A DNA stretch of 64,000 bases, taken from positions 1 to 64,000 of the forward strand of contig MKWA01000008.1 in the NCBI GenBank assembly GCA_001899285.1. Direction: 5' to 3'. Positions 1 to 64,000 of this stretch are shown here, in pieces. A program made the position numbers and the translations under genes. Below the pieces are notes generated by a model, which was not told the origin of the DNA, made no database searches, and saw only the letters and a list, made by a program, of their open reading frames with translations. The DNA comes from Rhizobiales bacterium 64-17 (GTDB taxonomy: Bacteria; Pseudomonadota; Alphaproteobacteria; Rhizobiales; Xanthobacteraceae). Every line of letters starts with the position of its first letter. Position 1 is the stretch's first letter.

Positions 1-182
1 GGCGGCGGCAGATCATGCTCGACGATTCCGACGTGCATCACCATCGTCATTCCAAGGCGGCGGTGGGCGGTGTCGCCGCAGCGGCGATCGGCGACCCGGC
101 GGTGTTCGTCTCGGTCGACGCCATGCACCAGGGACCGCATGGCGGTGGCCCGGTTATTGCTATCATCGACGCGGGTGAGTGA
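1..182 (+). CDS. Ring-opening amidohydrolase (cyanuric acid hydrolase/barbiturase family), C-terminal 59 residues
   Basis: Only the 3' end is in the window; the frame open from base 3 runs to a TGA at 180-182. The order [27 protein letters not shown] matches the tail of the AtzD/TrzD/barbiturase fold (from memory, Pseudomonas AtzD has MLSDSD, RHARA and HQGPAGGGP at the same places). These cytoplasmic enzymes hydrolyse the cyclic amide of cyanuric acid or barbiturate. Most of the catalytic Ser/Lys residues lie upstream and cannot be checked. An importer permease follows 75 bp downstream on the same strand, so it probably heads or continues the catabolic operon. The family is well supported by the tail alone; the substrate is not determinable. 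Confidence 0.85.
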
Positions 183-257
183 CGTCCGGGTTGGAACAAT
201 TCGGGTGGGACGCCGCCTCGCATAGCGGGGCGGCGTGACGGCCAACGGAGGGCGGTT

Positions 258-911
258 ATGGATTTCCAGTGGGATATTTTCGTTGAAGCGATCCCCGCGC
301 TCCTTGGCGGCGCCTGGCTGACCATTCAACTCACCATCATCTCGGTGGCGATCGGTCTGGCGCTCGGCCTCTTCGTGGCGCTTGGCCGCGTCTCGGCCAA
401 TCCGGTGACCAGCAAACTGGCGGCGGCTTACACCACCGCGATGCGCGGCATCCCGCTGCTGGTCACGCTGATGTTCCTTTATTACGGCTTGCCGTCCGCC
501 GGTCTCCAGTTGTCCGCGTTCACCGTCGCGGTGATCGCGCTGGCGGTGACGAACGCAGCCTATGTGGCCGAGATCATCCGCGCCGGTATCCAGTCGATTG
601 ACCGGGGACAGATGCGCGCGGCGCGCTCGCTCGGCATGTCCTACGGACTGGCGATGCGCCGAATCATCCTGCCGCAGGTGGTGCGCCGTGTATTGCCGCC
701 GATCACCAATGAATCGATCACGCTGCTCAAGAATACGGCGCTGGTCTCGACCATCGCGCTCAGCGAACTGCTCCGGTCCGGCCTCGAGGTCATGACCTGG
801 AAGGCCAACACGTTCAGCCCGTTTGCCGGTGTCGCTCTCATGTATCTGATGATGACGCTGCCGATGATCTGGTTCGTCTCCCGCCTCGAAAAGCGGTTCG
901 CCATCCCGTGA
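258..911 (+). CDS. Polar amino-acid-type ABC transporter permease
   Basis: This is a 217-residue integral membrane permease of the HisM/GltK type. It has about five hydrophobic segments and the family coupling loop near residues 112-135 (AARSLGMSYGLAMRRIILPQ), which contacts the ATPase. A good ribosome site, GGAGG at 246-250, precedes the ATG. Its stop overlaps the GTG of the next gene (GTGA), showing translational coupling. With the binding protein at 2249 and the ATPase at 3043 it makes a complete one-permease importer. Because it is embedded among amidohydrolases, it likely imports the heterocyclic or amide substrate of this cluster rather than an amino acid; that is inference. Confidence 0.9.
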   Translation: MDFQWDIFVEAIPALLGGAWLTIQLTIISVAIGLALGLFVALGRVSANPVTSKLAAAYTTAMRGIPLLVTLMFLYYGLPSAGLQLSAFTVAVIALAVTNAAYVAEIIRAGIQSIDRGQMRAARSLGMSYGLAMRRIILPQVVRRVLPPITNESITLLKNTALVSTIALSELLRSGLEVMTWKANTFSPFAGVALMYLMMTLPMIWFVSRLEKRFAIP

Positions 912-2242
912 CCTCGGTAACTCGCAACATGCCGCTGACCGTAGCCAATGGCATCGTTGCGACGCTCGATGCGTCGGCGCGGGTGTTGATGCGGGAGAAT
1001 GTGGTGGTCGAGGGTGGGCTGATCGCCTCGGCCGGCGGCCACGATGTCAGAGGCGAAACCCTCAACGCATCCGGCGGCATCGTCATGCCGGGCCTGTTGA
1101 ACTCGCACTGTCATTCGCCGGAGACGCTGGCGCGCGGCGTCGTCGATCGCATCATCTATGAGGACTGGATCGGCGCGGTCTGGCCGCCGCTCGATCAACT
1201 TACCCCGGAGCAGATTCGCGTCGCGGTGCTGCTGGGCTGTGCCGAGATGCTGCATTCGGGAACGACGGCGGTGGTCGATCACTTCCGGCAGACGCCGATG
1301 CGGCTTGAGGCTGTCGAAGCGGCTGTGGCAGCCTATCGCGAGGCGGGGATGCGGTGCGCGATCGCGATCATGGTGCGCGACCGGTCCGTTCCCGCATGGG
1401 TCACGGACAAGGGCGGCGATATTTCCGAACTCCTCGGTGCCGCGATCGACACGTGGCATGATCCGGACAGCCTGATCACCGTTATGCTGGCGCCCTCGGC
1501 GCCGCACCGCTGCACTGACGCGCTACTCCGGCGGGTGGGGGAGATTGCGGCCGACCGTGATCTGTTCATGCAGATGCACGTCGACGAAAATCAATCGCAG
1601 CGCCATGAGGCGAATGGAATCTACGGTCATTCGAGCATCAGGCATCTCGATTCCCTGGGGCTGCTCGACCGGCGGTTAAGCCTGGCGCACTGCGTCTGGG
1701 TCGATGACGTGGATCTCAGCCTGCTGGCCGGACACGACGTCACGGTGGTGCACAACCCCGTGAGTAATCTGCGGCTTGGCAGTGGTGTCGCGCCGATTCC
1801 GGAGATGCTGGAGCGTGGCATTGCCGTGACGCTCGGCGCCGATGGCGCCGCCAGCAACGACAGCCAGAGCATGCTGGAGGTGATGAAGCTGGCGAGCCTG
1901 CTGCCCGGAACGTCCGGGGTCAGTCCGCGGCCGACCGCCCCCGACATCCTCGCCATGACCACCGGCACGGCAGCGGCACGGTTCGGCATGGAAGATGTCG
2001 GCAGGATCGCTCCCGGCCAGAAAGCCGACCTCGTCGTGTTCGAGGGAAACGATCCGCGCCTGCACCCGCTCAACGATGTGCATCAGCAGATCGTGTTCGC
2101 CGGCGCTGGAATTCGCGCTCGACATGTCGTCATTGACGGCCGCGTGGTGGTGCGAAACGGGAAAATACAGACGTTCGACGAAGAGGCGTTGCTGCGCGAA
2201 GCGGATGAATTCCGTGCCTTCCAACAGAAAAAATATATGTGA
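908..2242 (+). CDS. Amidohydrolase superfamily protein, deaminase/chlorohydrolase type
   Basis: This is a 444-residue subtype-III metal hydrolase of the SsnA/TrzN/guanine-deaminase branch. The metal ligands are visible: H67 and H69 in NSHCHSPE (the usual HxH here has Cys between the histidines), the Glu-containing MHVDENQ, the His of LAHCVWV, and the Asp of LGADGAASND. Members hydrolyse exocyclic amino or chloro groups from purine, pyrimidine or triazine rings. The GTG at 908 overlaps the permease stop; an ATG at 929 (MPLTVANG) is an equally plausible start. The C-terminal FGMEDVGRIAPGQKADLVVF is the family's typical composite beta-domain return. The exact substrate cannot be assigned. Confidence 0.88.
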   Translation: MTSVTRNMPLTVANGIVATLDASARVLMRENVVVEGGLIASAGGHDVRGETLNASGGIVMPGLLNSHCHSPETLARGVVDRIIYEDWIGAVWPPLDQLTPEQIRVAVLLGCAEMLHSGTTAVVDHFRQTPMRLEAVEAAVAAYREAGMRCAIAIMVRDRSVPAWVTDKGGDISELLGAAIDTWHDPDSLITVMLAPSAPHRCTDALLRRVGEIAADRDLFMQMHVDENQSQRHEANGIYGHSSIRHLDSLGLLDRRLSLAHCVWVDDVDLSLLAGHDVTVVHNPVSNLRLGSGVAPIPEMLERGIAVTLGADGAASNDSQSMLEVMKLASLLPGTSGVSPRPTAPDILAMTTGTAAARFGMEDVGRIAPGQKADLVVFEGNDPRLHPLNDVHQQIVFAGAGIRARHVVIDGRVVVRNGKIQTFDEEALLREADEFRAFQQKKYM

Positions 2243-2248
2243 GGACGC

Positions 2249-3040
2249 ATGCCGACGACAGGGTCACTGAACAAGATTGGATTGGCGGTCGCGCTGCTGG
2301 GAGCCATTGTTTTGTCCAGCCTTCCGATCGCCGGCGCGCGTGCCGATGCCCTTGAGCAGATCAAGAAGGCCGGCGAGGTGAAGATCGCCAATTCAGGCGT
2401 CTATCCGCCGTTCGAGTTTAAGGAAGGAGCGACGCTGGTCGGGTTCGATATCGATCTGTCGAATCTCGTCGCACGCGAAATGGGCGTGAAGGCCAATATC
2501 TCGGTGGTGGATTTCAAGGGGCTGATCCCGGCGCTGAAAAGCGGGAAAGCGGATCTGCTGATTTCGGCGATGACGCATACGCCTGCGCGCGCCGAGCAGG
2601 TGGCTTTCTCCAATTCCTATTACGATACGGCGGTGGCCATCGCTGTCCGCGACGACAGGACCAATCTCAAGGCCAAGGATCAACTGGCCGGCCTGACACT
2701 GGGCGCCGAACTCGGCACCACTGGCGAACGGGAGGCGCGGAGCGTCAATGGCGTCAAGGAAGTGAAAACCTACGACACGCTGATGCTTGCTTTGCGCGAC
2801 CTTGAAATCGGCCGGATCGATGCGATCATCAGCAATCTGCCGCCGCTGCAATATCTCATTCACAAGAACTTCAAGCGGGTGCGGGTCACGGGCACATACG
2901 ACGCCGGCTGGGTCGGGATCAACGTGAATCCGAGCGAGACGGCCTTGCTGGCGGAGGTCAATCGCATCCTCGCCAAGCTGAAGGCCAGCGGCGAGCTGGA
3001 TGCGCTCAAGGTCAAGTGGTTCGGCGAGGCGGGAAAGTAG
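2249..3040 (+). CDS. ABC transporter substrate-binding protein, family 3
   Basis: This is a 263-residue periplasmic receptor of the amino-acid/ectoine type (SBP_bac_3). A signal peptide is visible (hydrophobic residues 8-30, likely cleavage after GARADA). The mature start, [20 protein letters not shown], and the block [15 protein letters not shown] are hallmarks of the family. It lies 6 bp after the amidohydrolase and 2 bp before the ATPase start, so it is part of one tight operon. It probably delivers the cluster's substrate to the permease encoded at 258. Ligand identity cannot be read from the sequence. Confidence 0.92.
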
Positions 3041-3042
3041 AC

Positions 3043-3810
3043 ATGTCGCATCTCATTCGCGTCTCCGGACTGCACAAATCATACGGTCCGCTCCACGTTC
3101 TCAAGGGCATCGACATGACCGTCGAGCCCGGCGAGGTGGTGTGCGTCATCGGCCCGAGCGGGTCGGGTAAGAGCACGTTGTTGAACTGTCTGAACTTTCT
3201 CGAACCCTATGGTCCCGGCGAAGTCTGGATCGACGGCATGCTGGTCGGTTACGAGAAGAGGTCGGACGGCTCGATGGTCAAGGTCGCCGATCACAAACTC
3301 AACGCGACGCGCACCGCGATCGGCATCGTCTTCCAGCAGTTCAACCTGTTCCCGCATCTCAAGGTGATCGAGAATATCATCGAGGCGCCGGTGCGCGTGC
3401 GCAAGATTCCCGCGCAGCAGGCGCGCGACAAGGCGTGTGAACTGCTGACAAAGGTCGGTCTGGCTGACAAGGCCGAAGCCTACCCCTCGCAACTTTCGGG
3501 CGGTCAGCAGCAGCGCGTCGCCATCGCCCGCGCGCTGGCGATGGAGCCGAAGGTCATGCTGTTCGATGAAGTCACCTCGGCGCTCGATCCGGAGCTGGTC
3601 GGCGAGGTGCTCGGAGTGATGAAGGGCCTTGCCCGCGACGGGATGACCATGTTCGTCGTCACGCACGAAATGGCGTTCGCGCGCGAGGTGGCGGATCGCG
3701 TGGTGTTCATGGCCGATGGCGAAATCGTCGAGCAGGGTCCGCCGTCGGAGATTTTCGGCAATCCGCGCAGCGAGCGGTTGCGCAATTTCCTCGGCCGGTT
3801 TCGTGGGTGA
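3043..3810 (+). CDS. Polar amino-acid-type ABC transporter ATP-binding protein
   Basis: This is a 255-residue ATPase of the HisP/GlnQ family. It has Walker [10 protein letters not shown] (about 37-45), the Q-loop QQFNLFPH, the signature [15 protein letters not shown], Walker B VMLFDE with the D-loop SALDPE, and the H-loop VTHEM. I place the start at ATG 3043, 2 bp after the binding-protein stop; an upstream GTG at 3016 would overlap that gene and add nine unconserved residues. The stop overlaps a GTG at 3807 belonging to the next frame. It energises import of the cluster's substrate. Confidence 0.92.
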
Positions 3811-3815
3811 TAGCG

Positions 3816-5078
3816 ATGACTGAACAGGCTCCCGTCGATCTCATCGTCAAGAATGCGCGCCCGTGGGGCAAGGACAAGCCGCAGGATTTCGCCTTCGCGG
3901 GTGGCCGCTATGTCGATGCCAGCACGGCGAAGGCGGCGGACGGCGCGCACGTGATCGATGCCAAGGGCAAGATGGCGATACCGGGTTTTGTCGAGCCGCA
4001 TATTCATCTCGACAAGGCGCTCATCAATGAGGACGTTCGCGTCAACGTCTCCGGGACGCTGTCGGAGGCGATCGAGATCATCTGGGAGCGCAAGAAGCGC
4101 TACACCGTCGAGGATATTGTCGGGCGGGCCGGGCGTGTCATCCGCTCCGCGGTCTCCAACGGCGTTACCCGCATGCGCTCGCATGTGGACGTGGACAATA
4201 TCGGCGGGTTGAAGCCGCTGGAGGGCGTGCTGGAGGCGCGGCGGCGTTACGCCGGCCTGATCGATCTGGAGATCGTCGCATTCCCACAGGAGGGCATCCT
4301 CAAGAATCCGGGAACCGAGAAGCTGCTGTATGAGGCGATGGAAATGGGCGCCGACGTAGTCGGCGGCATGCCGTTCAACGAGGCGTCACCGGAGGACAGC
4401 CGCGAGCATATCCGCATCGCCTTCGATATCGCGCAGAAATACGATGCGGACGTCGACATGCACGTCGACGAAACCGACAACCCGCAGGCGCGGACCCTGG
4501 AAATGTTCGCGCGGATGACGATCGACCGCGGTTGGCACGGGCGAGTTACCTCCGGCCACACCTGTGCGCTCGCCGCCTATCCGGATGATTATGCCGCCCG
4601 CGTGATCGCGCTCGTCAAAGAGGCGGGTATGAACATGATCACAAATCCAGCCACCAACCTGATGCTCCAAGGTCGCACCGACAAACAGCCGATCCGGCGT
4701 GGGATCACGCGGGTGAAGGAGTTGCTCGCGGCAGGCGTGAACGTGTCGTTCGGGCAGGATTGCGTGAAGGATACGTTCTATCCATTCGGCCGCGCGGATT
4801 CGCTGGAAGTGGTGCTCATCACCGCGCACGCCGCGCACCTCAGTCAACCGGCCGAGATTGAGGAAGCCTTCGCCATGCCGACGCGCAACGCGGCGAAGCT
4901 CCTGCGGCTCGATGATTACGGCATGGCGCCCGGCTGCCCCGGCGATCTGGTGATCCTGGACGCGACGTCGGCGGCCGACGCGATCACGCAGCAGGCCGAT
5001 CGGCTTTTCGTCGTCAAGAATGGACGTGTCGTCGCCGAAACGATCACCGAGCGCAAGTTGCACTGGCAGGACAACTGA
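3816..5078 (+). CDS. Cytosine-deaminase/AtzC-like amidohydrolase
   Basis: This is a 420-residue amidohydrolase closest in motif order to CodA and N-isopropylammelide hydrolase (AtzC). It has PGFVEPHIHLDKAL with H62 and H64, DMHVDETDNP, the metal-binding region SGHTCALAAY, TNPATNLMLQGR and SFGQDCVKDTFYPFG carrying the catalytic Asp. CodA has HCDE, SHTT and FGHDDV at the matching places, so the equivalents here (HVDE, GHTC, FGQDCV) suggest a different ring substrate. ATG 3816 is preferred; GTG 3807, overlapping the ATPase stop, is the alternative. It is predicted to remove an exocyclic amine or alkylamine from a ring in the cytoplasm. Confidence 0.87.
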   Translation: MTEQAPVDLIVKNARPWGKDKPQDFAFAGGRYVDASTAKAADGAHVIDAKGKMAIPGFVEPHIHLDKALINEDVRVNVSGTLSEAIEIIWERKKRYTVEDIVGRAGRVIRSAVSNGVTRMRSHVDVDNIGGLKPLEGVLEARRRYAGLIDLEIVAFPQEGILKNPGTEKLLYEAMEMGADVVGGMPFNEASPEDSREHIRIAFDIAQKYDADVDMHVDETDNPQARTLEMFARMTIDRGWHGRVTSGHTCALAAYPDDYAARVIALVKEAGMNMITNPATNLMLQGRTDKQPIRRGITRVKELLAAGVNVSFGQDCVKDTFYPFGRADSLEVVLITAHAAHLSQPAEIEEAFAMPTRNAAKLLRLDDYGMAPGCPGDLVILDATSAADAITQQADRLFVVKNGRVVAETITERKLHWQDN

Positions 5079-5137
5079 TACTGGCGGCGCTCGGCCGTCT
5101 GCAGAACCAACAACAAAAACGATCTGGAGTTTGATCA

Positions 5138-6250
5138 ATGTCTCATATCGATGGATTGCGCATCGTCGGTTACTTCGACTGCCCCGGTGGCGGGCAGATC
5201 GTGGTCAACAAGAACACCGCTTATGTCGGCCACATCAAGCCGCCGAACGGAACGTCGATTGTCGATGTCAGCGATCCTTCCAAGCCACGCCTCATTGCCG
5301 AAGTCAAAACCCCGGAACAAACGCTGTCGCATAAGGTTCGCGTCGAGAACGACGTGATGCTGGTCAACCGGGAGGTTTACCCGATCGGCCGCAAGGATCC
5401 GGATTTCAAGGGCGGCCTCGAAGTCTTCGACGTCTCAACACCGTCGAAACCGCGGCATATCGCGACGTGGCAGACGCGGGGTATGCACCGCTTCACGTTC
5501 GACGGGCGCTATGTCTACGGCTCTCCGGAAATGGACGGGTATCTCGGCAACATCGTCCAAATCATCGACTTCGCGAAGCCCGACAAGCCGGAAGAAGTCG
5601 GCCGGTGGTGGATGCCGGGCCAATGGGCGGCGGGCGGTGAAATGCCGACCTGGAAGGGGACGGACCATCGTTGCCATCATCCGATGCGCGTCGGCAACCG
5701 CCTTTACACCAGCTACTGGCACGGCGGTTTTGTCATTCTCAACATCGACGACATGACCAAGCCGAAGTTCGTCTCCGGTCTCGACTGGAGTCCGCCGTTT
5801 CCGTGGCCGACGCACACGGCGCTGCCGGTGCCGTTCCTGCTGCGCGGCCGCCGCGTCATGCTGGTCGCGGACGAGGATGTGGGTCGGTTGGCCGGACCGA
5901 CATCGCCGTCGTTCCTGTGGCTGGTCGATATCACCGATGAAACCCGGCCGATGCCGTTCGCGAGTTTCCAGGTCGAGGATGAAGACGGTTTGCCGAAAGA
6001 GGACTACACCGGTCTGCATCAGTTCTGCGAGGATATTCGCAGCACCGAGATTCCGATCGCCTGGTTCGCGCGCGGCTTGCGGATCGTCGATATTGCCAAC
6101 CCGCATGCACCGAAGCAGGTCGCGTCGTTCATGCCGCCGGTGCCGGAAGGGGCCACGCGCGTGCAGAGCAACGACGTCTGCTACGATTCGCGCGGACTGA
6201 TCTATCTGATCGACCGGTCGCGCGGCTTCTATATCCTCGAGCGGATCTAG
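5138..6250 (+). CDS. LVIVD-repeat beta-propeller protein
   Basis: This is a 370-residue protein built of repeated blades with the LVIVD pattern: TSIVDVSDPSKPRLIAEV, GLEVFDVSTPSKPRHIATW, GFVILNIDDMTKPKFVSGL, WLVDITDETRPMPFASF and GLRIVDIANPHAPKQVASF. No signal peptide is evident, so it is probably cytoplasmic. A GGAG site at 5126-5129 supports the start. It follows the AtzC-like gene by 59 bp, so it is probably in the same operon. LVIVD proteins have no general assigned activity. Conserved His/Cys/Trp blocks such as DHRCHHPMR and GLHQFCED could bind metal or substrate, but this is only suggestive. Confidence 0.8.
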   Translation: MSHIDGLRIVGYFDCPGGGQIVVNKNTAYVGHIKPPNGTSIVDVSDPSKPRLIAEVKTPEQTLSHKVRVENDVMLVNREVYPIGRKDPDFKGGLEVFDVSTPSKPRHIATWQTRGMHRFTFDGRYVYGSPEMDGYLGNIVQIIDFAKPDKPEEVGRWWMPGQWAAGGEMPTWKGTDHRCHHPMRVGNRLYTSYWHGGFVILNIDDMTKPKFVSGLDWSPPFPWPTHTALPVPFLLRGRRVMLVADEDVGRLAGPTSPSFLWLVDITDETRPMPFASFQVEDEDGLPKEDYTGLHQFCEDIRSTEIPIAWFARGLRIVDIANPHAPKQVASFMPPVPEGATRVQSNDVCYDSRGLIYLIDRSRGFYILERI

Positions 6251-6270
6251 CGAGCAGTTGTTGGTGAGCG

Positions 6271-6295
6271 GGCGGCGATAGCGCCGCTCGCCGCC
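6271..6295. terminator. GC-rich hairpin between convergent genes
   Basis: Arms GGCGGCG (6271-6277) and CGCCGCC (6289-6295) flank an 11-nt loop in the 79-bp gap between the convergent LVIVD and LysR genes. There is no T-run on either side, so this is at best a weak bidirectional terminator. Confidence 0.3.
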
Positions 6296-6329
6296 GGCGC
6301 GGATTGAAGAAGAGCTGCGGCGCCAGCGC

Positions 6330-7247
6330 TCAAGCTTTGCCCGCCGGCTGCAGCAGCCAGTTGATCAGGGTCTTCTTGCGGCGGGACAGCGCCTGCCGCG
6401 AGTGATAGGCGCTGATCGTCATCGTCGCGGCATTGCCGATCGGGCGCTGCTCGATCAAGCCGAGCTTGATGGCGTCGTCGGCCGATCCGGTCGGAATGAT
6501 CGCGATCCCCGTTCCGGTCTGCACCATCATCTTGATGGTCTCGACATTGTCGACGATGGCGCGGATGCGCGGCTGGATCCCTAGATCGGTGAACATCTTA
6601 TGGACGATCTGGCCATAGCCGATCGACAGCTCGTTCATGATGATCGGCTCATGCGCGAGCATGGCAATGTCGATGGCGCGGCCTTCTTCGGCCAGCGGAT
6701 GCGCCTTGGGCAGGATCAAGGTGAAATCCAGCGTCAGCAGTGGCGTTCCGACGAGGCCGGTCGGCACGCGATCCGGTCCGACATCGACCACCAGCCCGAG
6801 GTCGATCTTGTCTTCGCACAGCGCATCGAACACCAGCCGGGTCGGCGTGGTGCGGATTTCCAGATGAAGGTTGGACGGGAAGGGCGACCGCGGAAACAGA
6901 TGTGGGATCAGCGCCGGCGCGAGGCCCGATCCCATGCCGAGCACCAGGGATTCCACATCGGCGCCGCTGAGGCGGCGGGCCACGTCGCCGAGCTTCATCA
7001 GGTCGGAAAAGACGTGCTCGGCCTCGTAGAGAAACATCCGGCCGCGCTCGGTCTGCTCGATGCCCCGGCTGGTGCGGCGGAACAGATCGAAGCCGATGCG
7101 GGTCTCGAGTAGCTTGATCTGCTCCGACACCGCCGACTGGGTGATGTTGAGCTGATTGGCGGCCTTGGTGAAGCTGCGTTCGCTGGCGACGGCAAGCGCG
7201 TAGCGAATCTGCCTGATCTCCATCCAAAGCTCGATCTGGGATGCCAT
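6330..7247 (-). CDS. LysR-family transcriptional regulator
   Basis: This is a typical LysR regulator of about 305 residues. The N-terminal winged helix-turn-helix reads RYALAVASERSFTKAANQLNITQSAVSEQIKLLE, here given in two pieces: RYALAVASERSFTKAAN and QLNITQSAVSEQIKLLE. A periplasmic-binding-protein-like effector domain follows. ATG 7247 is chosen because GGACGAG precedes it; ATG 7223 (MEIRQIRYAL) matches the usual LysR start and is a real alternative. It is divergent from the amidase at 7378 and convergent with the importer/amidohydrolase operon. By family habit it should control the divergent gene and perhaps the whole island in response to a pathway intermediate; AtzR plays this role for atzDEF. 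This is inference. Confidence 0.9.
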   Translation of the reverse strand: MASQIELWMEIRQIRYALAVASERSFTKAANQLNITQSAVSEQIKLLETRIGFDLFRRTSRGIEQTERGRMFLYEAEHVFSDLMKLGDVARRLSGADVESLVLGMGSGLAPALIPHLFPRSPFPSNLHLEIRTTPTRLVFDALCEDKIDLGLVVDVGPDRVPTGLVGTPLLTLDFTLILPKAHPLAEEGRAIDIAMLAHEPIIMNELSIGYGQIVHKMFTDLGIQPRIRAIVDNVETIKMMVQTGTGIAIIPTGSADDAIKLGLIEQRPIGNAATMTISAYHSRQALSRRKKTLINWLLQPAGKA

Positions 7248-7377
7248 TTCTCGTCCGTTCAAGGGTGGAATCGGGGGCAGCCATCGGGCGGCCCGATAGC
7301 CGCATCATCAATTGTTGTTGGACAGGTCCGGCCGGCTACGAAAAGCTTTGTGCCGAAAACCGGAGTGCCGAAGCCTC

Positions 7378-8787
7378 ATGATGAATGTCTCACGCACCTC
7401 CGCAGTCGAGTTGGCGACCCGTATCAAGCAGAGAGACGTCTCTCCTGTCGAGGTGCTTGATGCGCATCTGGAGACCATCGCGGTCCAGAATCCGAAATTT
7501 AATGCGATTGTCACCCTGGCGGAAGACAAGGCGCGATTAGCCGCAAAGGCCGCCGAGGCCGCCGTTCTAAACAATGAAACGCTTGGGCCGCTGCACGGCC
7601 TGCCGGTGGTGATCAAGGATGTCACCCTGACGGCCGGCATCCGGACAACCTACGGTTCGCCGCTCTACAAGGATTTCGTGCCGGATGAGGATGCCGCGGT
7701 GGTCGCGCGCCTGCGCCGTGCGGGCGCCATCATCCTCGGAAAGACTAACGTGCCGGAGTTCGCGACCGGCGCCAACACCGTCAACCCGCTGTTCGGCGCC
7801 ACGCGCAATCCGTGGAATCCGGAATTGAGTCCCGCCGGTTCGTCGGGCGGCTCGGCGGTGGCGGTGGCGAGCGGCATGGTGCCGATCGCGCACGGCACCG
7901 ACTTCGGATGCTCGGTGCGCATTCCGGCGTCGTTCTGCGGCATCGTCGGGGTCCGCACCACCGGCGATCTCATTCCCAACGAAGGCATGCGCCTGCCGTG
8001 GGACACCGGTCAGGTGCACGGACCGTTGGCGCGCTCGGCGGAAGATGCGGCGCTGATGCTCGATGGCATGGTCGGGCTCGATCCGTTGTGGCCGGCATCG
8101 GCAATGCCGCCGTGGTCGAGCGCGCTCGCCGAGGTGCAGCGCACCGACAATGCCAAGGGTCTGCGCGTCGCTTATGTCTCGGACATTTCCGGCCTCGGCG
8201 TCGACAAAGATGTCGACGATCTCTGCCGCGCGGCGGCGAAGCGTCTCGCGGACGACGGCGCGGCCGTCGAGGAGATCACGTTCAACGTCTCCGAAGGGAT
8301 CGACGCCTACAAGGTGCTGCGCGGTCAGTGGATGGTTGGGCAGCAGCTCGAGCGCATGGCGATGCTGCCGGAGTTCGGTCCGAACCTGGCCGGCAATATC
8401 CGCGATGGTCTCAAGCTGACGGTCGAAGATATCGCCAAGGCGGAAGCGGTTCGCGAGAAGTGCTTGAAGAAATTCCGCGATCTCCTATCGCGTTACGATT
8501 TCCTGCTGACGCCGACCGCGCCGGTGACACCTTATCCGGTCGTGAAGAATTTTCCCGACCTGATCGGCGGCAAGCGCCTGGACAATTACATCGACTGGGT
8601 TGCATCCAACTTCCTCGTCACGATGGTCGGTTTCCCCGCCGGATCGGTCCCGTGCGGGAAGACCGCTGCGAACCTGCCGGTCGGCTTGCAGATCGTCGGT
8701 CCGCGTTTTTCCGAACCGCGCATCCTCGGTCTGTCAAAACTCGTGCAGCGCCGCGCGTCGGTCGGCTGGCCGACATTCGCCGGATAG
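7378..8787 (+). CDS. Amidase signature family hydrolase
   Basis: This is a 469-residue amidase with the Ser-cisSer-Lys triad: K80 in GLPVVIKDV, the SPAGSSGGSA block near 151-160, and nucleophile S179 in DFGCSVRIPA (most relatives have GGS here). ATG 7378 or the adjacent ATG 7381 is the start; the in-frame TTG at 7312 would add a basic leader with no support. It probably acts in the cytoplasm on a linear amide or ureido product of ring opening, the role of AtzE or ureidomalonase in related pathways. That assignment rests on context. It is divergent from the LysR gene. Confidence 0.9.
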   Translation: MMNVSRTSAVELATRIKQRDVSPVEVLDAHLETIAVQNPKFNAIVTLAEDKARLAAKAAEAAVLNNETLGPLHGLPVVIKDVTLTAGIRTTYGSPLYKDFVPDEDAAVVARLRRAGAIILGKTNVPEFATGANTVNPLFGATRNPWNPELSPAGSSGGSAVAVASGMVPIAHGTDFGCSVRIPASFCGIVGVRTTGDLIPNEGMRLPWDTGQVHGPLARSAEDAALMLDGMVGLDPLWPASAMPPWSSALAEVQRTDNAKGLRVAYVSDISGLGVDKDVDDLCRAAAKRLADDGAAVEEITFNVSEGIDAYKVLRGQWMVGQQLERMAMLPEFGPNLAGNIRDGLKLTVEDIAKAEAVREKCLKKFRDLLSRYDFLLTPTAPVTPYPVVKNFPDLIGGKRLDNYIDWVASNFLVTMVGFPAGSVPCGKTAANLPVGLQIVGPRFSEPRILGLSKLVQRRASVGWPTFAG

Positions 8788-8852
8788 CGATCGGGGAGAT
8801 TGGCATGGGGCATCGTCATCGAAGCGCGACGAACGAGCCCTTCGGTTTCATC

Positions 8853-10241
8853 CTATCGCTTGATCCAGGCGACGTTCGGCGCCGCCTGAGGCGCGCGCAG
8901 CAGATACCGGCCATTGGCTTTGTCGACAATCTCGCCGTCGCGCGCGATCACGACACCGTTCTTGATGGTGACGACCGGCCAGCCCTTGAGCGTCTTTCCC
9001 TCGAACGGCGAGAAATCCGACATGCCGCGCAGGTTTTCGGCGCGCACGGTTTTCTCCAGATCGAGATCGACCACCACAAGATCGGCATCCGAACCCACGG
9101 CAATCGTTCCCTTGCGCGGGTAAAGGCCGAACACCCGCGCCGGCGCACGCGTGGCGCCGTCGATCAGCGTTTCGAGCGGGATATCGTGTTGCTGGCCGAA
9201 ATGCAGCAGTGCCGGAAGATGCGTTCCGAGCAACGGCAATCCCGGCCGCGAGCCATGCAGGCCGGCCTCCGGTTTCTTGCCGCCGCGGGTGCGCGAGGTG
9301 TTGTCCGTGCCGATCGTGTTGATCGAGCCTTCGGCAACGCCCTGCCAGAGCGCCTCCTGATGCGAGGGGGGACGAACCGGCGGCACGGCTTTTGCAAGAA
9401 ATCCGTTCGGATCGCGATCATTGATGCCAAGAAACGTCGTCGTGGTCTCGACGGTGAAATTCAATCCCTGTCGCCGTGCTTGCCGCACGACCTCAAGGCC
9501 ATCGCTGCTCGAGAGATGCACGACATAAAGATGAGCACCGGCAACCTGCGCCAAATACAACGCGGTCTGGATTGCGAGGGCTTCCGCTTCCGGCGGGTGG
9601 GCCAGTGTCCAGTCGGCCAGCGTGCCGTCGGGCTTCTCCTGCAATGCGGTGCGCGCGGCCGCGATCAGCGAACCGGTCTCGCAATGCACGCAGGTGATCG
9701 CGTCCGGGCCGACGGCGGCCACGGCCCGGAAGCCGCGCAGCAGCATGTCGTCGGGGACCGAATTCACGATCCCCGGCAGGCCGGACATGTAGAATTTGAA
9801 CGAGCGGATGCCGTAATCGCGGACGTAGACGGGGATCTCGGAAATCTGTTCGTCGTTGAAAAGTTGCGGATGGAAGATCGAGTCGACGTAACTCTTTTCA
9901 TCCATCGCCTTCCGGAAACCCGGCAGATGCTTGAGGTAGGAGTCCTGCAAGCTGCGGATGAAAATGCCGATGGTGGTGACGCCGCCGAGAATGGCAGCGC
10001 GCGTTTCGGTCTCGGCTTCCTCGTCGAACGATCGTTCATTGCCGATATGCGTATGCGGATCGAAGATGCCGGGGATGGTCAGCTTTCCGGACGCATCGAC
10101 AACCGTTTCGCCCGACAGATTCTCGCCAAGCGCGACGATCTTTCCGTTGGCGACAGCGATGTCGGCGCGCATGCGGCCGACGCCGGGTATCAGCGCCGTG
10201 CCGCCTTTGACTACAAGATCGGCAGCGATTTTGGATGACAT
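8853..10241 (-). CDS. Dihydropyrimidinase/hydantoinase-like amidohydrolase
   Basis: This is a 462-residue cyclic-amide hydrolase of the D-hydantoinase/allantoinase family. Metal-site residues are H63 and H65 (DPHTHIG), the carboxylatable lysine K149 (SFKFYMSG), H186 (VHCETG), H242 (YVVHLSS) and D313 (IGTDNTSR). The DN in place of the common DH after IGT is unusual. ATG 10241 is the start because the following MSSKIAADLVVKGG fits the family; 82 further upstream codons look noncoding. It is convergent with the amidase and divergent from the NMT1-type receptor. Within the island it supplies a second ring-opening activity next to the AtzD/barbiturase-type enzyme. Confidence 0.9.
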   Translation of the reverse strand: MSSKIAADLVVKGGTALIPGVGRMRADIAVANGKIVALGENLSGETVVDASGKLTIPGIFDPHTHIGNERSFDEEAETETRAAILGGVTTIGIFIRSLQDSYLKHLPGFRKAMDEKSYVDSIFHPQLFNDEQISEIPVYVRDYGIRSFKFYMSGLPGIVNSVPDDMLLRGFRAVAAVGPDAITCVHCETGSLIAAARTALQEKPDGTLADWTLAHPPEAEALAIQTALYLAQVAGAHLYVVHLSSSDGLEVVRQARRQGLNFTVETTTTFLGINDRDPNGFLAKAVPPVRPPSHQEALWQGVAEGSINTIGTDNTSRTRGGKKPEAGLHGSRPGLPLLGTHLPALLHFGQQHDIPLETLIDGATRAPARVFGLYPRKGTIAVGSDADLVVVDLDLEKTVRAENLRGMSDFSPFEGKTLKGWPVVTIKNGVVIARDGEIVDKANGRYLLRAPQAAPNVAWIKR

Positions 10242-10387
10242 GTTTGCAACCAGTTCTCTGATCTGCTCGCGTTTGATGGATGTGCCGAGGCTGGAATGAG
10301 GTGAATGATATACTCGATTGCTTGATGTCTGCATCAATCTTTTCGAGTGATTCTGTAAGTGTCGAACAACCGTGAAAGGGGATCGCG

Positions 10388-11410
10388 ATGTTGACTCTCT
10401 CTGCGAAGCTGTCTGCCGGTCTGATTGCCGGATTGCTGCTGGCTGCGACAAGCGCTGTGCAGGCGCAAACGCCGGTGAAATTTTCACTCGATTGGAAATT
10501 TGACGGACAGATGGCGCCGTTTCTGGTGCCGTTCGACAAAGGCTATTTCAAAGCGCAAGGACTTGACGTCACCATTGACACGGCTGCGGGGTCGCTCGAG
10601 CCGATCAACCGCGTTGCGTCGGGCGTCTATAATATGGCGTCGGGCGACATGAACTCTCTCATCAAGTTCCTCGACGCCAATCCGAGCGCGCCGGTCAAGG
10701 CCGTCTTTCTCGTTCACGACAAGCCGCCGTTTGCCATCATCAGTCTGAAATCGCGCGGCGTCGCAAAGCCGGCCGACCTCGTCGGCAAGCGGCTCGGCGC
10801 GCCGTCGGCGGACGCCGCTTATGCGCAGTGGAATATTTTCACCAAGGCCAACAACATCGATCCGTCGAAGGTGACGGTGGACAACATCGGATTTCCTGTG
10901 CGCGAGCCGATGCTGGCGGCCGGGCAGGTTGATGCGATCGCTGCGTTCTCTTTCAACGCGATCAATCTGAAGGAACGCGGCGTTCCGGCGAACGACATCG
11001 TGGTCATGCTGATGTCGGATTACGGCGTGAAGCTCTACGGCAACGTGATCATGGTGAACACGAATTTCGCCAAGGAACATCCGGACGCGGTCCGGAAGTT
11101 TCTCGCCGCCTTCGCCAAGGGGTTGAAGGACACGGTCAAGGATCCGGATGCCGCCATCGAGTCGATCATGAAGCGCAATGGAGTCGCCAAGAAGAGCGTC
11201 GAGCTGGAGCGGCTTCAGATGGTGCTGAAGGACAACATCGTTACCGATGAGACCCGCAAGAACGGCTTCGGTCGGATCGACAATGCGCGGTTCGATCAGG
11301 CGGTCGATCAGATCGCGTTGACCTATACGTTCAAGAACGCGAAGCCGAAAGCCACCGCCATCTTTGATGCGTCGTTCCTGCCGAGCGCGGCGGATCTGAA
11401 GTTCAACTGA
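10388..11410 (+). CDS. ABC transporter substrate-binding protein, NMT1/THI5-like
   Basis: This is a 340-residue periplasmic receptor with a clear signal peptide (cleavage likely after SAVQA, residue 26) and the NMT1-family opening VKFSLDWKFDGQMAPFLVPF, followed by KGYFKAQGLDVTIDTAAGS. AAAGGGG at about 10373-10379 is its ribosome site. Such receptors deliver pyrimidine precursors, riboflavin, taurine or aromatic sulfonates. No NMT1-type permease or ATPase gene is next to it, so partners must lie elsewhere. It is divergent from the dihydropyrimidinase-like gene across a 146-bp promoter region, which fits uptake of a pyrimidine-like compound. Confidence 0.88.
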   Translation: MLTLSAKLSAGLIAGLLLAATSAVQAQTPVKFSLDWKFDGQMAPFLVPFDKGYFKAQGLDVTIDTAAGSLEPINRVASGVYNMASGDMNSLIKFLDANPSAPVKAVFLVHDKPPFAIISLKSRGVAKPADLVGKRLGAPSADAAYAQWNIFTKANNIDPSKVTVDNIGFPVREPMLAAGQVDAIAAFSFNAINLKERGVPANDIVVMLMSDYGVKLYGNVIMVNTNFAKEHPDAVRKFLAAFAKGLKDTVKDPDAAIESIMKRNGVAKKSVELERLQMVLKDNIVTDETRKNGFGRIDNARFDQAVDQIALTYTFKNAKPKATAIFDASFLPSAADLKFN

Positions 11411-11424
11411 CGGGGTGTCCATTC

Positions 11425-11454
11425 CCGGATCGCGAGCCTTGTCTCGCGATCCGG
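11425..11454 (+). terminator. Perfect 12-bp stem hairpin after the NMT1-type receptor gene
   Basis: CCGGATCGCGAG (11425-11436) pairs with CTCGCGATCCGG (11443-11454) around loop CCTTGT, 15 bp after the stop codon. It lacks a T-run. The rest of the 303-bp gap to 11714 shows no convincing gene; it presumably holds the iorA promoter. Confidence 0.55.
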
Positions 11455-11713
11455 AGGGCCGCCTTGGGTGCGGCCGGCCACGGTTGGGCTTTTCGGGCAC
11501 CAGCCCCATATAAAAAGAGCATCGGCCGGGCATCGGGCCCTGAGATACTCCCGCGGGCCGGAAGGTCAGGGGCTGTGAGCCGTCTGTACGGCCCGGCAGG
11601 CTGTCGTTGACGGCAAATCCTTTATGCTTAAAATAATTCGCAGAAGCCCGGCTGCGTGATAAATGTGCTGTGGACCCGTCCGAAAGGCGGGTCGGGCGCG
11701 CGTGGAGTTTGAC

Positions 11714-13864
11714 ATGGCGGAGCGTTCATTCGCCCGGGAAGTTGAGGATCTCAAGCTCGGCGCCGGCGAGGAATTTCGCGGCGAGGGCATCCTCGCGATC
11801 ACCAAGGCGCTGTTGCAGTCCGGCGTCGGTTATGTCGGTGGCTATCAGGGCGCGCCGATCTCGCATCTGATGGACGTGTTGTCGGATGCCCAGGGCATCC
11901 TGTCCGACCTCGATGTGCATTTCGAGACCTCGGCCTCGGAGGCGGCAGCCGGTGCGATGCTGTCGGCCTCTGTGAACTATCCCATCCGTGGCGCCGTCAC
12001 CTGGAAATCGACCGTCGGCACCAATGTGGCGTCCGATGCGCTCGCCAATCTCGCCTCGGGCGGAGTCAAGGGTGGCGCGCTGATCATCATCGGCGAGGAC
12101 TACGGTGAAGGCTCCTCGATCATGCAGGAGCGCTCGCACGCGTTTGCGATGAAGTCGCAGATCTGGCTGCTTGATCCGCGGCCGAATCTCGAAAGCATCG
12201 TCAAGGCGGTGGAAGACGGGTTCGAACTTTCCGAAGCATCGAATACCCCGGTGATGCTGGAGGTGCGTATCCGCGCCTGCCATGTGCACGGCCGGTTCAT
12301 CGCCAAGGACAACAAGCGGCCTACCTATACGCTGAAGCAGGCGCTGGAAAATCCGCAACGCGACACCAGCCGTATCGTGCTGCCGCCGGCGGCCTATGTG
12401 CACGAGAAAGAAAAGATCGAGCAGCGCTGGCCCGCCGCCGTGCGATTCATCAAGGAGCGCAAGCTCAACGAGACGATGCCGGGCGATGTGAGTCATCTCG
12501 GCATCATCCTGCAGGGCGGCATGTATAACGGCGTGATCCGCGCGCTGCAGGATCTCGGCTTCGCCGATGTGTGGGGCAACTCCCGCATTCCGCTCTACGT
12601 GATGAACGTCACCTATCCGCTGATCGACGACGAGATCGTCGCGTTCTGCGAAGGCAAGAGCGCGGTGCTGATGGTCGAGGAAGGTCAGCCCGATTACATC
12701 GAGCAGGCGCTGCACAAGATTTTGCGCGTCGCCGATGTGCCGGCGCGCATTCACGGCAAGGACGTGCTGCCGATCGGCGGCGAATATACGGCGGTGGTGC
12801 TGGCGACCGGCATGCGCAGCTTCCTGTCGAAAGCCGCGCCGGACCTGCTGCCGGATCAGGTGCGCGCCTCCAACAATCCGTCGATCATGGCGAGCGACGA
12901 GATCAAGGCGCTGGCCGAAGTCGTGCCGGCGCGTCCGGCGGGATTCTGCACCGGCTGTCCGGAGCGGCCGATCTTCGCGGCGATGAAGCTGGTCGAGAAG
13001 GAACTCGGGCAGCACCATGTCTCGGCCGACATCGGCTGCCACCTGTTCTCGATCCTGCCGCCGTTCAACATCGGCGCGACCACCATGGGTTACGGCCTCG
13101 GCCCGGCGTCGGCATCCGCGTTCAATGTGAAGGCGGGCAAACGGTCGATCGCGATGATGGGCGACGGCGGCTTCTGGCACAACGGCCTGACCAGCGGCAT
13201 CGGCAACGCGGTGTTCAACAAGCACGACGGCGTCGTGATGGTGGTCGACAACTATTATTCGTCGGCGACCGGCGGGCAGGACATCCTGTCCTCGCGCGCC
13301 GACAACGGCTCACGCTCGACCAAGCATCCGATCACCGAGGCGGTGAAGGGTATTGGCGCCAAATGGGTGCGGCAGATTGATCGGACCTACGATGTCGCCA
13401 AGCTGCGCGACACGCTCAAGGAGGCGCTGACCACGCCCGAGGCGGGGCCGAAGATCATCGTCGCATCGTCGGAATGTATGTTGAACAAGCAGCGGCGCGT
13501 GAAGCCGCTGTTCAATAAGGCGGTGAAGGGCGGTGAGCGGGTTGTGCGCGAACGCTTTGGCGTCGATGAAGACGTTTGCACTGGCGACCACGCCTGCATC
13601 CGGCTGTCCGGTTGCCCGTCGTTGTCGGTCAAGCACACCGCCGATCCGTTGAAGGACGATCCGGTGGCGGCGATCGACAATACCTGCGTCGGTTGCGGTA
13701 ACTGTGGCGAGGTGGCGGAAGCGGCGGTGTTGTGTCCGTCGTTCTATCGCGCCGATATCGTTTACAATCCCACCGGTTTCGACCGCTTCATGGCGCGTTT
13801 GCGCGCCGGTGTGATCGGTTTCCTGCAGCGTCGCCGTGAACGGCGTCGCCCGGCTCTGGCCTGA
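11714..13864 (+). CDS. iorA: Indolepyruvate ferredoxin oxidoreductase, alpha subunit
   Basis: This is a 716-residue thiamine-diphosphate enzyme that oxidatively decarboxylates aryl pyruvates to aryl-acetyl-CoA with ferredoxin as acceptor. The N-terminal pyrimidine-binding half has GYQGAPISHLMDVL. The TPP-binding half has the FCTGCPERP block and MMGDGGFWHNGLTSGIGNAV. The C-terminus is a ferredoxin-like domain whose second cluster site is CVGCGNC followed by CP, while the first (CTGDHAC, SGCP) is short of one canonical Cys. ATG 11714 is preferred over 11663 because GGAG at 11704-11707 sits at the right distance. iorB follows 4 bp after the stop. Confidence 0.88.
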   Translation: MAERSFAREVEDLKLGAGEEFRGEGILAITKALLQSGVGYVGGYQGAPISHLMDVLSDAQGILSDLDVHFETSASEAAAGAMLSASVNYPIRGAVTWKSTVGTNVASDALANLASGGVKGGALIIIGEDYGEGSSIMQERSHAFAMKSQIWLLDPRPNLESIVKAVEDGFELSEASNTPVMLEVRIRACHVHGRFIAKDNKRPTYTLKQALENPQRDTSRIVLPPAAYVHEKEKIEQRWPAAVRFIKERKLNETMPGDVSHLGIILQGGMYNGVIRALQDLGFADVWGNSRIPLYVMNVTYPLIDDEIVAFCEGKSAVLMVEEGQPDYIEQALHKILRVADVPARIHGKDVLPIGGEYTAVVLATGMRSFLSKAAPDLLPDQVRASNNPSIMASDEIKALAEVVPARPAGFCTGCPERPIFAAMKLVEKELGQHHVSADIGCHLFSILPPFNIGATTMGYGLGPASASAFNVKAGKRSIAMMGDGGFWHNGLTSGIGNAVFNKHDGVVMVVDNYYSSATGGQDILSSRADNGSRSTKHPITEAVKGIGAKWVRQIDRTYDVAKLRDTLKEALTTPEAGPKIIVASSECMLNKQRRVKPLFNKAVKGGERVVRERFGVDEDVCTGDHACIRLSGCPSLSVKHTADPLKDDPVAAIDNTCVGCGNCGEVAEAAVLCPSFYRADIVYNPTGFDRFMARLRAGVIGFLQRRRERRRPALA

Positions 13865-13868
13865 TCGC

Positions 13869-15434
13869 ATGAACGCACTTACCCCGATCCCCGGCATCTC
13901 CACCAAGCCGATCTCCGTCGCCGTGCTGGCCATGGGCGGGCAGGGCGGCGGCGTGTTGATGGACTGGATCGTCGCGCTTGCGGAAAGCCAAGGCTTCATC
14001 GCCCAGTCGACCTCGGTCCCCGGCGTGGCGCAGCGCACCGGCGCGACGATCTATTATGTCGAGATGATCAAGGCGCGGCCCGACGGCGTGCAGCCGGTGC
14101 TGTCGCTGATGCCGGAGCCCGGCCATGTCGATGTGGTGGTCGGCGCCGAGCTGATGGAAGCCGGCCGCGCGATCTTGCGCGGGCTGGTGACACCGGAGCA
14201 GACGACGCTGATCGCCTCGTCGCACCGCTCGTTCGCGGTGCAGGAGAAGATCGCGCCGGGCGACGGCATCGGCGATCCGGACAAGGTGTTTGAGGCGGCG
14301 CAGGTCGCGGCACGACGATTCATCGCGTTCGACATGGCGCAGATCGCGGAGCAGACCGGCAGCGCGATTTCCGCCGTGCTGTTCGGCGCGCTCGCGGCGT
14401 CGGGCACCTTGCCGTTTGCACGCGGGGCTTACGAGGAAACCATCAAGGCGGCGGGTGTCGGCGTGGCTGGCAGTCTGCGCGCCTTTGCCGCCGGTTTCGA
14501 TGCGACGGCGGCTGCCACCGCACCGGTGATGCCGCCGCCGGTGACGGATATCAAGATCGCGCCGGCTCTGGCGCCGATCGGCCATCCCGGCTTCGATGCG
14601 CTGGTCGCGCGGGCGCAAAACGAATTTACCACGACCGCGCACGGCATGCTGGCCGCCGGCCTGCGCCGCGTCGTCGATTTTCAGGACGTCGCCTATGGTG
14701 GCGAGTATCTCGATTTGGTTGCCGCTCTGAAGCCGTTTGCGCGCGATGGCAATCCGGAATTGCTGGATGCGGCGGCGAAATACATCGCCACGGCGATGGC
14801 CTATGACGACGTTATCCGCGTCGCCGATCTCAAGACCCGCGCCACGCGATTCGCGCGCGTACGTGCGGAAGTTGCCGTGGCCGACGAACAACTGGTCTAT
14901 ATGACCGAGTTCATGCACCCGCGCATGGACGAGGTCGCCGGCACGCTTCCCGCCGGATTGGGCGAGTGGATCGAGGCGCGGCCGCGCCTATTCCGCGCGC
15001 TCGATCGCGTGGTCAACAAGGGCCGGCGCGTGCAGACCGGGACCATCCGCTGGTTCCTGCCGCTTTATATTCTCGGCGGGATGCGCCGTTTCCGGCGCGG
15101 CTCGCTGCGCCACAAGCGCGAGGTCGCGCATCGCGATCACTGGCTTGCCGCGGTGTGCGCGGCCGCCGCGCATGATCATGCGCTGGCGGTGGAGATGCTG
15201 CAGCTTCGCCGTCTGGTGAAGGGCTATTCCGACACCCACGCGCGTGGCCTGTCCAAATTCGATCGCGCGCTGGCGGCGGCGCAGCGTCTTGCCGGACGCT
15301 CCGACGCGGCCGACTGGACGCGCCGGTTGCGGCAGGCGGCGCTGGCCGACGAGGAGGGCACCGCGTTGACCGGGGCGATCGCCACCGTCGACAGTTTCCT
15401 CGCGGACGAAGCGACTACGACGTTACGCCACTAG
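13869..15434 (+). CDS. iorB: Indolepyruvate oxidoreductase, beta subunit (long form)
   Basis: This is a 521-residue partner of IorA. The N-terminal ~190 residues are the pyruvate:ferredoxin oxidoreductase gamma-type domain with AVLAMGGQGGGVLMDW (nucleotide/CoA loop) and SVPGVAQRTGATIYYVEMI. The remaining ~300 residues are an extension not found in archaeal IorB (about 200 residues) but seen in proteobacterial homologues; I cannot give it a function. ATG 13869 is preferred to GTG 13836, which overlaps iorA. The pair is co-transcribed and cytoplasmic, and probably serves aromatic amino-acid degradation. Confidence 0.85.
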   Translation: MNALTPIPGISTKPISVAVLAMGGQGGGVLMDWIVALAESQGFIAQSTSVPGVAQRTGATIYYVEMIKARPDGVQPVLSLMPEPGHVDVVVGAELMEAGRAILRGLVTPEQTTLIASSHRSFAVQEKIAPGDGIGDPDKVFEAAQVAARRFIAFDMAQIAEQTGSAISAVLFGALAASGTLPFARGAYEETIKAAGVGVAGSLRAFAAGFDATAAATAPVMPPPVTDIKIAPALAPIGHPGFDALVARAQNEFTTTAHGMLAAGLRRVVDFQDVAYGGEYLDLVAALKPFARDGNPELLDAAAKYIATAMAYDDVIRVADLKTRATRFARVRAEVAVADEQLVYMTEFMHPRMDEVAGTLPAGLGEWIEARPRLFRALDRVVNKGRRVQTGTIRWFLPLYILGGMRRFRRGSLRHKREVAHRDHWLAAVCAAAAHDHALAVEMLQLRRLVKGYSDTHARGLSKFDRALAAAQRLAGRSDAADWTRRLRQAALADEEGTALTGAIATVDSFLADEATTTLRH

Positions 15435-15493
15435 CCGCGCTCGCGGCTTCGTGCCTATCTGCCCCGCGTGATCGCGATCTGCCGGATTTCACC

Positions 15494-15871
15494 ATGACGA
15501 CCGCCGCCCCTTGGCCGACCGAAATGCGCCTGCACAAGGATCGCAGGACCTTGACGGTGGCCTATGACAACGGCGAGCGGTTCGACCTGCCGGCCGAATA
15601 TCTGCGGGTGAAAAGCCCGAGCGCGGAAGTGCAGGGGCATTCGCCGGAGGAGCGGCAGACCGTCGGCGGCAAGCGCGACGTGATGATCCTCGAGATTCTG
15701 CCGGTCGGCAATTACGCGGTGCGGCTGATGTTCGACGACATGCACTCCACCGGCATCTATAGCTGGGATTATCTGCGCGACCTCGGTGCGAATCACGAGG
15801 CGTATTGGCAGGAGTATGTCGGCGAGCTGGCGGCCAAGGGCCTGTCGCGGGAACCCGCCCGCCGGAATTGA
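15494..15871 (+). CDS. DUF971 (gamma-butyrobetaine hydroxylase-like N-terminal domain) protein
   Basis: This is a 125-residue single-domain protein. LTVAYDNGERFDLPAEYLRV, the SPSAEVQGHSPE loop, LPVGNYAVRLMFDDMHSTG and IYSWDYLRDLG are the core of DUF971, the small domain that is also found at the N-terminus of gamma-butyrobetaine hydroxylases. Stand-alone versions are widespread in proteobacteria and are suspected of iron-sulfur or metal handling; no reaction is known. It sits 59 bp after iorB on the same strand and may be read with it. Confidence 0.85.
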   Translation: MTTAAPWPTEMRLHKDRRTLTVAYDNGERFDLPAEYLRVKSPSAEVQGHSPEERQTVGGKRDVMILEILPVGNYAVRLMFDDMHSTGIYSWDYLRDLGANHEAYWQEYVGELAAKGLSREPARRN

Positions 15872-15910
15872 CGGACGCAGATTGTATTTTCCGTCGCCAC
15901 AGCCTGAACG

Positions 15911-15925
15911 TTAGCGTATTGTTAA
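15911..15925 (+). promoter_or_regulatory. Candidate CtrA box upstream of the first porin gene
   Basis: TTAG-N7-TTAA, one mismatch from the CtrA consensus TTAA-N7-TTAA, lies about 50 bp before the ATG at 15974. A second GTTAACT follows 27 bp later. The same TTAG-N7-TTAA form occurs before flhA and fliF in this window. Confidence 0.4.
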
Positions 15926-15973
15926 CTGGCTCTTCGCTAGGAATGTTAACTATTCCACGGAGGATGACCGACC

Positions 15974-16681
15974 ATGCGCATGACGACCTACGCCCTTGTA
16001 GCAGCGGCGGTACTTGCGTCCCCCTCGGCTTTCGCAGCCGATCTGGCACGTCCGATGCCTGTCAAGGCTGTGCCCTATGCTCCTTATGTCCCAGCGGCCT
16101 ATGACTGGTCCGGGTTCTACGGTGGTTTGAACGTCGGCTACGGCTGGTCGAGCGGCAGCGGCACCATCTCGATGGGCGCGGCAGGCTCCGGACCTTATTC
16201 GGCCAGCGGCAACGGCATCCTCGGCGGCGTCCAGCTCGGCTATAACTGGCAGACCGGCGCGTTCGTGTTCGGCGTCGAAACCGACTTCCAGGCGTCGGGC
16301 GGCAAGGGTGACGTGAACGGCTCTGCCGGCGCGACCACCTTCACCGGTTCCGCCAAGAACCCCTGGTTCGGCACGATCCGCGGCCGCATCGGCTATGCGT
16401 TCGATCGCTGGATGCTCTATGCCACCGCCGGCGGCGCCTACGGCAAGGCCACGCTCGACGGCACCGTGTCCACCACCGGTCCATTCAGCGCGTCCAGCAC
16501 CTACTGGACCTACGTGGTCGGCGGCGGTGCGGAATTCGCGCTGTGGGGTAACTGGACCGCCAAGCTCGAATATCTCTATGCGGGCACCCCCGACTCGGTC
16601 CCGGTGCCGCCCGGCACGACCGCGATTTCGGGCAGCGGCCGTACCCATGTGCTGCGCACCGGTCTGAACTACCGCTTCTGA
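15974..16681 (+). CDS. Omp25/RopB-type outer-membrane beta-barrel protein
   Basis: This is a 235-residue porin-family barrel. It has a signal peptide (residues 1-21, cleavage at AFA-AD), the proline-rich linker MPVKAVPYAPYVP, then DWSGFYGGLNVGYGW, which begins the eight-strand barrel, and a C-terminal LRTGLNYRF ending in Phe for BAM recognition. GGAGG at 15959-15963 supports the start. It is a major-surface-protein type of Hyphomicrobiales; another member lies at 56915. An intrinsic terminator follows, so it is probably monocistronic. Confidence 0.92.
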   Translation: MRMTTYALVAAAVLASPSAFAADLARPMPVKAVPYAPYVPAAYDWSGFYGGLNVGYGWSSGSGTISMGAAGSGPYSASGNGILGGVQLGYNWQTGAFVFGVETDFQASGGKGDVNGSAGATTFTGSAKNPWFGTIRGRIGYAFDRWMLYATAGGAYGKATLDGTVSTTGPFSASSTYWTYVVGGGAEFALWGNWTAKLEYLYAGTPDSVPVPPGTTAISGSGRTHVLRTGLNYRF

Positions 16682-16707
16682 GCGTCGCTCGCTCTTTTCC
16701 ACCGGCC

Positions 16708-16736
16708 AACGGCCGCTGCTTTGCAGCGGCCGTTTT
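16708..16736 (+). terminator. Intrinsic terminator of the porin gene
   Basis: A perfect 12-bp stem (AACGGCCGCTGC / GCAGCGGCCGTT) with a TTT loop, ending in TTTT, lies 26 bp after the porin stop. Confidence 0.85.
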
Positions 16737-16848
16737 GCTGTGGGGCGGACGGTCATCCCCAACCCTCGGAAGTTTATGGGGATTTTACTTGCCGAGACAG
16801 CTTGTCGCAGCCCTCCTGTCCTGAGGCAAAGGACTGAGGACATTCTTC

Positions 16849-17061
16849 ATGCGACTGATGGTTGTGTATGCGCTGCTCGTGATCGTCGGCGAGATCGCCG
16901 CCGTCGAACTGGGGCTCTATCTCGATGCGGTGGTCCCGAGCTTCAGCCTGCCGATCGCACTAGCACTGTTCTTCTCGGTGCTGGTGGTGATGTGGCCAGC
17001 CGCGGTGTTCATCACCGAACGCTGGCTGATGGGCAAGGGAGCCGACGCCGCCCGAGCCTGA
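16849..17061 (+). CDS. Small hydrophobic membrane protein
   Basis: This is a 70-residue protein with two predicted membrane segments (about residues 4-24 and 32-55) joined by a short loop and ending in a polar tail (ERWLMGKGADAARA). GAGGA precedes the ATG. It is not recognised as a named family. The neighbouring small DNA-binding-like gene at 17115 and the CDF exporter at 17378 lie on the same strand. Confidence 0.65.
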   Translation: MRLMVVYALLVIVGEIAAVELGLYLDAVVPSFSLPIALALFFSVLVVMWPAAVFITERWLMGKGADAARA

Positions 17062-17114
17062 TCGCGGGGCGTGCCGCCGATGGAACGGCGCCGCCGCCGC
17101 GAACGTTGGCGGAT

Positions 17115-17345
17115 ATGGTCGGCAAGCGCGTTCAAATCCACGACGAGACCTGGGCGGAGCTGCAGATCCTTGGTGAGGATCGCATGCTGACGTTCCAGGA
17201 ACTCGCCGATGAGGCATTCAACGACCTCTTGAAGAAGCATGGGCGTCCGGCCAATCTCAAGGATGCCTTGCGCAAGAGCGTTCGGGCCGATTCCTCGGCC
17301 GACGTGATTCCCCTGCGCCGGCATCCGCGCACGCGCCGCTCCTGA
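17115..17345 (+). CDS. Small conserved protein, ribbon-helix-helix-like
   Basis: This is a 76-residue protein starting MVGKRVQIHDETWAELQIL. A short beta segment followed by two helices (DETWAELQILGEDR, TFQELADEAFNDLLKKHG) is what a MetJ/Arc-type ribbon-helix-helix domain looks like, and the basic tail LRRHPRTRRS would suit nucleic-acid contact. It ends 32 bp before the CDF exporter, so it could be a local regulator or simply a neighbour. Fold assignment is from pattern only. Confidence 0.6.
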   Translation: MVGKRVQIHDETWAELQILGEDRMLTFQELADEAFNDLLKKHGRPANLKDALRKSVRADSSADVIPLRRHPRTRRS

Positions 17346-17377
17346 CGCGCGCGCTTGAGCAGGCGGCACAGGGTGGA

Positions 17378-18349
17378 ATGGACGATCACGCACACGGTAG
17401 TCCCGGCGAGCCGCCGCACGACTCTCCCCACTCGCACTCCCATTCTCATGCGCATGGGCCGGGGCATGTGCATGCGCCAAAGGATTTCGGTCGCGCCTTC
17501 GCCATCGGCATTGCGCTCAACACGGCCTTCGTCGCCATCGAGGCCGGTTACGGCCTGTGGAGCAATTCGATGGCGCTGCTCGCCGATGCTGGCCACAACC
17601 TGTCCGATGTGCTCGGTCTGCTGGTGGCGTGGGGCGCCGCGACCTTGTCGCGCCGGCAGCCGAGCGACCGTTTCACCTATGGCTGGCGCAATTCGTCGAT
17701 TCTCGCGGCGCTGTTCAACGCGCTGTTCCTGCTGCTCGCGGTCGGCGTGATTGCGTGGGAAGCGGCGTGGCGGCTGTTCTATCCCGAGCCGGTGGCCGGT
17801 GTAACGGTGATCATTGTCGCCGGCGTTGGCATCCTGATCAACGGCTTCACCGCTTATCTGTTCGCTGGCGGCCGCTCCGGCGACATCAATATCGAAGGCG
17901 CCTATCTGCACATGTTCGCCGATGCCGCGGTGTCGGGTGGCGTCGTCATTGCCGGGCTCTTGATGATTACCAGCGGGTGGGAATGGGTCGATCCGGCGGT
18001 GAGCCTCGTCATCGTCGTCGTGATCGTCTGGCAGACATGGCGCTTGCTGCGCGAGAGCGTGACGATGTCGCTCGCCGGCGTGCCTGCGGCGATCGACGTC
18101 GATCAGGTGCGCCGGTTTCTGCTGGCAGAACGCGGCGTCGCCGCCCTGCACGATCTTCACATCTGGCCGATGAGCACCACCGAGATCGCGCTGACCGCGC
18201 ATCTGGTCATGCCGGACGGACACCCCGGCGACGCGGTGTTGTTCCGCCTCGCCGTGGAGCTGCGCGACCGTTTCGGCATCGTGCATCCGACCCTGCAGAT
18301 TGAGCGCGGCGAACGGACCTGCCCGCTGGAGCCGGCGCAGGTCGTCTGA
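17378..18349 (+). CDS. Cation diffusion facilitator (CDF) metal exporter
   Basis: This is a 323-residue inner-membrane metal/proton antiporter. A histidine-rich N-terminus (HSHSHSHAHGPGHVH) probably buffers metal. Six membrane spans follow, with the metal site LADAGHNLSD in TM2, a second site MFADAAVSGGVV in TM5, and a cytosolic C-terminal domain with LHIWPMSTTE. This matches the ZitB/CzcD/DmeF group that exports Zn, Co or related ions. GGTGGA lies just before the ATG. The ion cannot be settled from sequence. Confidence 0.92.
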   Translation: MDDHAHGSPGEPPHDSPHSHSHSHAHGPGHVHAPKDFGRAFAIGIALNTAFVAIEAGYGLWSNSMALLADAGHNLSDVLGLLVAWGAATLSRRQPSDRFTYGWRNSSILAALFNALFLLLAVGVIAWEAAWRLFYPEPVAGVTVIIVAGVGILINGFTAYLFAGGRSGDINIEGAYLHMFADAAVSGGVVIAGLLMITSGWEWVDPAVSLVIVVVIVWQTWRLLRESVTMSLAGVPAAIDVDQVRRFLLAERGVAALHDLHIWPMSTTEIALTAHLVMPDGHPGDAVLFRLAVELRDRFGIVHPTLQIERGERTCPLEPAQVV

Positions 18350-18386
18350 TCGCTGCGGCCGTTATGCGCTTTCGCGCAGGCCGATG

Positions 18387-18668
18387 TCATTGCACCAGCA
18401 GAATGCTGGCGCTTGCGTTCTGCTGTCGCAGATCGCGTAGCGGCCGATATTCCGGCGAATGGTACCAGGCGCGCGCGCGCTCGCCGTCCGGGAATTCGAG
18501 AACCACGACGCGATCGCAGGTCGTATCGCCTTCCAGCGGCTCGACCTGATTGGATCGCACGATGTAGCGGCCGCCATAGGCTTCGACGGTGGCCGGCGCG
18601 TCGGCCATGTAGCGCGCCAGCGCCTGCGGCTCCGGGATATCGACGCGTGAGACGATGAAGACCGGCAT
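18387..18668 (-). CDS. DUF1330 domain protein
   Basis: This is a 93-residue dimeric alpha/beta-barrel-type protein of the DUF1330 family: MPVFIVSRVDIPEPQALARY, the YGGRYIVRSNQVEPLEGD core and VVVLEFPDGERARAWYHSPEY are typical. The start at 18668 is fixed by GGAGGGG seven bases upstream; an in-frame upstream ATG lies inside the operator-like palindrome and is unlikely. The family has no established reaction. The gene stands alone between a convergent CDF gene and a small upstream gene. Confidence 0.88.
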   Translation of the reverse strand: MPVFIVSRVDIPEPQALARYMADAPATVEAYGGRYIVRSNQVEPLEGDTTCDRVVVLEFPDGERARAWYHSPEYRPLRDLRQQNASASILLVQ

Positions 18669-18683
18669 GGGCAACCCCTCCCT

Positions 18684-18707
18684 GTTTAATTGTATATACA
18701 ATTAAAC
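18684..18707. promoter_or_regulatory. 24-bp perfect palindrome, probable operator
   Basis: The half-site GTTTAATTGTAT is followed by its exact complement, giving an uninterrupted AT-rich palindrome in GC-rich DNA, directly upstream of the DUF1330 ribosome site. The TTGTATATACAA core resembles operators of GntR/FCD-type regulators. No such regulator gene is adjacent. Confidence 0.7.
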
Positions 18708-18850
18708 TAGCAGGTTTTGCGTCGGACCGGAATGGGGGCGGACACGCCGCCTTGAGCAGCGCGACAGTGATGCTGCAGCGCCTGCCTCTGGCCTAAAGCA
18801 AGGAGGCGGGAGATCGTTTATCCGTCGTGGCCAATGTGGGGCCGCCAGGA

Positions 18851-19018
18851 TCAGTCGCGCAGCGTTCCCGCAAGGGCATAGCCGGACATGGCGCGGATCG
18901 TCATGGAGGAGGGCGCATGCTCGTGATTGAGCGAACGCACCACGTCGAGCAGTTCGCGCTCGAACGCTTCGAGGATCGTGAGCTGACGGCGAAAACTGTC
19001 GAGGAGCGTTTTTTCCAT
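18851..19018 (-). CDS. Small conserved-looking protein (55 aa)
   Basis: The 55-residue product starts MEKTLLDSFRRQLTILEAFE and continues through RELLDVVRSLNHEHAPSS to end IRAMSGYALAGTLRD. It has strong coding character and an amphipathic helical N-half. An in-frame ATG at 19030 (MGFP leader) with GGGA upstream is an alternative start. The start region lies in a 10-bp hairpin. I do not recognise the family. A histidine pair and acidic residues give no functional clue. Confidence 0.6.
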   Translation of the reverse strand: MEKTLLDSFRRQLTILEAFERELLDVVRSLNHEHAPSSMTIRAMSGYALAGTLRD

Positions 19019-19043
19019 CGGGAACCCCATTGAGTTCCCGATG
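19016..19043 (-). promoter_or_regulatory. Start-codon hairpin of the 55-aa gene
   Basis: CATCGGGAAC (19016-19025) and GTTCCCGATG (19034-19043) form a 10-bp inverted repeat with an 8-nt loop. In the minus-strand mRNA the 3' arm ends in the AUG at 19018, and the loop carries the alternative AUG at 19030, so folding would hide one start and expose the other. Confidence 0.5.
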
Positions 19044-19122
19044 CCTAACCCGCGTATGGTTAACGCTTTGTAACTCCCGCGTGTGGGCGGCGGTGGGTCG
19101 CTGTCTCCGGCGTGCGGTCATG

Positions 19123-19144
19123 AAAAAAGCCCGCAAATGCGGGC
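19123..19144 (-). terminator. Intrinsic terminator of tRNA-Val
   Basis: On the minus strand a GCCCGC/GCGGGC stem with an ATTT loop is followed by six Ts, 27 bases after the tRNA 3' end. Confidence 0.9.
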
Positions 19145-19170
19145 CATAACGCGGGTTATGTCGTCGAGGA

Positions 19171-19245
19171 TGGTGGGCGTTGTAGGGATTGAACCTACGA
19201 CCTCTCCCGTGTGAAGGGAACGCTCTCCCGCTGAGCTAAACGCCC
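19171..19245 (-). tRNA. tRNA-Val (anticodon CAC)
   Basis: On the minus strand GGGCGTT pairs with AACGCCC as acceptor stem. The D-arm is GCTC/GAGC, the anticodon loop TTCACAC gives CAC, and the T-arm is GTAGG-TTCAATC-CCTAC. The 3' CCA is encoded (19171-19173). It decodes GUG. Confidence 0.95.
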
Positions 19246-19264
19246 CCTCGACGTGCGGCGGCGC

Positions 19265-19294
19265 GATATACGGATGCCGCGCCAGCGGTGTCAA
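19265..19294 (-). promoter_or_regulatory. Sigma-70 promoter of tRNA-Val
   Basis: Minus-strand TTGACA (19294-19289) and TATATC (19270-19265) are separated by 18 bp, ending 19 bp before the tRNA. The elongator tRNA at 54685 has the same -35, -10 and spacing. Confidence 0.8.
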
Positions 19295-19320
19295 GCAGCC
19301 AAAATCGGTTTTGCCATCAA

Positions 19321-20610
19321 TCAGTTGCGGGTGGTCGGCTCGTTCGATGGCAGGCGCGAGGCGGCATTCTGCAGCGCGCGGATGCGATCGGCGAGGTTGC
19401 CGGAGCCCGCCGGCGCCTCGGCGAACACCGGGGTCGCGGTCGCAACGGCAGGTGTTTCGCTGCGCGCGGTTTCCGCCGCCAGGATCGCATCGATGGGCGA
19501 GTTCGGCCCTTCGAGCGCGGAGGCGAGGCGGGACACTTCGGCGGCGACGTCGTTGATGCGCTCGCGCAGCAGCGAGTTCTCGACGCGCTCGGACGCCCAC
19601 GCCTGCTCGGTGTCGCGTTTCATCTGCAGCATGTCGTTTTGCAGGCGGTCGCGTTCGTCGGTGACGCGTTCGAGTTGCGACGCAAGCTGCGCCTTCTCGG
19701 TCTTGAGCACGTCGGTCTGCGACGAAGAACGGCCGTCGATTTCAGCGATGGCGCTGCGCAGGTCGATCTCGGTTTTGCGCGCGGTGTCGACCTCGGAGCG
19801 CAGATGCTTGAGCTCGGCGTCGCCAGCGGCGAGCAGGCGGCTCTGCTCCTGCAGCTTGGTTTCAAGATCCTGCGCACGACGGCCGAGGATTTCCGCCTCG
19901 GTGCTCTGGGCGACAAGCTGGCGCTCCAGTTCGTCGGCGCGGTTGCCGAGATTGGAGGCTCGGTCGCGCTCGGCACCGAGTTCGTCGGTCGCCGCCTTGA
20001 GTTCGAGCCGCTCCGCTTCCATGCGGTTTTCGGTGGCCTTGAGCTCGTTGCCGGCGTCGGTCAGACGCTCCTTCATCGCTTCGACCTGCGTGCGCAGCGC
20101 GACGATCTCGATCTTCTGCGCATCGGCGAGCGACGAGCGTTCGTCGAGCTGGCCCACCACGCGCGCGAGTTCGCTTTCCTTGTCCTTCAAACCACGCTCG
20201 GCATCGAGCACGCCGGCGGTCTTCACCGCGAATTCCTCTTCGGTCGCGCGCAACTGGTCGCGCAGCGCCTTGTCGCGCGCTTCGAGCGCGAAGATGGTCG
20301 CTGACTTCTCGCCGATCTCCGCCTTGAGGCGATTGATGGCGTCGGCCTTCTTGCCGAGTTCGGCAAGCTGGCTGGTCGACTTATTTTTGAGCTGCTCGAC
20401 GCTCATCTCCAGGCGCCGTGTCGACATCGCGAATTCGGCCCGCAACTGGTCCTTGTCGGCCTGGATCTCGGCCATCGACAATGGCGTTGCCGCTTCCAGC
20501 CGCTGCATGGTGAGGCGCACCGCGCGGCCGTGCACCAGCGGCACGACGATCAATCCGATCAGGGCGGCCACGAGGAAGCCGATCCCGAAATACATGATCG
20601 GTTCAACCAT
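19321..20610 (-). CDS. Membrane-anchored long coiled-coil protein
   Basis: This is a 429-residue protein with one N-terminal membrane span (about residues 6-27, MYFGIGFLVAALIGLIVVPL) and then about 330 residues of Glu/Lys/Ala-rich heptad sequence from residue 45 to 380, such as RRLEMSVEQLKNKSTSQLAE. The tail is non-coiled and ends NAASRLPSNEPTTRN. The start at 20610 is fixed by GGAGGCG. This layout resembles cell-envelope or DNA-recombination (RmuC-like) anchors, but no catalytic domain is visible. Function is unknown; a structural role at the inner membrane is likely. Confidence 0.8.
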   Translation of the reverse strand: MVEPIMYFGIGFLVAALIGLIVVPLVHGRAVRLTMQRLEAATPLSMAEIQADKDQLRAEFAMSTRRLEMSVEQLKNKSTSQLAELGKKADAINRLKAEIGEKSATIFALEARDKALRDQLRATEEEFAVKTAGVLDAERGLKDKESELARVVGQLDERSSLADAQKIEIVALRTQVEAMKERLTDAGNELKATENRMEAERLELKAATDELGAERDRASNLGNRADELERQLVAQSTEAEILGRRAQDLETKLQEQSRLLAAGDAELKHLRSEVDTARKTEIDLRSAIAEIDGRSSSQTDVLKTEKAQLASQLERVTDERDRLQNDMLQMKRDTEQAWASERVENSLLRERINDVAAEVSRLASALEGPNSPIDAILAAETARSETPAVATATPVFAEAPAGSGNLADRIRALQNAASRLPSNEPTTRN

Positions 20611-20828
20611 AGGCGACGCCTCCGTTTCACACAGGCAAGGGTGAGCGAGGCTAAAACAATGCACGAACCGCCATCGCAACTCCAGCGATAGCGGTCGTTA
20701 ACCTAAACCCTTTTGCGACAATACGAGCGATTGGAGCGTTTTCAGCCGACGTGGATACCGGTTTGCGTGAGGAAAACACGACAGATCAAAACCGCCGCCG
20801 GCGCCTCCGCCTGCGGATTCAGCCGGCG

Positions 20829-21413
20829 TCAGAACGGGTTCCAGGTCTTGTCCGGGGTGAATTTGAGATAGCCGAGATTGGCCCCGAGCCGCAGGCCGAC
20901 GCCGGTCCGGATCGGCACCACCACGATATTGTTGGCCGTCAGCGCGGTCATGCCGAGGCCGCCGACGAAATAGGCGGAGCCGTCGATGCCGCCGAAACGC
21001 TGAAACATCGCGTCGGTGGCGGGCAGGTTATAGACCAGCATCATGGTGCGCGCGCCGTCGCCGCCGGCATCGAAGCCGATCGACGGACCTTCCCAGAATA
21101 CGCGGCGGTCGCCTGCGTTCTTGGTGTAGAGCGTGCCGTCGCCATAGCGCAGGCCGACGATGAAGGCGCCACTGCCTTCCTGGCCGAGGATATAGCCGTT
21201 CGGCTGGCCCCAGCGCGACGCGGCCTTTTCGACCAGTTCGGCAAGGCCCTGGCTGACGCCACCGAAGAAGCGGTGGCCGGCGCGGATCACTTCGCCGGGG
21301 GAGAATGTGTCGCCGCGATTCTGGCGGGGCGGGCCGTTCTGGGCGGCGGCGATGCCGGTGGTGAGCGCGACGGACAAAACGGTCAGGATTGCCAGTCGAA
21401 GAAAGCCGCGCAT
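20829..21413 (-). CDS. DUF1134 secreted protein
   Basis: This is a 194-residue exported protein. It has a signal peptide (1-26, ending AAAQ), then the DUF1134 core: GHRFFGGVSQGLAELVEKA, GAFIVGLRYGDGTLY, FWEGPSIGFDAGGDGARTMM and the YNL-motif region. The C-terminus is the GVGLRLGANLGYLKFT hairpin. GGGGGA seven bases upstream of ATG 21413 marks the start. The family is widespread in alphaproteobacteria, probably periplasmic and without known activity. It is divergent from the YHS gene. Confidence 0.9.
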   Translation of the reverse strand: MRGFLRLAILTVLSVALTTGIAAAQNGPPRQNRGDTFSPGEVIRAGHRFFGGVSQGLAELVEKAASRWGQPNGYILGQEGSGAFIVGLRYGDGTLYTKNAGDRRVFWEGPSIGFDAGGDGARTMMLVYNLPATDAMFQRFGGIDGSAYFVGGLGMTALTANNIVVVPIRTGVGLRLGANLGYLKFTPDKTWNPF

Positions 21414-21429
21414 GCAATGTCCCCCAAAA

Positions 21430-21474
21430 TGCGGTGTAACGAGTTGCGGTGTCACAAGGTGCTGTGTCGCAGCG
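21430..21474. repeat. Three tandem degenerate 15-bp repeats
   Basis: TGCGGTGTAACGAGT, TGCGGTGTCACAAGG and TGCTGTGTCGCAGCG follow one another in the divergent region between the DUF1134 and YHS genes. Confidence 0.6.
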
Positions 21475-21530
21475 TCTCGTTTAACCGGTTGCTTAACCGC
21501 CGGCATTACGGTCCGGCATCGAATCGAGAC

Positions 21531-22028
21531 ATGTCGTGGATGACTATGATGGCAGGACGGCGGCAACGGAAGCGCGTGTGGGCTTTTGCCGCCACTCTCC
21601 TGACCATGGCCCTATGTCCCGCAGGCGGGTCGGCCAATGACCGCATCGTCGTTGACGAGCGGTCCGGTCTCGCCATCAGCGGCTATGACCCGGTGGTCTA
21701 CTTCACCGACAAGATGCCGGTGATGGGTTTGCCGACGCTGGAGCGCAGCTATGACGGCGTCGTCTGGCGCTTCCGCAATACCGGAAACCGGGCGGCGTTT
21801 GCCGCCGATCCGACTGTCTATATGCCGCGCTACGGCGGCTACGATCCGGTGGCGCTGGCGCGGGGCACCTCGGTCCCTGGCCATCCGCTGATCTGGCTGG
21901 TGCGGGATCAGCATCTCTATCTGTTTTACAGCGCCGCGGCGCGCGACGCGTTTCTGCACGATCCGGCGCGGTTCGTCGCCGATGCGGACCAGCAGTGGCC
22001 CGGCGTGCGGCATCAGCTCGCGTACTGA
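21531..22028 (+). CDS. YHS domain protein, exported
   Basis: This is a 165-residue protein with a basic-then-hydrophobic N-terminus (RRQRKRVWAFAATLLTMALC) that is a probable signal peptide. The YHS fold follows: GLAISGYDPVVYFTDKMPVMG, YDGVVWRFRNTGNRAAFAADP, then MPRYGGYDPVALARG. YHS domains bind metals such as copper or heme-linked iron in other proteins; here no Cys/His metal cluster is conspicuous. ATGs at 21531, 21546 and 21549 are possible starts; the first is used. It overlaps nothing and is convergent with cysQ. Confidence 0.82.
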   Translation: MSWMTMMAGRRQRKRVWAFAATLLTMALCPAGGSANDRIVVDERSGLAISGYDPVVYFTDKMPVMGLPTLERSYDGVVWRFRNTGNRAAFAADPTVYMPRYGGYDPVALARGTSVPGHPLIWLVRDQHLYLFYSAAARDAFLHDPARFVADADQQWPGVRHQLAY

Positions 22029-22035
22029 ACGTCTG

Positions 22036-22836
22036 TCAGACGGCCGCGCGAGCCGGATCGCCCCAGGCCAGAAATCCCGGCACGCGCAGCCGTGCCGCAA
22101 GATCCCCATAGCGCAACGGCCGACCGCTCGCGTCGGTCATCGCACCGCCGGCGGCGACGAGGATCGCGTGACCCGCGGCGATGTCCCATTCGCAGGTCGG
22201 TCCGAAGCGCGGATAGAGATCGGCATCGCCTTGCGCGATGACGCAGAATTTCAGCGCCGAGCCGGACGCCGCGCGCGTGACCGGCAGCTTGGCGAGATAG
22301 GCTGTCGTCTCGGGATCAAGATGCGAGCGGCTGACGGTGGCGATCGCTCCTTGCGCCGGCCAGGGCCGGGCGTGGATCGCAGTCACATCGCCGACGCGGC
22401 CGTCGCCATGGTCTGTGGCGCGTTCGGCCCGCTGCGCCGCGCCGCGCCAGATCAGGCGGCGGGCGGGGGCGGCGATCACGCCGGCGATCGGGATGCCGTC
22501 ATGGATCAGGCCGATATTCACGGCGAATTCGTCGCGGCCGGCGAGGAACTCGCGTGTGCCGTCGAGCGGATCGACCAGCAGGAAGGTCGGCGGCAGGCTG
22601 GTGGGTGCGGCGCGCTGATAGGCTTCCTCCGAGATCGCCGGGATATCCGGCACGAGGCGCGCAAGCCCGTCGAGGATCACGGCTTCGGCCGCCTCGTCGG
22701 CGACGCTGACCGGGGACTGATCGGCCTTGAGCGTGTGCGCGACGGTCGCGGCCGGCCGGGCGCGGATCGCGTCGGCGGCGCGGCTGGCGATGGCGGTCAG
22801 GTCGTTGAGCAGCAGGGTCGCTTCGGCGGGGGTCAT
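22036..22836 (-). CDS. cysQ: 3'(2'),5'-bisphosphate nucleotidase, CysQ type
   Basis: This is a 266-residue Mg-dependent phosphatase of the inositol-monophosphatase superfamily. ISEEAY, LVDPLDGTREFLAGRDEFAVN and CEWDIAAGHAIL provide the metal- and phosphate-binding residues; the REF after DPLDGT is typical of CysQ as opposed to SuhB. It converts PAP/PAPS by-products of sulfate assimilation to AMP in the cytoplasm. ATG 22836 is preferred; ATG 22869 would add 11 residues. It is divergent from chpT across about 125 bp. Confidence 0.87.
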   Translation of the reverse strand: MTPAEATLLLNDLTAIASRAADAIRARPAATVAHTLKADQSPVSVADEAAEAVILDGLARLVPDIPAISEEAYQRAAPTSLPPTFLLVDPLDGTREFLAGRDEFAVNIGLIHDGIPIAGVIAAPARRLIWRGAAQRAERATDHGDGRVGDVTAIHARPWPAQGAIATVSRSHLDPETTAYLAKLPVTRAASGSALKFCVIAQGDADLYPRFGPTCEWDIAAGHAILVAAGGAMTDASGRPLRYGDLAARLRVPGFLAWGDPARAAV

Positions 22837-22962
22837 GGGCGGTCCGGTTTTGCGGAAAACCGGCGGCATTGGCGGCTGTCCGGCTGCGGTGTATCAGGCG
22901 GCGATGATGGCCGGATCGATGATTCGGCCGGCGCGTGGCCCTGTTGTCCGGAGATTTTGCCC

Positions 22963-23658
22963 ATGACTGTGCCTGTGTCGGATAAGCCCACGATGCCCGC
23001 CCTCGACCTCGCGGCATTGCTGTGCTCGCGGGTTTGCCACGATCTCATCAGTCCGGTCGGCGCCATCGTCAATGGGCTTGAGGTGCTGGAAGAGGAAAAA
23101 GACGAGGAAACCAAGCAGTTCGCGCTCGATCTGATCAAGAAGAGCGCGCGGACCGCCTCCGCCAAGCTGCAGTTCTGCCGGATCGCCTTCGGCGCCGCTG
23201 GCTCTGCCGGCGCGCAGATCGACACCGGCGATGCGGAGACGATCACCCGCGGCTTCCTCGAGGACGAGAAGACGAAGATCGAATGGTCGGTGCCGCGCGC
23301 GCTGCTGCCCAAGAACCGGGTCAAGCTCCTGCTGAACATGATGCTCATTGCAGCGCAGGCTATTCCGCGTGGTGGAAAGATGGTTGTCACCGGGGAGGGC
23401 GAGGGGTTTTCGGTCATCTGCACAGGCACCAATGCCAAGGTGCCGGCGGCGATCCCGCCGCTGCTGACCGCCGAACTGAATCCCGAGCAGCCGGTCGATG
23501 CCCACAAGATCCAGCCGTTCTATGCCGGTTTGCTGGCCAAGGATTGCGCGCTCGCGCTGTCGATGGCGATGGATGGCGAAGCCGTCCGCGTCGCCGCCGT
23601 GTCGACCGGTACGCCTGCCGCTGATGCCGCGCCGAGCGTGCCGTTAACGGCCGGCTGA
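22963..23658 (+). CDS. chpT: Histidine phosphotransferase ChpT
   Basis: This is a 231-residue member of the ChpT family (DUF2328). ALLCSRVCHDLISPVGAIVN carries the phosphorylated H26 and the hairpin that forms the dimeric four-helix bundle. A degenerate HATPase-like C-terminal domain without ATP motifs follows (LLLNMMLIAAQAIPRGGKMVV). In Caulobacter ChpT relays phosphate from CckA to CtrA and CpdR; CtrA is encoded 11 kb downstream here. GGAG at 22950-22953 precedes the ATG. Confidence 0.92.
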   Translation: MTVPVSDKPTMPALDLAALLCSRVCHDLISPVGAIVNGLEVLEEEKDEETKQFALDLIKKSARTASAKLQFCRIAFGAAGSAGAQIDTGDAETITRGFLEDEKTKIEWSVPRALLPKNRVKLLLNMMLIAAQAIPRGGKMVVTGEGEGFSVICTGTNAKVPAAIPPLLTAELNPEQPVDAHKIQPFYAGLLAKDCALALSMAMDGEAVRVAAVSTGTPAADAAPSVPLTAG

Positions 23659-23755
23659 GGGCAGGCAACTCACCGGTTTCTCCGCACGCGGACGTGAAAA
23701 ATCCGGCGCATCATCTCGATTGCGATGATCATGCCGGATAACCAGGGAATGACGC

Positions 23756-24502
23756 ATGTATCGTCTCGACGTTCTCGTGCAAGGCTTCCCCGGCAAGGCG
23801 GTCTGCCACGGCGGACTCGGCTGGAGCACCATCACGTTGCTGCGGGCGCCATCGCGAGTCATGCTCGTTGATGTCGGCGCGTTCGGCATCCGCAAGCCTC
23901 TCGAAAAGCAGCTCAAGACGCACGGCGTCGCGCCCGAAGACGTTACCGACGTCATCCTCACGCACGCTCATTATGATCATGCGGTCAATTTCGTCCTGTT
24001 TCCCAAGGCAACAGTCTGGATCGGCGATCACGAACTCGATTGGGCCAGCCGGCAGCCGCCAGGCTTCAATCCTTTGCCGGAGCTGTACGTCAAGGAACTG
24101 AAAGCTGATCCGCGCGTGCGAACCATCCGCGCCGGCGAGGAATTTTTGCCGGGCCTCAAAGCCTTCGCGGCTCCCGGACATACGCCCGGCTCGTTGATCT
24201 TTCATCTGACGGCAACGCCAAGTCCGGTGGTGTTCACAGGCGATGCCGCGAAAAACCGTGCTGAACTCCTGTCCCGATGTGTTGACGCATCCGAAGATGA
24301 AGGCGCGAGCCGGACTTCGATCGACTTGATCTGGCAGCTCTGGCGTGCCGTTCCCGATACGCTTCTCATTCCGGGTCATGATTTGTGCATGAAACTGGAT
24401 CAAGACGGCTCACCGAAATATATCGGCGAACGTCGCGCGGGAATCAGTGCGTGGTTCGCCGAGACGCTCGAACAAACGACCGAGTTTAATTTCGACGAAT
24501 GA
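23756..24502 (+). CDS. Metallo-beta-lactamase-fold hydrolase
   Basis: This is a 248-residue zinc hydrolase. The THAHYDHAVN motif (HxHxDH), GHTPGSLIFHL and FTGDAAKNR supply the two-metal site, and IPGHDLCM the final His. Motif order is that of AHL-lactonase/glyoxalase-II-like enzymes, but the substrate is not predictable. AGGGA sits 8 bases before ATG. Its stop overlaps the start of the Ldh2-type dehydrogenase (ATGA), so the two work in one pathway, perhaps a lactone hydrolase with a 2-hydroxyacid dehydrogenase (inference). Confidence 0.88.
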   Translation: MYRLDVLVQGFPGKAVCHGGLGWSTITLLRAPSRVMLVDVGAFGIRKPLEKQLKTHGVAPEDVTDVILTHAHYDHAVNFVLFPKATVWIGDHELDWASRQPPGFNPLPELYVKELKADPRVRTIRAGEEFLPGLKAFAAPGHTPGSLIFHLTATPSPVVFTGDAAKNRAELLSRCVDASEDEGASRTSIDLIWQLWRAVPDTLLIPGHDLCMKLDQDGSPKYIGERRAGISAWFAETLEQTTEFNFDE

Positions 24503-25530
24503 GTGCCATGAGCAACGTTATTGTTCCGGAACGTCAGTTATTTGATCTCGCCGCGGCGGCTCTCGCTGCGGGTGGAATGCGCGCCGGGGATGCGGAGCTT
24601 ACTGCGCGCGTCCTTGTGTTGGCCGATATGTTCGGCATCCACACCCACGGCATCAGCCGTGTCTCCCAATACCTCGACCGTGTGCGGTTGGGCGGTATCG
24701 ACGCGCGTGCCGAAGTCGAAACCACGCGCGTGGCGCCGGGGCTTGCTCTGGTCGATGGGCGCAACGGCATCGGTCCGCTGGTCGGCATGATCGGGCTTCA
24801 GGCCGCGATGGAGGGAGCCAAGCAGGTCGGCATCGGTGCCGCGTTCGTTCGGGGAAGCAATCATTTCGGCCCGATCGTTCCTTATGCGTTTCTCGCCGCG
24901 CAGGAGGGGTGTGCGTCCATTATCGCCAGCAATGCGACCACGACGATCGCTCCCTGGGGTGGACGGGACACACGTGTCGGCAACAACCCGCTCGGGATCG
25001 GCGTGCCGAATCCGGGCGGCGATCCGATCATTCTCGATATGGCGATGAGCGTCGTCGCGCGCGCGAAGATTCGCAATCTTCTGGAAAAGGGCGAGCGGAT
25101 GCCGGAGGGATGGGCCGCCGATCGCCACGGCAAGCCGACGACCGATCCGCGCGAGGGGTTGGCCGGCTTCCTGTTGCCGGTTGGAGGCCACAAGGGCTAC
25201 GGGCTGGCCGTGATGGTCGACCTTATGGCCGGACTGCTGTCCGGCGCCGCGTTTCTCACCCAAGTGCAAGCATGGGACAAAAACCCGGGCGTGCCGCAAA
25301 ATTTAGGGCACTTTTTTATCCTCATCGACACCGGCAAACTGGGTTCGGCGTCGTGGTTGCATGAGCGCATGGAGGCATTTCAGGCGATCTTGCATGAAAC
25401 CCCCGCGGCCGATCCAGCCGCCCCTGTCATCGCGCCGGGTGAGCGCGAAATGAAGGTCTACGCCCGGAGCGTTCGCGAGGGTGTGACCGTATCCCGGACC
25501 GATTATGAGGCGTTGTCCGGCAACGCCTGA
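24499..25530 (+). CDS. Malate/L-lactate dehydrogenase-family (Ldh2) oxidoreductase
   Basis: This is a 343-residue NAD(P)-dependent 2-hydroxyacid/imine reductase of the Ldh2 fold. The family marks are DMFGIHTHGISRVSQY (catalytic His region), VRGSNHFGPIVPYAF, IAPWGGRDTRVGNNPLGIGVP and VGGHKGYGLAVMVDLMAG. Known members act on malate, ureidoglycolate, sulfolactate or delta-1-piperideine-2-carboxylate, so the substrate stays open. The ATG at 24499 overlaps the previous stop. No motif is missing and length is normal. Confidence 0.9.
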   Translation: MSAMSNVIVPERQLFDLAAAALAAGGMRAGDAELTARVLVLADMFGIHTHGISRVSQYLDRVRLGGIDARAEVETTRVAPGLALVDGRNGIGPLVGMIGLQAAMEGAKQVGIGAAFVRGSNHFGPIVPYAFLAAQEGCASIIASNATTTIAPWGGRDTRVGNNPLGIGVPNPGGDPIILDMAMSVVARAKIRNLLEKGERMPEGWAADRHGKPTTDPREGLAGFLLPVGGHKGYGLAVMVDLMAGLLSGAAFLTQVQAWDKNPGVPQNLGHFFILIDTGKLGSASWLHERMEAFQAILHETPAADPAAPVIAPGEREMKVYARSVREGVTVSRTDYEALSGNA

Positions 25531-25637
25531 AAGACGATTGTCAGGCTGGTTTCGGATCGATCTGATCTTTGAGCCAGGACCATTGCCGCATCATGCGCGT
25601 TGGCGCTTTGGTTCGAACTGTCCCGGCAGTCTCGCCA

Positions 25638-25652
25638 TTTACCACTCGTTAA
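25638..25652 (+). promoter_or_regulatory. Candidate CtrA box upstream of the che operon
   Basis: TTTA-N7-TTAA, one mismatch from TTAA-N7-TTAA, lies 170 bp before cheA within the 292-bp gene-free stretch 25531-25822. Nothing else recognisable is in that gap. Confidence 0.4.
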
Positions 25653-25822
25653 CCTGCGCGGCACACGCTCTCGCCGCAACCAAAAGTAAACCCTTCCCCG
25701 ACACACTGTGACCGCTTCCGGCAGGGAGGCGGCCGGGCGACCTGCGCCTTGCAACAGGTATTTGATTTTTCGCGTTTTCTTCACGCGAGTCCAAGGCGCT
25801 CGAAAACGCTCTAGGCAATTCC

Positions 25823-28366
25823 ATGGACGATTTGCTGCGGGAATTTCTGACCGAGACCCACGAGAGTCTCGATGTCGTTGACGTTGAGCTCGTGCGCTTC
25901 GAGCAGGAGCCGAACAACGCCAAGATTCTCGCGAACATCTTCCGTCTTGTTCACACCATCAAAGGCACCTGCGGTTTTCTTGGATTGCCGCGGCTTGAAG
26001 CCCTGTCGCACGCCGCCGAAACCCTGATGGGCAAGTTTCGCGACGGCGCGCCCGCGACGGCTGCGGCGGTGACGCTGATCCTTGCGACCATTGACCGATT
26101 GAAGCTCATTCTCGCTGGGCTCGAACACGATCAGCAGGAGCCGCCCGGTGGCGACGGCGATCTGATCGCAGAGCTGGAGCGGATGGCGGCCGTCGCCGCC
26201 GATCCATCGGCCGCCGCGGCGGCCGCGGCCATTCCGCTCGCAGCTGAGCCTGAAACGGCCGGCGCTGGAGCGCACGCTGCCGCGACCGAAGAAGCGACAG
26301 ATGATGCTTCGTCCGGCCGTGTCGCCAACCATTCGATCCGCGTGACCGTCGATACGCTCGAACATCTCATGACGATGGTGTCCGAACTGGTTCTCACCCG
26401 CAACCAGTTGCTCGAGATCGCGCGGCAGAACGACGACAACGCATTCAAGACGCCGTTGCAGCGGCTGTCGAACGTCACCGCCGAGTTGCAGGAAGGCGTC
26501 ATGAAGACGCGCATGCAGCCGATCGGCAATGCCTGGCAGAAGCTGCCGCGCATCGTGCGCGATCTCGCACACGATCTCGGCAAGGAGATTGAGCTTGATC
26601 TGCATGGTGAGCAGACCGAGCTCGATCGGCAGGTGCTCGATCTGGTCAAGGATCCGCTGACGCATATGGTGCGCAATTCGGCGGACCACGGGCTGGAAAC
26701 GCGCGCCGAGCGCATCGCGGCCGGCAAACCCGCCAAGGGCCATATCCGGCTGTCGGCCTATCAGGAAGGCGGGCAGATCGTCATCGAGGTTGCTGATGAC
26801 GGACGCGGCCTCAACACCGCACGGATCAAGGCCAAGGCTTTGTCGCTTGGTGTGGCCACCGATGACGCGTTGGCGAAGATGTCGGACGCGCAGGTGCACA
26901 AGCTGATCTTCGCACCCGGGTTTTCGACCGCGGATCAGGTTACGGCAATTTCCGGCCGTGGCGTCGGCATGGACGTGGTGCGCGCCAATATCGATCAGAT
27001 CGGCGGCATGATCGATGTCAAATCCGTGCCGGGTGCTGGCGTGAGTTTCATCATCAAGATTCCGCTCACGCTCGCCATTGTGTCGGCTCTGATCGTCCAG
27101 TCCGGCGGTCATCGTTTCGCGATCCCGCAGATCGCGGTGGCGGAGCTTGTGAAGGTGCGCGACGGTTCCGACAACCGGATCGAGCACATCAAGGACACGC
27201 CGGTGTTACGCTTGCGTAACAAGCTGCTGCCGCTTGCCGACCTCAGTCGGCTGCTGCGCATCGACGGCACCGATGCGCGTGGCGGCAAGGGCGAATTCAT
27301 CGTCGTCACGCAGGTCGACGGTCGCAGCTTCGGGATCGCCGTCGACCAGGTGTTCCATACCGAGGAAATCGTTGTGAAGCCGATGTCGTCGCGGCTGCGG
27401 CACATCACGGCATTCTGCGGCAATACCATTCTTGGCGACGGCGCAGTGATCATGATCGTCGATCCGAACGGTATCGGCCGGATGATGGGCGCGACGGTCA
27501 CTGCCGACATGGGAATGATTGACGCGGTCGAGGACGAGCAGGTCGGTCGGACTGACAACATAACCTCACTGCTGGTGTTCCGCGCCGGCTCGGCGCACCC
27601 GAAGGCGGTGCCATTATCGCTGGTGACGCGCCTCGAGGAAGTCGATGTCGATACCATCGAAGTCTCGAACGGCCGGCACATGGTGCAATATCGCGGCCAT
27701 TTGATGCCACTGGTCACACTGACCGCCAATGCTGCAATCAAGCCGGAGGGTACGCAGCCGCTGCTGGTGTTCTCCGATGGTACGCGGTCGATGGCGCTGG
27801 TGGTGGATGAGATCGTCGACATCGTCGAGGAGCGGCTCGATATCGAAGTCGCCAGCGAGACGGCCGGTGTTATCGGCTCGGCGGTGGTCAAGGGGCAGGC
27901 GACTGAAATTATCGATGTCGGGCATTTCCTGCCGCTCGCCTGCGAAGACTGGTTTCGGGGCAAGAGCGTCGCGGCGAGCGAGCACAAGCGGCGCTCGCTG
28001 CTGCTGGTCGACGACTCGCCGTTCTTCCGCAACATGCTGACGCCGGTGCTGCAGGCCGCCGGATATGATGTGATCACCGCAGCGGACGGTAGCGAGGCGC
28101 TGGCGCATCTGCGCGACGGCAAGACCGTCGACATCGTCATCACCGACATCGACATGCCGCAGATGGATGGTTTCGCGCTGGCGGAAGCGGTCCGGCAGGA
28201 GCCGGCTACGGCCGCGGTGCCGGTGATCGCGCTGTCTTCGCATGTCTCGGTCGCGGCGATCGAGAGGGGTCGCGAGGTCGGGCTGCATGATTACGTGGCG
28301 AAGTTCGATCGCGCCGGTCTGATCGCCGCGCTGAAGGAACACGCTGCCGGTTCGGAGGCGGCCTGA
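25823..28366 (+). CDS. cheA: Hybrid chemotaxis histidine kinase CheA with C-terminal receiver
   Basis: This is an 847-residue CheA. The P1 domain has H44 (LVHTIKGTCGFLG), followed by a linker rich in Ala, then P3 dimerisation, the P4 kinase with the HMVRNSADHGLE N-box and VADDGRGLN / ISGRGVGMDVV ATP lid, and a P5 CheW-like domain. A second CheW-like region follows (about 575-700, NITSLLVFRAG), and a receiver domain closes it (about 725-845, D775 in TDIDMPQMDG). The kinase senses receptor arrays and phosphorylates CheY and CheB; the attached receiver may act as phosphate sink. It is the first gene of cheA-W-Y-B-R; no receptor gene is nearby. Confidence 0.95.
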   Translation: MDDLLREFLTETHESLDVVDVELVRFEQEPNNAKILANIFRLVHTIKGTCGFLGLPRLEALSHAAETLMGKFRDGAPATAAAVTLILATIDRLKLILAGLEHDQQEPPGGDGDLIAELERMAAVAADPSAAAAAAAIPLAAEPETAGAGAHAAATEEATDDASSGRVANHSIRVTVDTLEHLMTMVSELVLTRNQLLEIARQNDDNAFKTPLQRLSNVTAELQEGVMKTRMQPIGNAWQKLPRIVRDLAHDLGKEIELDLHGEQTELDRQVLDLVKDPLTHMVRNSADHGLETRAERIAAGKPAKGHIRLSAYQEGGQIVIEVADDGRGLNTARIKAKALSLGVATDDALAKMSDAQVHKLIFAPGFSTADQVTAISGRGVGMDVVRANIDQIGGMIDVKSVPGAGVSFIIKIPLTLAIVSALIVQSGGHRFAIPQIAVAELVKVRDGSDNRIEHIKDTPVLRLRNKLLPLADLSRLLRIDGTDARGGKGEFIVVTQVDGRSFGIAVDQVFHTEEIVVKPMSSRLRHITAFCGNTILGDGAVIMIVDPNGIGRMMGATVTADMGMIDAVEDEQVGRTDNITSLLVFRAGSAHPKAVPLSLVTRLEEVDVDTIEVSNGRHMVQYRGHLMPLVTLTANAAIKPEGTQPLLVFSDGTRSMALVVDEIVDIVEERLDIEVASETAGVIGSAVVKGQATEIIDVGHFLPLACEDWFRGKSVAASEHKRRSLLLVDDSPFFRNMLTPVLQAAGYDVITAADGSEALAHLRDGKTVDIVITDIDMPQMDGFALAEAVRQEPATAAVPVIALSSHVSVAAIERGREVGLHDYVAKFDRAGLIAALKEHAAGSEAA

Positions 28367-28370
28367 GGTC

Positions 28371-28856
28371 ATGACCGGTCCGATGTCCGATACGGTAGCC
28401 GACAGCGGTTTCGATGCGCAGCGTGAATTCGTCACGGCGACGATCGGCGGCCAGATGTTCGGCCTGCCGATTCTGCGCGTTCAGGACGTGTTCGTGGTCG
28501 ATCGTCTGACACGTGTGCCATTGGCGCCGGCTGAGATTGCGGGCGTGCTTAATCTGCGGGGCCGGATCGTCACCATTATCGATATGCGGACGCGGCTCGG
28601 CCTCGAACGGACCGATGCGCCGGCACGGCTGATGGCGATCGGCGTCGAAAGCCGCGGCGAATCTTACGGTTTGCTGGTCGATGCGATCGGTGAAGTCATG
28701 AAGCTCGACCACGAGATATGCGAGGCGAAGCCCGCCAATCTCGACCCGCGGCTGGCGGTGGCCAGCACGGGAATCTATCGCCTGGATGGATCGCTGCTGA
28801 TCGCGCTCGATCTCGACAAGATACTTGAGATCGGTGGTATGGCGACGGCGGCATAG
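28371..28856 (+). CDS. cheW: Chemotaxis coupling protein CheW
   Basis: This is a 161-residue adaptor linking receptors to CheA. The CheW fold is visible as VTATIGGQMFGLPILRVQDV, the receptor-contact NLRGRIVTIIDMRTRLG, and YGLLVDAIGEVMKL. It starts 4 bp after cheA with a GAGG ribosome site overlapping the cheA end, so it is translationally linked. Its neighbours are cheA and cheY. Confidence 0.95.
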   Translation: MTGPMSDTVADSGFDAQREFVTATIGGQMFGLPILRVQDVFVVDRLTRVPLAPAEIAGVLNLRGRIVTIIDMRTRLGLERTDAPARLMAIGVESRGESYGLLVDAIGEVMKLDHEICEAKPANLDPRLAVASTGIYRLDGSLLIALDLDKILEIGGMATAA

Positions 28857-28908
28857 GAATGCGTGAAAAAAGGTGCGGGACACCGCATCGGAACATGAGG
28901 ATAGAGCA

Positions 28909-29274
28909 ATGAAAACGTGTCTCGTGGTCGATGATTCCAGCGTGATCCGCAAGGTCGCGCGCCGGATTCTTGAAGGTTTGGATTTCAGCATCCTTGAAGC
29001 CGAGGATGGCGAGCAGGCGTTGTCGAGCTGCCGCACAATGCTGCCCGACGCGATCCTGCTCGACTGGAATATGCCGCGCATGGACGGCTACGAATTCCTG
29101 CGGGCCTTGCGCCGTCTGCCGGGCGGCGATCGCCCGAAGGTGGTATTCTGCACCACGGAGAACGATGTGGCGCATATCGCCCGCGCGCTGCATGCGGGCG
29201 CCAACGAATACATCATGAAGCCGTTCGACAAGGATATCGTCGAGTCGAAATTCCAGGAGGTCGGTCTGCTGTAA
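28909..29274 (+). CDS. cheY: Chemotaxis response regulator CheY
   Basis: This is a 121-residue single receiver domain: acidic pair D8-D9 (VVDDSS), phospho-acceptor D52 (LLDWNMPRMDG), switch Thr in FCTTEND and Lys in IMKPFD. Phospho-CheY would bind the flagellar motor switch (FliM/FliN; fliN is at 44932). The start at 28909 follows GAGGATAGAG; an upstream GTG-like extension has no support. It sits mid-operon between cheW and cheB. Confidence 0.93.
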   Translation: MKTCLVVDDSSVIRKVARRILEGLDFSILEAEDGEQALSSCRTMLPDAILLDWNMPRMDGYEFLRALRRLPGGDRPKVVFCTTENDVAHIARALHAGANEYIMKPFDKDIVESKFQEVGLL

Positions 29275-29307
29275 GCGCGGCTGACCGAACTCCGGAATTT
29301 TCATCCG

Positions 29308-30465
29308 ATGGTTTTTCCCGTCTCTCGTCCCGCGCTCGCTACCCGGCGGCATATCCGCGTCATGATTGTCGACGACTCGGTCGTCGCGCGCGGCCTGTTC
29401 TCGGCCTGGATCGGCGCAGCCGCCGACTGCGAGGTAGTGGGCGCTTTGCGCACCGGTCGCGACGCGGTCGAGCAGATCGGGCGTCTCGATCCGGATGTGG
29501 TGATCCTCGACATCGATATGCCGGACATGGACGGGATCACGGCGCTGCCGCTGCTGTTGCAGAAGAAACCCGATCTGTCGGTGATCATGGCGTCGACACT
29601 GACACGCCGGAATGCCGAGATCAGCCTCAAGGCACTGGCGCTCGGCGCGGCCGATTACGTGCCGAAGCCCGAGACAGCGCGTGAAACGACGACGTCGCTG
29701 CCGTTCCGCCACGAATTGATCGACAAGGTACGCCATCTCGGGGCGCGCTCACGCGCGATCCGGCCTGCGATTCCTCTCCGTCCGCGCGCCGTCGTGCCGC
29801 TGCGCGGGCGCGATGAATTGCCGGCAGCATCCGGCGCGGCATCGCCGCCGCCGTTCCGCCTGCGGGGATTTTCCTGCGTGCCGCCACGGGTGGTGCTGAT
29901 CGGCTGCTCGACCGGAGGGCCGCAAGCCCTGAGCAGACTGATTCCGGCGATCGGCCCGGCGCTGGAGCGTGCGCCGGTGCTGATCACGCAGCATATGCCG
30001 GCGACTTTCACGACGATCCTGGCCGAACATCTGCAGCGCAGCAGTGGTCGTCTGGTGCGCGAGGCGACCGACGGCGAGCCGATCAAGCCCGGCATGGTCT
30101 ATCTTGCGCCGGGCGGACGCCACCTGCGGATCGTACGCGGTGCAGAAGGTCCGATGACGGCGCTCGACGATGGGCCGCCGGTGCATTTCTGCAAGCCGTC
30201 GGTCGATCCGATGTTCGCGTCGGGTGCAGCGGTATGGGGTGCTGGCACGCTCGGCCTGGTGTTGACGGGCATGGGTTCAGACGGCGCGCAAGGCAGCGAA
30301 GCGATTGCGGCTGCCAACGGCACCATGATCGCCCAGGATGAGGCAACCAGCGTCATTTGGGGCATGCCGGCGCAGGCGATCGCCACGGGAAGCTGCTCGG
30401 CGGTTCTCCCGCTCGACGGCATCGCCGAAACGGTTGTGCGGCTGTTCCGGGGGGCGGCCGCATGA
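29308..30465 (+). CDS. cheB: Chemotaxis protein-glutamate methylesterase CheB
   Basis: This is a 385-residue methylesterase. The N-terminal receiver has D22-D23 and D68 (ILDIDMPDMDG). After a Pro/Arg-rich linker the esterase domain carries the triad S201 (GCSTGGP), H229 (TQHMP) and D325 (GMGSDG). It removes methyl groups from receptor glutamates to reset adaptation. The stop overlaps the cheR start (ATGA), typical of coupling of this antagonistic pair. The ribosome site is weak. Confidence 0.95.
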   Translation: MVFPVSRPALATRRHIRVMIVDDSVVARGLFSAWIGAAADCEVVGALRTGRDAVEQIGRLDPDVVILDIDMPDMDGITALPLLLQKKPDLSVIMASTLTRRNAEISLKALALGAADYVPKPETARETTTSLPFRHELIDKVRHLGARSRAIRPAIPLRPRAVVPLRGRDELPAASGAASPPPFRLRGFSCVPPRVVLIGCSTGGPQALSRLIPAIGPALERAPVLITQHMPATFTTILAEHLQRSSGRLVREATDGEPIKPGMVYLAPGGRHLRIVRGAEGPMTALDDGPPVHFCKPSVDPMFASGAAVWGAGTLGLVLTGMGSDGAQGSEAIAAANGTMIAQDEATSVIWGMPAQAIATGSCSAVLPLDGIAETVVRLFRGAAA

Positions 30466-31349
30466 CGCCCGCGGATTACGATTTTCTGCGCGGGCTGCTC
30501 AAGGACCGTTCGGGCCTCGCGCTGTCGAACGACAAACAATATCTGATCGAAAGCCGGCTCGCGCCGCTGATGCGCAAGCACGGCATCGCCGACCTGAGTG
30601 AGCTTGTGCGGCGGCTGAAAGAGCCGCGGCCCGATCTGCTGGTGGTCGCGGTGGTCGAGGCGATGACCACCAATGAATCGTTTTTCTTCCGGGACAAGGT
30701 TCCGTTCGATCACTTCCGTAATGTGATCATGCCGGGGCTGCTGAAGGCGCGGGTTGGCAGCAAGCGGATCCGGATCTGGTGCGCCGCTTGCGCGGCGGGA
30801 CAGGAGCCTTACTCGCTCGCCATGAGTTTGCGCGAGATGAGCGCGCAACTGGCGGGGTGGCAGGTGGATATTCTCGCCACCGACTTGTCAGGCGATATTC
30901 TCGACAAGGCGAAGGTCGGCATTTACAGCCAGTTCGAGGCACAGCGGGGACTGCCGATCCAGATGCTGGTCAAGTATTTCCGGCAGGTCGGCGACCGCTG
31001 GCAGATCGCTTCGGACATCCGCGAGATGGTCCGCTTCCGGCCGATCAACCTGCTGCATGATTTCACCTCGCTCGGCCCGTTCGACGTGGTGTTCTGCCGC
31101 AACGTGCTGATCTATTTCGATGCGCCGACCAAGAGCGCGACCCTGGCTCGGCTCGGCCGGGCCGTGGCCTCCGACGGCTATCTGCTGCTCGGAGCGGCGG
31201 AAACTGTGGTGGGTCTGACCGACCAGTTCAAGCCGGTGCCGGATCGGCGTGGGCTTTATGCGCCGAATCCCTATGCTTTCCGGGGACCGCGTGCCACCGT
31301 CCTGAAATTCGCTGGCGGAGGGGGCCAGTCGCCGCGCGGGGCCGGATGA
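30462..31349 (+). CDS. cheR: Chemotaxis receptor methyltransferase CheR
   Basis: This is a 295-residue SAM-dependent methyltransferase. The N-terminal helical domain is DYDFLRGLLKDRSGLALS. The catalytic domain follows, with TTNESFFFRDKVPFDHF, the SAM loop IWCAACAAGQEPYSLAM, and the post-loop FDVVFCRNVLIYFD. It methylates chemoreceptor glutamates. The ATG at 30462 overlaps the cheB stop and is clearly right, since a frame-open upstream start would lie deep inside cheB. It is the last gene of the che operon. Confidence 0.95.
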   Translation: MTPADYDFLRGLLKDRSGLALSNDKQYLIESRLAPLMRKHGIADLSELVRRLKEPRPDLLVVAVVEAMTTNESFFFRDKVPFDHFRNVIMPGLLKARVGSKRIRIWCAACAAGQEPYSLAMSLREMSAQLAGWQVDILATDLSGDILDKAKVGIYSQFEAQRGLPIQMLVKYFRQVGDRWQIASDIREMVRFRPINLLHDFTSLGPFDVVFCRNVLIYFDAPTKSATLARLGRAVASDGYLLLGAAETVVGLTDQFKPVPDRRGLYAPNPYAFRGPRATVLKFAGGGGQSPRGAG

Positions 31350-31454
31350 CGCCGGTACCGTCAAAGGCTGCCAGCCGGCCTTGAAAATGCCCTGCCTCTT
31401 TCGCAAGAATGATCGCCCCGGAGCCGGTTCCGGGTTTTGCCCAAGGTCTTTGCC

Positions 31455-31736
31455 ATGCGTCGTTCCGCCCGTCTGATCTTTGCCGCCGGTCTTATCGCCT
31501 GCCTCGCCGTGCCGTGCCTGAGTGTGGCCGGGCTGGTATCGTCGGCGCAGGCGCAGCAAGGTGAAGACAAGGCGCTGACACGGCGGACCGACGCCGAGAA
31601 ACGGCGCGACGCGGAAATCGACCAGCAATATCGTGCGGCGACCCGCCGCGGCGATGCGGGGCCGGCGGTCAAAAGCGACCCGTGGGGCAGCGTGCGCAAT
31701 CAGCCGGCGCAGGGCACCAAGACGACCAAGAAGTAA
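31455..31736 (+). CDS. Small exported hypothetical protein
   Basis: This is a 93-residue protein with a clear signal peptide (MRRSARLIFAAGLIACLAV, cleavage near SSAQAQ). The mature part is highly charged: GEDKALTRRTDAEKRRDAEI followed by DQQYRAATRR, ending in a Lys/Thr tail. AAGG sits 8 bases before ATG 31455. It ends 11 bp before the convergent Bug receptor gene. I do not recognise the family, though short periplasmic proteins of this sort are common in the group. Confidence 0.7.
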   Translation: MRRSARLIFAAGLIACLAVPCLSVAGLVSSAQAQQGEDKALTRRTDAEKRRDAEIDQQYRAATRRGDAGPAVKSDPWGSVRNQPAQGTKTTKK

Positions 31737-31747
31737 AGAGTCCGCCC

Positions 31748-32722
31748 TCAATCGACGGCGAGCTTGCCGCGCTCGATCGTCTGTTTCCAGATCGCCGCTT
31801 CGGCCTCTGCGCTTTTGAGGAAGGCGGCGGGCGTGTCGCCGACCGCGACAAAGCCGAGCGTCTCCAGTCGTGCGAGAATGGCGCGATCCTTCAACGCCGT
31901 GACGACCGCCGCATGAAGCTGATCGCAGATCGCGGCCGGCGTTCCTTTCGGCGCCGCAAGCCCCCACCAGTTCGAGGCGACGAAACCGGGATAGCCGGCT
32001 TCGATCAGGGTCGGTACATCGACGCCCGGCAGCCGCTTCTCCGCGGCGACGGCAATGGCGCGGACCTTGCCGCTCTCCACCTGCGCGCGGCCAACGCCCC
32101 AGCCCGCGAGATAAAGCTGTACCTCGTTCGCGAGCAGCGCCTGCATCGCCGGAGGCGCGCCGCGATAGGGAACGTGCACCAGTTCGATGCCGGTGGCCTG
32201 CTTGAACCGTTCGACCGCGAGATGCGGCGTGGTGCCGACGCTCGGCGACGCATAGCTAAGCTTGCCGGCCTGCGATTTAGCGTAGGCGACGAACTCGGCC
32301 AACGTTTTCACCGGCAGCGCCGCCGGAATGTAGAACACCGACGGCACATCGGCGACTTTGGTGATCAGCGCGAATTCCGTGAGTGGATCGAACTTCACCT
32401 TCGGGAACATGAACTGGTTGATGGCGAAGTTGTTGGCGGCGCCGAGCATCAGCGTGTATCCGTCGGCGGTAGAACTCGCGACCGCGCGGGCGCCGATCGT
32501 GCCGCCGCCGCCGGCGCGCGCGTCGATGATCAGCGGCTGCCCGAGCGTTTTTTCGAGCGACGGCGCCAGCAGGCGGATGGTGACGTCGCCCGCGCCGCCG
32601 GCGGCGTAAGGGACGATCACCGTGATCGGCCGGTTTGGATACTCCGCCGCACGCGACAGGGTCGGTGACAGCGCGGCTGCGGCGGTGAGCAGCAGGGCCT
32701 TGCGGCGGGACAGCATGATCAT
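31748..32722 (-). CDS. Tripartite tricarboxylate transporter (Bug/TctC) substrate-binding protein
   Basis: This is a 324-residue periplasmic solute receptor. The signal region MIMLSRRKALLLTAAAALSP has a twin-arginine-like SRRKALL. The mature protein opens YPNRPITVIVPYAAGGAGDV, the Bug-family phosphate-loop-like ligand region, followed by ARAGGGGTIGARAVA. GGAGG seven bases upstream fixes ATG 32722. No TctA/TctB membrane genes are adjacent, as is usual for expanded Bug receptor families. It is 16 bp downstream of the MBL hydrolase, forming a two-gene unit divergent from a LysR gene. Confidence 0.92.
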   Translation of the reverse strand: MIMLSRRKALLLTAAAALSPTLSRAAEYPNRPITVIVPYAAGGAGDVTIRLLAPSLEKTLGQPLIIDARAGGGGTIGARAVASSTADGYTLMLGAANNFAINQFMFPKVKFDPLTEFALITKVADVPSVFYIPAALPVKTLAEFVAYAKSQAGKLSYASPSVGTTPHLAVERFKQATGIELVHVPYRGAPPAMQALLANEVQLYLAGWGVGRAQVESGKVRAIAVAAEKRLPGVDVPTLIEAGYPGFVASNWWGLAAPKGTPAAICDQLHAAVVTALKDRAILARLETLGFVAVGDTPAAFLKSAEAEAAIWKQTIERGKLAVD

Positions 32723-32738
32723 CGGGCGTCCTCCAGGG

Positions 32739-33632
32739 TCACAGATCGACGCGCATGAGATCATGCGCGATTCGCAGCGGGCCTTTGTAAACGGAGCGGA
32801 TCTGATCGACGAAAGCGTCGATCTGGTGCGGCCCCATCTTGTCGACGGGCAGATGCTTGCCCGCTGTGCGTTTGAGCACAGGGCTCGTCGAATCGACGTG
32901 ACCGATATGCGTCGCGATCAGGTTCTTGATGCCAGCGCTGACGGCGAGCCGGCCGAGATCGGACGGGCTCGTATGCGCGAAGGTGCCGACGGCGGATTTG
33001 CGCCGGTGCTCGATGAAGTCCTCGGTGAAGGTGCATTCGTGGATCAGGAGGTCGGCGCCTTGCGCCAGCCGCGCGATGCCGTCGCACGGCTTGGTGTCGC
33101 CGGAGAACACGACGACCTTGCCTTCCGCTTCGATGCGGAAGCCGAAGCAGGGCGATAGGTCCGGCGGAATGTGATCGACCGCGTCGGCACTGATGGTGAC
33201 GTCGGCGTCTTGATAGACGACGCCGACATCATATTCGCTCACCTGCGGGCGGACCGCGGCGATGTTCTGCTGCCGCAGCGGATAGGCCGCGCGTGCGCGG
33301 ATATCGGCGTCGAACGCGCCACCCTCGAACAGATGCCCGACCATGGCTTGGGTACCGCGCGGTCCGTGGATCGGCAGCGTGCCGGGGCGGCTGAGGATCC
33401 AGCCGGAGATGACGAAGAACGGCAGCTCGCAGACATGGTCGTGATGCAGATGTGTCAGTAGCACGCGCTCGATCTCCGCCGGATTGACGTCGACCCGCAT
33501 CAGTTGTCGCGTCGCGCCATGGCCGCAGTCGAGCAGGAAGTGCCGGCCGTTCGCGAGCGTGATCAGGATCGAAGTGTGGCAGCGGTCGGGATCGGGGAGG
33601 GCCGCTCCCGTACCGAGCAGGATGACGCGCAT
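32739..33632 (-). CDS. MBL-fold hydrolase, ribonuclease Z/arylsulfatase-like
   Basis: This is a 297-residue two-metal hydrolase. MRVILLGTGAALPDPDRC, FLLDCGHGATRQL, LLTHLHHDHVCELPFF (HxHxDH), VVFSGDTKPC and LIHECTF are the RNase Z-type order, with a final ATHIGH. True RNase Z exosite features are not evident, so a small-molecule or arylsulfatase-like activity is equally possible. GGAGAG upstream supports ATG 33632. The Bug receptor gene follows, so the enzyme may act on the compound that receptor captures. Confidence 0.88.
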   Translation of the reverse strand: MRVILLGTGAALPDPDRCHTSILITLANGRHFLLDCGHGATRQLMRVDVNPAEIERVLLTHLHHDHVCELPFFVISGWILSRPGTLPIHGPRGTQAMVGHLFEGGAFDADIRARAAYPLRQQNIAAVRPQVSEYDVGVVYQDADVTISADAVDHIPPDLSPCFGFRIEAEGKVVVFSGDTKPCDGIARLAQGADLLIHECTFTEDFIEHRRKSAVGTFAHTSPSDLGRLAVSAGIKNLIATHIGHVDSTSPVLKRTAGKHLPVDKMGPHQIDAFVDQIRSVYKGPLRIAHDLMRVDL

Positions 33633-33677
33633 GGCTCTCTCCGGTGAAGTCCGCCCCGAGGCTAGCGGAAGCAATCT

Positions 33678-33713
33678 ATAACTTAAAATTGCGTTCTGTT
33701 ATGTTGTGATAAC
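33678..33713. promoter_or_regulatory. LysR-type operator candidate in the divergent promoter
   Basis: ATAAC (33678-33682), GTTAT (33698-33702) and ATAAC (33709-33713) give three alternating half-sites between the MBL gene and the divergent LysR gene. This is the layout expected for a LysR activation and recognition site pair. Confidence 0.4.
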
Positions 33714-33729
33714 CAATAGGACTATCAGA

Positions 33730-34689
33730 ATGGCGATCAGCAATCTCCGTGCCCGGCATCTTTCGGTGTTCGCGGCGGTGACGCGCAGCGGCTCAATGCA
33801 GCGCGCTGCCGTCGAGGTGCATCTCACCCAGCCGGCGGTGAGCAAACTGATCGCGGAACTGGAGACGATGTTCGGCACGCCACTGTTCGTGCGCAGCAAG
33901 CGCGGCGTCAGCCTGACCGAATGCGGTGAGGCGCTGCTCGCCGGTGCGCAGACCATGCTCAACGATCTGGCTGACACGGAAAAGACCATTGCCGCGATTG
34001 CGGCGGGGTTGATCGGTCGCATCCGCATCGGCGTCCTGCCGGTGGCCGAGGCACGCGTACTGCCGAGCGCGCTCCTGACGTTGCGGCGGCGCGCGCCCGG
34101 CGTCCGGGTGCGGATCGAGGAGGGTAGCCGCACCTTTCTCCTCTCCGCGCTGCTGCGCGGCGAACTCGATTGCGTCATCGGGCGGCTGCACGATCATGCG
34201 GCGGAAGACGGGTTTGTGCATGTGCCTCTGCTGGAGTTGCCGATCTGCGTGGTCTGCGCGCCGTCGCACCCGCTGGCCCGCGCCCGCCGCGTCACGTTCC
34301 GCGATCTCGCGACCTATCCGTGGATCCTGCCGCAGGAAGGCGCGCCGATCCGTGCGATCATCGAGCGCGAATTTGCCGCAGCAGGGCTGGTGCCGCCGGT
34401 CCCGGCGGTGGAGTCGACGTCGATCCGGCTCAATCATGCGCTGACGGCTGATACCGATCTGATCGGCGTGATGACGGCCGATGCGGCGCTGGCCTATGCC
34501 AAAGCGGGCGATCTGGTCCGGTTGCCGGTGGCGATCGGTGCGCCGCTGCCGGCCGTCGGCATCATGTTACGGAAAGGAACGCCCTCGCACGCGCTCTCCC
34601 TGTTCATGGGGATCCTGCGCGAGGGGTTGTTGCCCAGGACCACCAAAACCTCGCCAGCAAAAAACCCCGCCGTTTCCGGCGGGGTTTGA
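33730..34689 (+). CDS. LysR-family transcriptional regulator
   Basis: This is a 319-residue LysR regulator. The helix-turn-helix is in RSGSMQRAAVEVHLTQPAVS with KLIAELETMFGTPLF behind it, and the effector domain starts near IRIGVLPVAEARVLP (GbpR/AtzR-like arrangement). AGGA at 33718-33721 supports ATG 33730. It is divergent from the MBL-Bug receptor pair, its likely target. Oddly, the last nine codons form the stem of the hairpin terminator that serves ctrA on the other strand. Confidence 0.92.
   Translation: MAISNLRARHLSVFAAVTRSGSMQRAAVEVHLTQPAVSKLIAELETMFGTPLFVRSKRGVSLTECGEALLAGAQTMLNDLADTEKTIAAIAAGLIGRIRIGVLPVAEARVLPSALLTLRRRAPGVRVRIEEGSRTFLLSALLRGELDCVIGRLHDHAAEDGFVHVPLLELPICVVCAPSHPLARARRVTFRDLATYPWILPQEGAPIRAIIEREFAAAGLVPPVPAVESTSIRLNHALTADTDLIGVMTADAALAYAKAGDLVRLPVAIGAPLPAVGIMLRKGTPSHALSLFMGILREGLLPRTTKTSPAKNPAVSGGV
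34659..34687 (-). terminator. ctrA terminator embedded in the 3' end of the LysR gene
   Basis: AAACCCCGCCG (34662-34672) pairs with CGGCGGGGTTT (34677-34687). On the minus strand the stem runs into six Ts (complement of 34664-34659). It lies 93 bp past the ctrA stop and inside the last codons of the convergent LysR gene, so it may terminate both. Confidence 0.8.
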
Positions 34690-34779
34690 GGTGGGAGGAC
34701 GAGCCGACTAGGCTCAATCAAGACGACGCAGACGCAACGAACACGGGGAAGGGAACCCGCTGTGCGAATGCCCGCCGTG

Positions 34780-35481
34780 TCAGGCGGGAATGCGTGCCTC
34801 GTCGTCGGACGGCTCGCGCAGCACATAGCCGCGGCCCCAGACGGTTTCGATGTAGTTCTTGCCGCTCGACGCATTCGCCAGCTTCTTGCGCAGCTTGCAG
34901 ATGAACACGTCGATGATCTTGAGTTCCGGCTCGTCCATGCCGCCATAGAGATGATTGAGGAACATCTCCTTGGTCAGCGTGGTGCCCTTGCGGAGCGAGA
35001 GCAGCTCCAGCATCTGATATTCCTTGCCGGTCAGATGCACGCGGGCGCCGTTCACCTCGACGGTCTTGGTGTCGAGGTTGACGATCAGATCGCCGGTGTT
35101 GATGACCGACTGGGCGTGGCCCTTCGACCGCCGCACGATCGCGTGGATGCGGGCGATCAGCTCGTCCTTGTGGAACGGCTTGGTCATGTAGTCGTCGGCG
35201 CCGAAGCCGAGACCGCGCACCTTGTCCTCGATGCCGGCGAGGCCGGAGAGGATCAGGATCGGCGTCTTGACCTTGGAAACCCGGAGCGCCCGCAGCACCT
35301 CGTAACCCGACATGTCGGGGAGGTTCAGGTCGAGCAGGATGATGTCGTAGTCATAGAGTTTGCCAAGGTCGACGCCTTCCTCACCGAGGTCGGTCGTGTA
35401 GACGTTGAAACTCTCGGATTTCAGCATCAGCTCAATGGATTGAGCGGTGGCGCTGTCGTCCTCAATCAGCAAAACGCGCAT
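34780..35481 (-). CDS. ctrA: Cell-cycle response regulator CtrA
   Basis: This is a 233-residue OmpR-family regulator. The receiver opens [20 protein letters not shown] with phospho-acceptor D51 ([11 protein letters not shown]), the same position as in Caulobacter CtrA. The winged-helix DNA-binding half has [40 protein letters not shown] and [16 protein letters not shown]. These blocks are diagnostic for CtrA. It controls motility and, in some alphaproteobacteria, the cell cycle by binding TTAA-N7-TTAA. ChpT (22963) and SciP (49497) are in this window. A strong AAGGGGA site precedes ATG 35481. Confidence 0.97.
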
Positions 35482-35561
35482 GCCAGTCCCCTTCCTCGCC
35501 GTTCTGGGCTCAAGGTCGGCACGCCGCAGCGGCGGCCTTCAGAAACGCTTTGGGACAAACC

Positions 35562-35730
35562 GATTCGGACGCTACCGGCGCATGGTTAACAAAACCTGAT
35601 TCTCCCACGCAAGCATTTCCTGGCGAATTCAAGGCGAATCGCCGTAAGATGTTGCTGGAAGCCGATTTTCTGGCCGCGCTGTAGCTCATGATCCACATTA
35701 AGAAACGGCGTCAACCGATTCTCATGACTC
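35562..35730. promoter_or_regulatory. Cluster of five GANTC sites between ctrA and fliI
   Basis: GANTC, the CcrM methylation site, occurs at 35562 (GATTC), 35598 (GATTC), 35636 (GAATC), 35717 (GATTC) and 35726 (GACTC). The gap 35482-35904 is 423 bp with no gene. In Caulobacter the ctrA P1 promoter is controlled by GANTC methylation. Confidence 0.55.
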
Positions 35731-35803
35731 GCCCCTTCGGAACAGGCGGGGCGAGCGCAAGCCTGTCGTCCCTCAACGGTGAGCTAATTCTTAACGACGC
35801 GGG

Positions 35804-35818
35804 TAAACATGCGGTTAA
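35804..35818 (+). promoter_or_regulatory. Candidate CtrA box upstream of fliI
   Basis: TAAA-N7-TTAA (one mismatch) lies 86 bp before the fliI ATG; a TTAAC at 35791 is close by. Confidence 0.4.
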
Positions 35819-35886
35819 CGCCGGTGCAGGTCGAGTAACGGTAAGCAAGTGTGAAGATCACGCCGGTTGCGCGGCGATCGTCCCGT

Positions 35887-35916
35887 CATGAAGGCGCTTT
35901 ATCCATGAAGGCGCTT
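35887..35916 (+). repeat. 17-bp-period duplication over the fliI start codon
   Basis: CATGAAGGCGCTT occurs at 35887-35899 and again at 35904-35916. The first copy opens a six-codon frame (MKALYP, stop 35906-35908) that overlaps the fliI ATG as ATGA, and it also supplies GAAGG as a ribosome site. Confidence 0.75.
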
Positions 35917-37233
35917 GCCGAGCAGATCCGCGATATCGACGACCGCGAAACCTATGGTCGCGTCGCGGCGGTGCGCGGCCTGATGGTTGAGGTCGCCGGG
36001 CCGATCCACGCGATGTCGGTCGGCGCGCGGCTGATGATCGAAACCGCGCCCGGCCGCAGCATCCCCGCCGAGGTTGTGGGTTTCACCGGCTCCAATGCCT
36101 TGCTGATGCCGTTTGCCGATCTCGATGGCGTGCGCCGGGGCTGCCGCGCCATCGTCTCGGGCGCGGCTGGCACGGTGCGGCCCTCGGAGGGGTGGCTCGG
36201 CCGCGTCGTCAATGCCATGGGCGAACCGATCGACGGCAAGGGGCCGTTGCCGCCTGGCCTCGCGCCCTATCCGTTCCGCAACGCGCCGCCGGCGGCGCAT
36301 AAGCGCGCCCGTGTCGGCGCGCCGCTCGATCTCGGCGTTCGCGCGCTCAATACCTTCCTGACGGTTTGCCGCGGGCAGCGCATGGGCATCTTCGCCGGCT
36401 CCGGTGTCGGCAAGTCGGTGCTGATGTCGATGCTGGCACGCAATGTCTCTGCTGACGTGTCGGTCATCGGGCTGATCGGCGAACGCGGCCGCGAGGTGCA
36501 GGAGTTCCTGCAGGACGATCTCGGTGACGAGGGCCTGGCACGCTCGGTGGTCGTGGTCTCGACCTCGGACGAACCCGCTTTGATGCGGCGGCAGGCGGCT
36601 TATCTCACCTTGTCGATCGGCGAATATTTCCGCGACGTCGGCAAGAACGTGCTGGTGATGATGGACTCGGTCACGCGCTTCGCCATGGCGCAGCGTGAGA
36701 TCGGCCTGTCCACCGGTGAGCCGCCGACCGCGAAGGGCTATACGCCGACCGTGTTCACCGAACTGCCGCGGCTGCTGGAGCGGGCCGGACCGGGCCCACA
36801 GGGCGGCGGCACCATTACCGGCATCTTCAGCGTGCTGGTCGATGGCGACGACCATAATGAGCCGGTCGCCGACGCGGTTCGCGGCATCCTCGACGGTCAC
36901 ATTGTCATGGAACGGGCCATCGCCGAGCGTGGGCGCTATCCGGCGGTGAACATCCTCAAATCCATCTCCCGCACCATGCCGCGGGCCTGCGATCCGGCCT
37001 ATCTGCCGGTGGTCATGCGGGCCAAACAAGTGATGGCGACCTATTCCGACATGGAAGAACTGATCCGTCTCGGCGCCTACCGGCCGGGGTCCAGCGCCGA
37101 GGTGGATGAAGCCATCGGCTTCAACAAGCCGCTGGAGGAGTTCCTGAAGCAGGGGAAGGGCGAGGCGACCACTCTGGCGGAGGCTTATGCCCGTCTGGAG
37201 CAGATCATGGCCGCGGGTAGCCCCGCACCGTGA
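35905..37233 (+). CDS. fliI: Flagellar export ATPase FliI
   Basis: This is a 442-residue F1-beta-like ATPase powering flagellar type III export. It has Walker [17 protein letters not shown] (about 161-176), the [13 protein letters not shown] block, Walker [13 protein letters not shown], and the export-ATPase-specific [22 protein letters not shown] 35905 is chosen because the frame upstream is not conserved and a duplication supplies GAAGG. fliJ follows after 147 bp. Its regulator FliH is encoded apart, at 45313. Confidence 0.95.
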
Positions 37234-37274
37234 CTGGGGTTTGGACGCAAAGCGGCCACTTTTGGAAACCGAAA

Positions 37275-37286
37275 ACTAACGTTAGT
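37275..37286. promoter_or_regulatory. 12-bp perfect palindrome before fliJ
   Basis: ACTAACGTTAGT in the 147-bp fliI-fliJ gap contains two inverted TAAC half-sites of the kind CtrA recognises, but not at the usual spacing. Confidence 0.3.
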
Positions 37287-37380
37287 GCGCCTAGATTGCC
37301 CCTGAGTATGGGACCGGACGGGCGGGTGTTCGCCGCTCAGCCGGTCATTCGGGCATGAGACTTCGGGGGAGTATGAGTCG

Positions 37381-37797
37381 ATGAAGTCACGCGAAACCCT
37401 TATCCGGCTGAAGAAATTCGCCGTCGATGAAAAGCGGCGCAAGGCCGCCCAGATCGAATCCATGATCGCCGACTTCGACCGCATGGCCGGCGACCTCGAG
37501 CGCGAGATCAAGACCGAGCAGGATCGCGCCAACATCCATGATCCGTCGCATTTCGCCTATCCGACCTATGCCAAGGCGGCGGCGACCCGGCGGGAAAACC
37601 TCAAGCGCTCCACCGACGAACTGCGCATTCAGCTCGAGGATGCCAAGTCGGCGCTTGCCGAGGCGTTCGAGGAATTGAAGAAGGTCGAGATGCTGGATCA
37701 GCGCGACCAGGCCCGCGAACTGGCGGAAGCCAACAGCCGCGAACAGGCCGAACTCGATTCCATTGGCGCGATGCGTTTCCACGCCGCCCGCGCCTGA
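37381..37797 (+). CDS. fliJ: Flagellar export chaperone FliJ
   Basis: This is a 138-residue, almost fully helical coiled-coil protein: SRETLIRLKKFAVDEKRRKA, DLEREIKTEQDRA, RRENLKRSTDELRIQLEDAK. Length, composition and position directly after fliI identify FliJ, the central stalk of the FliI ATPase ring. GGGGGAG at 37365-37371 precedes the ATG. Sequence identity in this family is low, so the name rests on context plus shape. Confidence 0.88.
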   Translation: MKSRETLIRLKKFAVDEKRRKAAQIESMIADFDRMAGDLEREIKTEQDRANIHDPSHFAYPTYAKAAATRRENLKRSTDELRIQLEDAKSALAEAFEELKKVEMLDQRDQARELAEANSREQAELDSIGAMRFHAARA

Positions 37798-37816
37798 CCG
37801 GCCGTCACCTCCTTGC

Positions 37817-37845
37817 AAAAAAAGCGCCCGGTCAAAACCGGGCGC
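37817..37845 (-). terminator. Intrinsic terminator between fliJ and the small membrane gene
   Basis: GCGCCCGGT/ACCGGGCGC stem with CAAA loop; on the minus strand it is followed by seven Ts. It serves the 71-aa gene on the minus strand and, as a hairpin, may also stop fliJ transcription. Confidence 0.85.
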
Positions 37846-37884
37846 ATCAAGGAGGGAGGTAAAGACGAAATCAGCCTGTCGAGA

Positions 37885-38100
37885 TCAGCGGATCACGGTG
37901 GTTCCGCTGGTCGAATAATTCACCGGCGCACCGGCTTTCAGGGCTGGGCCCTGCGCCTGTTGCGACACCAGCACATCGGTCCCCAGGTCGACATCGCGCG
38001 CAGCAATGCCGACGCCGGCCACCATAGTGGCGGCGATCAAAGCAACCACGACGATCTTGAGATGCGTCGTGCGATCCGCGGTGTAGAGCGAAGAGTTCAT
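37885..38100 (-). CDS. Small single-span membrane protein (71 aa)
   Basis: This is a 71-residue protein starting MNSSLYTADRTTHLKIVVVA. One membrane span covers about 15-34, and a short exported tail follows, ending STSGTTVIR. Similar short proteins with the N-terminal ADRTTHLKIVVVAL pattern are, as I recall, common in Bradyrhizobium and relatives, with no known role. A strong GGGAGGACG site precedes ATG 38100 and a good terminator follows, so it is an independent gene. Confidence 0.8.
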   Translation of the reverse strand: MNSSLYTADRTTHLKIVVVALIAATMVAGVGIAARDVDLGTDVLVSQQAQGPALKAGAPVNYSTSGTTVIR

Positions 38101-38253
38101 CGCGACGTCCTCCCGTGTGCCAACTGTTGGTCGCAACAACCGGAGCTTCGGTTCATCTGTCATGAACCCAACGTGGGGACGCGCCTATAGGTTCCCAAGA
38201 GGCTTTCAACGAACCGTGAGAGCCGCGCGAGAACCCTAGAATGTTTATATTTT

Positions 38254-40374
38254 TCAGATACTTGAGAGGGTCTTGAGCCGGGCCCGCGGGTGGATTTCGG
38301 CCTGGCCGACGACCGGGGTCTGCGCCCTGAATCGCTCGATGATACTGCGCACGAACGGCCGGATCGCCGACGATGACACCAGAACCGGCGCTTCGCCTTC
38401 ACGCGCCGCCGCCTCGAATTTCTCACGCACGGCGGTGATGAATTCCGACAGGCGCGAGGGCTGCATCGCCAGATGCCGCTCGTCGCCCTGGCCGACAATG
38501 GCGTCGGCGAAGTGCTGCTCCCATTTCGCCGACAGTGCGATCAACGGCAGATAGCCCGAATGGGTCGTATATTGCGCGCAGATCTGGCGCGCGAGCCGCA
38601 CCCGCACGTGCTCGGCGATCGAGGTCGGATTGCGCGTGACCGCGAGCGCGTCGGCGACGCCTTCAAGGATCGTCGACAGATCGCGGATCGAGACGCGCTC
38701 GGCGAGCAGCGTCTGCAGCACGCGCTGGACACCGGACATGGTGATGAGCGAGGGGACGATGTCCTTGAGCAACTCGCCCTGTTCCTTCGGCAGTTCCTTG
38801 GTGAGCTTTTGCACCTCGCCGTAGGACAAAAGCTCCGACATGTTCGACTTGAGCAGTTCGGTGAGATGCGTCGACAGGACGGTGGCGGCGTCGACCACGG
38901 TGTAGCCCTTGATCGAGGCTTCTTCCTTGTGGTTCGCGTCGATCCAGGTGGCTGGCAGGCCGAAGGTCGGCTCGGTGGTGTGCGTGCCGGGCAGCAGCAC
39001 CTGACCGCCGGCCGGGTCCATCACCATGAACTGGCCAGGCCAGATCTGGCCGGAGCCGGCTTCGACTTCCTTGATCTTGATCGAATAGGTGTTCGGGTCG
39101 AGCTGGACATTGTCGAGGATGCGCACCGCCGGCATCACGAAGCCCATCTCGATGGCGAGCGAGCGGCGCAGCGCCTTGATCTGCTCGGTCAGGCGGTCAT
39201 TGCCGTCCGGCGCGTTGATCAGCGGCAGCAGGGCGTAGCCGATCTCGATCTTGAGATCGTCGATCTTCAAGGCGGTGGAGATCGGCTCCTCGGCCGGCGC
39301 AGTGGCGGTCGCGGACTTGGCGTTGGCGGCAGTGGCCTCGGTCGCCTCGTCCACTTTCACCCGCTTGCTCATGGTGTAGGCGAGGGCGCAGGCGCCGCCG
39401 CCGAGGCCGAGAAACGGTAGCATCGGAATGCCGGGCAAGAGCGCCATCACCAGCATCACGCCGCCGGCCATGCCGAGTGCCTGCGGGTAACCGGAGAACT
39501 GCTTGAACAGGGCCTTGTCGGCGGCGCCCGAGACGCCGGCCTTGGACACGAGCAGGCCGGCTGCGGTGGAGACCACCAGCGCCGGGATCTGCGTGACGAG
39601 GCCGTCACCGACGGTGAGCAGGGTGTAGGAGCGCACGGCATCGCCGAAGCTCAGATTCTGCTGCACGATGCCGATGATCATGCCGCCGATGATGTTGATG
39701 AACACGATCAGCAGGCCGGCGATGGCGTCGCCACGCACGAATTTCGAGGCGCCGTCCATGGCGCCGAAGAAGCCGCCTTCGTCCTCGAGGATCTTGCGCC
39801 GCCGCCGCGCCTCGGCCTCGTCGATCAGGCCGGCCGACAGGTCGGCGTCGATCGCCATCTGCTTGCCGGGCATGGCGTCGAGGTGGAAGCGCGCCGCCAC
39901 TTCGGCGATGCGGCCGGAGCCCTTGGTGATGACCACGAAGTTCACGATCACCAGGATCGCGAACACGATCAGGCCGATCACGAAATTGCCGCCCATCACG
40001 AAGTTGCCGAACGCCTCGATGACGTGGCCGGCGGCCGAACTGCCCTCGTGGCCGTGCGACAGGATGAGACGGGTCGAGGCCAGGTTGAGTGACAACCGCA
40101 GCATCGTTGAGATCAACAGCACGGTCGGGAACGACGAGAATTCCAGCGGCGTGTGGATGAACAGCGCCGTCATCAGGATCAGCACCGACAGGATGATCGA
40201 GATCGCCAGCGCGACGTCGAGCAGCAGCGGCGGCAGCGGCAGGATCAGGACCACCAGGATGGTCAGGACGCCGATGGCGAGCGCGAGGTCGCCGCGCTTG
40301 AGCAGGGTGCTCAGATCGCCCATTGCCGGGAGCTTGAAGCCCCCGCCTGATTGTCCGGCGGTAACGTCGCTCAT
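38254..40374 (-). CDS. flhA: Flagellar export gate protein FlhA
   Basis: This is a 706-residue export-gate component. The N-terminal half has eight membrane spans, beginning LALAIGVLTILVVLILPLPP, and the conserved cytoplasmic FHIPEP-type loop. Here that loop contains RLSLNLASTRLILSHGHEG, then FVITKGSGRIAEVAARFHLDAMPGKQMAIDADL, given in pieces: VITKGSGRIAEVAARF, HLDAMPGKQMAIDADL. The C-terminal half is the soluble ring that binds chaperone-substrate complexes. ATG 40374 is chosen over upstream codons that fall in the promoter. It is transcribed alone here, with fliI-fliJ convergent beyond it. Confidence 0.96.
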   Translation of the reverse strand: MSDVTAGQSGGGFKLPAMGDLSTLLKRGDLALAIGVLTILVVLILPLPPLLLDVALAISIILSVLILMTALFIHTPLEFSSFPTVLLISTMLRLSLNLASTRLILSHGHEGSSAAGHVIEAFGNFVMGGNFVIGLIVFAILVIVNFVVITKGSGRIAEVAARFHLDAMPGKQMAIDADLSAGLIDEAEARRRRKILEDEGGFFGAMDGASKFVRGDAIAGLLIVFINIIGGMIIGIVQQNLSFGDAVRSYTLLTVGDGLVTQIPALVVSTAAGLLVSKAGVSGAADKALFKQFSGYPQALGMAGGVMLVMALLPGIPMLPFLGLGGGACALAYTMSKRVKVDEATEATAANAKSATATAPAEEPISTALKIDDLKIEIGYALLPLINAPDGNDRLTEQIKALRRSLAIEMGFVMPAVRILDNVQLDPNTYSIKIKEVEAGSGQIWPGQFMVMDPAGGQVLLPGTHTTEPTFGLPATWIDANHKEEASIKGYTVVDAATVLSTHLTELLKSNMSELLSYGEVQKLTKELPKEQGELLKDIVPSLITMSGVQRVLQTLLAERVSIRDLSTILEGVADALAVTRNPTSIAEHVRVRLARQICAQYTTHSGYLPLIALSAKWEQHFADAIVGQGDERHLAMQPSRLSEFITAVREKFEAAAREGEAPVLVSSSAIRPFVRSIIERFRAQTPVVGQAEIHPRARLKTLSSI

Positions 40375-40505
40375 TCTGCCTGGAAGCCCCGAACCCCAAA
40401 TCGTCGATTTGGAGCGCAAATCCGGATCGCGGACGCGAAATAACTAGGTCAGAGGGCACCGGCGGACGCCGGCACCCGGGAATCGACTGAAACACCCCAA
40501 CCCCA

Positions 40506-40543
40506 GGCAATTTTTGCCCGGTCCATGGTTAGCGGCTGGTTAA
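40506..40543 (-). promoter_or_regulatory. flhA upstream element shared with fliF, with CtrA box
   Basis: Plus-strand order: GGCAATTTTTGCCC, a 5-nt spacer, ATGGTTAGCGGCTGGTTAA. The final part holds TTAG-N7-TTAA (40529-40543). A near-identical 38-bp block lies before fliF at 48803-48840. It is about 130-170 bp upstream of the flhA start. Confidence 0.7.
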
Positions 40544-40623
40544 TTTTTTAAAGCCGGCGACAGCGGCGGCTTTCCGCGCCAGCGAGCGGGGACAGGCCGT
40601 GCGGAAAAACCACCGCTGCCTAA

Positions 40624-40645
40624 GCCCCGGGAGCATTCCCGGGGC
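40624..40645 (-). terminator. Hairpin after the fasciclin gene
   Basis: GCCCCGGGA/TCCCGGGGC, a perfect 9-bp stem with a 4-nt loop, lies 16 bp past the fasciclin stop. It lacks a T-run. Confidence 0.55.
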
Positions 40646-40660
40646 GGCAGGAGAACCGGG

Positions 40661-41266
40661 TCAGCCCGGCAGCATCACGGTGTCGATCACATGGATGACG
40701 CCGTTCGACTGGTTGACGTTGGCGATGGTGACCTTGGCCTTGTCGCCCTTGGCGTCGGTCACCGTCAGCATATTGCCGGACTGGGTGACGGTGAGGTCCT
40801 CGCCCTCGACGGTCTTGAGCATCGCCTTGCCACCGCCCTTCTTCACCGCCTCCATCAGATCCTTGGCGCTCATCTTGCCGGCGACGACGTGATAGGTGAG
40901 CACCGCCTTGAGCTTGTCCTTGTTCTCGGGCTTGAGCAGCGTGTCGACCGTGCCGGCCGGCAACTTCTTGAACGCCTCGTTGGTCGGGGCGAACACCGTG
41001 AAGGGGCCAGGGCCGGACAGCGTATCGACCAGGCCGGCCGCCTTCACCGCCGCCACTAGCGTGGTGTGATCCTTGGAGTTGACGGCGTTCTGCACGATGT
41101 TTTTGTTGGAATACATTGGCGCGCCGCCGACCGTGACCGGCTTGGCGCTCTCGCTTTTCATCATGTCGTTTTTCATCGCGTCATTCTTCATCTGCGCGAT
41201 GGCGGGAGCTGCGGCGAGCGTCATTGCGATGAACGCGCTGCCAGCCAGCAAATGAATCTTCGTCAT
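40661..41266 (-). CDS. Secreted fasciclin-domain protein
   Basis: This is a 201-residue exported protein: signal peptide (1-25, APAIAQ), a Met/Lys-rich segment (MKNDAMKNDMMKSESAK), then one FAS1 domain with NIVQNAVNSKDHTTLVAAVK, GPFTVFAPTNEAFKKLP, TYHVVAGKMSA and the closing NGVIHVIDTVMLPG. FAS1 domains mediate adhesion or matrix contact. GGAGG fixes ATG 41266. It lies directly downstream of an ECF sigma/anti-sigma pair; in Mycobacterium tuberculosis SigK-RskA control fasciclin-domain proteins MPT70/MPT83, so the same logic is likely here. Confidence 0.92.
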   Translation of the reverse strand: MTKIHLLAGSAFIAMTLAAAPAIAQMKNDAMKNDMMKSESAKPVTVGGAPMYSNKNIVQNAVNSKDHTTLVAAVKAAGLVDTLSGPGPFTVFAPTNEAFKKLPAGTVDTLLKPENKDKLKAVLTYHVVAGKMSAKDLMEAVKKGGGKAMLKTVEGEDLTVTQSGNMLTVTDAKGDKAKVTIANVNQSNGVIHVIDTVMLPG

Positions 41267-41357
41267 GAGATATCCTCCGTCACTCGTTTGATGTTGATCT
41301 TGCGATCGGGACATCGGAGTTACGAAGCGATGGCCGCGGCAGACGCCGGCGGCGTTC

Positions 41358-42074
41358 TCACAGGCTCGTGAGTTTGCCCTGCGCGACGACCGGGCCGGTC
41401 GGAGCACCCGTGGGCGAACCGCCCGGCGGTTCGATCGATACCGCGAGCGCGGCATCTGTATTGGTGTGCGCGCGCAGATTGCCGGGAATGGTGATTGTCA
41501 CCGCGCGATCGGCACTCAACAGACCGAGCGCGTGCGGCGCGCTGCCGGGGACGATCAGCCACAGTTCCGGTACGCGATCCGGAACCGCAGCGAACGCCGC
41601 CGGAGAGACCACCATCTGACCGCGTGCGGTGTCGATCGTGGCGATGAAGTGGCGATGGCCGCCGCCGTCGATCGACGCCGTAAGCGGCAGCGGCGTGGGC
41701 GCGCGCAGCATGATGAACAGCGCAGCGACGCTGGCTGCGGCAAGCGCCGTGGTGCCGGCCGCAAGCCCGCGCCAGAAATTCAGGCCGCTCCACCATCCCG
41801 CGCGCATCTCGGGCATGGCGCGCCGCGCCGGAGTGCCCTGAATCGCATCGAGGATGCGCTCCCAGACTTGCGGCGGCGGCGGCACGGATTCCACGGTGTT
41901 GGCCCAGGGCAGCAGACGCTTCTCCCAGTCGCCGACGGCGCGCGCGAAGAATGCGTCGCGCACGATGCGGCGCTCGGCGTCGGCGCGCTCGTCCGCGCCC
42001 AGCACGCCGAGCACATATTCGGCGGCGAGCATGTCGGAGTCAGGAACTCCGCTATGGGTGTCGACGTCGCTCAT
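41358..42074 (-). CDS. Anti-sigma factor, RskA type
   Basis: This is a 238-residue membrane anti-sigma factor. The cytoplasmic N-terminus (LAAEYVLGVLGADERADAER, then a FFARAVGDWEKRLLPWA segment) matches the RskA/RskA-like sigma-binding domain. One membrane span lies near 108-128 (AAGTTALAAASVAALFIM), and the periplasmic RskA C-terminal domain includes RVPELWLIVPGSAPHALGLL. Its ATG overlaps the sigma-factor stop (TGATG). It should hold the ECF sigma inactive until a periplasmic signal triggers its cleavage. Confidence 0.9.
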   Translation of the reverse strand: MSDVDTHSGVPDSDMLAAEYVLGVLGADERADAERRIVRDAFFARAVGDWEKRLLPWANTVESVPPPPQVWERILDAIQGTPARRAMPEMRAGWWSGLNFWRGLAAGTTALAAASVAALFIMLRAPTPLPLTASIDGGGHRHFIATIDTARGQMVVSPAAFAAVPDRVPELWLIVPGSAPHALGLLSADRAVTITIPGNLRAHTNTDAALAVSIEPPGGSPTGAPTGPVVAQGKLTSL

Positions 42075-42628
42075 CAGCCCAGGCACGCCTTCAGTTTCAA
42101 CATCGCCCGCCGGATCCAGCTCTTCATGGTCCCAAGCGGCACGCTCATGCGTTGCGCGAGATCGTCATAGGTCACACCGTCGAAGAAGGCGCCGCGCAAC
42201 GCCTTCTGTTCGTGCTCCGCGAGGCCGTCGAGGCAGTCATGCAGGCGCTGTGTCACCTCGGCCTGTTCCAGCGCGTCGTCGGCGAGCGGGCGTCCGTCAG
42301 GCACCTCGGCCGCCAGGTCGACCGGACCACCGGCACGGGCCGCGCTACGGGTGCGCACGCGGTCGATCGCCTTATTGCGGGCAATGGCGATCAGCCAGGT
42401 CATCGGGCTGGCTTTTGCCGGATCGAAGCTCGCCGCCTTGCGCCAGACCAACAGGTAAACCTCCTGCAGTACGTCCTCCGCTTCCTCGCGTTGCCTGCAG
42501 ATACGCAGGCAGACGCCAAAAAGCTTCGCGCAGGTCAGCCGATAGGTGGTCTGCAAGGCGCCGCGGTCGCCGGTTGCGACACGCGCGATAGCGTCCGCCA
42601 GCAGTTTGCGGTTGGCCTCAACATCCAT
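42074..42628 (-). CDS. ECF-family RNA polymerase sigma factor (SigK-like)
   Basis: This is a 184-residue sigma factor. Region 2 is LFGVCLRICRQREEAEDVLQ with EVYLLVWRKAASFDP and the -10-contact MTWLIAIARNKAIDRVRTR. Region 4 is LAEHEQKALRGAFFDGVTYD with DLAQRMSVPLGTMKSWIRRA. Its pairing with an RskA-type anti-sigma and a fasciclin gene points to the SigK-like ECF group (ECF19). It is 21 bp downstream of a small exported protein gene, so these four genes may form one unit, with a separate promoter before the fasciclin gene possible. Confidence 0.93.
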   Translation of the reverse strand: MDVEANRKLLADAIARVATGDRGALQTTYRLTCAKLFGVCLRICRQREEAEDVLQEVYLLVWRKAASFDPAKASPMTWLIAIARNKAIDRVRTRSAARAGGPVDLAAEVPDGRPLADDALEQAEVTQRLHDCLDGLAEHEQKALRGAFFDGVTYDDLAQRMSVPLGTMKSWIRRAMLKLKACLG

Positions 42629-42649
42629 GCTGTGACGTATGACGGAAAG

Positions 42650-43030
42650 TCAGCGCCGGCGCCAGCGTTCCGCGCCGACGCGGGTTCCGCCGGCATAGGT
42701 CCAGACGCCGACCCAGTCGTCGCCATCCTCGCCGTAGAGCGCGAGACCGGTCTGATCGCCGGAGCGGTAGGAGACGGAGATGAACTTGTCGTTGCCGATG
42801 CCGGTGCCGATGTAACGCGTGTTCCCGACCACCCAGACGACGCGATAGGTCTCGCCGGTTTTTTCCACCGTCACCGAGCCGGTGTAGGCCGACCCGCCGC
42901 CGGGATTGGTGCCTTCGACGGCATAGCGCCCGACCGGGTCGTCGGCGCGGGCGAGGCCGGCGGTGAGCAGCAGCAGGGTGGTGGTGGCAAGCGCAAGGCG
43001 GCGCAATGGACGGCGCATCAGACGATTCAT
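42650..43030 (-). CDS. Small exported beta-rich protein
   Basis: This is a 126-residue protein with a signal peptide (MNRLMRRPLRRLALATTTLL, cleavage near LARADD). The mature domain of alternating beta strands is YAVEGTNPGGGSAYTGSV, GETYRVVWVVGNTRYIGTG and TGLALYGEDGDDWVGVWTYA. GGAGA supports ATG 43030. The 21-bp gap to the ECF sigma suggests one operon, making it a possible extracytoplasmic partner of the stress system. Family not recognised with certainty. Confidence 0.75.
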   Translation of the reverse strand: MNRLMRRPLRRLALATTTLLLLTAGLARADDPVGRYAVEGTNPGGGSAYTGSVTVEKTGETYRVVWVVGNTRYIGTGIGNDKFISVSYRSGDQTGLALYGEDGDDWVGVWTYAGGTRVGAERWRRR

Positions 43031-43192
43031 GACGTGTCTCCGTGTGTCCGGTTCTGTGGCCGGACCCACGGCGCGCGTACCGCTTCGGTTCAGCCCCCCG
43101 GAGCCGATTTAGGCACGCCGGATGGGTGCGGACAAATAAACACACGTTGATGCGACGGCGCCGGAGCCTCGCGCGGCCTCAGCCGCACCTGT

Positions 43193-43444
43193 TCAGCCAC
43201 ATGCGCGGCAGTCGCAGGACGCCGCATCATGCACCTCGCCGCAGCCGAGGCACGATAGTGTGGCCTCTGGCCGCAGCAGGTTGCCGACGCTCATCACGTC
43301 GGTGAACAGCATGATGATGCCGTTCTGCGGGCAGGAGGCCTGCACCGCGCGCCGGCGGGCGCTGAGATGCGGCGCATCGTCGCTGATCACGGCGAACCGG
43401 GGCGGGCGTTCGCCGCCGCCGGTTGGCTTCTTGAGTGCTCCCAT
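43193..43444 (-). CDS. Small Cys-rich protein with zinc-ribbon-like tail
   Basis: This is an 83-residue protein. The N-terminal half is basic (MGALKKPTGGGERPPRF), and the middle RRRAVQASCPQNGIIMLFTD is hydrophobic. The C-terminus has two Cys pairs, CLGC and CDCRAC, spaced 10 residues apart, which is a plausible single-zinc site. GGAG eight bases upstream lies inside a CGGAG-AAC-CTCCG hairpin. No family recognised. It sits between flbD and the ECF module on the same strand; nothing else shows its role. Confidence 0.65.
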   Translation of the reverse strand: MGALKKPTGGGERPPRFAVISDDAPHLSARRRAVQASCPQNGIIMLFTDVMSVGNLLRPEATLSCLGCGEVHDAASCDCRACG

Positions 43445-43553
43445 CGGAGGTTCTCCGCTCGTCGCCTTGGTTGAGGGCGGACCGACGGGACTGTCGGTGG
43501 CCGCCGACGCACGCACCCGGCACGATCACTCACATCGATTTCATGCGCTGCGC

Positions 43554-44924
43554 TTAAGCCGCGGCGCGGGGCTCCGTGCCGTTCGGCGGCGGGATCGGCG
43601 CGCCATCGGCCGCGTATTCGTTGAGCTTGTTGCGCAGCGTCCGGATCGAGATGCCGAGGATGTTCGACGCGTGGGTCCGGTTGCCGAGGCAATGCTTGAG
43701 CGTTTCGAGGATCAGGTCGCGCTCCACCTCGGCGACCGTGCGCCCGACCAGCCCACGCGTGACCTGCTCGGCCGCCTGCGCCGCGTGCGCGACGGCCGGC
43801 TGCACCGCGCCGCGTTCCAGCGGCAGGCCGTCCGGCGTCAGGATGCCGTCAACGCCGATCTCGGCGCCGTGCGACAGCAACACCGCGCGATGCAGCGTGT
43901 TTTCCAGCTCGCGGACATTGCCCGGCCAGCGGCTGGTGACGAGCGCGTGGCGCGCCTCCTGTGACAGCGGCCGCACCGGCAGGCCGTTGGCATCCGCGTA
44001 TTTCTTGATGAAGTGCAAAGCGAGTTCGGCGATGTCGGCCGGACGGTCGCGCAGCGGCGGCAGCTTGAGGTTGACGACGTTGAGGCGGAACAGCAGGTCT
44101 TCCCGGAACGTTCCGGCGCGCACCGCTTCCGACAGGTTGCGGTTCGACGTGGCGATGATGCGGATATCGACCGGCACCGGCCGCGTGCCGCCAACGCGGT
44201 CGATCACACGCTCCTGGATGGCGCGCAGGAGCTTCGCCTGCAGCCGCACATCCATCTCGGAGATTTCGTCAAGCAGCAGCGTGCCGCCGTTGGCTTCCTC
44301 GAACTTGCCGATGCGGCGCGCCAGCGCGCCGGTGAACGCGCCCTTCTCATGGCCGAACAATTCGGATTCGAGCAGGTTCTCGGGAATCGCGGCGCAGTTG
44401 ACCGAGATGAATGCCTTCTTCGCGCGGCTCGAGCGCGAATGCACGTAGCGCGCCAGCACTTCCTTGCCGGTGCCGCTTTCCCCGGTGATCAACACCGACG
44501 CCTCGGAGGTCGCGATCTGCTGCGCGAGCTTCATCACCTGCGCCATCGCGTCGTCGCGCCAGACCAGTTCGCGGTGATCGTTGGTGACGGCGGCGAGCAC
44601 GGCGGCGATCAATTCCGGATCGGGCGGGAGCGGGATGTACTCCTTCGCGCCGGCATGGATCGCCGCGACCGCGGCGCGGGCGTCGTTGGAGATGCCGCAG
44701 GCGACGATCGGCACATGGATGCGCTCGGCTTCGAGCCGCTTCACCAGATCGGCGACATTGAGCGCCACATCGACCATCAGCAGGTCGGCGCCGCGGCCGG
44801 CGCGCAGCACGGCGAGCGCCTGGTCGATGGTTTCGGCATGGGTGACGGTGGCGCCGCGGTCCATCGCGATCTTGGTCGCGGTGGAGAGCTGTCCCTTCAG
44901 CGTTCCGACAATCAGCAGGCGCAT
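43554..44924 (-). CDS. flbD: Sigma-54-dependent flagellar regulator FlbD
   Basis: This is a 456-residue activator. The N-terminal receiver is atypical: the usual acidic pair is replaced (LIVGTLKG), the acceptor-like D52 is kept (LLMVDVAL) and the switch Lys is lost (EYIPLPP), as in Caulobacter FlbD, which works without normal phosphorylation. The AAA+ domain has Walker A GESGTGKE (148-155), the sigma-54 contact GAFTGA (195-200) and Walker B GGTLLLDEIS. The C-terminal Fis-type helix-turn-helix is GNRTHASNILGISIRTLRNK. It ends the fliF-G-H-N operon and should switch on late flagellar genes. Confidence 0.94.
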   Translation of the reverse strand: MRLLIVGTLKGQLSTATKIAMDRGATVTHAETIDQALAVLRAGRGADLLMVDVALNVADLVKRLEAERIHVPIVACGISNDARAAVAAIHAGAKEYIPLPPDPELIAAVLAAVTNDHRELVWRDDAMAQVMKLAQQIATSEASVLITGESGTGKEVLARYVHSRSSRAKKAFISVNCAAIPENLLESELFGHEKGAFTGALARRIGKFEEANGGTLLLDEISEMDVRLQAKLLRAIQERVIDRVGGTRPVPVDIRIIATSNRNLSEAVRAGTFREDLLFRLNVVNLKLPPLRDRPADIAELALHFIKKYADANGLPVRPLSQEARHALVTSRWPGNVRELENTLHRAVLLSHGAEIGVDGILTPDGLPLERGAVQPAVAHAAQAAEQVTRGLVGRTVAEVERDLILETLKHCLGNRTHASNILGISIRTLRNKLNEYAADGAPIPPPNGTEPRAAA

Positions 44925-44931
44925 GGCAACC

Positions 44932-45294
44932 TCAATTCCGGTCGTTCTTGATGATTTCCGTCATGGTCACGCCGAGTTTTTCCTCGACGAGCACGACTTC
45001 GCCGCGTGCCACCAGACGGTTGTTGACGTAGATGTCGATCGCCTCACCGACCTTGCGGTCGAGCTCCAGCACCGCACCGGGTCCGAGCTTGAGCAGCGCG
45101 CCGACATCCATGCGCGCACGGCCGAGCACCGCGGAGACCTGCACCGGCACGTCGAACACCGCTTCGAGGTCGGCGGCGCCACGATGCACGCTGTCGCCAT
45201 CGGTCGGCGCGATTGAGCCGGCATCGTCGATATTCTGCATCGCCGTACCGTTCTCGAGGTCGGGAAGGGGAACCGGGTGATCGTTGTCAGTCAT
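44932..45294 (-). CDS. fliN: Flagellar motor switch protein FliN
   Basis: This is a 120-residue C-ring protein. A polar N-terminal 40 residues precede the SpoA domain: LEAVFDVPVQVSAVLGRARM, LLKLGPGAVLELDRKVGEAI, DIYVNNRLVARGEVVLVEEK, LGVTMTEII. It binds FliG/FliM/FliH and sets rotation direction with phospho-CheY. Located 7 bp upstream of flbD and 18 bp after fliH in the fliF operon. Confidence 0.95.
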   Translation of the reverse strand: MTDNDHPVPLPDLENGTAMQNIDDAGSIAPTDGDSVHRGAADLEAVFDVPVQVSAVLGRARMDVGALLKLGPGAVLELDRKVGEAIDIYVNNRLVARGEVVLVEEKLGVTMTEIIKNDRN

Positions 45295-45312
45295 TTATTG
45301 TTGCCTCCCGGC

Positions 45313-45945
45313 TTAATGGCCGTTTTCGGGGTGAGCGTGGCGCGCGCCGACATAGCGCGCGACCGCGTCACTGATGATGGTTGCGGCGTGCTGGCGGTCG
45401 CGGCCAATGCCGCCGTCCGCCCATTCGATCCTGCAATCGCCCGGCGCGATCTCCGGCTCGGCCAGGACCACCAGGCGGCCTTCGAATCCGCGCGCGCGGG
45501 CGATCTCGTCGAGTTGCTGCTTGGCGGTTTCATAGACCGCGTCGTTGACGCGGACCACCACATGCGGTTTCGAGACAAGATGCTGGAAGCAATCGGTCGC
45601 CAGCGCGGCGATTTCCGCGAACGGCTCGCGTGCGATCAGGTCCGGGGCGAGCTTGCCGCCGATAGCGACCGCGACATCGATCGCTTCGTGCTCCAGCCGC
45701 ATTTCGAGGGTCTGCAGATTGCGGCCGAGCTGCTCGATGCCGGCGCCGATCGCGCCGAGCGCCGCGGCGATTAGTTGTTGCGCATGTGCCTCGATGCGCG
45801 CCTCGGCTGCGGCGACGCCACGCTGATAGGCGGCCGCCTCGCGCTCCGCACAACGCGCTTCATGCTCGCCGAGGCTCATCGCCGGCCGTTTGTCGGCCGC
45901 CGGGGCGAAGTCGGTGTCGAACAGGAATTTTGCCTGCGCTGCCAT
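45313..45945 (-). CDS. fliH: Flagellar assembly protein FliH
   Basis: This is a 210-residue regulator of the export ATPase. The N-terminal part is variable, the middle is helical (RGVAAAEARIEAHAQQLIAA), and the C-terminal domain HEAIDVAVAIGGKLAPDLIA with FEGRLVVLAEPEIAPGDCRI and the IEWADGG signature are FliH features. It links FliI to the C-ring through FliN, the next gene. Starts 1 bp after fliG. fliI itself is 8 kb away on the other strand. Confidence 0.9.
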   Translation of the reverse strand: MAAQAKFLFDTDFAPAADKRPAMSLGEHEARCAEREAAAYQRGVAAAEARIEAHAQQLIAAALGAIGAGIEQLGRNLQTLEMRLEHEAIDVAVAIGGKLAPDLIAREPFAEIAALATDCFQHLVSKPHVVVRVNDAVYETAKQQLDEIARARGFEGRLVVLAEPEIAPGDCRIEWADGGIGRDRQHAATIISDAVARYVGARHAHPENGH

Positions 45946-45946
45946 C

Positions 45947-47047
45947 TCAGTACACCAACTCGTCTTCGCCGTTATTCTTGGCGATCATGATTTCGCCCTT
46001 GGCGGCGAGATCCTTGGCGGCGTTGACCAGCAGGCTTTGAGATTCGTCGACGTCGCGCAGCCGTACCGGTCCGAGCGCCTGCATGTCGTCGACCAGCATC
46101 TTCGCGGCGCGGCTCGACATGTTGGACAGGAAGAACTGGCGGACCGCCTCGTTGGCGCCCTTGAGCGCGATGCCGAGCTTGTCCTTGTCGATGTGGCGCA
46201 TCAGCGTCTGCGCCGAAGCATTGTCGAGTTTGATTAGGTCGTCGAACGTGAACATCAGCGCCTTGATGCGCTCGGCCGCCTCGCGGTTGTCGTCTTCCAG
46301 CGCGGTCAGGAAGCGCGTCTCGGTCTGCCGGTCGAAATTGTTGAAGATTTCCGCCATCACCTCGTGCGCGTCACGGCGCCGGGTTTGCGACAGGTTCGAC
46401 ATGAATTCGGTGCGTAGCGTCTGCTCGACGCGCTCGATGACTTCCTTCTGCACCGACTCCATGCGCAGCATGCGGTTGACGACGTCAAGCGCAAGGTCTT
46501 CCGGCAGGATCGCCAGCACGCGCGCGGCATGTTCCGAGCGCAACTTGGACAGGACCACGGCGACGGTCTGCGGGTATTCGTTCTTGAGATAGTTCGCCAG
46601 CACTTCTTCCTGAACGTTGGCGAGCTTTTCCCACATATTGCGGCCGGCGGGGCCGCGGATTTCTTCCATGATGCCGCCGACGCGGTCGGCCGGAAGATAT
46701 TGTTTCAACAGCCGCTCGGTCGCGTCGTAGTTGCCCATCAGCGCGCCGGACGCCGACATCTGCGAGACGAATTCCAGTAGTAGCTGCTCGACCACGGCGG
46801 CATCGATGGTGCCGAGCGTCGACATGACGATGGAAATCTCGCGCAGTTCGTCGTCGTCGAGCTGGCTGAAGATCTTTGAGCCGTATTGCTCGCCGAGCGC
46901 GAGCATCAACACGGCGGCGCGCTCCGGGCCGGTCAGGCGGCGATGTTCGACGGCGATCTGCTGGCGGCCGGCGAGCTGCGCGATCAGTTGCGGCACGTCT
47001 TCGCGAGAAGACCGCTCGCGCCTGTCGGTGTTGTAGGCGGACGGCAT
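45947..47047 (-). CDS. fliG: Flagellar motor switch protein FliG
   Basis: This is a 366-residue rotor protein: [20 protein letters not shown] begins the FliF-binding domain, the middle armadillo domain includes [19 protein letters not shown] and [14 protein letters not shown], and the C-terminal torque domain [20 protein letters not shown] carries the charged residues facing the stator. The ATG overlaps the fliF stop (TGATG). Part of fliF-G-H-N-flbD. Confidence 0.96.
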
Positions 47048-48759
47048 CAGGCAGCGTCCTCATGCAACCAGTTACGGATGATCGAGATCGCTTCTTGCGG
47101 GTTCTTGTTGGCGAGCTCGCCGACCTTCTGCACGGATTGCGCGTGCACCTGTCCCTGGACCTGCGCGACGTCGATCATGTTCGAGGTGCGGTTCGAGATC
47201 GCCACGGATTCGTCGCTACCGACGATGGCGACGTTGGGTCCGCCGCTGGTGGAAATGCTGCCGCCACCGGAGCCGCCGCTGGTCGTCGTTGTGCCGCCGG
47301 CATCGCCTGCGGCGCCCGCGATCATCACGGTCCCGGGCAATGTCGCCTGGCGAGGCGCGGGCAACGCCTTGACGTCGGTGCCGAACGCCTTGCGCATCAG
47401 CGGCCGCACCACCATGAACATCACCACGAGGCCGAGCAGCATCATCACGCTCATCTCGATGGCGCGCATGATGTCGTCCTTGGTGAACTGCAGCAGCGAC
47501 ATGACGCCCGAGCTTTCGCCACCGCCGACGGCGGCCGGTTGCTCGGCGAAGCGGAGATTGACGACCTCCACCTGGTCGCCGCGCTTCTGGTCGAAGCCGA
47601 TCGCGGAGCGCACCAGCGCGGCGATCCGGTCGATCTCCTCCTTGGAGCGCGGCTGATAGACGATCTCGCCCTTGTCGTTCTTGGTATAGGTGCCGTCGAC
47701 CAGCACTGCCGCCGAGATGCGGTTGATGCGCCCGGCCTCTGTCACTTCCGTCTTCGTGGTGCGCGAGATTTCGTAGTTGACGATTTCCTCGGTCTTCTTG
47801 GCCTGATCGCCGCGTGACGACGCAGCGTCGGCCTTCTGGCCATTCGGCAGTTCGTTGCCGACCGAGACCTGGCCTTCCTTGTCCGCCGACTGCGATTGCT
47901 CTTCACGAGTCTGGCTGGAGCGCACGACCCGGCCTTCGGGATCGAAACGGTCCGAGGTCTGGGTGATGCGGTTGAAGTCGAACTCGGCGTTGAGTTGGAC
48001 GCGGGCACGGCCCGGACCGACCACCGAGGTGACAATCTGATCGACCTGCTCGCGCAGCCGGCGCTCGTAGTTGATCTTGCGCTCGTCCGCGGCGGCGCCC
48101 ATGCCGCCATCCTGCATCGAGCCATCGGCGAGCAGCCGGCCGGCCTCGTCGACGATGGAGATGCGCTCGGGCTTGAGCCCGTTCACCGCTGAGGCGATGA
48201 GATGGCGGATCGCGCGGACCTGCGAGGTCTCGAGCTTGCCGCGGCTGGTGATGACGATCGAGGCCGACGGCTCCGCCTTGTCACGCGAGAACAGCGGCCG
48301 TTCCGGCATTACCAGATGCACGCGCGCCGCCTGCACCCGGTCGATCGAGCGGATGGTGCGCGCCAGTTCGCCTTCGAGCGCCCGTAAATGATTGATATTC
48401 TGGATGAAGCTCGTAGTGCCGAGCGCGTCCGATTTGTCGAAGATTTCGTAGCCGACACCGCCGCCTTTGGGCAGACCGGCTTCGGCGAGCTTCATGCGCA
48501 GGCGGCCGACACGATCCTTCGGCACCATGATGATCGCGCCATCGTTCTTGATTTCGTAGGCGATCGCCTGCCGTTCGAGATCCTTGATGATCGCTGACGA
48601 GTCTTCGACCGTGAGATCGGTGAACAGCGGCACCATCTGCGGCGCCGTGACGCGCATGATGACGAAGCCGAAGAAGCCGATCATCATCGCTGTGACAGCG
48701 GCCATGGCCGCCATTCGCGCTGCGCCGAGGGATTTGAGAAAGTCGAAGAAAGCTTGCAC
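47047..48759 (-). CDS. fliF: Flagellar MS-ring protein FliF
   Basis: This is a 570-residue membrane ring protein with two spans (about 19-38, [17 protein letters not shown], and about 428-449, [17 protein letters not shown]). Between them lie ring-building motifs such as [20 protein letters not shown] and [17 protein letters not shown]; the C-terminal tail binds FliG. I use the GTG at 48759, giving [12 protein letters not shown], the usual FliF opening; the frame is open further up, but that region is the promoter. First gene of the operon; its upstream block matches that of flhA. Confidence 0.94.
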
Positions 48760-48802
48760 CGATCGGATCCCGTGAGGAATCGGGGCGCGGATGCGCCCGA
48801 CC

Positions 48803-48850
48803 GGCAAATTTTGCCCAGCTTATGGTTAGCGACCGGTTAACGACGTTAAC
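48803..48850 (-). promoter_or_regulatory. fliF upstream element shared with flhA, with CtrA box
   Basis: Plus-strand order: GGCAAATTTTGCCC, a 5-nt spacer, ATGGTTAGCGACCGGTTAA (TTAG-N7-TTAA at 48826-48840), then a second GTTAAC at 48845-48850. It starts 44 bp upstream of the GTG start. It is the twin of 40506-40543. Confidence 0.72.
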
Positions 48851-48874
48851 GGATGCGCGTTTTCAAAACCGCGA

Positions 48875-48899
48875 CACCCGGCGGAATGTCCGCCGGGTG
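48875..48899 (-). terminator. Hairpin terminator after the 111-aa secreted-protein gene
   Basis: CACCCGGCGGA/TCCGCCGGGTG is a perfect 11-bp stem with ATG loop, 48 bp past the stop on the minus strand, followed by a weak TTTT. Confidence 0.6.
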
Positions 48900-48946
48900 C
48901 CGAGACCAGGACCATGCACGCTCATTCCACGTGCTGTGGATGGGTT

Positions 48947-49282
48947 TTATTTTTCTTTCTTCAGGCCGCTGTTCTGGCTCGCGGGCGACTTCGTTTTCTC
49001 CATCGTCTCCATCTTGGAGTCACGGGAGTTCGGAGCCGATTTCATGCCCGAGCCGGTGGTCATCGGCGTCTTCTGCATCTGCTTGGCGCCCATCGCCGGC
49101 GTACCCTTGGTATTGCCGCTCTGACCAGCCGTGCCGGGGTCAGTCGGAGCTGGCGTCGTCGCGCTGATGCCGCCGCCGGACTGATTGGCGGGAGCCGGCG
49201 AACTCTGGGCCGCGGCATAGGACACGGCGCCGGTCGCAAGGGCAGTAGCAATCAGAAGAGTGCGTGCGTGCTTAAAAGACAT
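48947..49282 (-). CDS. Small exported low-complexity protein
   Basis: This is a 111-residue protein with a signal peptide (MSFKHARTLLIATALATGAV, cleavage at YAAAQ). The mature chain is rich in Ser, Thr, Pro, Gly, Met and Lys and has no obvious fold (TPAPTDPGTAGQSGNTKGT; MGAKQMQKTPMTTGSGMKS). GGAG six bases upstream supports ATG 49282. It sits between sciP and fliF but with its own terminators, so it is probably unrelated to flagella. Not recognised. Confidence 0.7.
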   Translation of the reverse strand: MSFKHARTLLIATALATGAVSYAAAQSSPAPANQSGGGISATTPAPTDPGTAGQSGNTKGTPAMGAKQMQKTPMTTGSGMKSAPNSRDSKMETMEKTKSPASQNSGLKKEK

Positions 49283-49449
49283 TTGAATCTCCAGGTTACA
49301 GGAAAAACCAGACCCGCGACCGCGGGTAGGGAACCGCTACACCGCACATTTCTGCTCATGCGGGGACGCAAAGGTAACGTTCTGCGTGCGGCGATCGTTC
49401 CTGTGTCGAAAGATTTTGTTAGGAATTGAAAAGCGGGAACTCAAAACGA

Positions 49450-49475
49450 AAACGCCGGGCGTTGGCCCGGCGTTT
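49450..49475 (-). terminator. Intrinsic terminator of sciP
   Basis: AAACGCCGGGC/GCCCGGCGTTT, 11-bp stem with 4-nt loop, followed on the minus strand by TTTCGTTTTG; 21 bp after the sciP stop. Confidence 0.85.
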
Positions 49476-49496
49476 GGAAACTCGATGCGCCTCAGA

Positions 49497-49772
49497 TCAG
49501 GCGCGATATTGCTGAATGCGGGTGGTGCGCAGCCCGGCGAGACCATGCTGGTCGATCGAGTACTGCCACGACAGGAATTCCTCGACCGTCAGCGTGTAGC
49601 GGCCGCAGGCTTCTTCCAGCGAGAGGAGCCCGCCGCGAACCGCGGCAACGACCTCCGCCTTGCGACGGATTACCCAGCGCTTGGTGCCGGGCGCCGGAAG
49701 ATCGGCGATCGTCAGCGGACTTCCGTCGGGCCCGATGACATACTTGACCCTCGGGCGGTGGGGCTCGGTCAT
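49497..49772 (-). CDS. sciP: CtrA inhibitor SciP (DUF1153)
   Basis: This is a 91-residue DUF1153 helix-turn-helix protein: VKYVIGPDGSPLTIADLP, KRWVIRRKAEVVAAVRGGLL, LEEACGRYTLTVEEFLSWQ and the closing GLRTTRIQQYRA are the highly conserved SciP blocks. In Caulobacter SciP represses CtrA-dependent genes in G1 by binding CtrA and DNA. ATG 49772 (MTEPHRPRVKY) is chosen; the ribosome site is poor (GAGTG). It has its own terminator. Its presence with chpT and ctrA gives three CtrA-pathway members within 27 kb. Confidence 0.94.
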   Translation of the reverse strand: MTEPHRPRVKYVIGPDGSPLTIADLPAPGTKRWVIRRKAEVVAAVRGGLLSLEEACGRYTLTVEEFLSWQYSIDQHGLAGLRTTRIQQYRA

Positions 49773-49828
49773 TGTTACACTCACACACTCGACTGAACGA
49801 AACACACGCTGAACCTAATGGTTGCGGC

Positions 49829-49843
49829 TTAAAATTTGCCTAA
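49829..49843 (-). promoter_or_regulatory. Candidate CtrA box upstream of sciP
   Basis: TTAA-N7-CTAA on the plus strand (TTAG-N7-TTAA on the coding strand), 57 bp before the sciP ATG. Caulobacter sciP is itself a CtrA target. Confidence 0.45.
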
Positions 49844-49952
49844 GCGTGGCGTGCAACAAGGAAAAGATTGCCGCTGATTTTGCTAACCTTTTGTTGACGG
49901 ATAGGCGGCGGCCTCGTCGTCGTTTTCAGCAGAAAAGTGCGATTTTTCAGTG

Positions 49953-50627
49953 TTATCCACGCACCAGCCGCTTCACCTTGTCGAGCGTATAGTTCTGACC
50001 GCCAATCGAAAGCAGCGCTGGATCTTGCGTGAGGTCGACGGAATCAACGACGCCCTGCACTTCGGTCGAGACCGTCACCGGCTGCGCATTGGCGTCCTTC
50101 GCCGTGACCGTCATCGTGTACTGGCCGTCCGGCCATTGCGCGCCGTTGCTGCCGACGCCGTCCCAGACGAAGTCCTGCCGCCCGGTGCTAAGGGAGAATG
50201 TGCCGGTATAGGCCGTCTGGCCGGTGGAGTCCTTGATGGTGACGGTTGCCGAGTTTGGCTTTGCGGAGGTCATCGCCCACGTCGCCTGATTGTTGGCGAG
50301 CGTCGCGGTCGATCCGTCCACAGAAACGGTCTGACCGACATAAGCGAGCGCTGTCGTCGCCTGCGCGCTTTTCTCGATCGAGATCAGCGTCGAGAGCTGA
50401 TCGTTCTGCTTCATCTGCTGCTCGACCTGCGCGAACTGCACGAGCTGTTGCGTGAACTGATTGGTGTCGAGCGGATCGAGCGGGTTCTGGTTCTGCAACT
50501 GTGTCGTCAGCAACTGCAGGAACGTCTGGAAATTGTTGGCGATGGTGGTCTGATCGACGCCGGTGCTGCTGGTGCCGGTGGTGGTGACCGGATTGCTGTT
50601 GGTGACGGGCGTGGCAGTGATGGCCAT
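49953..50627 (-). CDS. flgD: Flagellar hook-capping protein FlgD
   Basis: This is a 224-residue hook-assembly scaffold. The N-terminal export/cap region has IANNFQTFLQLLTTQLQNQN with PLDPLDTNQFTQQLVQFAQV, the signature of FlgD, then the FlgD Ig-like and Tudor-like domains (TLANNQATWAMTSAKPNSAT; GQDFVWDG-type strand as RQDFVWDGVGSNG). AAGGAT supports the start. It follows fliK by 12 bp, so fliK-flgD is one operon, as in other alphaproteobacteria. Confidence 0.94.
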   Translation of the reverse strand: MAITATPVTNSNPVTTTGTSSTGVDQTTIANNFQTFLQLLTTQLQNQNPLDPLDTNQFTQQLVQFAQVEQQMKQNDQLSTLISIEKSAQATTALAYVGQTVSVDGSTATLANNQATWAMTSAKPNSATVTIKDSTGQTAYTGTFSLSTGRQDFVWDGVGSNGAQWPDGQYTMTVTAKDANAQPVTVSTEVQGVVDSVDLTQDPALLSIGGQNYTLDKVKRLVRG

Positions 50628-50639
50628 GGCGGAATCCTT

Positions 50640-52040
50640 TTAGACCCGAATGTCGATGCCGCCGCGCGCTGCGGCGAGGCTTGAATAGCTGCGGGCCGCG
50701 ACATCGGTCGCGGCGGTGTCGTCGGTGACCAGAATCTGCGCCGTCGCGGCGCTGCCGGATGACTGGTCGTCGCGCTGCTGCGACATCTGCTGCTGCAGCG
50801 AGAACTGCAACCCGTTGCCGGAGGTCTTGAGGCCGGCATCCTGCAGCGCGCGTTCGAGCTGCGGCGCGTCGCGGCGCAGCAAATCAAGCGTCTCTGCCTT
50901 TTCGACGATCAGGCGCGACGTCACCTGGCCGTGCTTGTCGATATCGAGCCGCACATCGATCTTGCCGAGTTCGGGCGGATCGAGACGGATTTCAAACCGG
51001 TTCTTGCCGGTGCCGGCGCGCGCGGCGATTTCCACGGCGACGGCATTGAGCGGAATGGGCTGCGTGGTGGCGGCGGTGTTCGCCGCATGCGCCGGGCCGG
51101 CCGGTGCCGTCGCGTTCGCCGTTTGCGCGGTATGAAGCGGCGGAGATGCCGGCGTTGCGTCGGTTTTGATCGCAGCCGGATCGTTCGCCGCGGCATCGGC
51201 GGTGCGATGCGTGGAAGCGGGATGGTCGTCGGGCGTCGCGGCAGCGGGGGCATGAGCCGCTGGCTTCGCCTCGGCGGTGTCTGCAGGTTTGCCTGATGCC
51301 GCGGCCGGCGCTGTTGCCGGTTTGCCGGCATCCGCATCGGCGCTGGCGTCGGTGACCGCAGGGTCGGTGGCCGCCGGGGTCTGCTGGGTCTTGCCAGCTT
51401 CGCCGGTCGCCTGCTGCGGCTTGAGGATCGGCGCTGCAATCTGACCGGCTGCCGGGCTTGCCGCGAGCACGGTGTCGGCGGTCGCGGGATCGGCGACCGA
51501 GACGATGCCGGCCGGTGCCGCCGGAATGGCCGCTACGATGGTGGGGACGACAACAGCGGCTGTTGCAACTGCTGGATCGGTCTTGGCGTCCGTGGGCGTG
51601 CCATCGGTTGTGGTGGCCGCGTCGGCTGCCGCTTGTTCGGCGGCGCCATCGATTGCCGTTTTCGCATCCGATGCGGCATCGGTCTTGGCATCCGGCGTGT
51701 TGCCGGCGCTTGCATCGGATTTGGCGTCCGGCGCGGACTCGGTTTTCGGGGTGTCGCCGGCTTGATCGGCTGCTGCGGACTTGTCGTCGGCGGGTTTGGT
51801 GTTCCGGTCGCGCGTCGGGGCACTGTCCCGCGCGGGGGCGTCGGTTCGGGAATTGTTGTCACGGGACGGCGGTGCGGCTCGCTGCTCCGAGGCCGCGGAG
51901 TCATCAACCAGCGCGGAAAACACGTCTCCGCCATCGGACGCGCGGCCGGACGTCCGGGGCGTGGATGCGGGGGTGAACGGGGCGACTTTAGTCTCGGACG
52001 CAACGGCGGGCACGGCAACCTCTGGGCGTGATCGGTTCAT
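50640..52040 (-). CDS. fliK: Flagellar hook-length control protein FliK
   Basis: This is a 466-residue secreted ruler. About 330 residues are low-complexity Ala/Asp/Thr/Pro repeats (for example KTDAASDAKTAIDGAAEQAA). The globular C-terminal Flg_hook domain is NRFEIRLDPPELGKIDVRLD with KHGQVTSRLIVEKAETLDLL and LERALQDAGLKTSGNGLQFS. ATG 52040 is the only good start; the ribosome site is weak. A sigma-54-like promoter lies just upstream. The identity rests on the C-terminal domain and the flgD neighbour. Confidence 0.9.
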   Translation of the reverse strand: MNRSRPEVAVPAVASETKVAPFTPASTPRTSGRASDGGDVFSALVDDSAASEQRAAPPSRDNNSRTDAPARDSAPTRDRNTKPADDKSAAADQAGDTPKTESAPDAKSDASAGNTPDAKTDAASDAKTAIDGAAEQAAADAATTTDGTPTDAKTDPAVATAAVVVPTIVAAIPAAPAGIVSVADPATADTVLAASPAAGQIAAPILKPQQATGEAGKTQQTPAATDPAVTDASADADAGKPATAPAAASGKPADTAEAKPAAHAPAAATPDDHPASTHRTADAAANDPAAIKTDATPASPPLHTAQTANATAPAGPAHAANTAATTQPIPLNAVAVEIAARAGTGKNRFEIRLDPPELGKIDVRLDIDKHGQVTSRLIVEKAETLDLLRRDAPQLERALQDAGLKTSGNGLQFSLQQQMSQQRDDQSSGSAATAQILVTDDTAATDVAARSYSSLAAARGGIDIRV

Positions 52041-52050
52041 CGGTGCTGTA

Positions 52051-52065
52051 GCAAGGGCTGGGCCA
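52051..52065 (-). promoter_or_regulatory. Sigma-54-like -24/-12 element before fliK
   Basis: On the minus strand TGGCCC-N5-TTGC matches TGGCAC-N5-TTGC at all but one base. The spacing puts the transcription start close to the fliK ATG at 52040. FlbD at 43554 is a sigma-54 activator. The rest of the 216-bp fliK-mnmA gap holds GCGGCAA-TTC-TTGCCGC and CGGCCA/TGGCCG hairpins and no gene. Confidence 0.35.
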
Positions 52066-52242
52066 AACACTTTCAAAAATTATCCATATATTTCAATGGT
52101 TTAAATTGGAGCCAAGAACCGCAGGACATTTGCGAAGCGTCAAGGCGGCAATTCTTGCCGCTGGTCATGGTCAAAATGTCTCGGTCGGCCACTGGAATGG
52201 CCGGACCATCCCGCGTTTGCCTTTGCACAGACCGTGCGGCGC

Positions 52243-52259
52243 TATAGATAGAACCCATG
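52243..52259 (+). promoter_or_regulatory. -10 element placing mnmA transcription start at its ATG
   Basis: TATAGA at 52243-52248 lies 8 bp before the ATG (52257-52259), so initiation would fall at or next to the A of the start codon. No Shine-Dalgarno sequence is seen. Confidence 0.4.
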
Positions 52260-53450
52260 CTCAACTCCCTCGATTGCCCCGGCCGTCCGCAGGACACGCG
52301 CGTCGTGGTCGCCATGTCCGGCGGCGTCGACAGCTCGGTGACGGCCGCGCTGTTGAAGGAGGAGGGCTATGACGTCGTCGGCGTCACCCTTCAGCTTTAC
52401 GACCATGGCGCGGCGGTGCATCGCAAGGGCGCCTGTTGTGCCGGGCAGGATATCCATGATGCCCGCGAGGTCGCGGCGCGGATCGGCATCCCCCATTACG
52501 TCCTCGATTACGAAAGCCGCTTCAAGGAAGCAGTGATCGACGCCTTCGCCGACAGCTATGTGGCGGGTGAGACGCCGGTGCCGTGCATCGCCTGCAACCA
52601 GTCGGTCAAATTCCACGATCTGCTCGCGACGGCGCGCGATCTCGGCGCGCAGGCCATGGCGACGGGCCATTATGTCGCCTCGCGCCGGCTGCCGGATGGC
52701 AGCCGTGGCCTGTTCCGCGCCCGCGACGAGGATCGCGACCAGAGCTATTTCCTGTTCGCGACCACCCGCGAGCAACTGGACTTCGTCCGTTTTCCGCTCG
52801 GCGACTTGACCAAGTCGCAGACGCGCGATCTGGCGCGGCGCTTCGGCCTGTCGGTCGCCGAGAAGCACGATAGCCAGGACATCTGCTTCGTGCCGTCCGG
52901 CCGCTACACCGAAGTGATCGAACGGCTGAAGCCGGGCGCCGCCGAGCCGGGCGACATCGTCGACATGGCCGGCAAGGTCCTCGGCCATCACAACGGCATC
53001 ATTCATTTCACGGTCGGCCAGCGGAAGGGTCTCGGCATCGCCGCCGGCGCGCCGCTCTATGTGGTCGCGCTCGATGCCACGCAGCGGCGCGTCGTGGTCG
53101 GCCCGCGCGATGCATTGCGCACGCGCCGGATGCTGCTGCGCGACGTGAACTGGATCGGCGATGCGGCGATCGATCGCGCATTCGATCAGGGCCGGTTCGA
53201 CGTGTTCGTGAAGGTGCGCTCGACGCGCGCGCCGCAGCCGGCGTGGTTGCGCCGCGCCGGCGATACGATCGAGGTCGAACTGGTCGACGGCGAAGACGGT
53301 GTTTCGCCGGGACAGGCTTGTGTGTTTTACGACGCGCCGGACGGACAGGCGCGGGTTCTCGGGGGCGGGTTCATCAGAAGTGCGGTCGCGGCGGCGGAAG
53401 CCGCTCGCCCGCGCGACGACGCGACCATGCCCGCGATGTCGCGCGGGTAG
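52257..53450 (+). CDS. mnmA: tRNA-specific 2-thiouridylase MnmA
   Basis: This is a 397-residue ATP-dependent thiolase that makes s2U34 in tRNA-Lys, -Glu and -Gln. The PP-loop is [12 protein letters not shown] (20-30); catalytic cysteines are C113 ([13 protein letters not shown]) and the Cys in [18 protein letters not shown] and DQSYFLF are further family blocks. The C-terminal beta-barrel ends [20 protein letters not shown] plus an extra alphaproteobacterial tail. A -10 box immediately upstream suggests a leaderless transcript. The methyltransferase gene follows after 3 bp. Confidence 0.96.
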
Positions 53451-53453
53451 ATC

Positions 53454-54101
53454 GTGACCGCGACCGATCTGAGCCGCACCACCATCGAAAAGGCTTACGC
53501 GCGCTGGGCGCCGGTCTACGATCTTGTCTTCGGCAAGGTGTTCGATCGTGGCCGCCGCGCGTCCATCGAAGCTGCGGAACGGATTGGCGGTCGCATTCTC
53601 GAAGTCGGCGTCGGCACCGGCATTTCACTGCCGGACTATTCCCGCGGCAACCGGCTGGTTGGGATCGACATCTCCGCGCCGATGCTGCGCAAGGCGCAGG
53701 AGCGGGTGCGCGAGCAGAACCTCACCAATGTCGATGCGCTGGCGGTGATGGATGCCGCGCATCTGGCGTTGCCCGATGCTGTGTTCGATGTGGTGGTCGC
53801 GCAATATGTGATTACCGCCGTTCCCGATCCGGAAGGCACGCTCAACGAATTTGCGCGGGTGCTCCGTCCCGGCGGCGAGATCGTTCTGGTCAATCACATC
53901 GGCGCGGAGCAGGGGCCGCGCGCGGTGTTCGAGCGTTGCTTTGCGCCGATCGCGCGCCGGCTCGGCTGGCGGCCGGAATTCCGGTTCGGACGGCTGTCGC
54001 GCTGGGCGGACAACCATGGCGGCGTAACGATTGTCGAAAGCCGGCCGGTGACGCCGCTTGGGCATTTCTCCCTGATCCGCTTCGCCAAAGCTGCCGGTTG
54101 A
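53454..54101 (+). CDS. pmtA: Phosphatidylethanolamine N-methyltransferase-like SAM methyltransferase (Rhodobacter-type PmtA)
   Basis: This is a 215-residue class I methyltransferase. TIEKAYARWAPVYDLVFGKV, the SAM loop RILEVGVGTGISLPDYS, GIDISAPMLRKAQERV and RVLRPGGEIVLVNHIGAE fit the Rhodobacter-type PmtA that makes phosphatidylcholine from PE. A Ubi/Coq5-like methyltransferase is the main alternative. It starts with GTG at 53454, 3 bp after mnmA, with no clear ribosome site. It acts at the cytoplasmic membrane face. I recall the family from pattern, so the lipid substrate is probable, not proven. Confidence 0.72.
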   Translation: MTATDLSRTTIEKAYARWAPVYDLVFGKVFDRGRRASIEAAERIGGRILEVGVGTGISLPDYSRGNRLVGIDISAPMLRKAQERVREQNLTNVDALAVMDAAHLALPDAVFDVVVAQYVITAVPDPEGTLNEFARVLRPGGEIVLVNHIGAEQGPRAVFERCFAPIARRLGWRPEFRFGRLSRWADNHGGVTIVESRPVTPLGHFSLIRFAKAAG

Positions 54102-54202
54102 CGCAACGCGCGTGTGGCGCGCCGTCGCGGCGGCGGAACCGGAACCGGTTCATCGCCGTTTCTTCCATCCCGGACGTTCACAGGACGTGGATGGAGGCGA
54201 CC

Positions 54203-54562
54203 ATGGGCAGCATCTTGCGTCACGGTATTGCGGGCTGGGCGCTGGCAGCGGGCGTATTTCTGATCGCGCCGGCGGCCGCGCAGATGTCGTCGCCCAAAGC
54301 TCCACCGGAAGTCCCGGCGGACAAGGCTCCCCAAAAGGTCCCTTCTGCGGAGCACCGCGACCCGAAAGCTTGCGCGCCGCGGGCCGAGACGACCGGCCAG
54401 GACAAAGCGTTAAGTGACAAGCTGGCGCAAACCGATGGCGTCATTTGCCCGCCGGGCGGGATCGATCCCGACATCAAGATGCCGGCGCCGGAATCCGGCA
54501 AAACGCCGGTCATCCCGCCGCCGGGTTCGCCGGGTGGCGATCCCACCATCCGGCCGAAATAA
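54203..54562 (+). CDS. Small exported Pro-rich protein
   Basis: This is a 119-residue protein with a signal peptide (MGSILRHGIAGWALAAGVFL, cleavage at AAAQ, residue 27). The Pro/Lys-rich mature part has two cysteines (KACAPRAETTG, GVICPPGGIDPD) that could form a disulfide. GGAGG at 54193-54197 supports the start. Not recognised as a named family; similar short exported proteins occur in related genomes as far as I recall. Confidence 0.7.
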   Translation: MGSILRHGIAGWALAAGVFLIAPAAAQMSSPKAPPEVPADKAPQKVPSAEHRDPKACAPRAETTGQDKALSDKLAQTDGVICPPGGIDPDIKMPAPESGKTPVIPPPGSPGGDPTIRPK

Positions 54563-54616
54563 GCCGGCAAACAAGATGGAATGAGCCGGCCAGCGCGGGA
54601 ACCCGCAAACCATCGC

Positions 54617-54646
54617 TTGACAGGTTTTGGCTGCGGTTCCTATATC
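54617..54646 (+). promoter_or_regulatory. Sigma-70 promoter of the CAT-anticodon tRNA
   Basis: TTGACA (54617-54622) and TATATC (54641-54646) with 18-bp spacing, 38 bp upstream of the tRNA; identical boxes and spacing to the tRNA-Val promoter. Confidence 0.8.
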
Positions 54647-54684
54647 CCGCGCGTTCTGCCGCTTTCGGGCGGGCAGAACCCCGT

Positions 54685-54761
54685 GGCGGGGTAGCTCAGT
54701 TGGTTAGAGCAGCGGAATCATAATCCGGAGGTCGGTGGTTCAAGTCCACTCCCCGCTACCA
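54685..54761 (+). tRNA. tRNA with CAT anticodon (elongator Met; Ile2 not excluded)
   Basis: Acceptor stem GGCGGGG/CCCCGCT, D-arm GCTC/GAGC, anticodon loop ATCATAA giving CAT, T-arm GGTGG-TTCAAGT-CCACT, encoded CCA (54759-54761). It lacks initiator features. The first acceptor pair is a G-T wobble and the top anticodon-stem pair G-G is mismatched. If C34 is changed to lysidine it would be tRNA-Ile2; Met is favoured. Confidence 0.88.
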
Positions 54762-54790
54762 CTTCCTTCCCTCAAAATGGGAGGATTCCA

Positions 54791-56035
54791 TCAAAGCAGG
54801 GATTGGTTACCTGACGGCCGGGCCCGGTAGGGTGCGTAATCGCGCATCCGGACGCTGCCCTTTCCGGTGACGTCATACCTGATACCGCGCCAGACGATAG
54901 TTTTGGCGCACATCGATGCGCAGAGAGCGGCAATCGCGATGGCGAGCGCTGGAATTACCGAAGCAAGCTGACGGTGCAAACGCATTGGCCAGTCGGTATC
55001 CAGCGCTGCGGAAGGGCGGGGTAAATTTCGCTCGATGCAGCGAACCCCCAGGATCATTCCAGCAATATAGAGCGTGGCAATCAGTCCGCCGCCCGCGGCG
55101 AGCCATGGCTGGCCGAGCAGCGGCCCGAGCGGAACGGCCAGACAGGCGAGGGTAAGCCCTGCGAAAGCAATCGTGTTGAGCAGGAAAATTCGCCGTCGAC
55201 CGGTCTGATGCAGCCGCACCGACAAAAACTGGCGGACAAAGAAGCGGAAACAGTCGCGCAGACTGATGGTTTCGCGATTGAACAGCGTCGCGGCGGGCAC
55301 CGTTTCCATCCGCAGCCCTAGCGCTGCAATCGGACCGTAGCAACTCGTGTCTTCGCCAAAGCAATATCGCCAAAGCGCCGGCAGCTTCGCCGCATCAAGT
55401 GCGGACCTGCGGACGGCCATCGAGCCGCCCCACGGAATATTGAAGCGGTGCATGATCGGAAAGGCGCACGCGTTGATAGCGTGCCGCGCGAGATCACCGA
55501 GGGTCGGGTCTTTCGGCCAATACCAGCGAATTCCGCTGACGAGACCTATTGCGGGGTTGGAAAACGGCTCGGTCATGATCCGCAGCCAATGAGGCTCCGG
55601 CTTTGCGTCCGCGTCGACAAACACCACGATCTCGAATCGGGGATCGAGCGATCTCAGCGCCTGAAGCTGAGCGCTCAATTTGAGGCTGCATGTCGGCCGG
55701 TGCAGCCGCAATGTCTGTGCGACGATCTTCGTGCCGCCGTGCGATGATGCCAGATGGTCGCGCACAATGGACCAGGCGGGGTCGTCGTCGTTGTCGATGA
55801 CGATGTGAACGATGTAATCCTGATAATTTTGGACCGACAGCGCCGCCAATGTGTGTTGCAAGGTCGCTTCGGCGCCGCGCAACGGCAGAATAACGGCAGC
55901 AGGCGCGCTCGCACTGGTGCCGGCGGCGGCCGCCTTTGATCGCCGTAAAAATCTATTGGCTTGTGCCATCCAGGCCAGCGGCAGAAGCCCGGCGATCCCG
56001 ACGATCAAGACCAAAGTGACCGTCGCAAGCATCAT
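54791..56035 (-). CDS. Family 2 glycosyltransferase, membrane-bound
   Basis: This is a 414-residue GT2. An N-terminal span (about 3-23) is followed by the GT-A domain: AAVILPLRGAEATLQHTLAA, the DxD-like FVDADAKPEPHWL, MAVRRSALDAAKLPALWRY and the acceptor region CFGEDTSCYG. It ends in RQFLSVRLHQTGRRR (a Q/RxxRW-like position), then two to three C-terminal spans. The layout is that of ceramide-glucosyltransferase/hyaluronan-synthase relatives. It follows the SDR gene by 6 bp. Sugar and acceptor are unknown. Confidence 0.87.
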   Translation of the reverse strand: MMLATVTLVLIVGIAGLLPLAWMAQANRFLRRSKAAAAGTSASAPAAVILPLRGAEATLQHTLAALSVQNYQDYIVHIVIDNDDDPAWSIVRDHLASSHGGTKIVAQTLRLHRPTCSLKLSAQLQALRSLDPRFEIVVFVDADAKPEPHWLRIMTEPFSNPAIGLVSGIRWYWPKDPTLGDLARHAINACAFPIMHRFNIPWGGSMAVRRSALDAAKLPALWRYCFGEDTSCYGPIAALGLRMETVPAATLFNRETISLRDCFRFFVRQFLSVRLHQTGRRRIFLLNTIAFAGLTLACLAVPLGPLLGQPWLAAGGGLIATLYIAGMILGVRCIERNLPRPSAALDTDWPMRLHRQLASVIPALAIAIAALCASMCAKTIVWRGIRYDVTGKGSVRMRDYAPYRARPSGNQSLL

Positions 56036-56041
56036 CGTTGG

Positions 56042-56836
56042 TCAGATGCCGATGGGGTCCGGCGAACCCCAGAGGGTACCGCCGTCGATGACGAAATCCG
56101 AGCCGGTCACAAACGCGGATTCGTCCGATGCGAGATAGAGAGCCATTTGCGCCACATCGATGACGCGACCGGCCTGACGCAGGGCCTGACGCGATATTAC
56201 CTTCATCACCAGGTCGAGCCCGAACATCGCATCTGCTGGCTGCTGACCTTTCTTGGTCATGGCAATCAATCCTGGCGAAATCGAATTCACGCGAATCTTG
56301 TCTTTACCCAGTTCGGTCGCAGCATACCGCGTCAGGTGCAGAACGGCTGCCTTGCTGATCGCATAGGGAAGCGAGCTGACGCAGACGCGGTGCCCGGCGA
56401 TCGAGCTGATATTGACGATGCTGCCGCCGCCGCTCTTGCGCATGAGTGGCACACACAGGCTCATGAACTGCCACGGCGAGCGCAGGTGAACCGCGATCCC
56501 GTCGTCAAACGGAGCGATGGAAAAGTTTTCGATGCCCAGTGGCGGCCCGTGGGTGCCGGCGTTGTTGACCAGAATGTCGATCGTGCCAAGCGCGTCGGCG
56601 GCAGCGGTGACGACCCTCGCCGGATCATCGAGCGCCGCAGCGTCTGCATTCACGAATATTGCGCCGGTTTTGTCCGTCACTGCTCGCCCGCGGTCGAGGT
56701 CGCGGCCGGTAAAGACGACCCGAGCGCCTTCAGCGCAGAACGTCTCGACGATCTGGCGACCAATGCCGCTGGTGCCACCGGTCACGATGGCAGTTTTGTT
56801 CGCGAGACGAGAAATGGAAGCCCCCATGTGGCGCAT
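56042..56836 (-). CDS. Short-chain dehydrogenase/reductase
   Basis: This is a 264-residue classical SDR: TAIVTGGTSGIGRQIVETF (cofactor loop), DILVNNAGTHG, catalytic Ser in SIVNISSIAGHR, Tyr-Lys in YAISKAAV, and the C-terminal FVTGSDFVIDGGTLWG. It reduces or oxidises a small alcohol/ketone with NAD(P)H. ATG 56836 is preferred because AGGTG lies seven bases upstream, inside the 3' arm of a hairpin. The glycosyltransferase gene follows, so a role in a lipid or sugar modification is possible. Confidence 0.92.
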   Translation of the reverse strand: MRHMGASISRLANKTAIVTGGTSGIGRQIVETFCAEGARVVFTGRDLDRGRAVTDKTGAIFVNADAAALDDPARVVTAAADALGTIDILVNNAGTHGPPLGIENFSIAPFDDGIAVHLRSPWQFMSLCVPLMRKSGGGSIVNISSIAGHRVCVSSLPYAISKAAVLHLTRYAATELGKDKIRVNSISPGLIAMTKKGQQPADAMFGLDLVMKVISRQALRQAGRVIDVAQMALYLASDESAFVTGSDFVIDGGTLWGSPDPIGI

Positions 56837-56842
56837 AGAAAA

Positions 56843-56872
56843 GCACCTTTGCAAATTGCTTTGCAAAGGTGC
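56843..56872 (-). promoter_or_regulatory. 13-bp inverted repeat between the porin and SDR genes
   Basis: GCACCTTTGCAAA and TTTGCAAAGGTGC, perfect arms with a 4-nt spacer. On the minus strand it is followed by TTTTCT and then the SDR ATG. It can be the porin's terminator, an operator, or a hairpin hiding the SDR ribosome site (AGGTG in its 3' arm). Confidence 0.75.
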
Positions 56873-56914
56873 GTATTGACCCGGCGGTTAGCCGCCCTGT
56901 GGTTCGCGAAAACC

Positions 56915-57595
56915 TTAGGGGTTCTGCCGGAAATTCAAGGCAATGGAGAAGTTGTGCGAACGCTCACCCCAATTGGCGGGGAATCCTGCAACGAACTCGT
57001 AACGCTTCTGACCGAGGTCGATGTAGGAGTAACGGAAGTCGAGCGAAATGTGCGGGGCGATCGAGTATTCGAGGCCTGCACCGAGCGTATAGCCAGTGTG
57101 GTTCTGGGTTACGGTGACGTTGTTGAAATTAAACGTCGAAGAAACCCGCGCGTGGGCAACGCCGGCGAACACATAAGGAAGCACGCGATCCCAGGCGTAG
57201 CCGACCCGAGCGCCGCCGAGCATCATGAACTCGGTCTTGGTGGGAGCATCGAAGCCTGGAACCGTGCCAGACAACGTGTTGCTGAGCCGCGTGAGCGGCA
57301 GGACCGCAAACAGGCCTGCGACCACGCCGTTGGCGAACTGGTAATCGTAGCCGGCATGAATGCCGGCCATCCAGCCCTTCAGTTTCGGATCGCTCGGGCA
57401 AGTAGCGCCCACGCATCCGTTACCGTCGATCTTGCCTGCATGATAGTTGGCGAAGACGCCACCGTAGAATCCGGTCCAGTTATAGACCGGTACCGGTTGA
57501 ACCACGGCCTTGACCGGCATCTTAGCCGGCATATCGGCCGCCATGGCATGGCTGCCCAAGGCCAGCAATGCCACCAAGCTTGTCATTAGACGCAT
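56915..57595 (-). CDS. Omp25-type outer-membrane beta-barrel protein
   Basis: This is a 226-residue porin-family barrel with a signal peptide (MRLMTSLVALLALGSHAMA, residues 1-19), a short Pro-rich linker (KMPVKAVVQPVPV), then YNWTGFYGGVFANYHAG and strands such as WDRVLPYVFAGVAHARVS. Two Cys (GNGCVGATC) may form a loop disulfide. GGGGG before ATG 57595 is the ribosome site. It ends in FRQNP rather than the usual terminal aromatic, with the Phe five residues in. It belongs to the same family as the gene at 15974. Confidence 0.9.
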   Translation of the reverse strand: MRLMTSLVALLALGSHAMAADMPAKMPVKAVVQPVPVYNWTGFYGGVFANYHAGKIDGNGCVGATCPSDPKLKGWMAGIHAGYDYQFANGVVAGLFAVLPLTRLSNTLSGTVPGFDAPTKTEFMMLGGARVGYAWDRVLPYVFAGVAHARVSSTFNFNNVTVTQNHTGYTLGAGLEYSIAPHISLDFRYSYIDLGQKRYEFVAGFPANWGERSHNFSIALNFRQNP

Positions 57596-58054
57596 AAAAA
57601 GCCCCCACCGAATAACGTCAAAATCCTCAAAAGGAGCCATCAGCGACGGCCGAATATGGCACGCAACCGGGCGCCTTTCGTCGATCTGGATATACAGGGG
57701 CGGATAAATGCCGGCTATGGGACGATAAATTTGACATAACGGAGCTTTTTGGCATCCAAGGTCAGCTCGGATTCGTGCCCGATCACGACAAAGTTCCCTT
57801 TTTTCTGTTCCTTCAAGAGGGTAGGTCGTCTCGCTCGACGCGGCCCCATGGTTAATTTTCAGTAATGGATGGTGTCGCGTCGGGTGCGACATTTTGCCCA
57901 TCTCTGGCGGTCGGGGTTAAGTCTGGAATCAGGGCCAGATCGGGCGTCTCCGATGAGGACTTGGCGTTTTCATTGTGCCGCCGCCGGCGGTTCGATAGAG
58001 CAGCCATGGTTCCTGCCGGGTTGGTCCGGCGTTATTTCCGTATCGGGTTCTGAT
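57596..58054. other. Gene-free stretch between the porin and hemC
   Basis: These 459 bp separate the divergent porin (minus) and hemC (plus). No frame shows convincing coding character. A TTGACA at about 57733 has no good -10 partner. No repeat or RNA was recognised. It presumably contains both promoters. Confidence 0.5.
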
Positions 58055-58981
58055 ATGTCGCGTTCTTCTCAGGCCCTGACCATCGGCACCCGCGGCAGCG
58101 CGCTCGCACTTTATCAAGCGCATGCGGTGCGCGATCGGCTGGCGCAGAGACATGGTCTCGTCCCCGAGACGATCGCGATCCACATCATCCGCACCACCGG
58201 CGATGCGGTGCAGGACCGGCCGCTTGCCGAGATCGGCGGCAAGGGGCTGTTCACCAAGGAGATCGAGGAGGCGTTGCTCGCCGGCACCATCGATCTCGCT
58301 GTGCATTCCGCCAAAGACGTGCCGACCTGGCTGCCGGACGGGCTGGTGCTCACCGCCTGCCTGCCGCGCGAGGACGTGCGCGACGTTTTCATCAGCCATC
58401 AGGCAGACAGCCTTGCGACATTGCCGGCCGGCGCGCGCGTCGGAACCACGTCGCCGCGCCGTCAGGCGCTGATCAAGCGGATGCGGCCCGATCTCGCGAT
58501 CGTGCCGTTGCGCGGCAATGTCGATACGCGCTTGCGCAAGCTGGAGGAAGGTGTCGCCGACGCCACCATCCTCGCTCTCGCGGGATTGAAGCGACTGGAG
58601 CTGACGCGGCACATCACGCGCATCATGAGCATCGAGGAGTTTCTGCCGGCGGCGGGACAGGGCGCGATTGCCATCGAGACCCGTGCCGGCGATGGACGTG
58701 TCAATGCGATGGTCGCCGCCATCGACGATGCCGATACCTCGGTGGCGCTCGCCGCCGAGCGGGCGCTACTCGATGTGCTCGACGGCACGTGCAAGACGCC
58801 GATCGCGGCACATGCGTCGGTGACGGCGGCAGCGATCGAGCTTCGCGGCCTGATCGCGCGGCCGGACGGCAGCGCCGCGCACGATGTGTTCGCCACCGGC
58901 GCGCGGGCGGACGCCGCGCGCATCGGCGGCGAGGCGGGACGGGAGTTGAAACGGCGTGCCGGCCCCGATTTTCTGGTCTGA
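58055..58981 (+). CDS. hemC: Porphobilinogen deaminase (hydroxymethylbilane synthase)
   Basis: This is a 308-residue enzyme that joins four porphobilinogens into hydroxymethylbilane for heme and other tetrapyrroles. TIGTRGSALALYQA, GGKGLFTKEIEEALL, AVHSAKDVPTWLP, GTTSPRRQALI and RGNVDTRLRKL are the catalytic blocks. C246 in LDGTCKTPIA is the dipyrromethane cofactor attachment site. ATG 58055 is the start; the ribosome site is weak. No hemD neighbour is present. Confidence 0.96.
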   Translation: MSRSSQALTIGTRGSALALYQAHAVRDRLAQRHGLVPETIAIHIIRTTGDAVQDRPLAEIGGKGLFTKEIEEALLAGTIDLAVHSAKDVPTWLPDGLVLTACLPREDVRDVFISHQADSLATLPAGARVGTTSPRRQALIKRMRPDLAIVPLRGNVDTRLRKLEEGVADATILALAGLKRLELTRHITRIMSIEEFLPAAGQGAIAIETRAGDGRVNAMVAAIDDADTSVALAAERALLDVLDGTCKTPIAAHASVTAAAIELRGLIARPDGSAAHDVFATGARADAARIGGEAGRELKRRAGPDFLV

Positions 58982-59062
58982 GACGGCCGATTGTTCACGA
59001 AATTTGATGGGTCCCGACCCTTTCCATTTCGTCTTGCGTGATTAAGTTGCGCAAACCCACGC

Positions 59063-59997
<935 letters not shown>

Positions 59998-60001
<4 letters not shown>

Positions 60002-60759
60002 ATCTGCGTGCCGTCAAAGCGATCTATCGGTTCGAAATGGCGCGAACCGCCCGCACGCTGATGCAAAGCATCGTGTCGCCGGTGATTTCCACTTCGCTGT
60101 ATTTCGTGGTGTTCGGTTCGGCGATCGGCTCGCGCATCACCGAGATCGAGGGCGTGAGCTACGGTGCGTTCATCGTGCCGGGTCTGATCATGCTGACGCT
60201 TTTGACCCAGAGCGTGATGAACGCCTCGTTCGGCATCTATTTCCCGCGCTTTGTCGGCACGATCTACGAACTCTTGTCGGCCCCGATCTCGTTCTTCGAG
60301 ATCGTGCTCGGTTATGTGGGCGCCGCGGCGACCAAATCGATCATTCTTGGCGTGATCATCCTCGCGACGGCCGGATTCTTCGTGCCGCTGGAGATTCAGC
60401 ATCCGGTCTGGATGGTGACGTTCCTGATCCTGACCGCGGTGACGTTCAGCCTGCTCGGCTTCATCATCGGCATCTGGGCCGACGGTTTCGAGAAGCTGCA
60501 GATCATCCCGCTGCTGATTATCACGCCGCTGACATTCCTCGGTGGCAGCTTCTACGCGATCAACGTGCTGCCACCGGTGTGGCAGACGATTTCGCTGTTC
60601 AATCCTGTTGTTTATCTGGTCAGCGGCTTCCGCTGGAGTTTCTATGGCGTCTCCGACGTGCCGATCGGTATCAGCATTACCGCGACCATGGCATTTCTCG
60701 CGATCTGTCTGGTCGTGATCTGGTGGATCTTCCGCACCGGATATCGGCTCAAGAACTGA
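59998..60759 (+). CDS. ABC-2-type exporter permease (YadH-like)
   Basis: This is a 253-residue membrane protein with about six spans: for example [38 protein letters not shown] and [18 protein letters not shown]. The conserved ABC-2 block is [20 protein letters not shown] followed by [19 protein letters not shown]. It begins in the ATPase stop codon, so both are co-translated as a half-exporter pair. Confidence 0.92.
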
Positions 60760-60896
60760 AGCGTTGGTTCTCGCCCACCGCGGCACGGTCGAAAAAATCT
60801 GACACGCGCCGGAAAAATATGGAACAATTCCCTCTTTCCGGGGATTGGCGGGGAGAGTCATCCTTTCTCTCCGGCCACGTATTGCGTGCAGGTTGA

Positions 60897-62111
60897 ATGG
60901 CAGAACAGCTCGCAGCTCGCGCTGGCATCGATCGAGTCTTTTGGCTGAATTCCTTTCGCGCGGTCCGGGCGGAAACGGAGCGCCGTGCCGCACGTCTGTC
61001 GCCGGAAGACCAGATCGTGCAGTCGATGCCGGATGCCAGTCCGACCAAGTGGCACCGCGCGCACACCACATGGTTCTTCGAGCAGTTCCTGCTGAAGCCG
61101 CATGTGTCGGATGACGTGCCCTTCGATGATGACTTCGCGTTTCTGTTCAATTCCTATTATGTCGCCGCCGGCCCGCGTCACGCGCGGCCGCAGCGCGGTT
61201 TGATCACGCGCCCGGATGCGCAACGCGTCGCCGACTATCGCGCGCATGTCGATGCGGCAGTGGAGAAGCTGATCGGCATGGTGCCCGAGCGCTCCTTTGC
61301 CGAGTTTGCGCGCGTGCTCGAGATCGGCCTCCATCATGAGCAGCAGCATCAGGAACTGTTGCTCACCGATATCCTGCATGCCTTCGCGCAAAATCCGATC
61401 TATCCGGCCTACGATAAGGACTGGATACCGCCGCGCGCCGCGCAGAACGGCGGTGCGAGCGTTGACCTGCCGGCCGGCATCCAGACGGTGGGGCATGACG
61501 GTCGCGGCTATTCGTTCGACAACGAGCATCCGCGCCATGATGTGCTGCTCCAGCCCGCGCGCATCGATCGCGAACTGATCACAAACGCGCAATGGCTCGA
61601 TTTCATGCAGGACGGTGGCTACCGCACGCCAGCGCTGTGGCTGTCCGACGGCTGGGCGGTGCGCGAGGCCGAGGACTGGCAGGCGCCGGGCTACTGGCGC
61701 ATGCAGGACGGCACCTGGATGTCGATGACGCTTGGCGGCTTGCGAGCGGTCGATCCCGACGCGCCGGTGTGCCATGTCAGCTATTACGAAGCTGATGCGT
61801 TCGCGCGCTGGGCTGGGAAGCATCTGCCGAGCGAATTCGAATGGGAGGTCGCGGCGCGGCACGGATTGCTGGCCGACGCCTTCGGCATCGTCTGGCAATG
61901 GACCCGCAGCGCCTATCTGCCTTATCCGGGCTATCGTGCCGCCGACGGCGCACTCGGCGAATACAACGGCAAATTCATGATCAACCAGATGGTGTTGCGC
62001 GGTGCGTCGCTGGCGACGCCGCGGGGTCATGAGCGGGCGAGCTATCGCAATTTCTTCCCGCCGCATGCGCGCTGGCAGTTCAGCGGGCTGCGGCTCGTCG
62101 ATTTTCCGTAA
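60897..62111 (+). CDS. egtB: Ergothioneine biosynthesis protein EgtB
   Basis: This is a 404-residue non-heme iron sulfoxide synthase that joins hercynine to gamma-glutamylcysteine or cysteine. The N-terminal DinB-like domain has WHRAHTTWFFEQF (H53, H56) and HHEQQHQELLLTD with the iron-binding H147/H151. The C-terminal formylglycine-enzyme-type lectin fold has NAQWLDFMQDGGYRTPALWL, PVCHVSYYEADAFARWAGK and ATPRGHERASYRNFFPPHAR. egtD follows after 11 bp. Upstream, arms GGAGAG/CTCTCC form a short hairpin. No egtA, egtC or egtE is present. Confidence 0.95.
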   Translation: MAEQLAARAGIDRVFWLNSFRAVRAETERRAARLSPEDQIVQSMPDASPTKWHRAHTTWFFEQFLLKPHVSDDVPFDDDFAFLFNSYYVAAGPRHARPQRGLITRPDAQRVADYRAHVDAAVEKLIGMVPERSFAEFARVLEIGLHHEQQHQELLLTDILHAFAQNPIYPAYDKDWIPPRAAQNGGASVDLPAGIQTVGHDGRGYSFDNEHPRHDVLLQPARIDRELITNAQWLDFMQDGGYRTPALWLSDGWAVREAEDWQAPGYWRMQDGTWMSMTLGGLRAVDPDAPVCHVSYYEADAFARWAGKHLPSEFEWEVAARHGLLADAFGIVWQWTRSAYLPYPGYRAADGALGEYNGKFMINQMVLRGASLATPRGHERASYRNFFPPHARWQFSGLRLVDFP

Positions 62112-62122
62112 GCGAGGGTGTC

Positions 62123-63109
62123 ATGGTGGCTGTTGCGCGACAGAAGGATTTCTCCACGGCCGACTCGGCGGAGTTTGCAGCCGACGCCCTGGCCGGATTG
62201 CGCGCGACGCCGAAGCGGATGTCGCCGAAATATTTCTATGACGCCGAAGGCTCGCAACTGTTCGAGAAGATCACGGAGACGCCGGAATACTATCCGACGC
62301 GCGCGGAAATGGAGGCATTGCGGCTCCATGCCAAGGATCTGGCGGCGCTGATCCCGGAAGGTGCGGCGCTGGTCGAGTTCGGCAGCGGGTCGAGCCGCAA
62401 GGCGCGCGTGCTGCTTGCCGCCGCGCCGCCGCTCGCCTGCTATGTGCCGGTCGATATCTCGCCGGAGATGCTGGAGCAGGAGGCAGCCGCGCTGCGCCGC
62501 GATGTGTCTGGCCTCAAGGTGTTACCGGTGGTGGCGGATTTCACCAAGCCGTTCGCTTTGCCGAAGGAAGCGGTGGAAGCGCCGGCGCGGGTTGGGTTCT
62601 TTCCTGGATCGACCATCGGCAATTTCGAACCGCACGAGGCGGCGACTTTCCTGCGTCACGCCGCAGAGCAACTTGGCTCAAACGCGGTGATGATCATCGG
62701 AGTCGATCTGGTGAAGGACGCGGGGACGCTGACGGCGGCTTACAATGATCGGCAGGGCGTCACCGCCGCCTTCAACCTCAATCTGCTGAAGCGGATGAAT
62801 CGCGAGCTTGGTTCCAATTTCCAGCTCGACCAGTTCGAGCATCATGCGGTGTTCAACCGCGAGCGCAGCCGCATCGAGATGCATCTGGCGAGTCTCGTTC
62901 GCCAGAAAGTTCGGATCGCGGGCGAGATCGTCGATTTTCGTGCCGGCGAGACCATCCACACCGAGAACAGCTACAAGTACAGCGTCGCCTCGTTCGGCGC
63001 CCTGGCGCGCGGCACAGGGTGGGCGCCGGTGGCGGCGTTTACCGATGGGGACGGCCTGTTCTCGATCCAGACCTTTCGCCGCATACCGGCACTGCGCCAA
63101 GATGCCTGA
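62123..63109 (+). CDS. egtD: L-histidine N-alpha-methyltransferase EgtD
   Basis: This is a 328-residue SAM enzyme that trimethylates histidine to hercynine, the step before EgtB. Diagnostic blocks are PKRMSPKYFYDAEGSQLFEK, ITETPEYYPTRAEMEAL, the SAM loop LVEFGSGSSRKARVLL, VGFFPGSTIGNFEP and VDLVKDAGTLTAAYND. The substrate-contact region ETIHTENSYKYS is kept. It forms a two-gene egtBD operon with the preceding gene. Confidence 0.95.
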   Translation: MVAVARQKDFSTADSAEFAADALAGLRATPKRMSPKYFYDAEGSQLFEKITETPEYYPTRAEMEALRLHAKDLAALIPEGAALVEFGSGSSRKARVLLAAAPPLACYVPVDISPEMLEQEAAALRRDVSGLKVLPVVADFTKPFALPKEAVEAPARVGFFPGSTIGNFEPHEAATFLRHAAEQLGSNAVMIIGVDLVKDAGTLTAAYNDRQGVTAAFNLNLLKRMNRELGSNFQLDQFEHHAVFNRERSRIEMHLASLVRQKVRIAGEIVDFRAGETIHTENSYKYSVASFGALARGTGWAPVAAFTDGDGLFSIQTFRRIPALRQDA

Positions 63110-63198
63110 TTAAGACGCCTGATCCGGCGCGCCTGACCGTTGCCTCGCCAGCCGAGGCGTTTATAACGTCCCGCGCCCATCCGGGCAGGTGAGGATCA

Positions 63199-64000
63199 AT
63201 GCCTGAACAAGACGTCGTTTCGACCGGCGCGCATGTCCGCAGGCCGGGCCATCAATTTGCATGGCCGGGCGGGCGCAAGGTTGCTGTCGTGTTCAATCTC
63301 GCCTTCGAGCGGTGGTCGGATGGCAAGGCGCCGCCGCTGGGCCCGATGGGGAATCCGCTACCGGCCGGGACGTTCGACACCAATGCGCTGTCGTGGGGCG
63401 CGTTCGGGTCGGTGCGCGGCATCGATCGTTTATTGCGGATTCTCGACCGTCAGGCGGTGCGCGCCAGTGTGATGACCAGCGGCGCTTTCGCCGAGAGCGC
63501 GCCCGCAACGGTGCGCCGCATCGCCGAGGAGGGCCACGAGATCGTCGCTCATGCCTGGGCGCAGGACGTGATTCCGGCGCGGCTCAGCGTCGAGGACGTG
63601 CGGCTCGACATCCAGAAGACCACCGACGCGCTCGTCGGCGCTTCCGGAAAGCCGGTTCGCGGCTGGATCAGTCCGCGCGGCACGCCGCATGCCGAGAGTG
63701 CGCGGTTTTTGCTCGAAGCTGGCTATCAATGGCAGGGCGACGTGTTCGACGACGACCGGCCCTACATTCAGGATTTTGATAAAGGTTCGCTCGCGGCGAT
63801 CCCGCTCACCATGGAAGTGAACGATCTGCCGCATGCGATGCGCTACGGCCGCTCGCCGCGGCAGTTCGTCGAACTGTTCGACGACACGTTGCGCGCCGCG
63901 CTGGCGATCGATGAGCCGATGGTGCTCGACGTCACGGTGCACTGTCATTGCTATGGCCATGCCGGTGGCGCTTACGCCTTTGAAACCATCGCGCGCCTCG
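63199..64000 (+). CDS. Polysaccharide-deacetylase-family protein, 3' end beyond the window
   Basis: The 267 codons present read without a stop to the window end. FDTNALSWGAFGSVRGIDRL, TSGAFAESAPATVRRIAEEG, HEIVAHAWAQD and the metal-site-like DVTVHCHCYGHAGG place it in the NodB-fold carbohydrate esterase family 4, in the branch that includes PuuE-type allantoinases. The substrate could be an amide rather than a polysaccharide. GTGAGGA precedes ATG 63199. It starts 89 bp after egtD and may be a separate unit. Confidence 0.85.
   Translation, partial: MPEQDVVSTGAHVRRPGHQFAWPGGRKVAVVFNLAFERWSDGKAPPLGPMGNPLPAGTFDTNALSWGAFGSVRGIDRLLRILDRQAVRASVMTSGAFAESAPATVRRIAEEGHEIVAHAWAQDVIPARLSVEDVRLDIQKTTDALVGASGKPVRGWISPRGTPHAESARFLLEAGYQWQGDVFDDDRPYIQDFDKGSLAAIPLTMEVNDLPHAMRYGRSPRQFVELFDDTLRAALAIDEPMVLDVTVHCHCYGHAGGAYAFETIARL

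Follow-up and report, generated by a model that had tools for sequence, protein, structure and literature searches.

Genes at the start of the window

The window, the whole 64,000-nucleotide stretch that was analyzed, belongs to a host that is Pseudolabrys by kinship, and its positions 1–11,410 carry 11 predicted genes or gene parts, several with starts that we picked. On the plus strand lie, in order, the tail of a barbiturase-like ring-opening amidohydrolase (3–182; the C-terminal 59 residues, 3–179, and the stop codon), an ABC permease of the polar amino acid type (HisM/GlnP-like; 258–911; PF00528, 2e-22, and TIGR01726 over its cut-off), the TRZ/ATZ-type amidohydrolase AH1, a probable deaminase (908–2242; PF01979, 9e-54), the family-3 periplasmic binding protein of the importer (2249–3040; PF00497, 1e-38), its ABC ATPase (3043–3810, a start picked in a reading frame that opens at 3016; PF00005, 5e-33), and the CodA-like deaminase CD (3807–5078). 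From 258 to 5078, the genes overlap or stand closely spaced. A LVIVD beta-propeller follows (5138–6250, plus strand), and then a LysR regulator on the minus strand (6330–7223, start approximate; PF00126 and PF03466), which is divergent from an amidase-signature enzyme, AMD (7378–8787, plus strand, start approximate; PF01425, 3e-104). HYD, a cyclic amidase of the hydantoinase/dihydropyrimidinase family (8853–10,241, minus strand, start approximate), precedes an NMT1/THI5-type periplasmic binding protein (10,388–11,410, plus strand; PF09084, 5e-45), which has no permease or ATPase of its own here. An earlier note on this DNA had listed the ring-opener tail, importer, two deaminase-type amidohydrolases, LVIVD protein, LysR regulator, amidase, hydantoinase homologue, and extra binding protein, and we found each at about the place it gave.

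Catalytic or metal motifs occur in AH1, CD, AMD, and HYD. AH1 reads NSHCH, MHVDE, AHC, and GADGA, and its best solved relatives are AtzA (4v1x), MTA/SAH deaminase (4f0r), and 8-oxoguanine deaminase (7ww2). CD scored 394 bits against NF005748 (cut-off 438) and matched CodA chains at about 2e-87; the metal ligands together with Gln156, His214, Glu217, His246, and Asp313 (CodA numbering) are kept. Its substrate pocket differs from that of CodA, however, at three positions (Thr66 to Lys, Asp314 to Cys, and Trp319 to Phe), and we therefore call it CodA-like rather than a cytosine deaminase. AMD has the motifs IKD, GSSGGS, and GCSVRIP. HYD has HTH, FK, VHCE, VHLS, and GTDN and is related to 4tqt and 1gkr, but its 268 bits against TIGR02033 fall below the curated D-hydantoinase cut-off of 393. 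In the LVIVD protein, His117, Glu168, His180, His226, Glu246, and His294 are invariant among 34 aligned sequences, and the protein is probably a metal-dependent hydrolase; the Sphingobium TCM1 phosphotriesterase (5hrm), a beta-propeller hydrolase, is 22% identical to it.

Contig C8 starts inside the ring-opener gene, so the 5' part is missing from the window, and the body of the gene is absent from the assembly. Contig C18 closes on the same gene end (97% over 115 bp), and C21 stops just before the ring-opener, as judged from synteny with contig G001:C35 of a relative; the assembly is broken here probably because the ring-opener is duplicated. The alignments to G001:C35 that flank the C21–C8 gap span 7.9 kb (93.7% identity) on one side and 16 kb (95.3%) on the other, and by the same synteny about 1.0 kb of sequence falls in the gap. 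The earlier note had proposed recovering the sequence beyond base 1: an intact gene was found in two Pseudolabrys relatives (G001:C35 and G018:C1), whose C-termini are 100% identical to the window tail, but the body could not be had from the window's own assembly. Upstream genes are visible in one of the two, G001, and comprise a molybdenum hydroxylase, CobW, and a second LVIVD protein.

Family and specificity residues of the ring-opener

The tail belongs to PF09663 (79.6 bits, cut-off 25), and the intact orthologues agree. The barbiturase specificity residues given for group VI of the AtzD/Bar family are Asn195, His321, Lys325, Val345, and Ser/Ala346, whereas cyanuric acid hydrolases of groups I–III have Arg195, Thr321, Arg325, Gly345, and Gly346 (PMC3758960). 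The window tail reads His321, Lys325, Val345, and Asp346 in AtzD numbering, and the region absent from it reads Asn195 in the intact copies (both of G001 and that of G018). Thus, four of the five published barbiturase residues are present, and the combination NHKVD departs from the cyanuric acid hydrolase signature, with RTRGG carried by 18 other AtzD-family genes of relatives. At the Arg188/195 place, our alignment and PMC3758960 agree on asparagine, whereas PMC4051656 gives glutamine as the barbiturase residue.

The fifth position is Asp rather than Ser/Ala in 96/96 rows (87 distinct) at ≥75% identity to the G018 protein, suggesting that the substrate may differ from that of the characterized barbiturase group; for this reason we call the enzyme barbiturase-like and do not file it in group VI. 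It is identical to PDB 5hwe ('Barbiturase') at 241/363 positions (66%). In a tree of 60 rows, which included 38 of the 96 NHKVD sequences and in which long branches were flagged, it joined 5hwe at 100/100 support, apart from 21 rows of the cyanuric-hydrolase type. PMC3758960 places in group VI organisms that are, going by their names, Actinobacteria, whereas the clade seen here comes mainly from Proteobacteria. By residues and placement the window's enzyme is a barbiturase-type ring-opener, predicted to hydrolyze barbiturate rather than cyanurate.

Conservation of the neighbourhood

Relatives of the barbiturase-like alignment numbered at least 539 in named genomes, and the best 80 loci were kept for neighbour counts, with a neighbour scored at ≥40% identity and half coverage. 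Since the 80 include near-duplicates, some counts are also reported by 45 groups at 90% identity; 51/80 loci were shorter than the full 21 kb, which lowers the counts. Among these best 80 of at least 539 loci, AMD homologues occurred in 28 (32 when a second amidase type was counted), LysR homologues (≥40% identity) in 23, CodA-like deaminases in 20, and NMT1 binding proteins of the type on C18 in 30; hydantoinase, LVIVD, and AH1 occurred in 2, 3, and 2. An amidase stood near the barbiturase-like gene in 14/14 Pseudolabrys genomes having one, and in the stretches fetched LVIVD accompanied it in 5 of these 14. Other Pseudolabrys genomes also hold the ring-opener together with amidase, deaminase, LVIVD, and hydantoinase, arranged in several ways, and the group of ring-opener, amidase, deaminase, and LysR recurs more widely than that genus. 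A search for the gene set in other genomes, which the earlier note had called for, thus recovered parts of it together, and the proposal of an N-heterocycle catabolic island with importer, deaminases, ring-opening enzyme, amidase, and LysR control holds to that extent. Among actinobacterial loci, one from Nonomuraea (L198) had none of the neighbours sought. The pair of genes downstream (11,663–15,434) was left out of the pathway, as its first member, IorA-like, was found near none of the best 80 of at least 539 barbiturase-like loci.

Malonyl-CoA decarboxylase was a neighbour in 7 of the best 80 of at least 539 loci (5/45 groups) compared to 0.30 expected, a figure calculated for a single copy per 4 Mb whatever the taxon; the probes were picked after the gene had been observed in these loci. 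It matched in 41/43 Pseudolabrys genomes and was single-copy in 39. In G018 an additional complete copy lies between LysR and LVIVD in a cluster of the window's type; in the window's genome the gene lies elsewhere, on C14. A Bradyrhizobium locus (L090) has the order LysR, deaminase, ring-opener, amidase, malonyl-CoA decarboxylase, malonyl-CoA synthetase. Amidase (32 loci) and AllFG, which resembles oxamate carbamoyltransferase (9 loci), never occurred together among the best 80 of at least 539 loci (hypergeometric 0.007, or 0.004 when counted as 23 and 7 of the 45 groups), and they look like alternative partners of the ring-opener. In another actinobacterial locus, from Embleya (L199), an amino-acid-kinase-family gene, carbamate-kinase-like by eye, lies directly upstream of the ring-opener, and homologues of HyuB, CD, and the molybdenum hydroxylase lie within 12 kb of it.

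By synteny with G001, three genes separate the upstream molybdenum hydroxylase from the ring-opener, a linkage that is weak because genome G000 has about 21 such enzymes. This enzyme was a neighbour in 11 of the best 80 of at least 539 loci compared to up to 5.5 expected, lay within 1.6 kb in 9 of the 80 at a looser threshold, and was not found near the G018 ring-opener. In its molybdenum subunit SFRGPGR is present and AY.CSFR, a motif that marks form I CO dehydrogenase, is absent; with the best NCBIfam model, one for CO dehydrogenase group 5, at 582 bits under a cut-off of 950, we rejected a CO dehydrogenase reading.

A probable oxidative pyrimidine pathway and its alternatives

The locus is probably an oxidative, barbiturate-type cluster for pyrimidine degradation, running from the ring through barbiturate and ureidomalonate to malonate. 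From gene content, active-site residues, family placement, and conserved linkage, we infer each reaction and the role of LysR as follows. The importer would bring in pyrimidine rings; barbiturate would be formed through deamination by CD, possibly also AH1, and/or C6 hydroxylation by the upstream molybdenum hydroxylase; the barbiturase-like enzyme, of the Toblerone fold, would open barbiturate to ureidomalonate; and the amidase would split this to malonate and urea, with malonate entering metabolism via malonyl-CoA decarboxylase. LysR may sense a pathway compound. The textbook oxidative pyrimidine route has no step for hydantoinase, LVIVD, or AH1, and the hydantoinase homologue and the propeller would most likely hydrolyze substituted rings, or the products of their opening, in side reactions.

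The likeness to the Rhodococcus-type route lies in the barbiturase-type ring-opener, the adjoining amidase, a deaminase, the molybdenum hydroxylase upstream in G001, and the malonate genes of some relatives; Asp346, the hydantoinase, LVIVD, the second deaminase, and the amino-acid-type importer set it apart. The earlier note held that the gene order matched neither the s-triazine nor the oxidative pyrimidine pathway, a claim not upheld, since the barbiturase-type ring-opener, the amidase, and the malonyl-CoA decarboxylase linkage fit the latter. Of the genes sought for that pathway, the barbiturase-like gene and a linked amidase are present. We know of no ureidomalonase sequence for comparison, and the amidase is for that reason a candidate only; the molybdenum enzyme is, more weakly, a candidate uracil dehydrogenase. 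Other pyrimidine routes were rejected. Among the 43 Pseudolabrys genomes, of which 28 are ≥90% complete and ≤5% contaminated, none gave a PreA match at E 1e-60, and no RutA match exceeded the cut-off of 498 bits (one RutA-like match in G035 scored 357). What the locus shares with the reductive pathway is one dihydropyrimidinase-family protein, itself below the D-hydantoinase cut-off, and the NMT1-type binding protein, a type associated with pyrimidines.

A plausible but less probable reading is that the compound degraded is not uracil or cytosine but a substituted pyrimidine-trione or aminopyrimidine: AH1 and CD would remove amino groups, with CD converting an aminouracil to the trione in the manner of AtzC, the NHKVD enzyme would open a 5-substituted barbiturate, and hydantoinase and LVIVD would hydrolyze unusual products. 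The constancy of Asp346 favours this, as do LVIVD (5 Pseudolabrys genomes) and hydantoinase (4) beside the ring-opener and an AtzC-like Lys66 in 24/28 deaminase rows near barbiturase-like genes, several of them duplicates of one locus. In AtzC, the corresponding Lys65 is described as forming a hydrogen bond to an oxygen on the substrate ring (PMC4577212). CD is nearer CodA than AtzC, however (297 vs 191 bits), 9/28 rows, including those of G005 and G015, are of a type with Leu/Asp in place of CodA His214/Glu217, and the clade mostly stands in loci where we found no AH1, HYD, or LVIVD. This reading and the oxidative pyrimidine cluster overlap, because the core from trione to malonate is common to both.

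Degradation of hydantoins or purine-derived ureides, with the ring-opener as an accessory, is unlikely. A D-hydantoinase family gene is in the window, and among the best 80 of at least 539 loci the ring-opener has HyuA as a neighbour in 25 and HyuB in 29; to our knowledge, though, hydantoin and allantoin routes yield no malonate, whereas the linked genes include malonyl-CoA decarboxylase and synthetase. The presence of the ring-opener in all loci does not count against this reading, because the loci were fetched by it. It is very improbable that unrelated genes for transport and hydrolysis simply lie together at this locus: outside the window, G001, and G018, neither AH1 nor the amino-acid-type importer was seen beside the ring-opener, and the IorA-like gene is missing from the best 80 of at least 539 loci, but the tight spacing from 258 to 5078, the constant amidase in Pseudolabrys, and the same parts, reordered, in G005 and G015 argue against it. 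An atz-like s-triazine/cyanurate pathway, the earlier note's other template, shares an AtzD-family ring-opener, AtzA-like and AtzC/CodA-like amidohydrolases, and an amidase with the locus but is the least probable and was rejected on specificity residues (N-H-K-V instead of R-T-R-G) and the separate clade, with same-genus genes of cyanurate signature set in another neighbourhood and a malonate-type, not biuret-type, linkage unsuited to triazine.

More tentatively, the oxidative pyrimidine cluster might represent a widespread, mainly proteobacterial route, a natural pyrimidine counterpart of atz, in which AtzA-like and AtzC/CodA-like deaminases feed the Asp346 clade, the ureide is split by amidase, other lineages using instead a transcarbamoylase of the AllFG type with a carbamate-kinase-like enzyme, which would save ATP, and hydantoinase and the LVIVD metallo-propeller handle 5-substituted rings.

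Apart from barbiturase, we know of no gene assigned to the oxidative pyrimidine pathway, and the open-access titles and abstracts searched named none, which is not proof of absence. The pathway itself was described in the 1950s (PMC3758960). In these loci the amidase, or AllFG, is a candidate ureidomalonase, and a weaker candidate is supplied for the uracil-oxidizing enzyme. The loci also provide a setting for an uncharacterized LVIVD propeller family and suggest that degradation through barbiturate extends beyond the few genera in which it was first described.

The ring-opener and the start of the contig

The 4.63 Mb genome of Rhizobiales bacterium 64-17, which by kinship belongs to Pseudolabrys, comprises 26 contigs, and the window opens contig C8. 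Every gene named in the earlier note for the start of the window was found there. The genes from the ring-opener (C-terminal tail, 3..182, +) through the LVIVD β-propeller gene (5138..6250) lie on a single strand and overlap or are separated by short gaps, suggesting that they form one operon. After the cluster (11663–15434), in a place also kept in the Pseudolabrys genome G001, is a TPP-enzyme/POR-domain gene pair that by its look encodes an indolepyruvate ferredoxin oxidoreductase. Farther along (60897–63109), genes for an FGE-sulfatase/DinB_2 protein and a histidine-specific methyltransferase adjoin, resembling EgtB and EgtD of ergothioneine biosynthesis.

The start of C8 falls inside the ring-opener gene, contig C18 ends with the same 115 bp (97% identity), and the PF09663 search located just these two places in this genome. 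G001 has two intact copies, one in a window-type locus (C35) and one in a C18-type locus (C134), and the end of contig C21 of the window genome aligns to G001:C35, stopping just short of the ring-opener gene. Therefore, the assembly was most likely broken by a duplicated ring-opener gene, with a C21–C8 gap of about 1.0 kb judging from the alignment to G001:C35. The part beyond base 1, which the earlier note wished to recover, could be read as a gene order from G001 and C21 together: molybdenum hydroxylase FAD, 2Fe-2S, and large subunits, a family-3 binding protein, a CobW GTPase, a second LVIVD protein, and the ring-opener. In G018, the other intact window-type locus, the surroundings of the ring-opener showed no molybdenum hydroxylase. 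The second barbiturase-like copy (G000:C18:1-7629, L004, in the window genome; G001:C134, L051) is accompanied by an NMT1-type importer, and HyuA–HyuB genes lie upstream of it in G001 and other relatives.

The intact G018 orthologue matched PDB 5hwe ('Barbiturase') at 3e-151, with identity at 241/363 positions, and cyanuric acid hydrolases at 2e-92 or weaker. Five positions (AtzD numbering) are given as N195, H321, K325, V345, and S/A346 in barbiturase and as R, T, R, G, and G in cyanuric acid hydrolases (Peat et al., 2013; PMC3758960). Among 118 aligned rows, 96 had NHKVD, 18 RTRGG, 3 variants of RTRGG, and 1 (5hwe) NHKVS. The NHKVD rows (87 different sequences when the final 340 residues are compared) were those at least 75% identical to the G018 protein, compared to 66% for 5hwe and 44% or less for the others. 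Of the 118 rows, 116 retained Lys, Arg, and Ser at the catalytic positions. At the first signature position, given elsewhere as glutamine in barbiturase rather than Asn (PMC4051656), 97 rows carried Asn and 21 carried Arg. In a maximum-likelihood tree of 60 rows, 38 of the NHKVD rows were included and joined 5hwe with support of 100/100. Signature, identity, and tree together argue that the ring-opener is barbiturase-like and belongs to a sister clade that differs in a single residue of the pocket. G018 also carries two diverged AtzD-family genes (G018:C1:2586443-2590457, L072; 33–34% identity) beside ornithine-cyclodeaminase-like and octopine-dehydrogenase-like genes, possibly ring-openers of another function, and plasmids of Citrobacter, Klebsiella, Enterobacter, and others carry AtzD-family genes (~46% identity) annotated as ring-opening amidohydrolases.

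Neighbors of barbiturase-like genes

We fetched loci from named genomes with barbiturase-like alignment A1 and kept the best 80 of at least 539 relatives, which thus sample the closest relatives. At a threshold of 40% identity and half coverage, homologs of the window amidase (7378..8787) occurred in 28/80 loci, or 32/80 when a second amidase type was included, compared to ~2.1 amidases of any kind expected in an equal amount of sequence at the density of PF01425 matches in the window genome. LysR (6330..7223, −) was found in 23 loci, a CodA-like deaminase in 20, the three parts of the C18-type NMT1 importer in 30, 29, and 26, HyuA in 25, HyuB in 29, any molybdenum hydroxylase part in 11, LVIVD in 3, and the hydantoinase-like protein (8853..10241, −) and the TRZ/ATZ-type amidohydrolase (908..2242) in 2 each.

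Within Pseudolabrys, 14 of the 43 genomes searched had a barbiturase-like gene, in all 14 with an amidase homolog in the same fetched stretch. LVIVD accompanied the barbiturase-like gene in the fetched stretches of five genomes (G000, G001, G018, G015, and G005), four of which also had the hydantoinase. In G005 the order on one strand is ring-opener, amidase, LVIVD, deaminase, and hydantoinase, with gaps of −4, 156, 41, and 26 bases; G015 has the same parts in another order. This recurrence and these arrangements argue that the hydantoinase and LVIVD proteins are real partners of the ring-opener in these genomes. Parts of the gene set, sought in other genomes as the earlier note had proposed, recur in G001, G018, G005, and G015. 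LVIVD proteins 53–58% identical occur elsewhere (L187, L189, L191, and others), including C10:40321-41415 (L190) of the window genome. In L187 the neighbors are a cupin protein, an RidA-like (L-PSP) protein, a GST, and a GMC oxidoreductase, and L189 is similar by eye; these settings perhaps represent another ring-cleavage pathway.

Deaminases and the entry substrate

Compared to CodA, the window deaminase (3807..5078) retains the metal ligands, Gln156, Glu217, His246, and Asp313 but carries Lys66, Cys314, and Phe319 (CodA numbering). AtzC Lys65, in the same place as Lys66, is described as a hydrogen-bond donor to one of the ring oxygens of the AtzC substrate (PMC4577212). Lys66 was present in 24/28 deaminase rows near barbiturase-like genes, some rows being duplicates of one locus, and 9/28 rows, including G005 and G015, were of another type with Leu/Asp at CodA His214/Glu217. 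These residues hint at an aminouracil-like substrate that would yield barbiturate directly; however, the protein is overall nearer to CodA than to AtzC, which runs against this hint. The other amidohydrolase falls in the TRZ/ATZ group, with no close characterized relative in the PDB.

PreA was found in none of the 43 genus genomes, nor did any of them have a RutA match above the cut-off. The molybdenum hydroxylase would suit uracil oxidation, but the window genome has about 21 such hydroxylases, and their linkage is only moderate (9/80 loci had one no farther than 1.6 kb away when matches were taken from 33% identity upward regardless of coverage). The natural substrate may be uracil, cytosine, thymine, or an aminopyrimidine.

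Malonate and ureide cleavage

Malonyl-CoA decarboxylase, with probes picked after the gene had been noticed in these loci, occurred in 7/80 loci compared to 0.30 expected, and in 5/45 groups when related loci were merged. The excess is clear even after merging because genus genomes mostly have one copy: 41 of 43 were matched, G018 with two, G007 with two partial, and the others with one. The second G018 copy sits within the window-type cluster. Malonyl-CoA synthetase was present in 4/80 loci.

AllF/AllG-like genes were found in 9/80 loci and amidases in 32, with both in none, as expected if both act on the same ureide. Four of the 80 loci, every one with AllFG-type genes, had a carbamate-kinase-like gene of the amino acid kinase family, and such a gene lies directly upstream of an Embleya ring-opener. 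Oxamic transcarbamylase of E. coli is described as AllFGH (PMC11326118). AllF/AllG-like (oxamate carbamoyltransferase) genes adjoin barbiturase-like genes in L084, L086, L092, L101, L121, L143, L146, and L151, some of which also have carbamate-kinase-like, malonyl-CoA decarboxylase, and malonyl-CoA synthetase genes. By gene content, these sets look like an ATP-saving route to split ureidomalonate.

The cluster, whose gene order the earlier note could match to neither the atz nor the oxidative pyrimidine pathway, is real and coherent and lies nearer to a known pathway than was held. We know of no genes assigned to certain steps of that pathway, and this variant cluster offers candidates for them.
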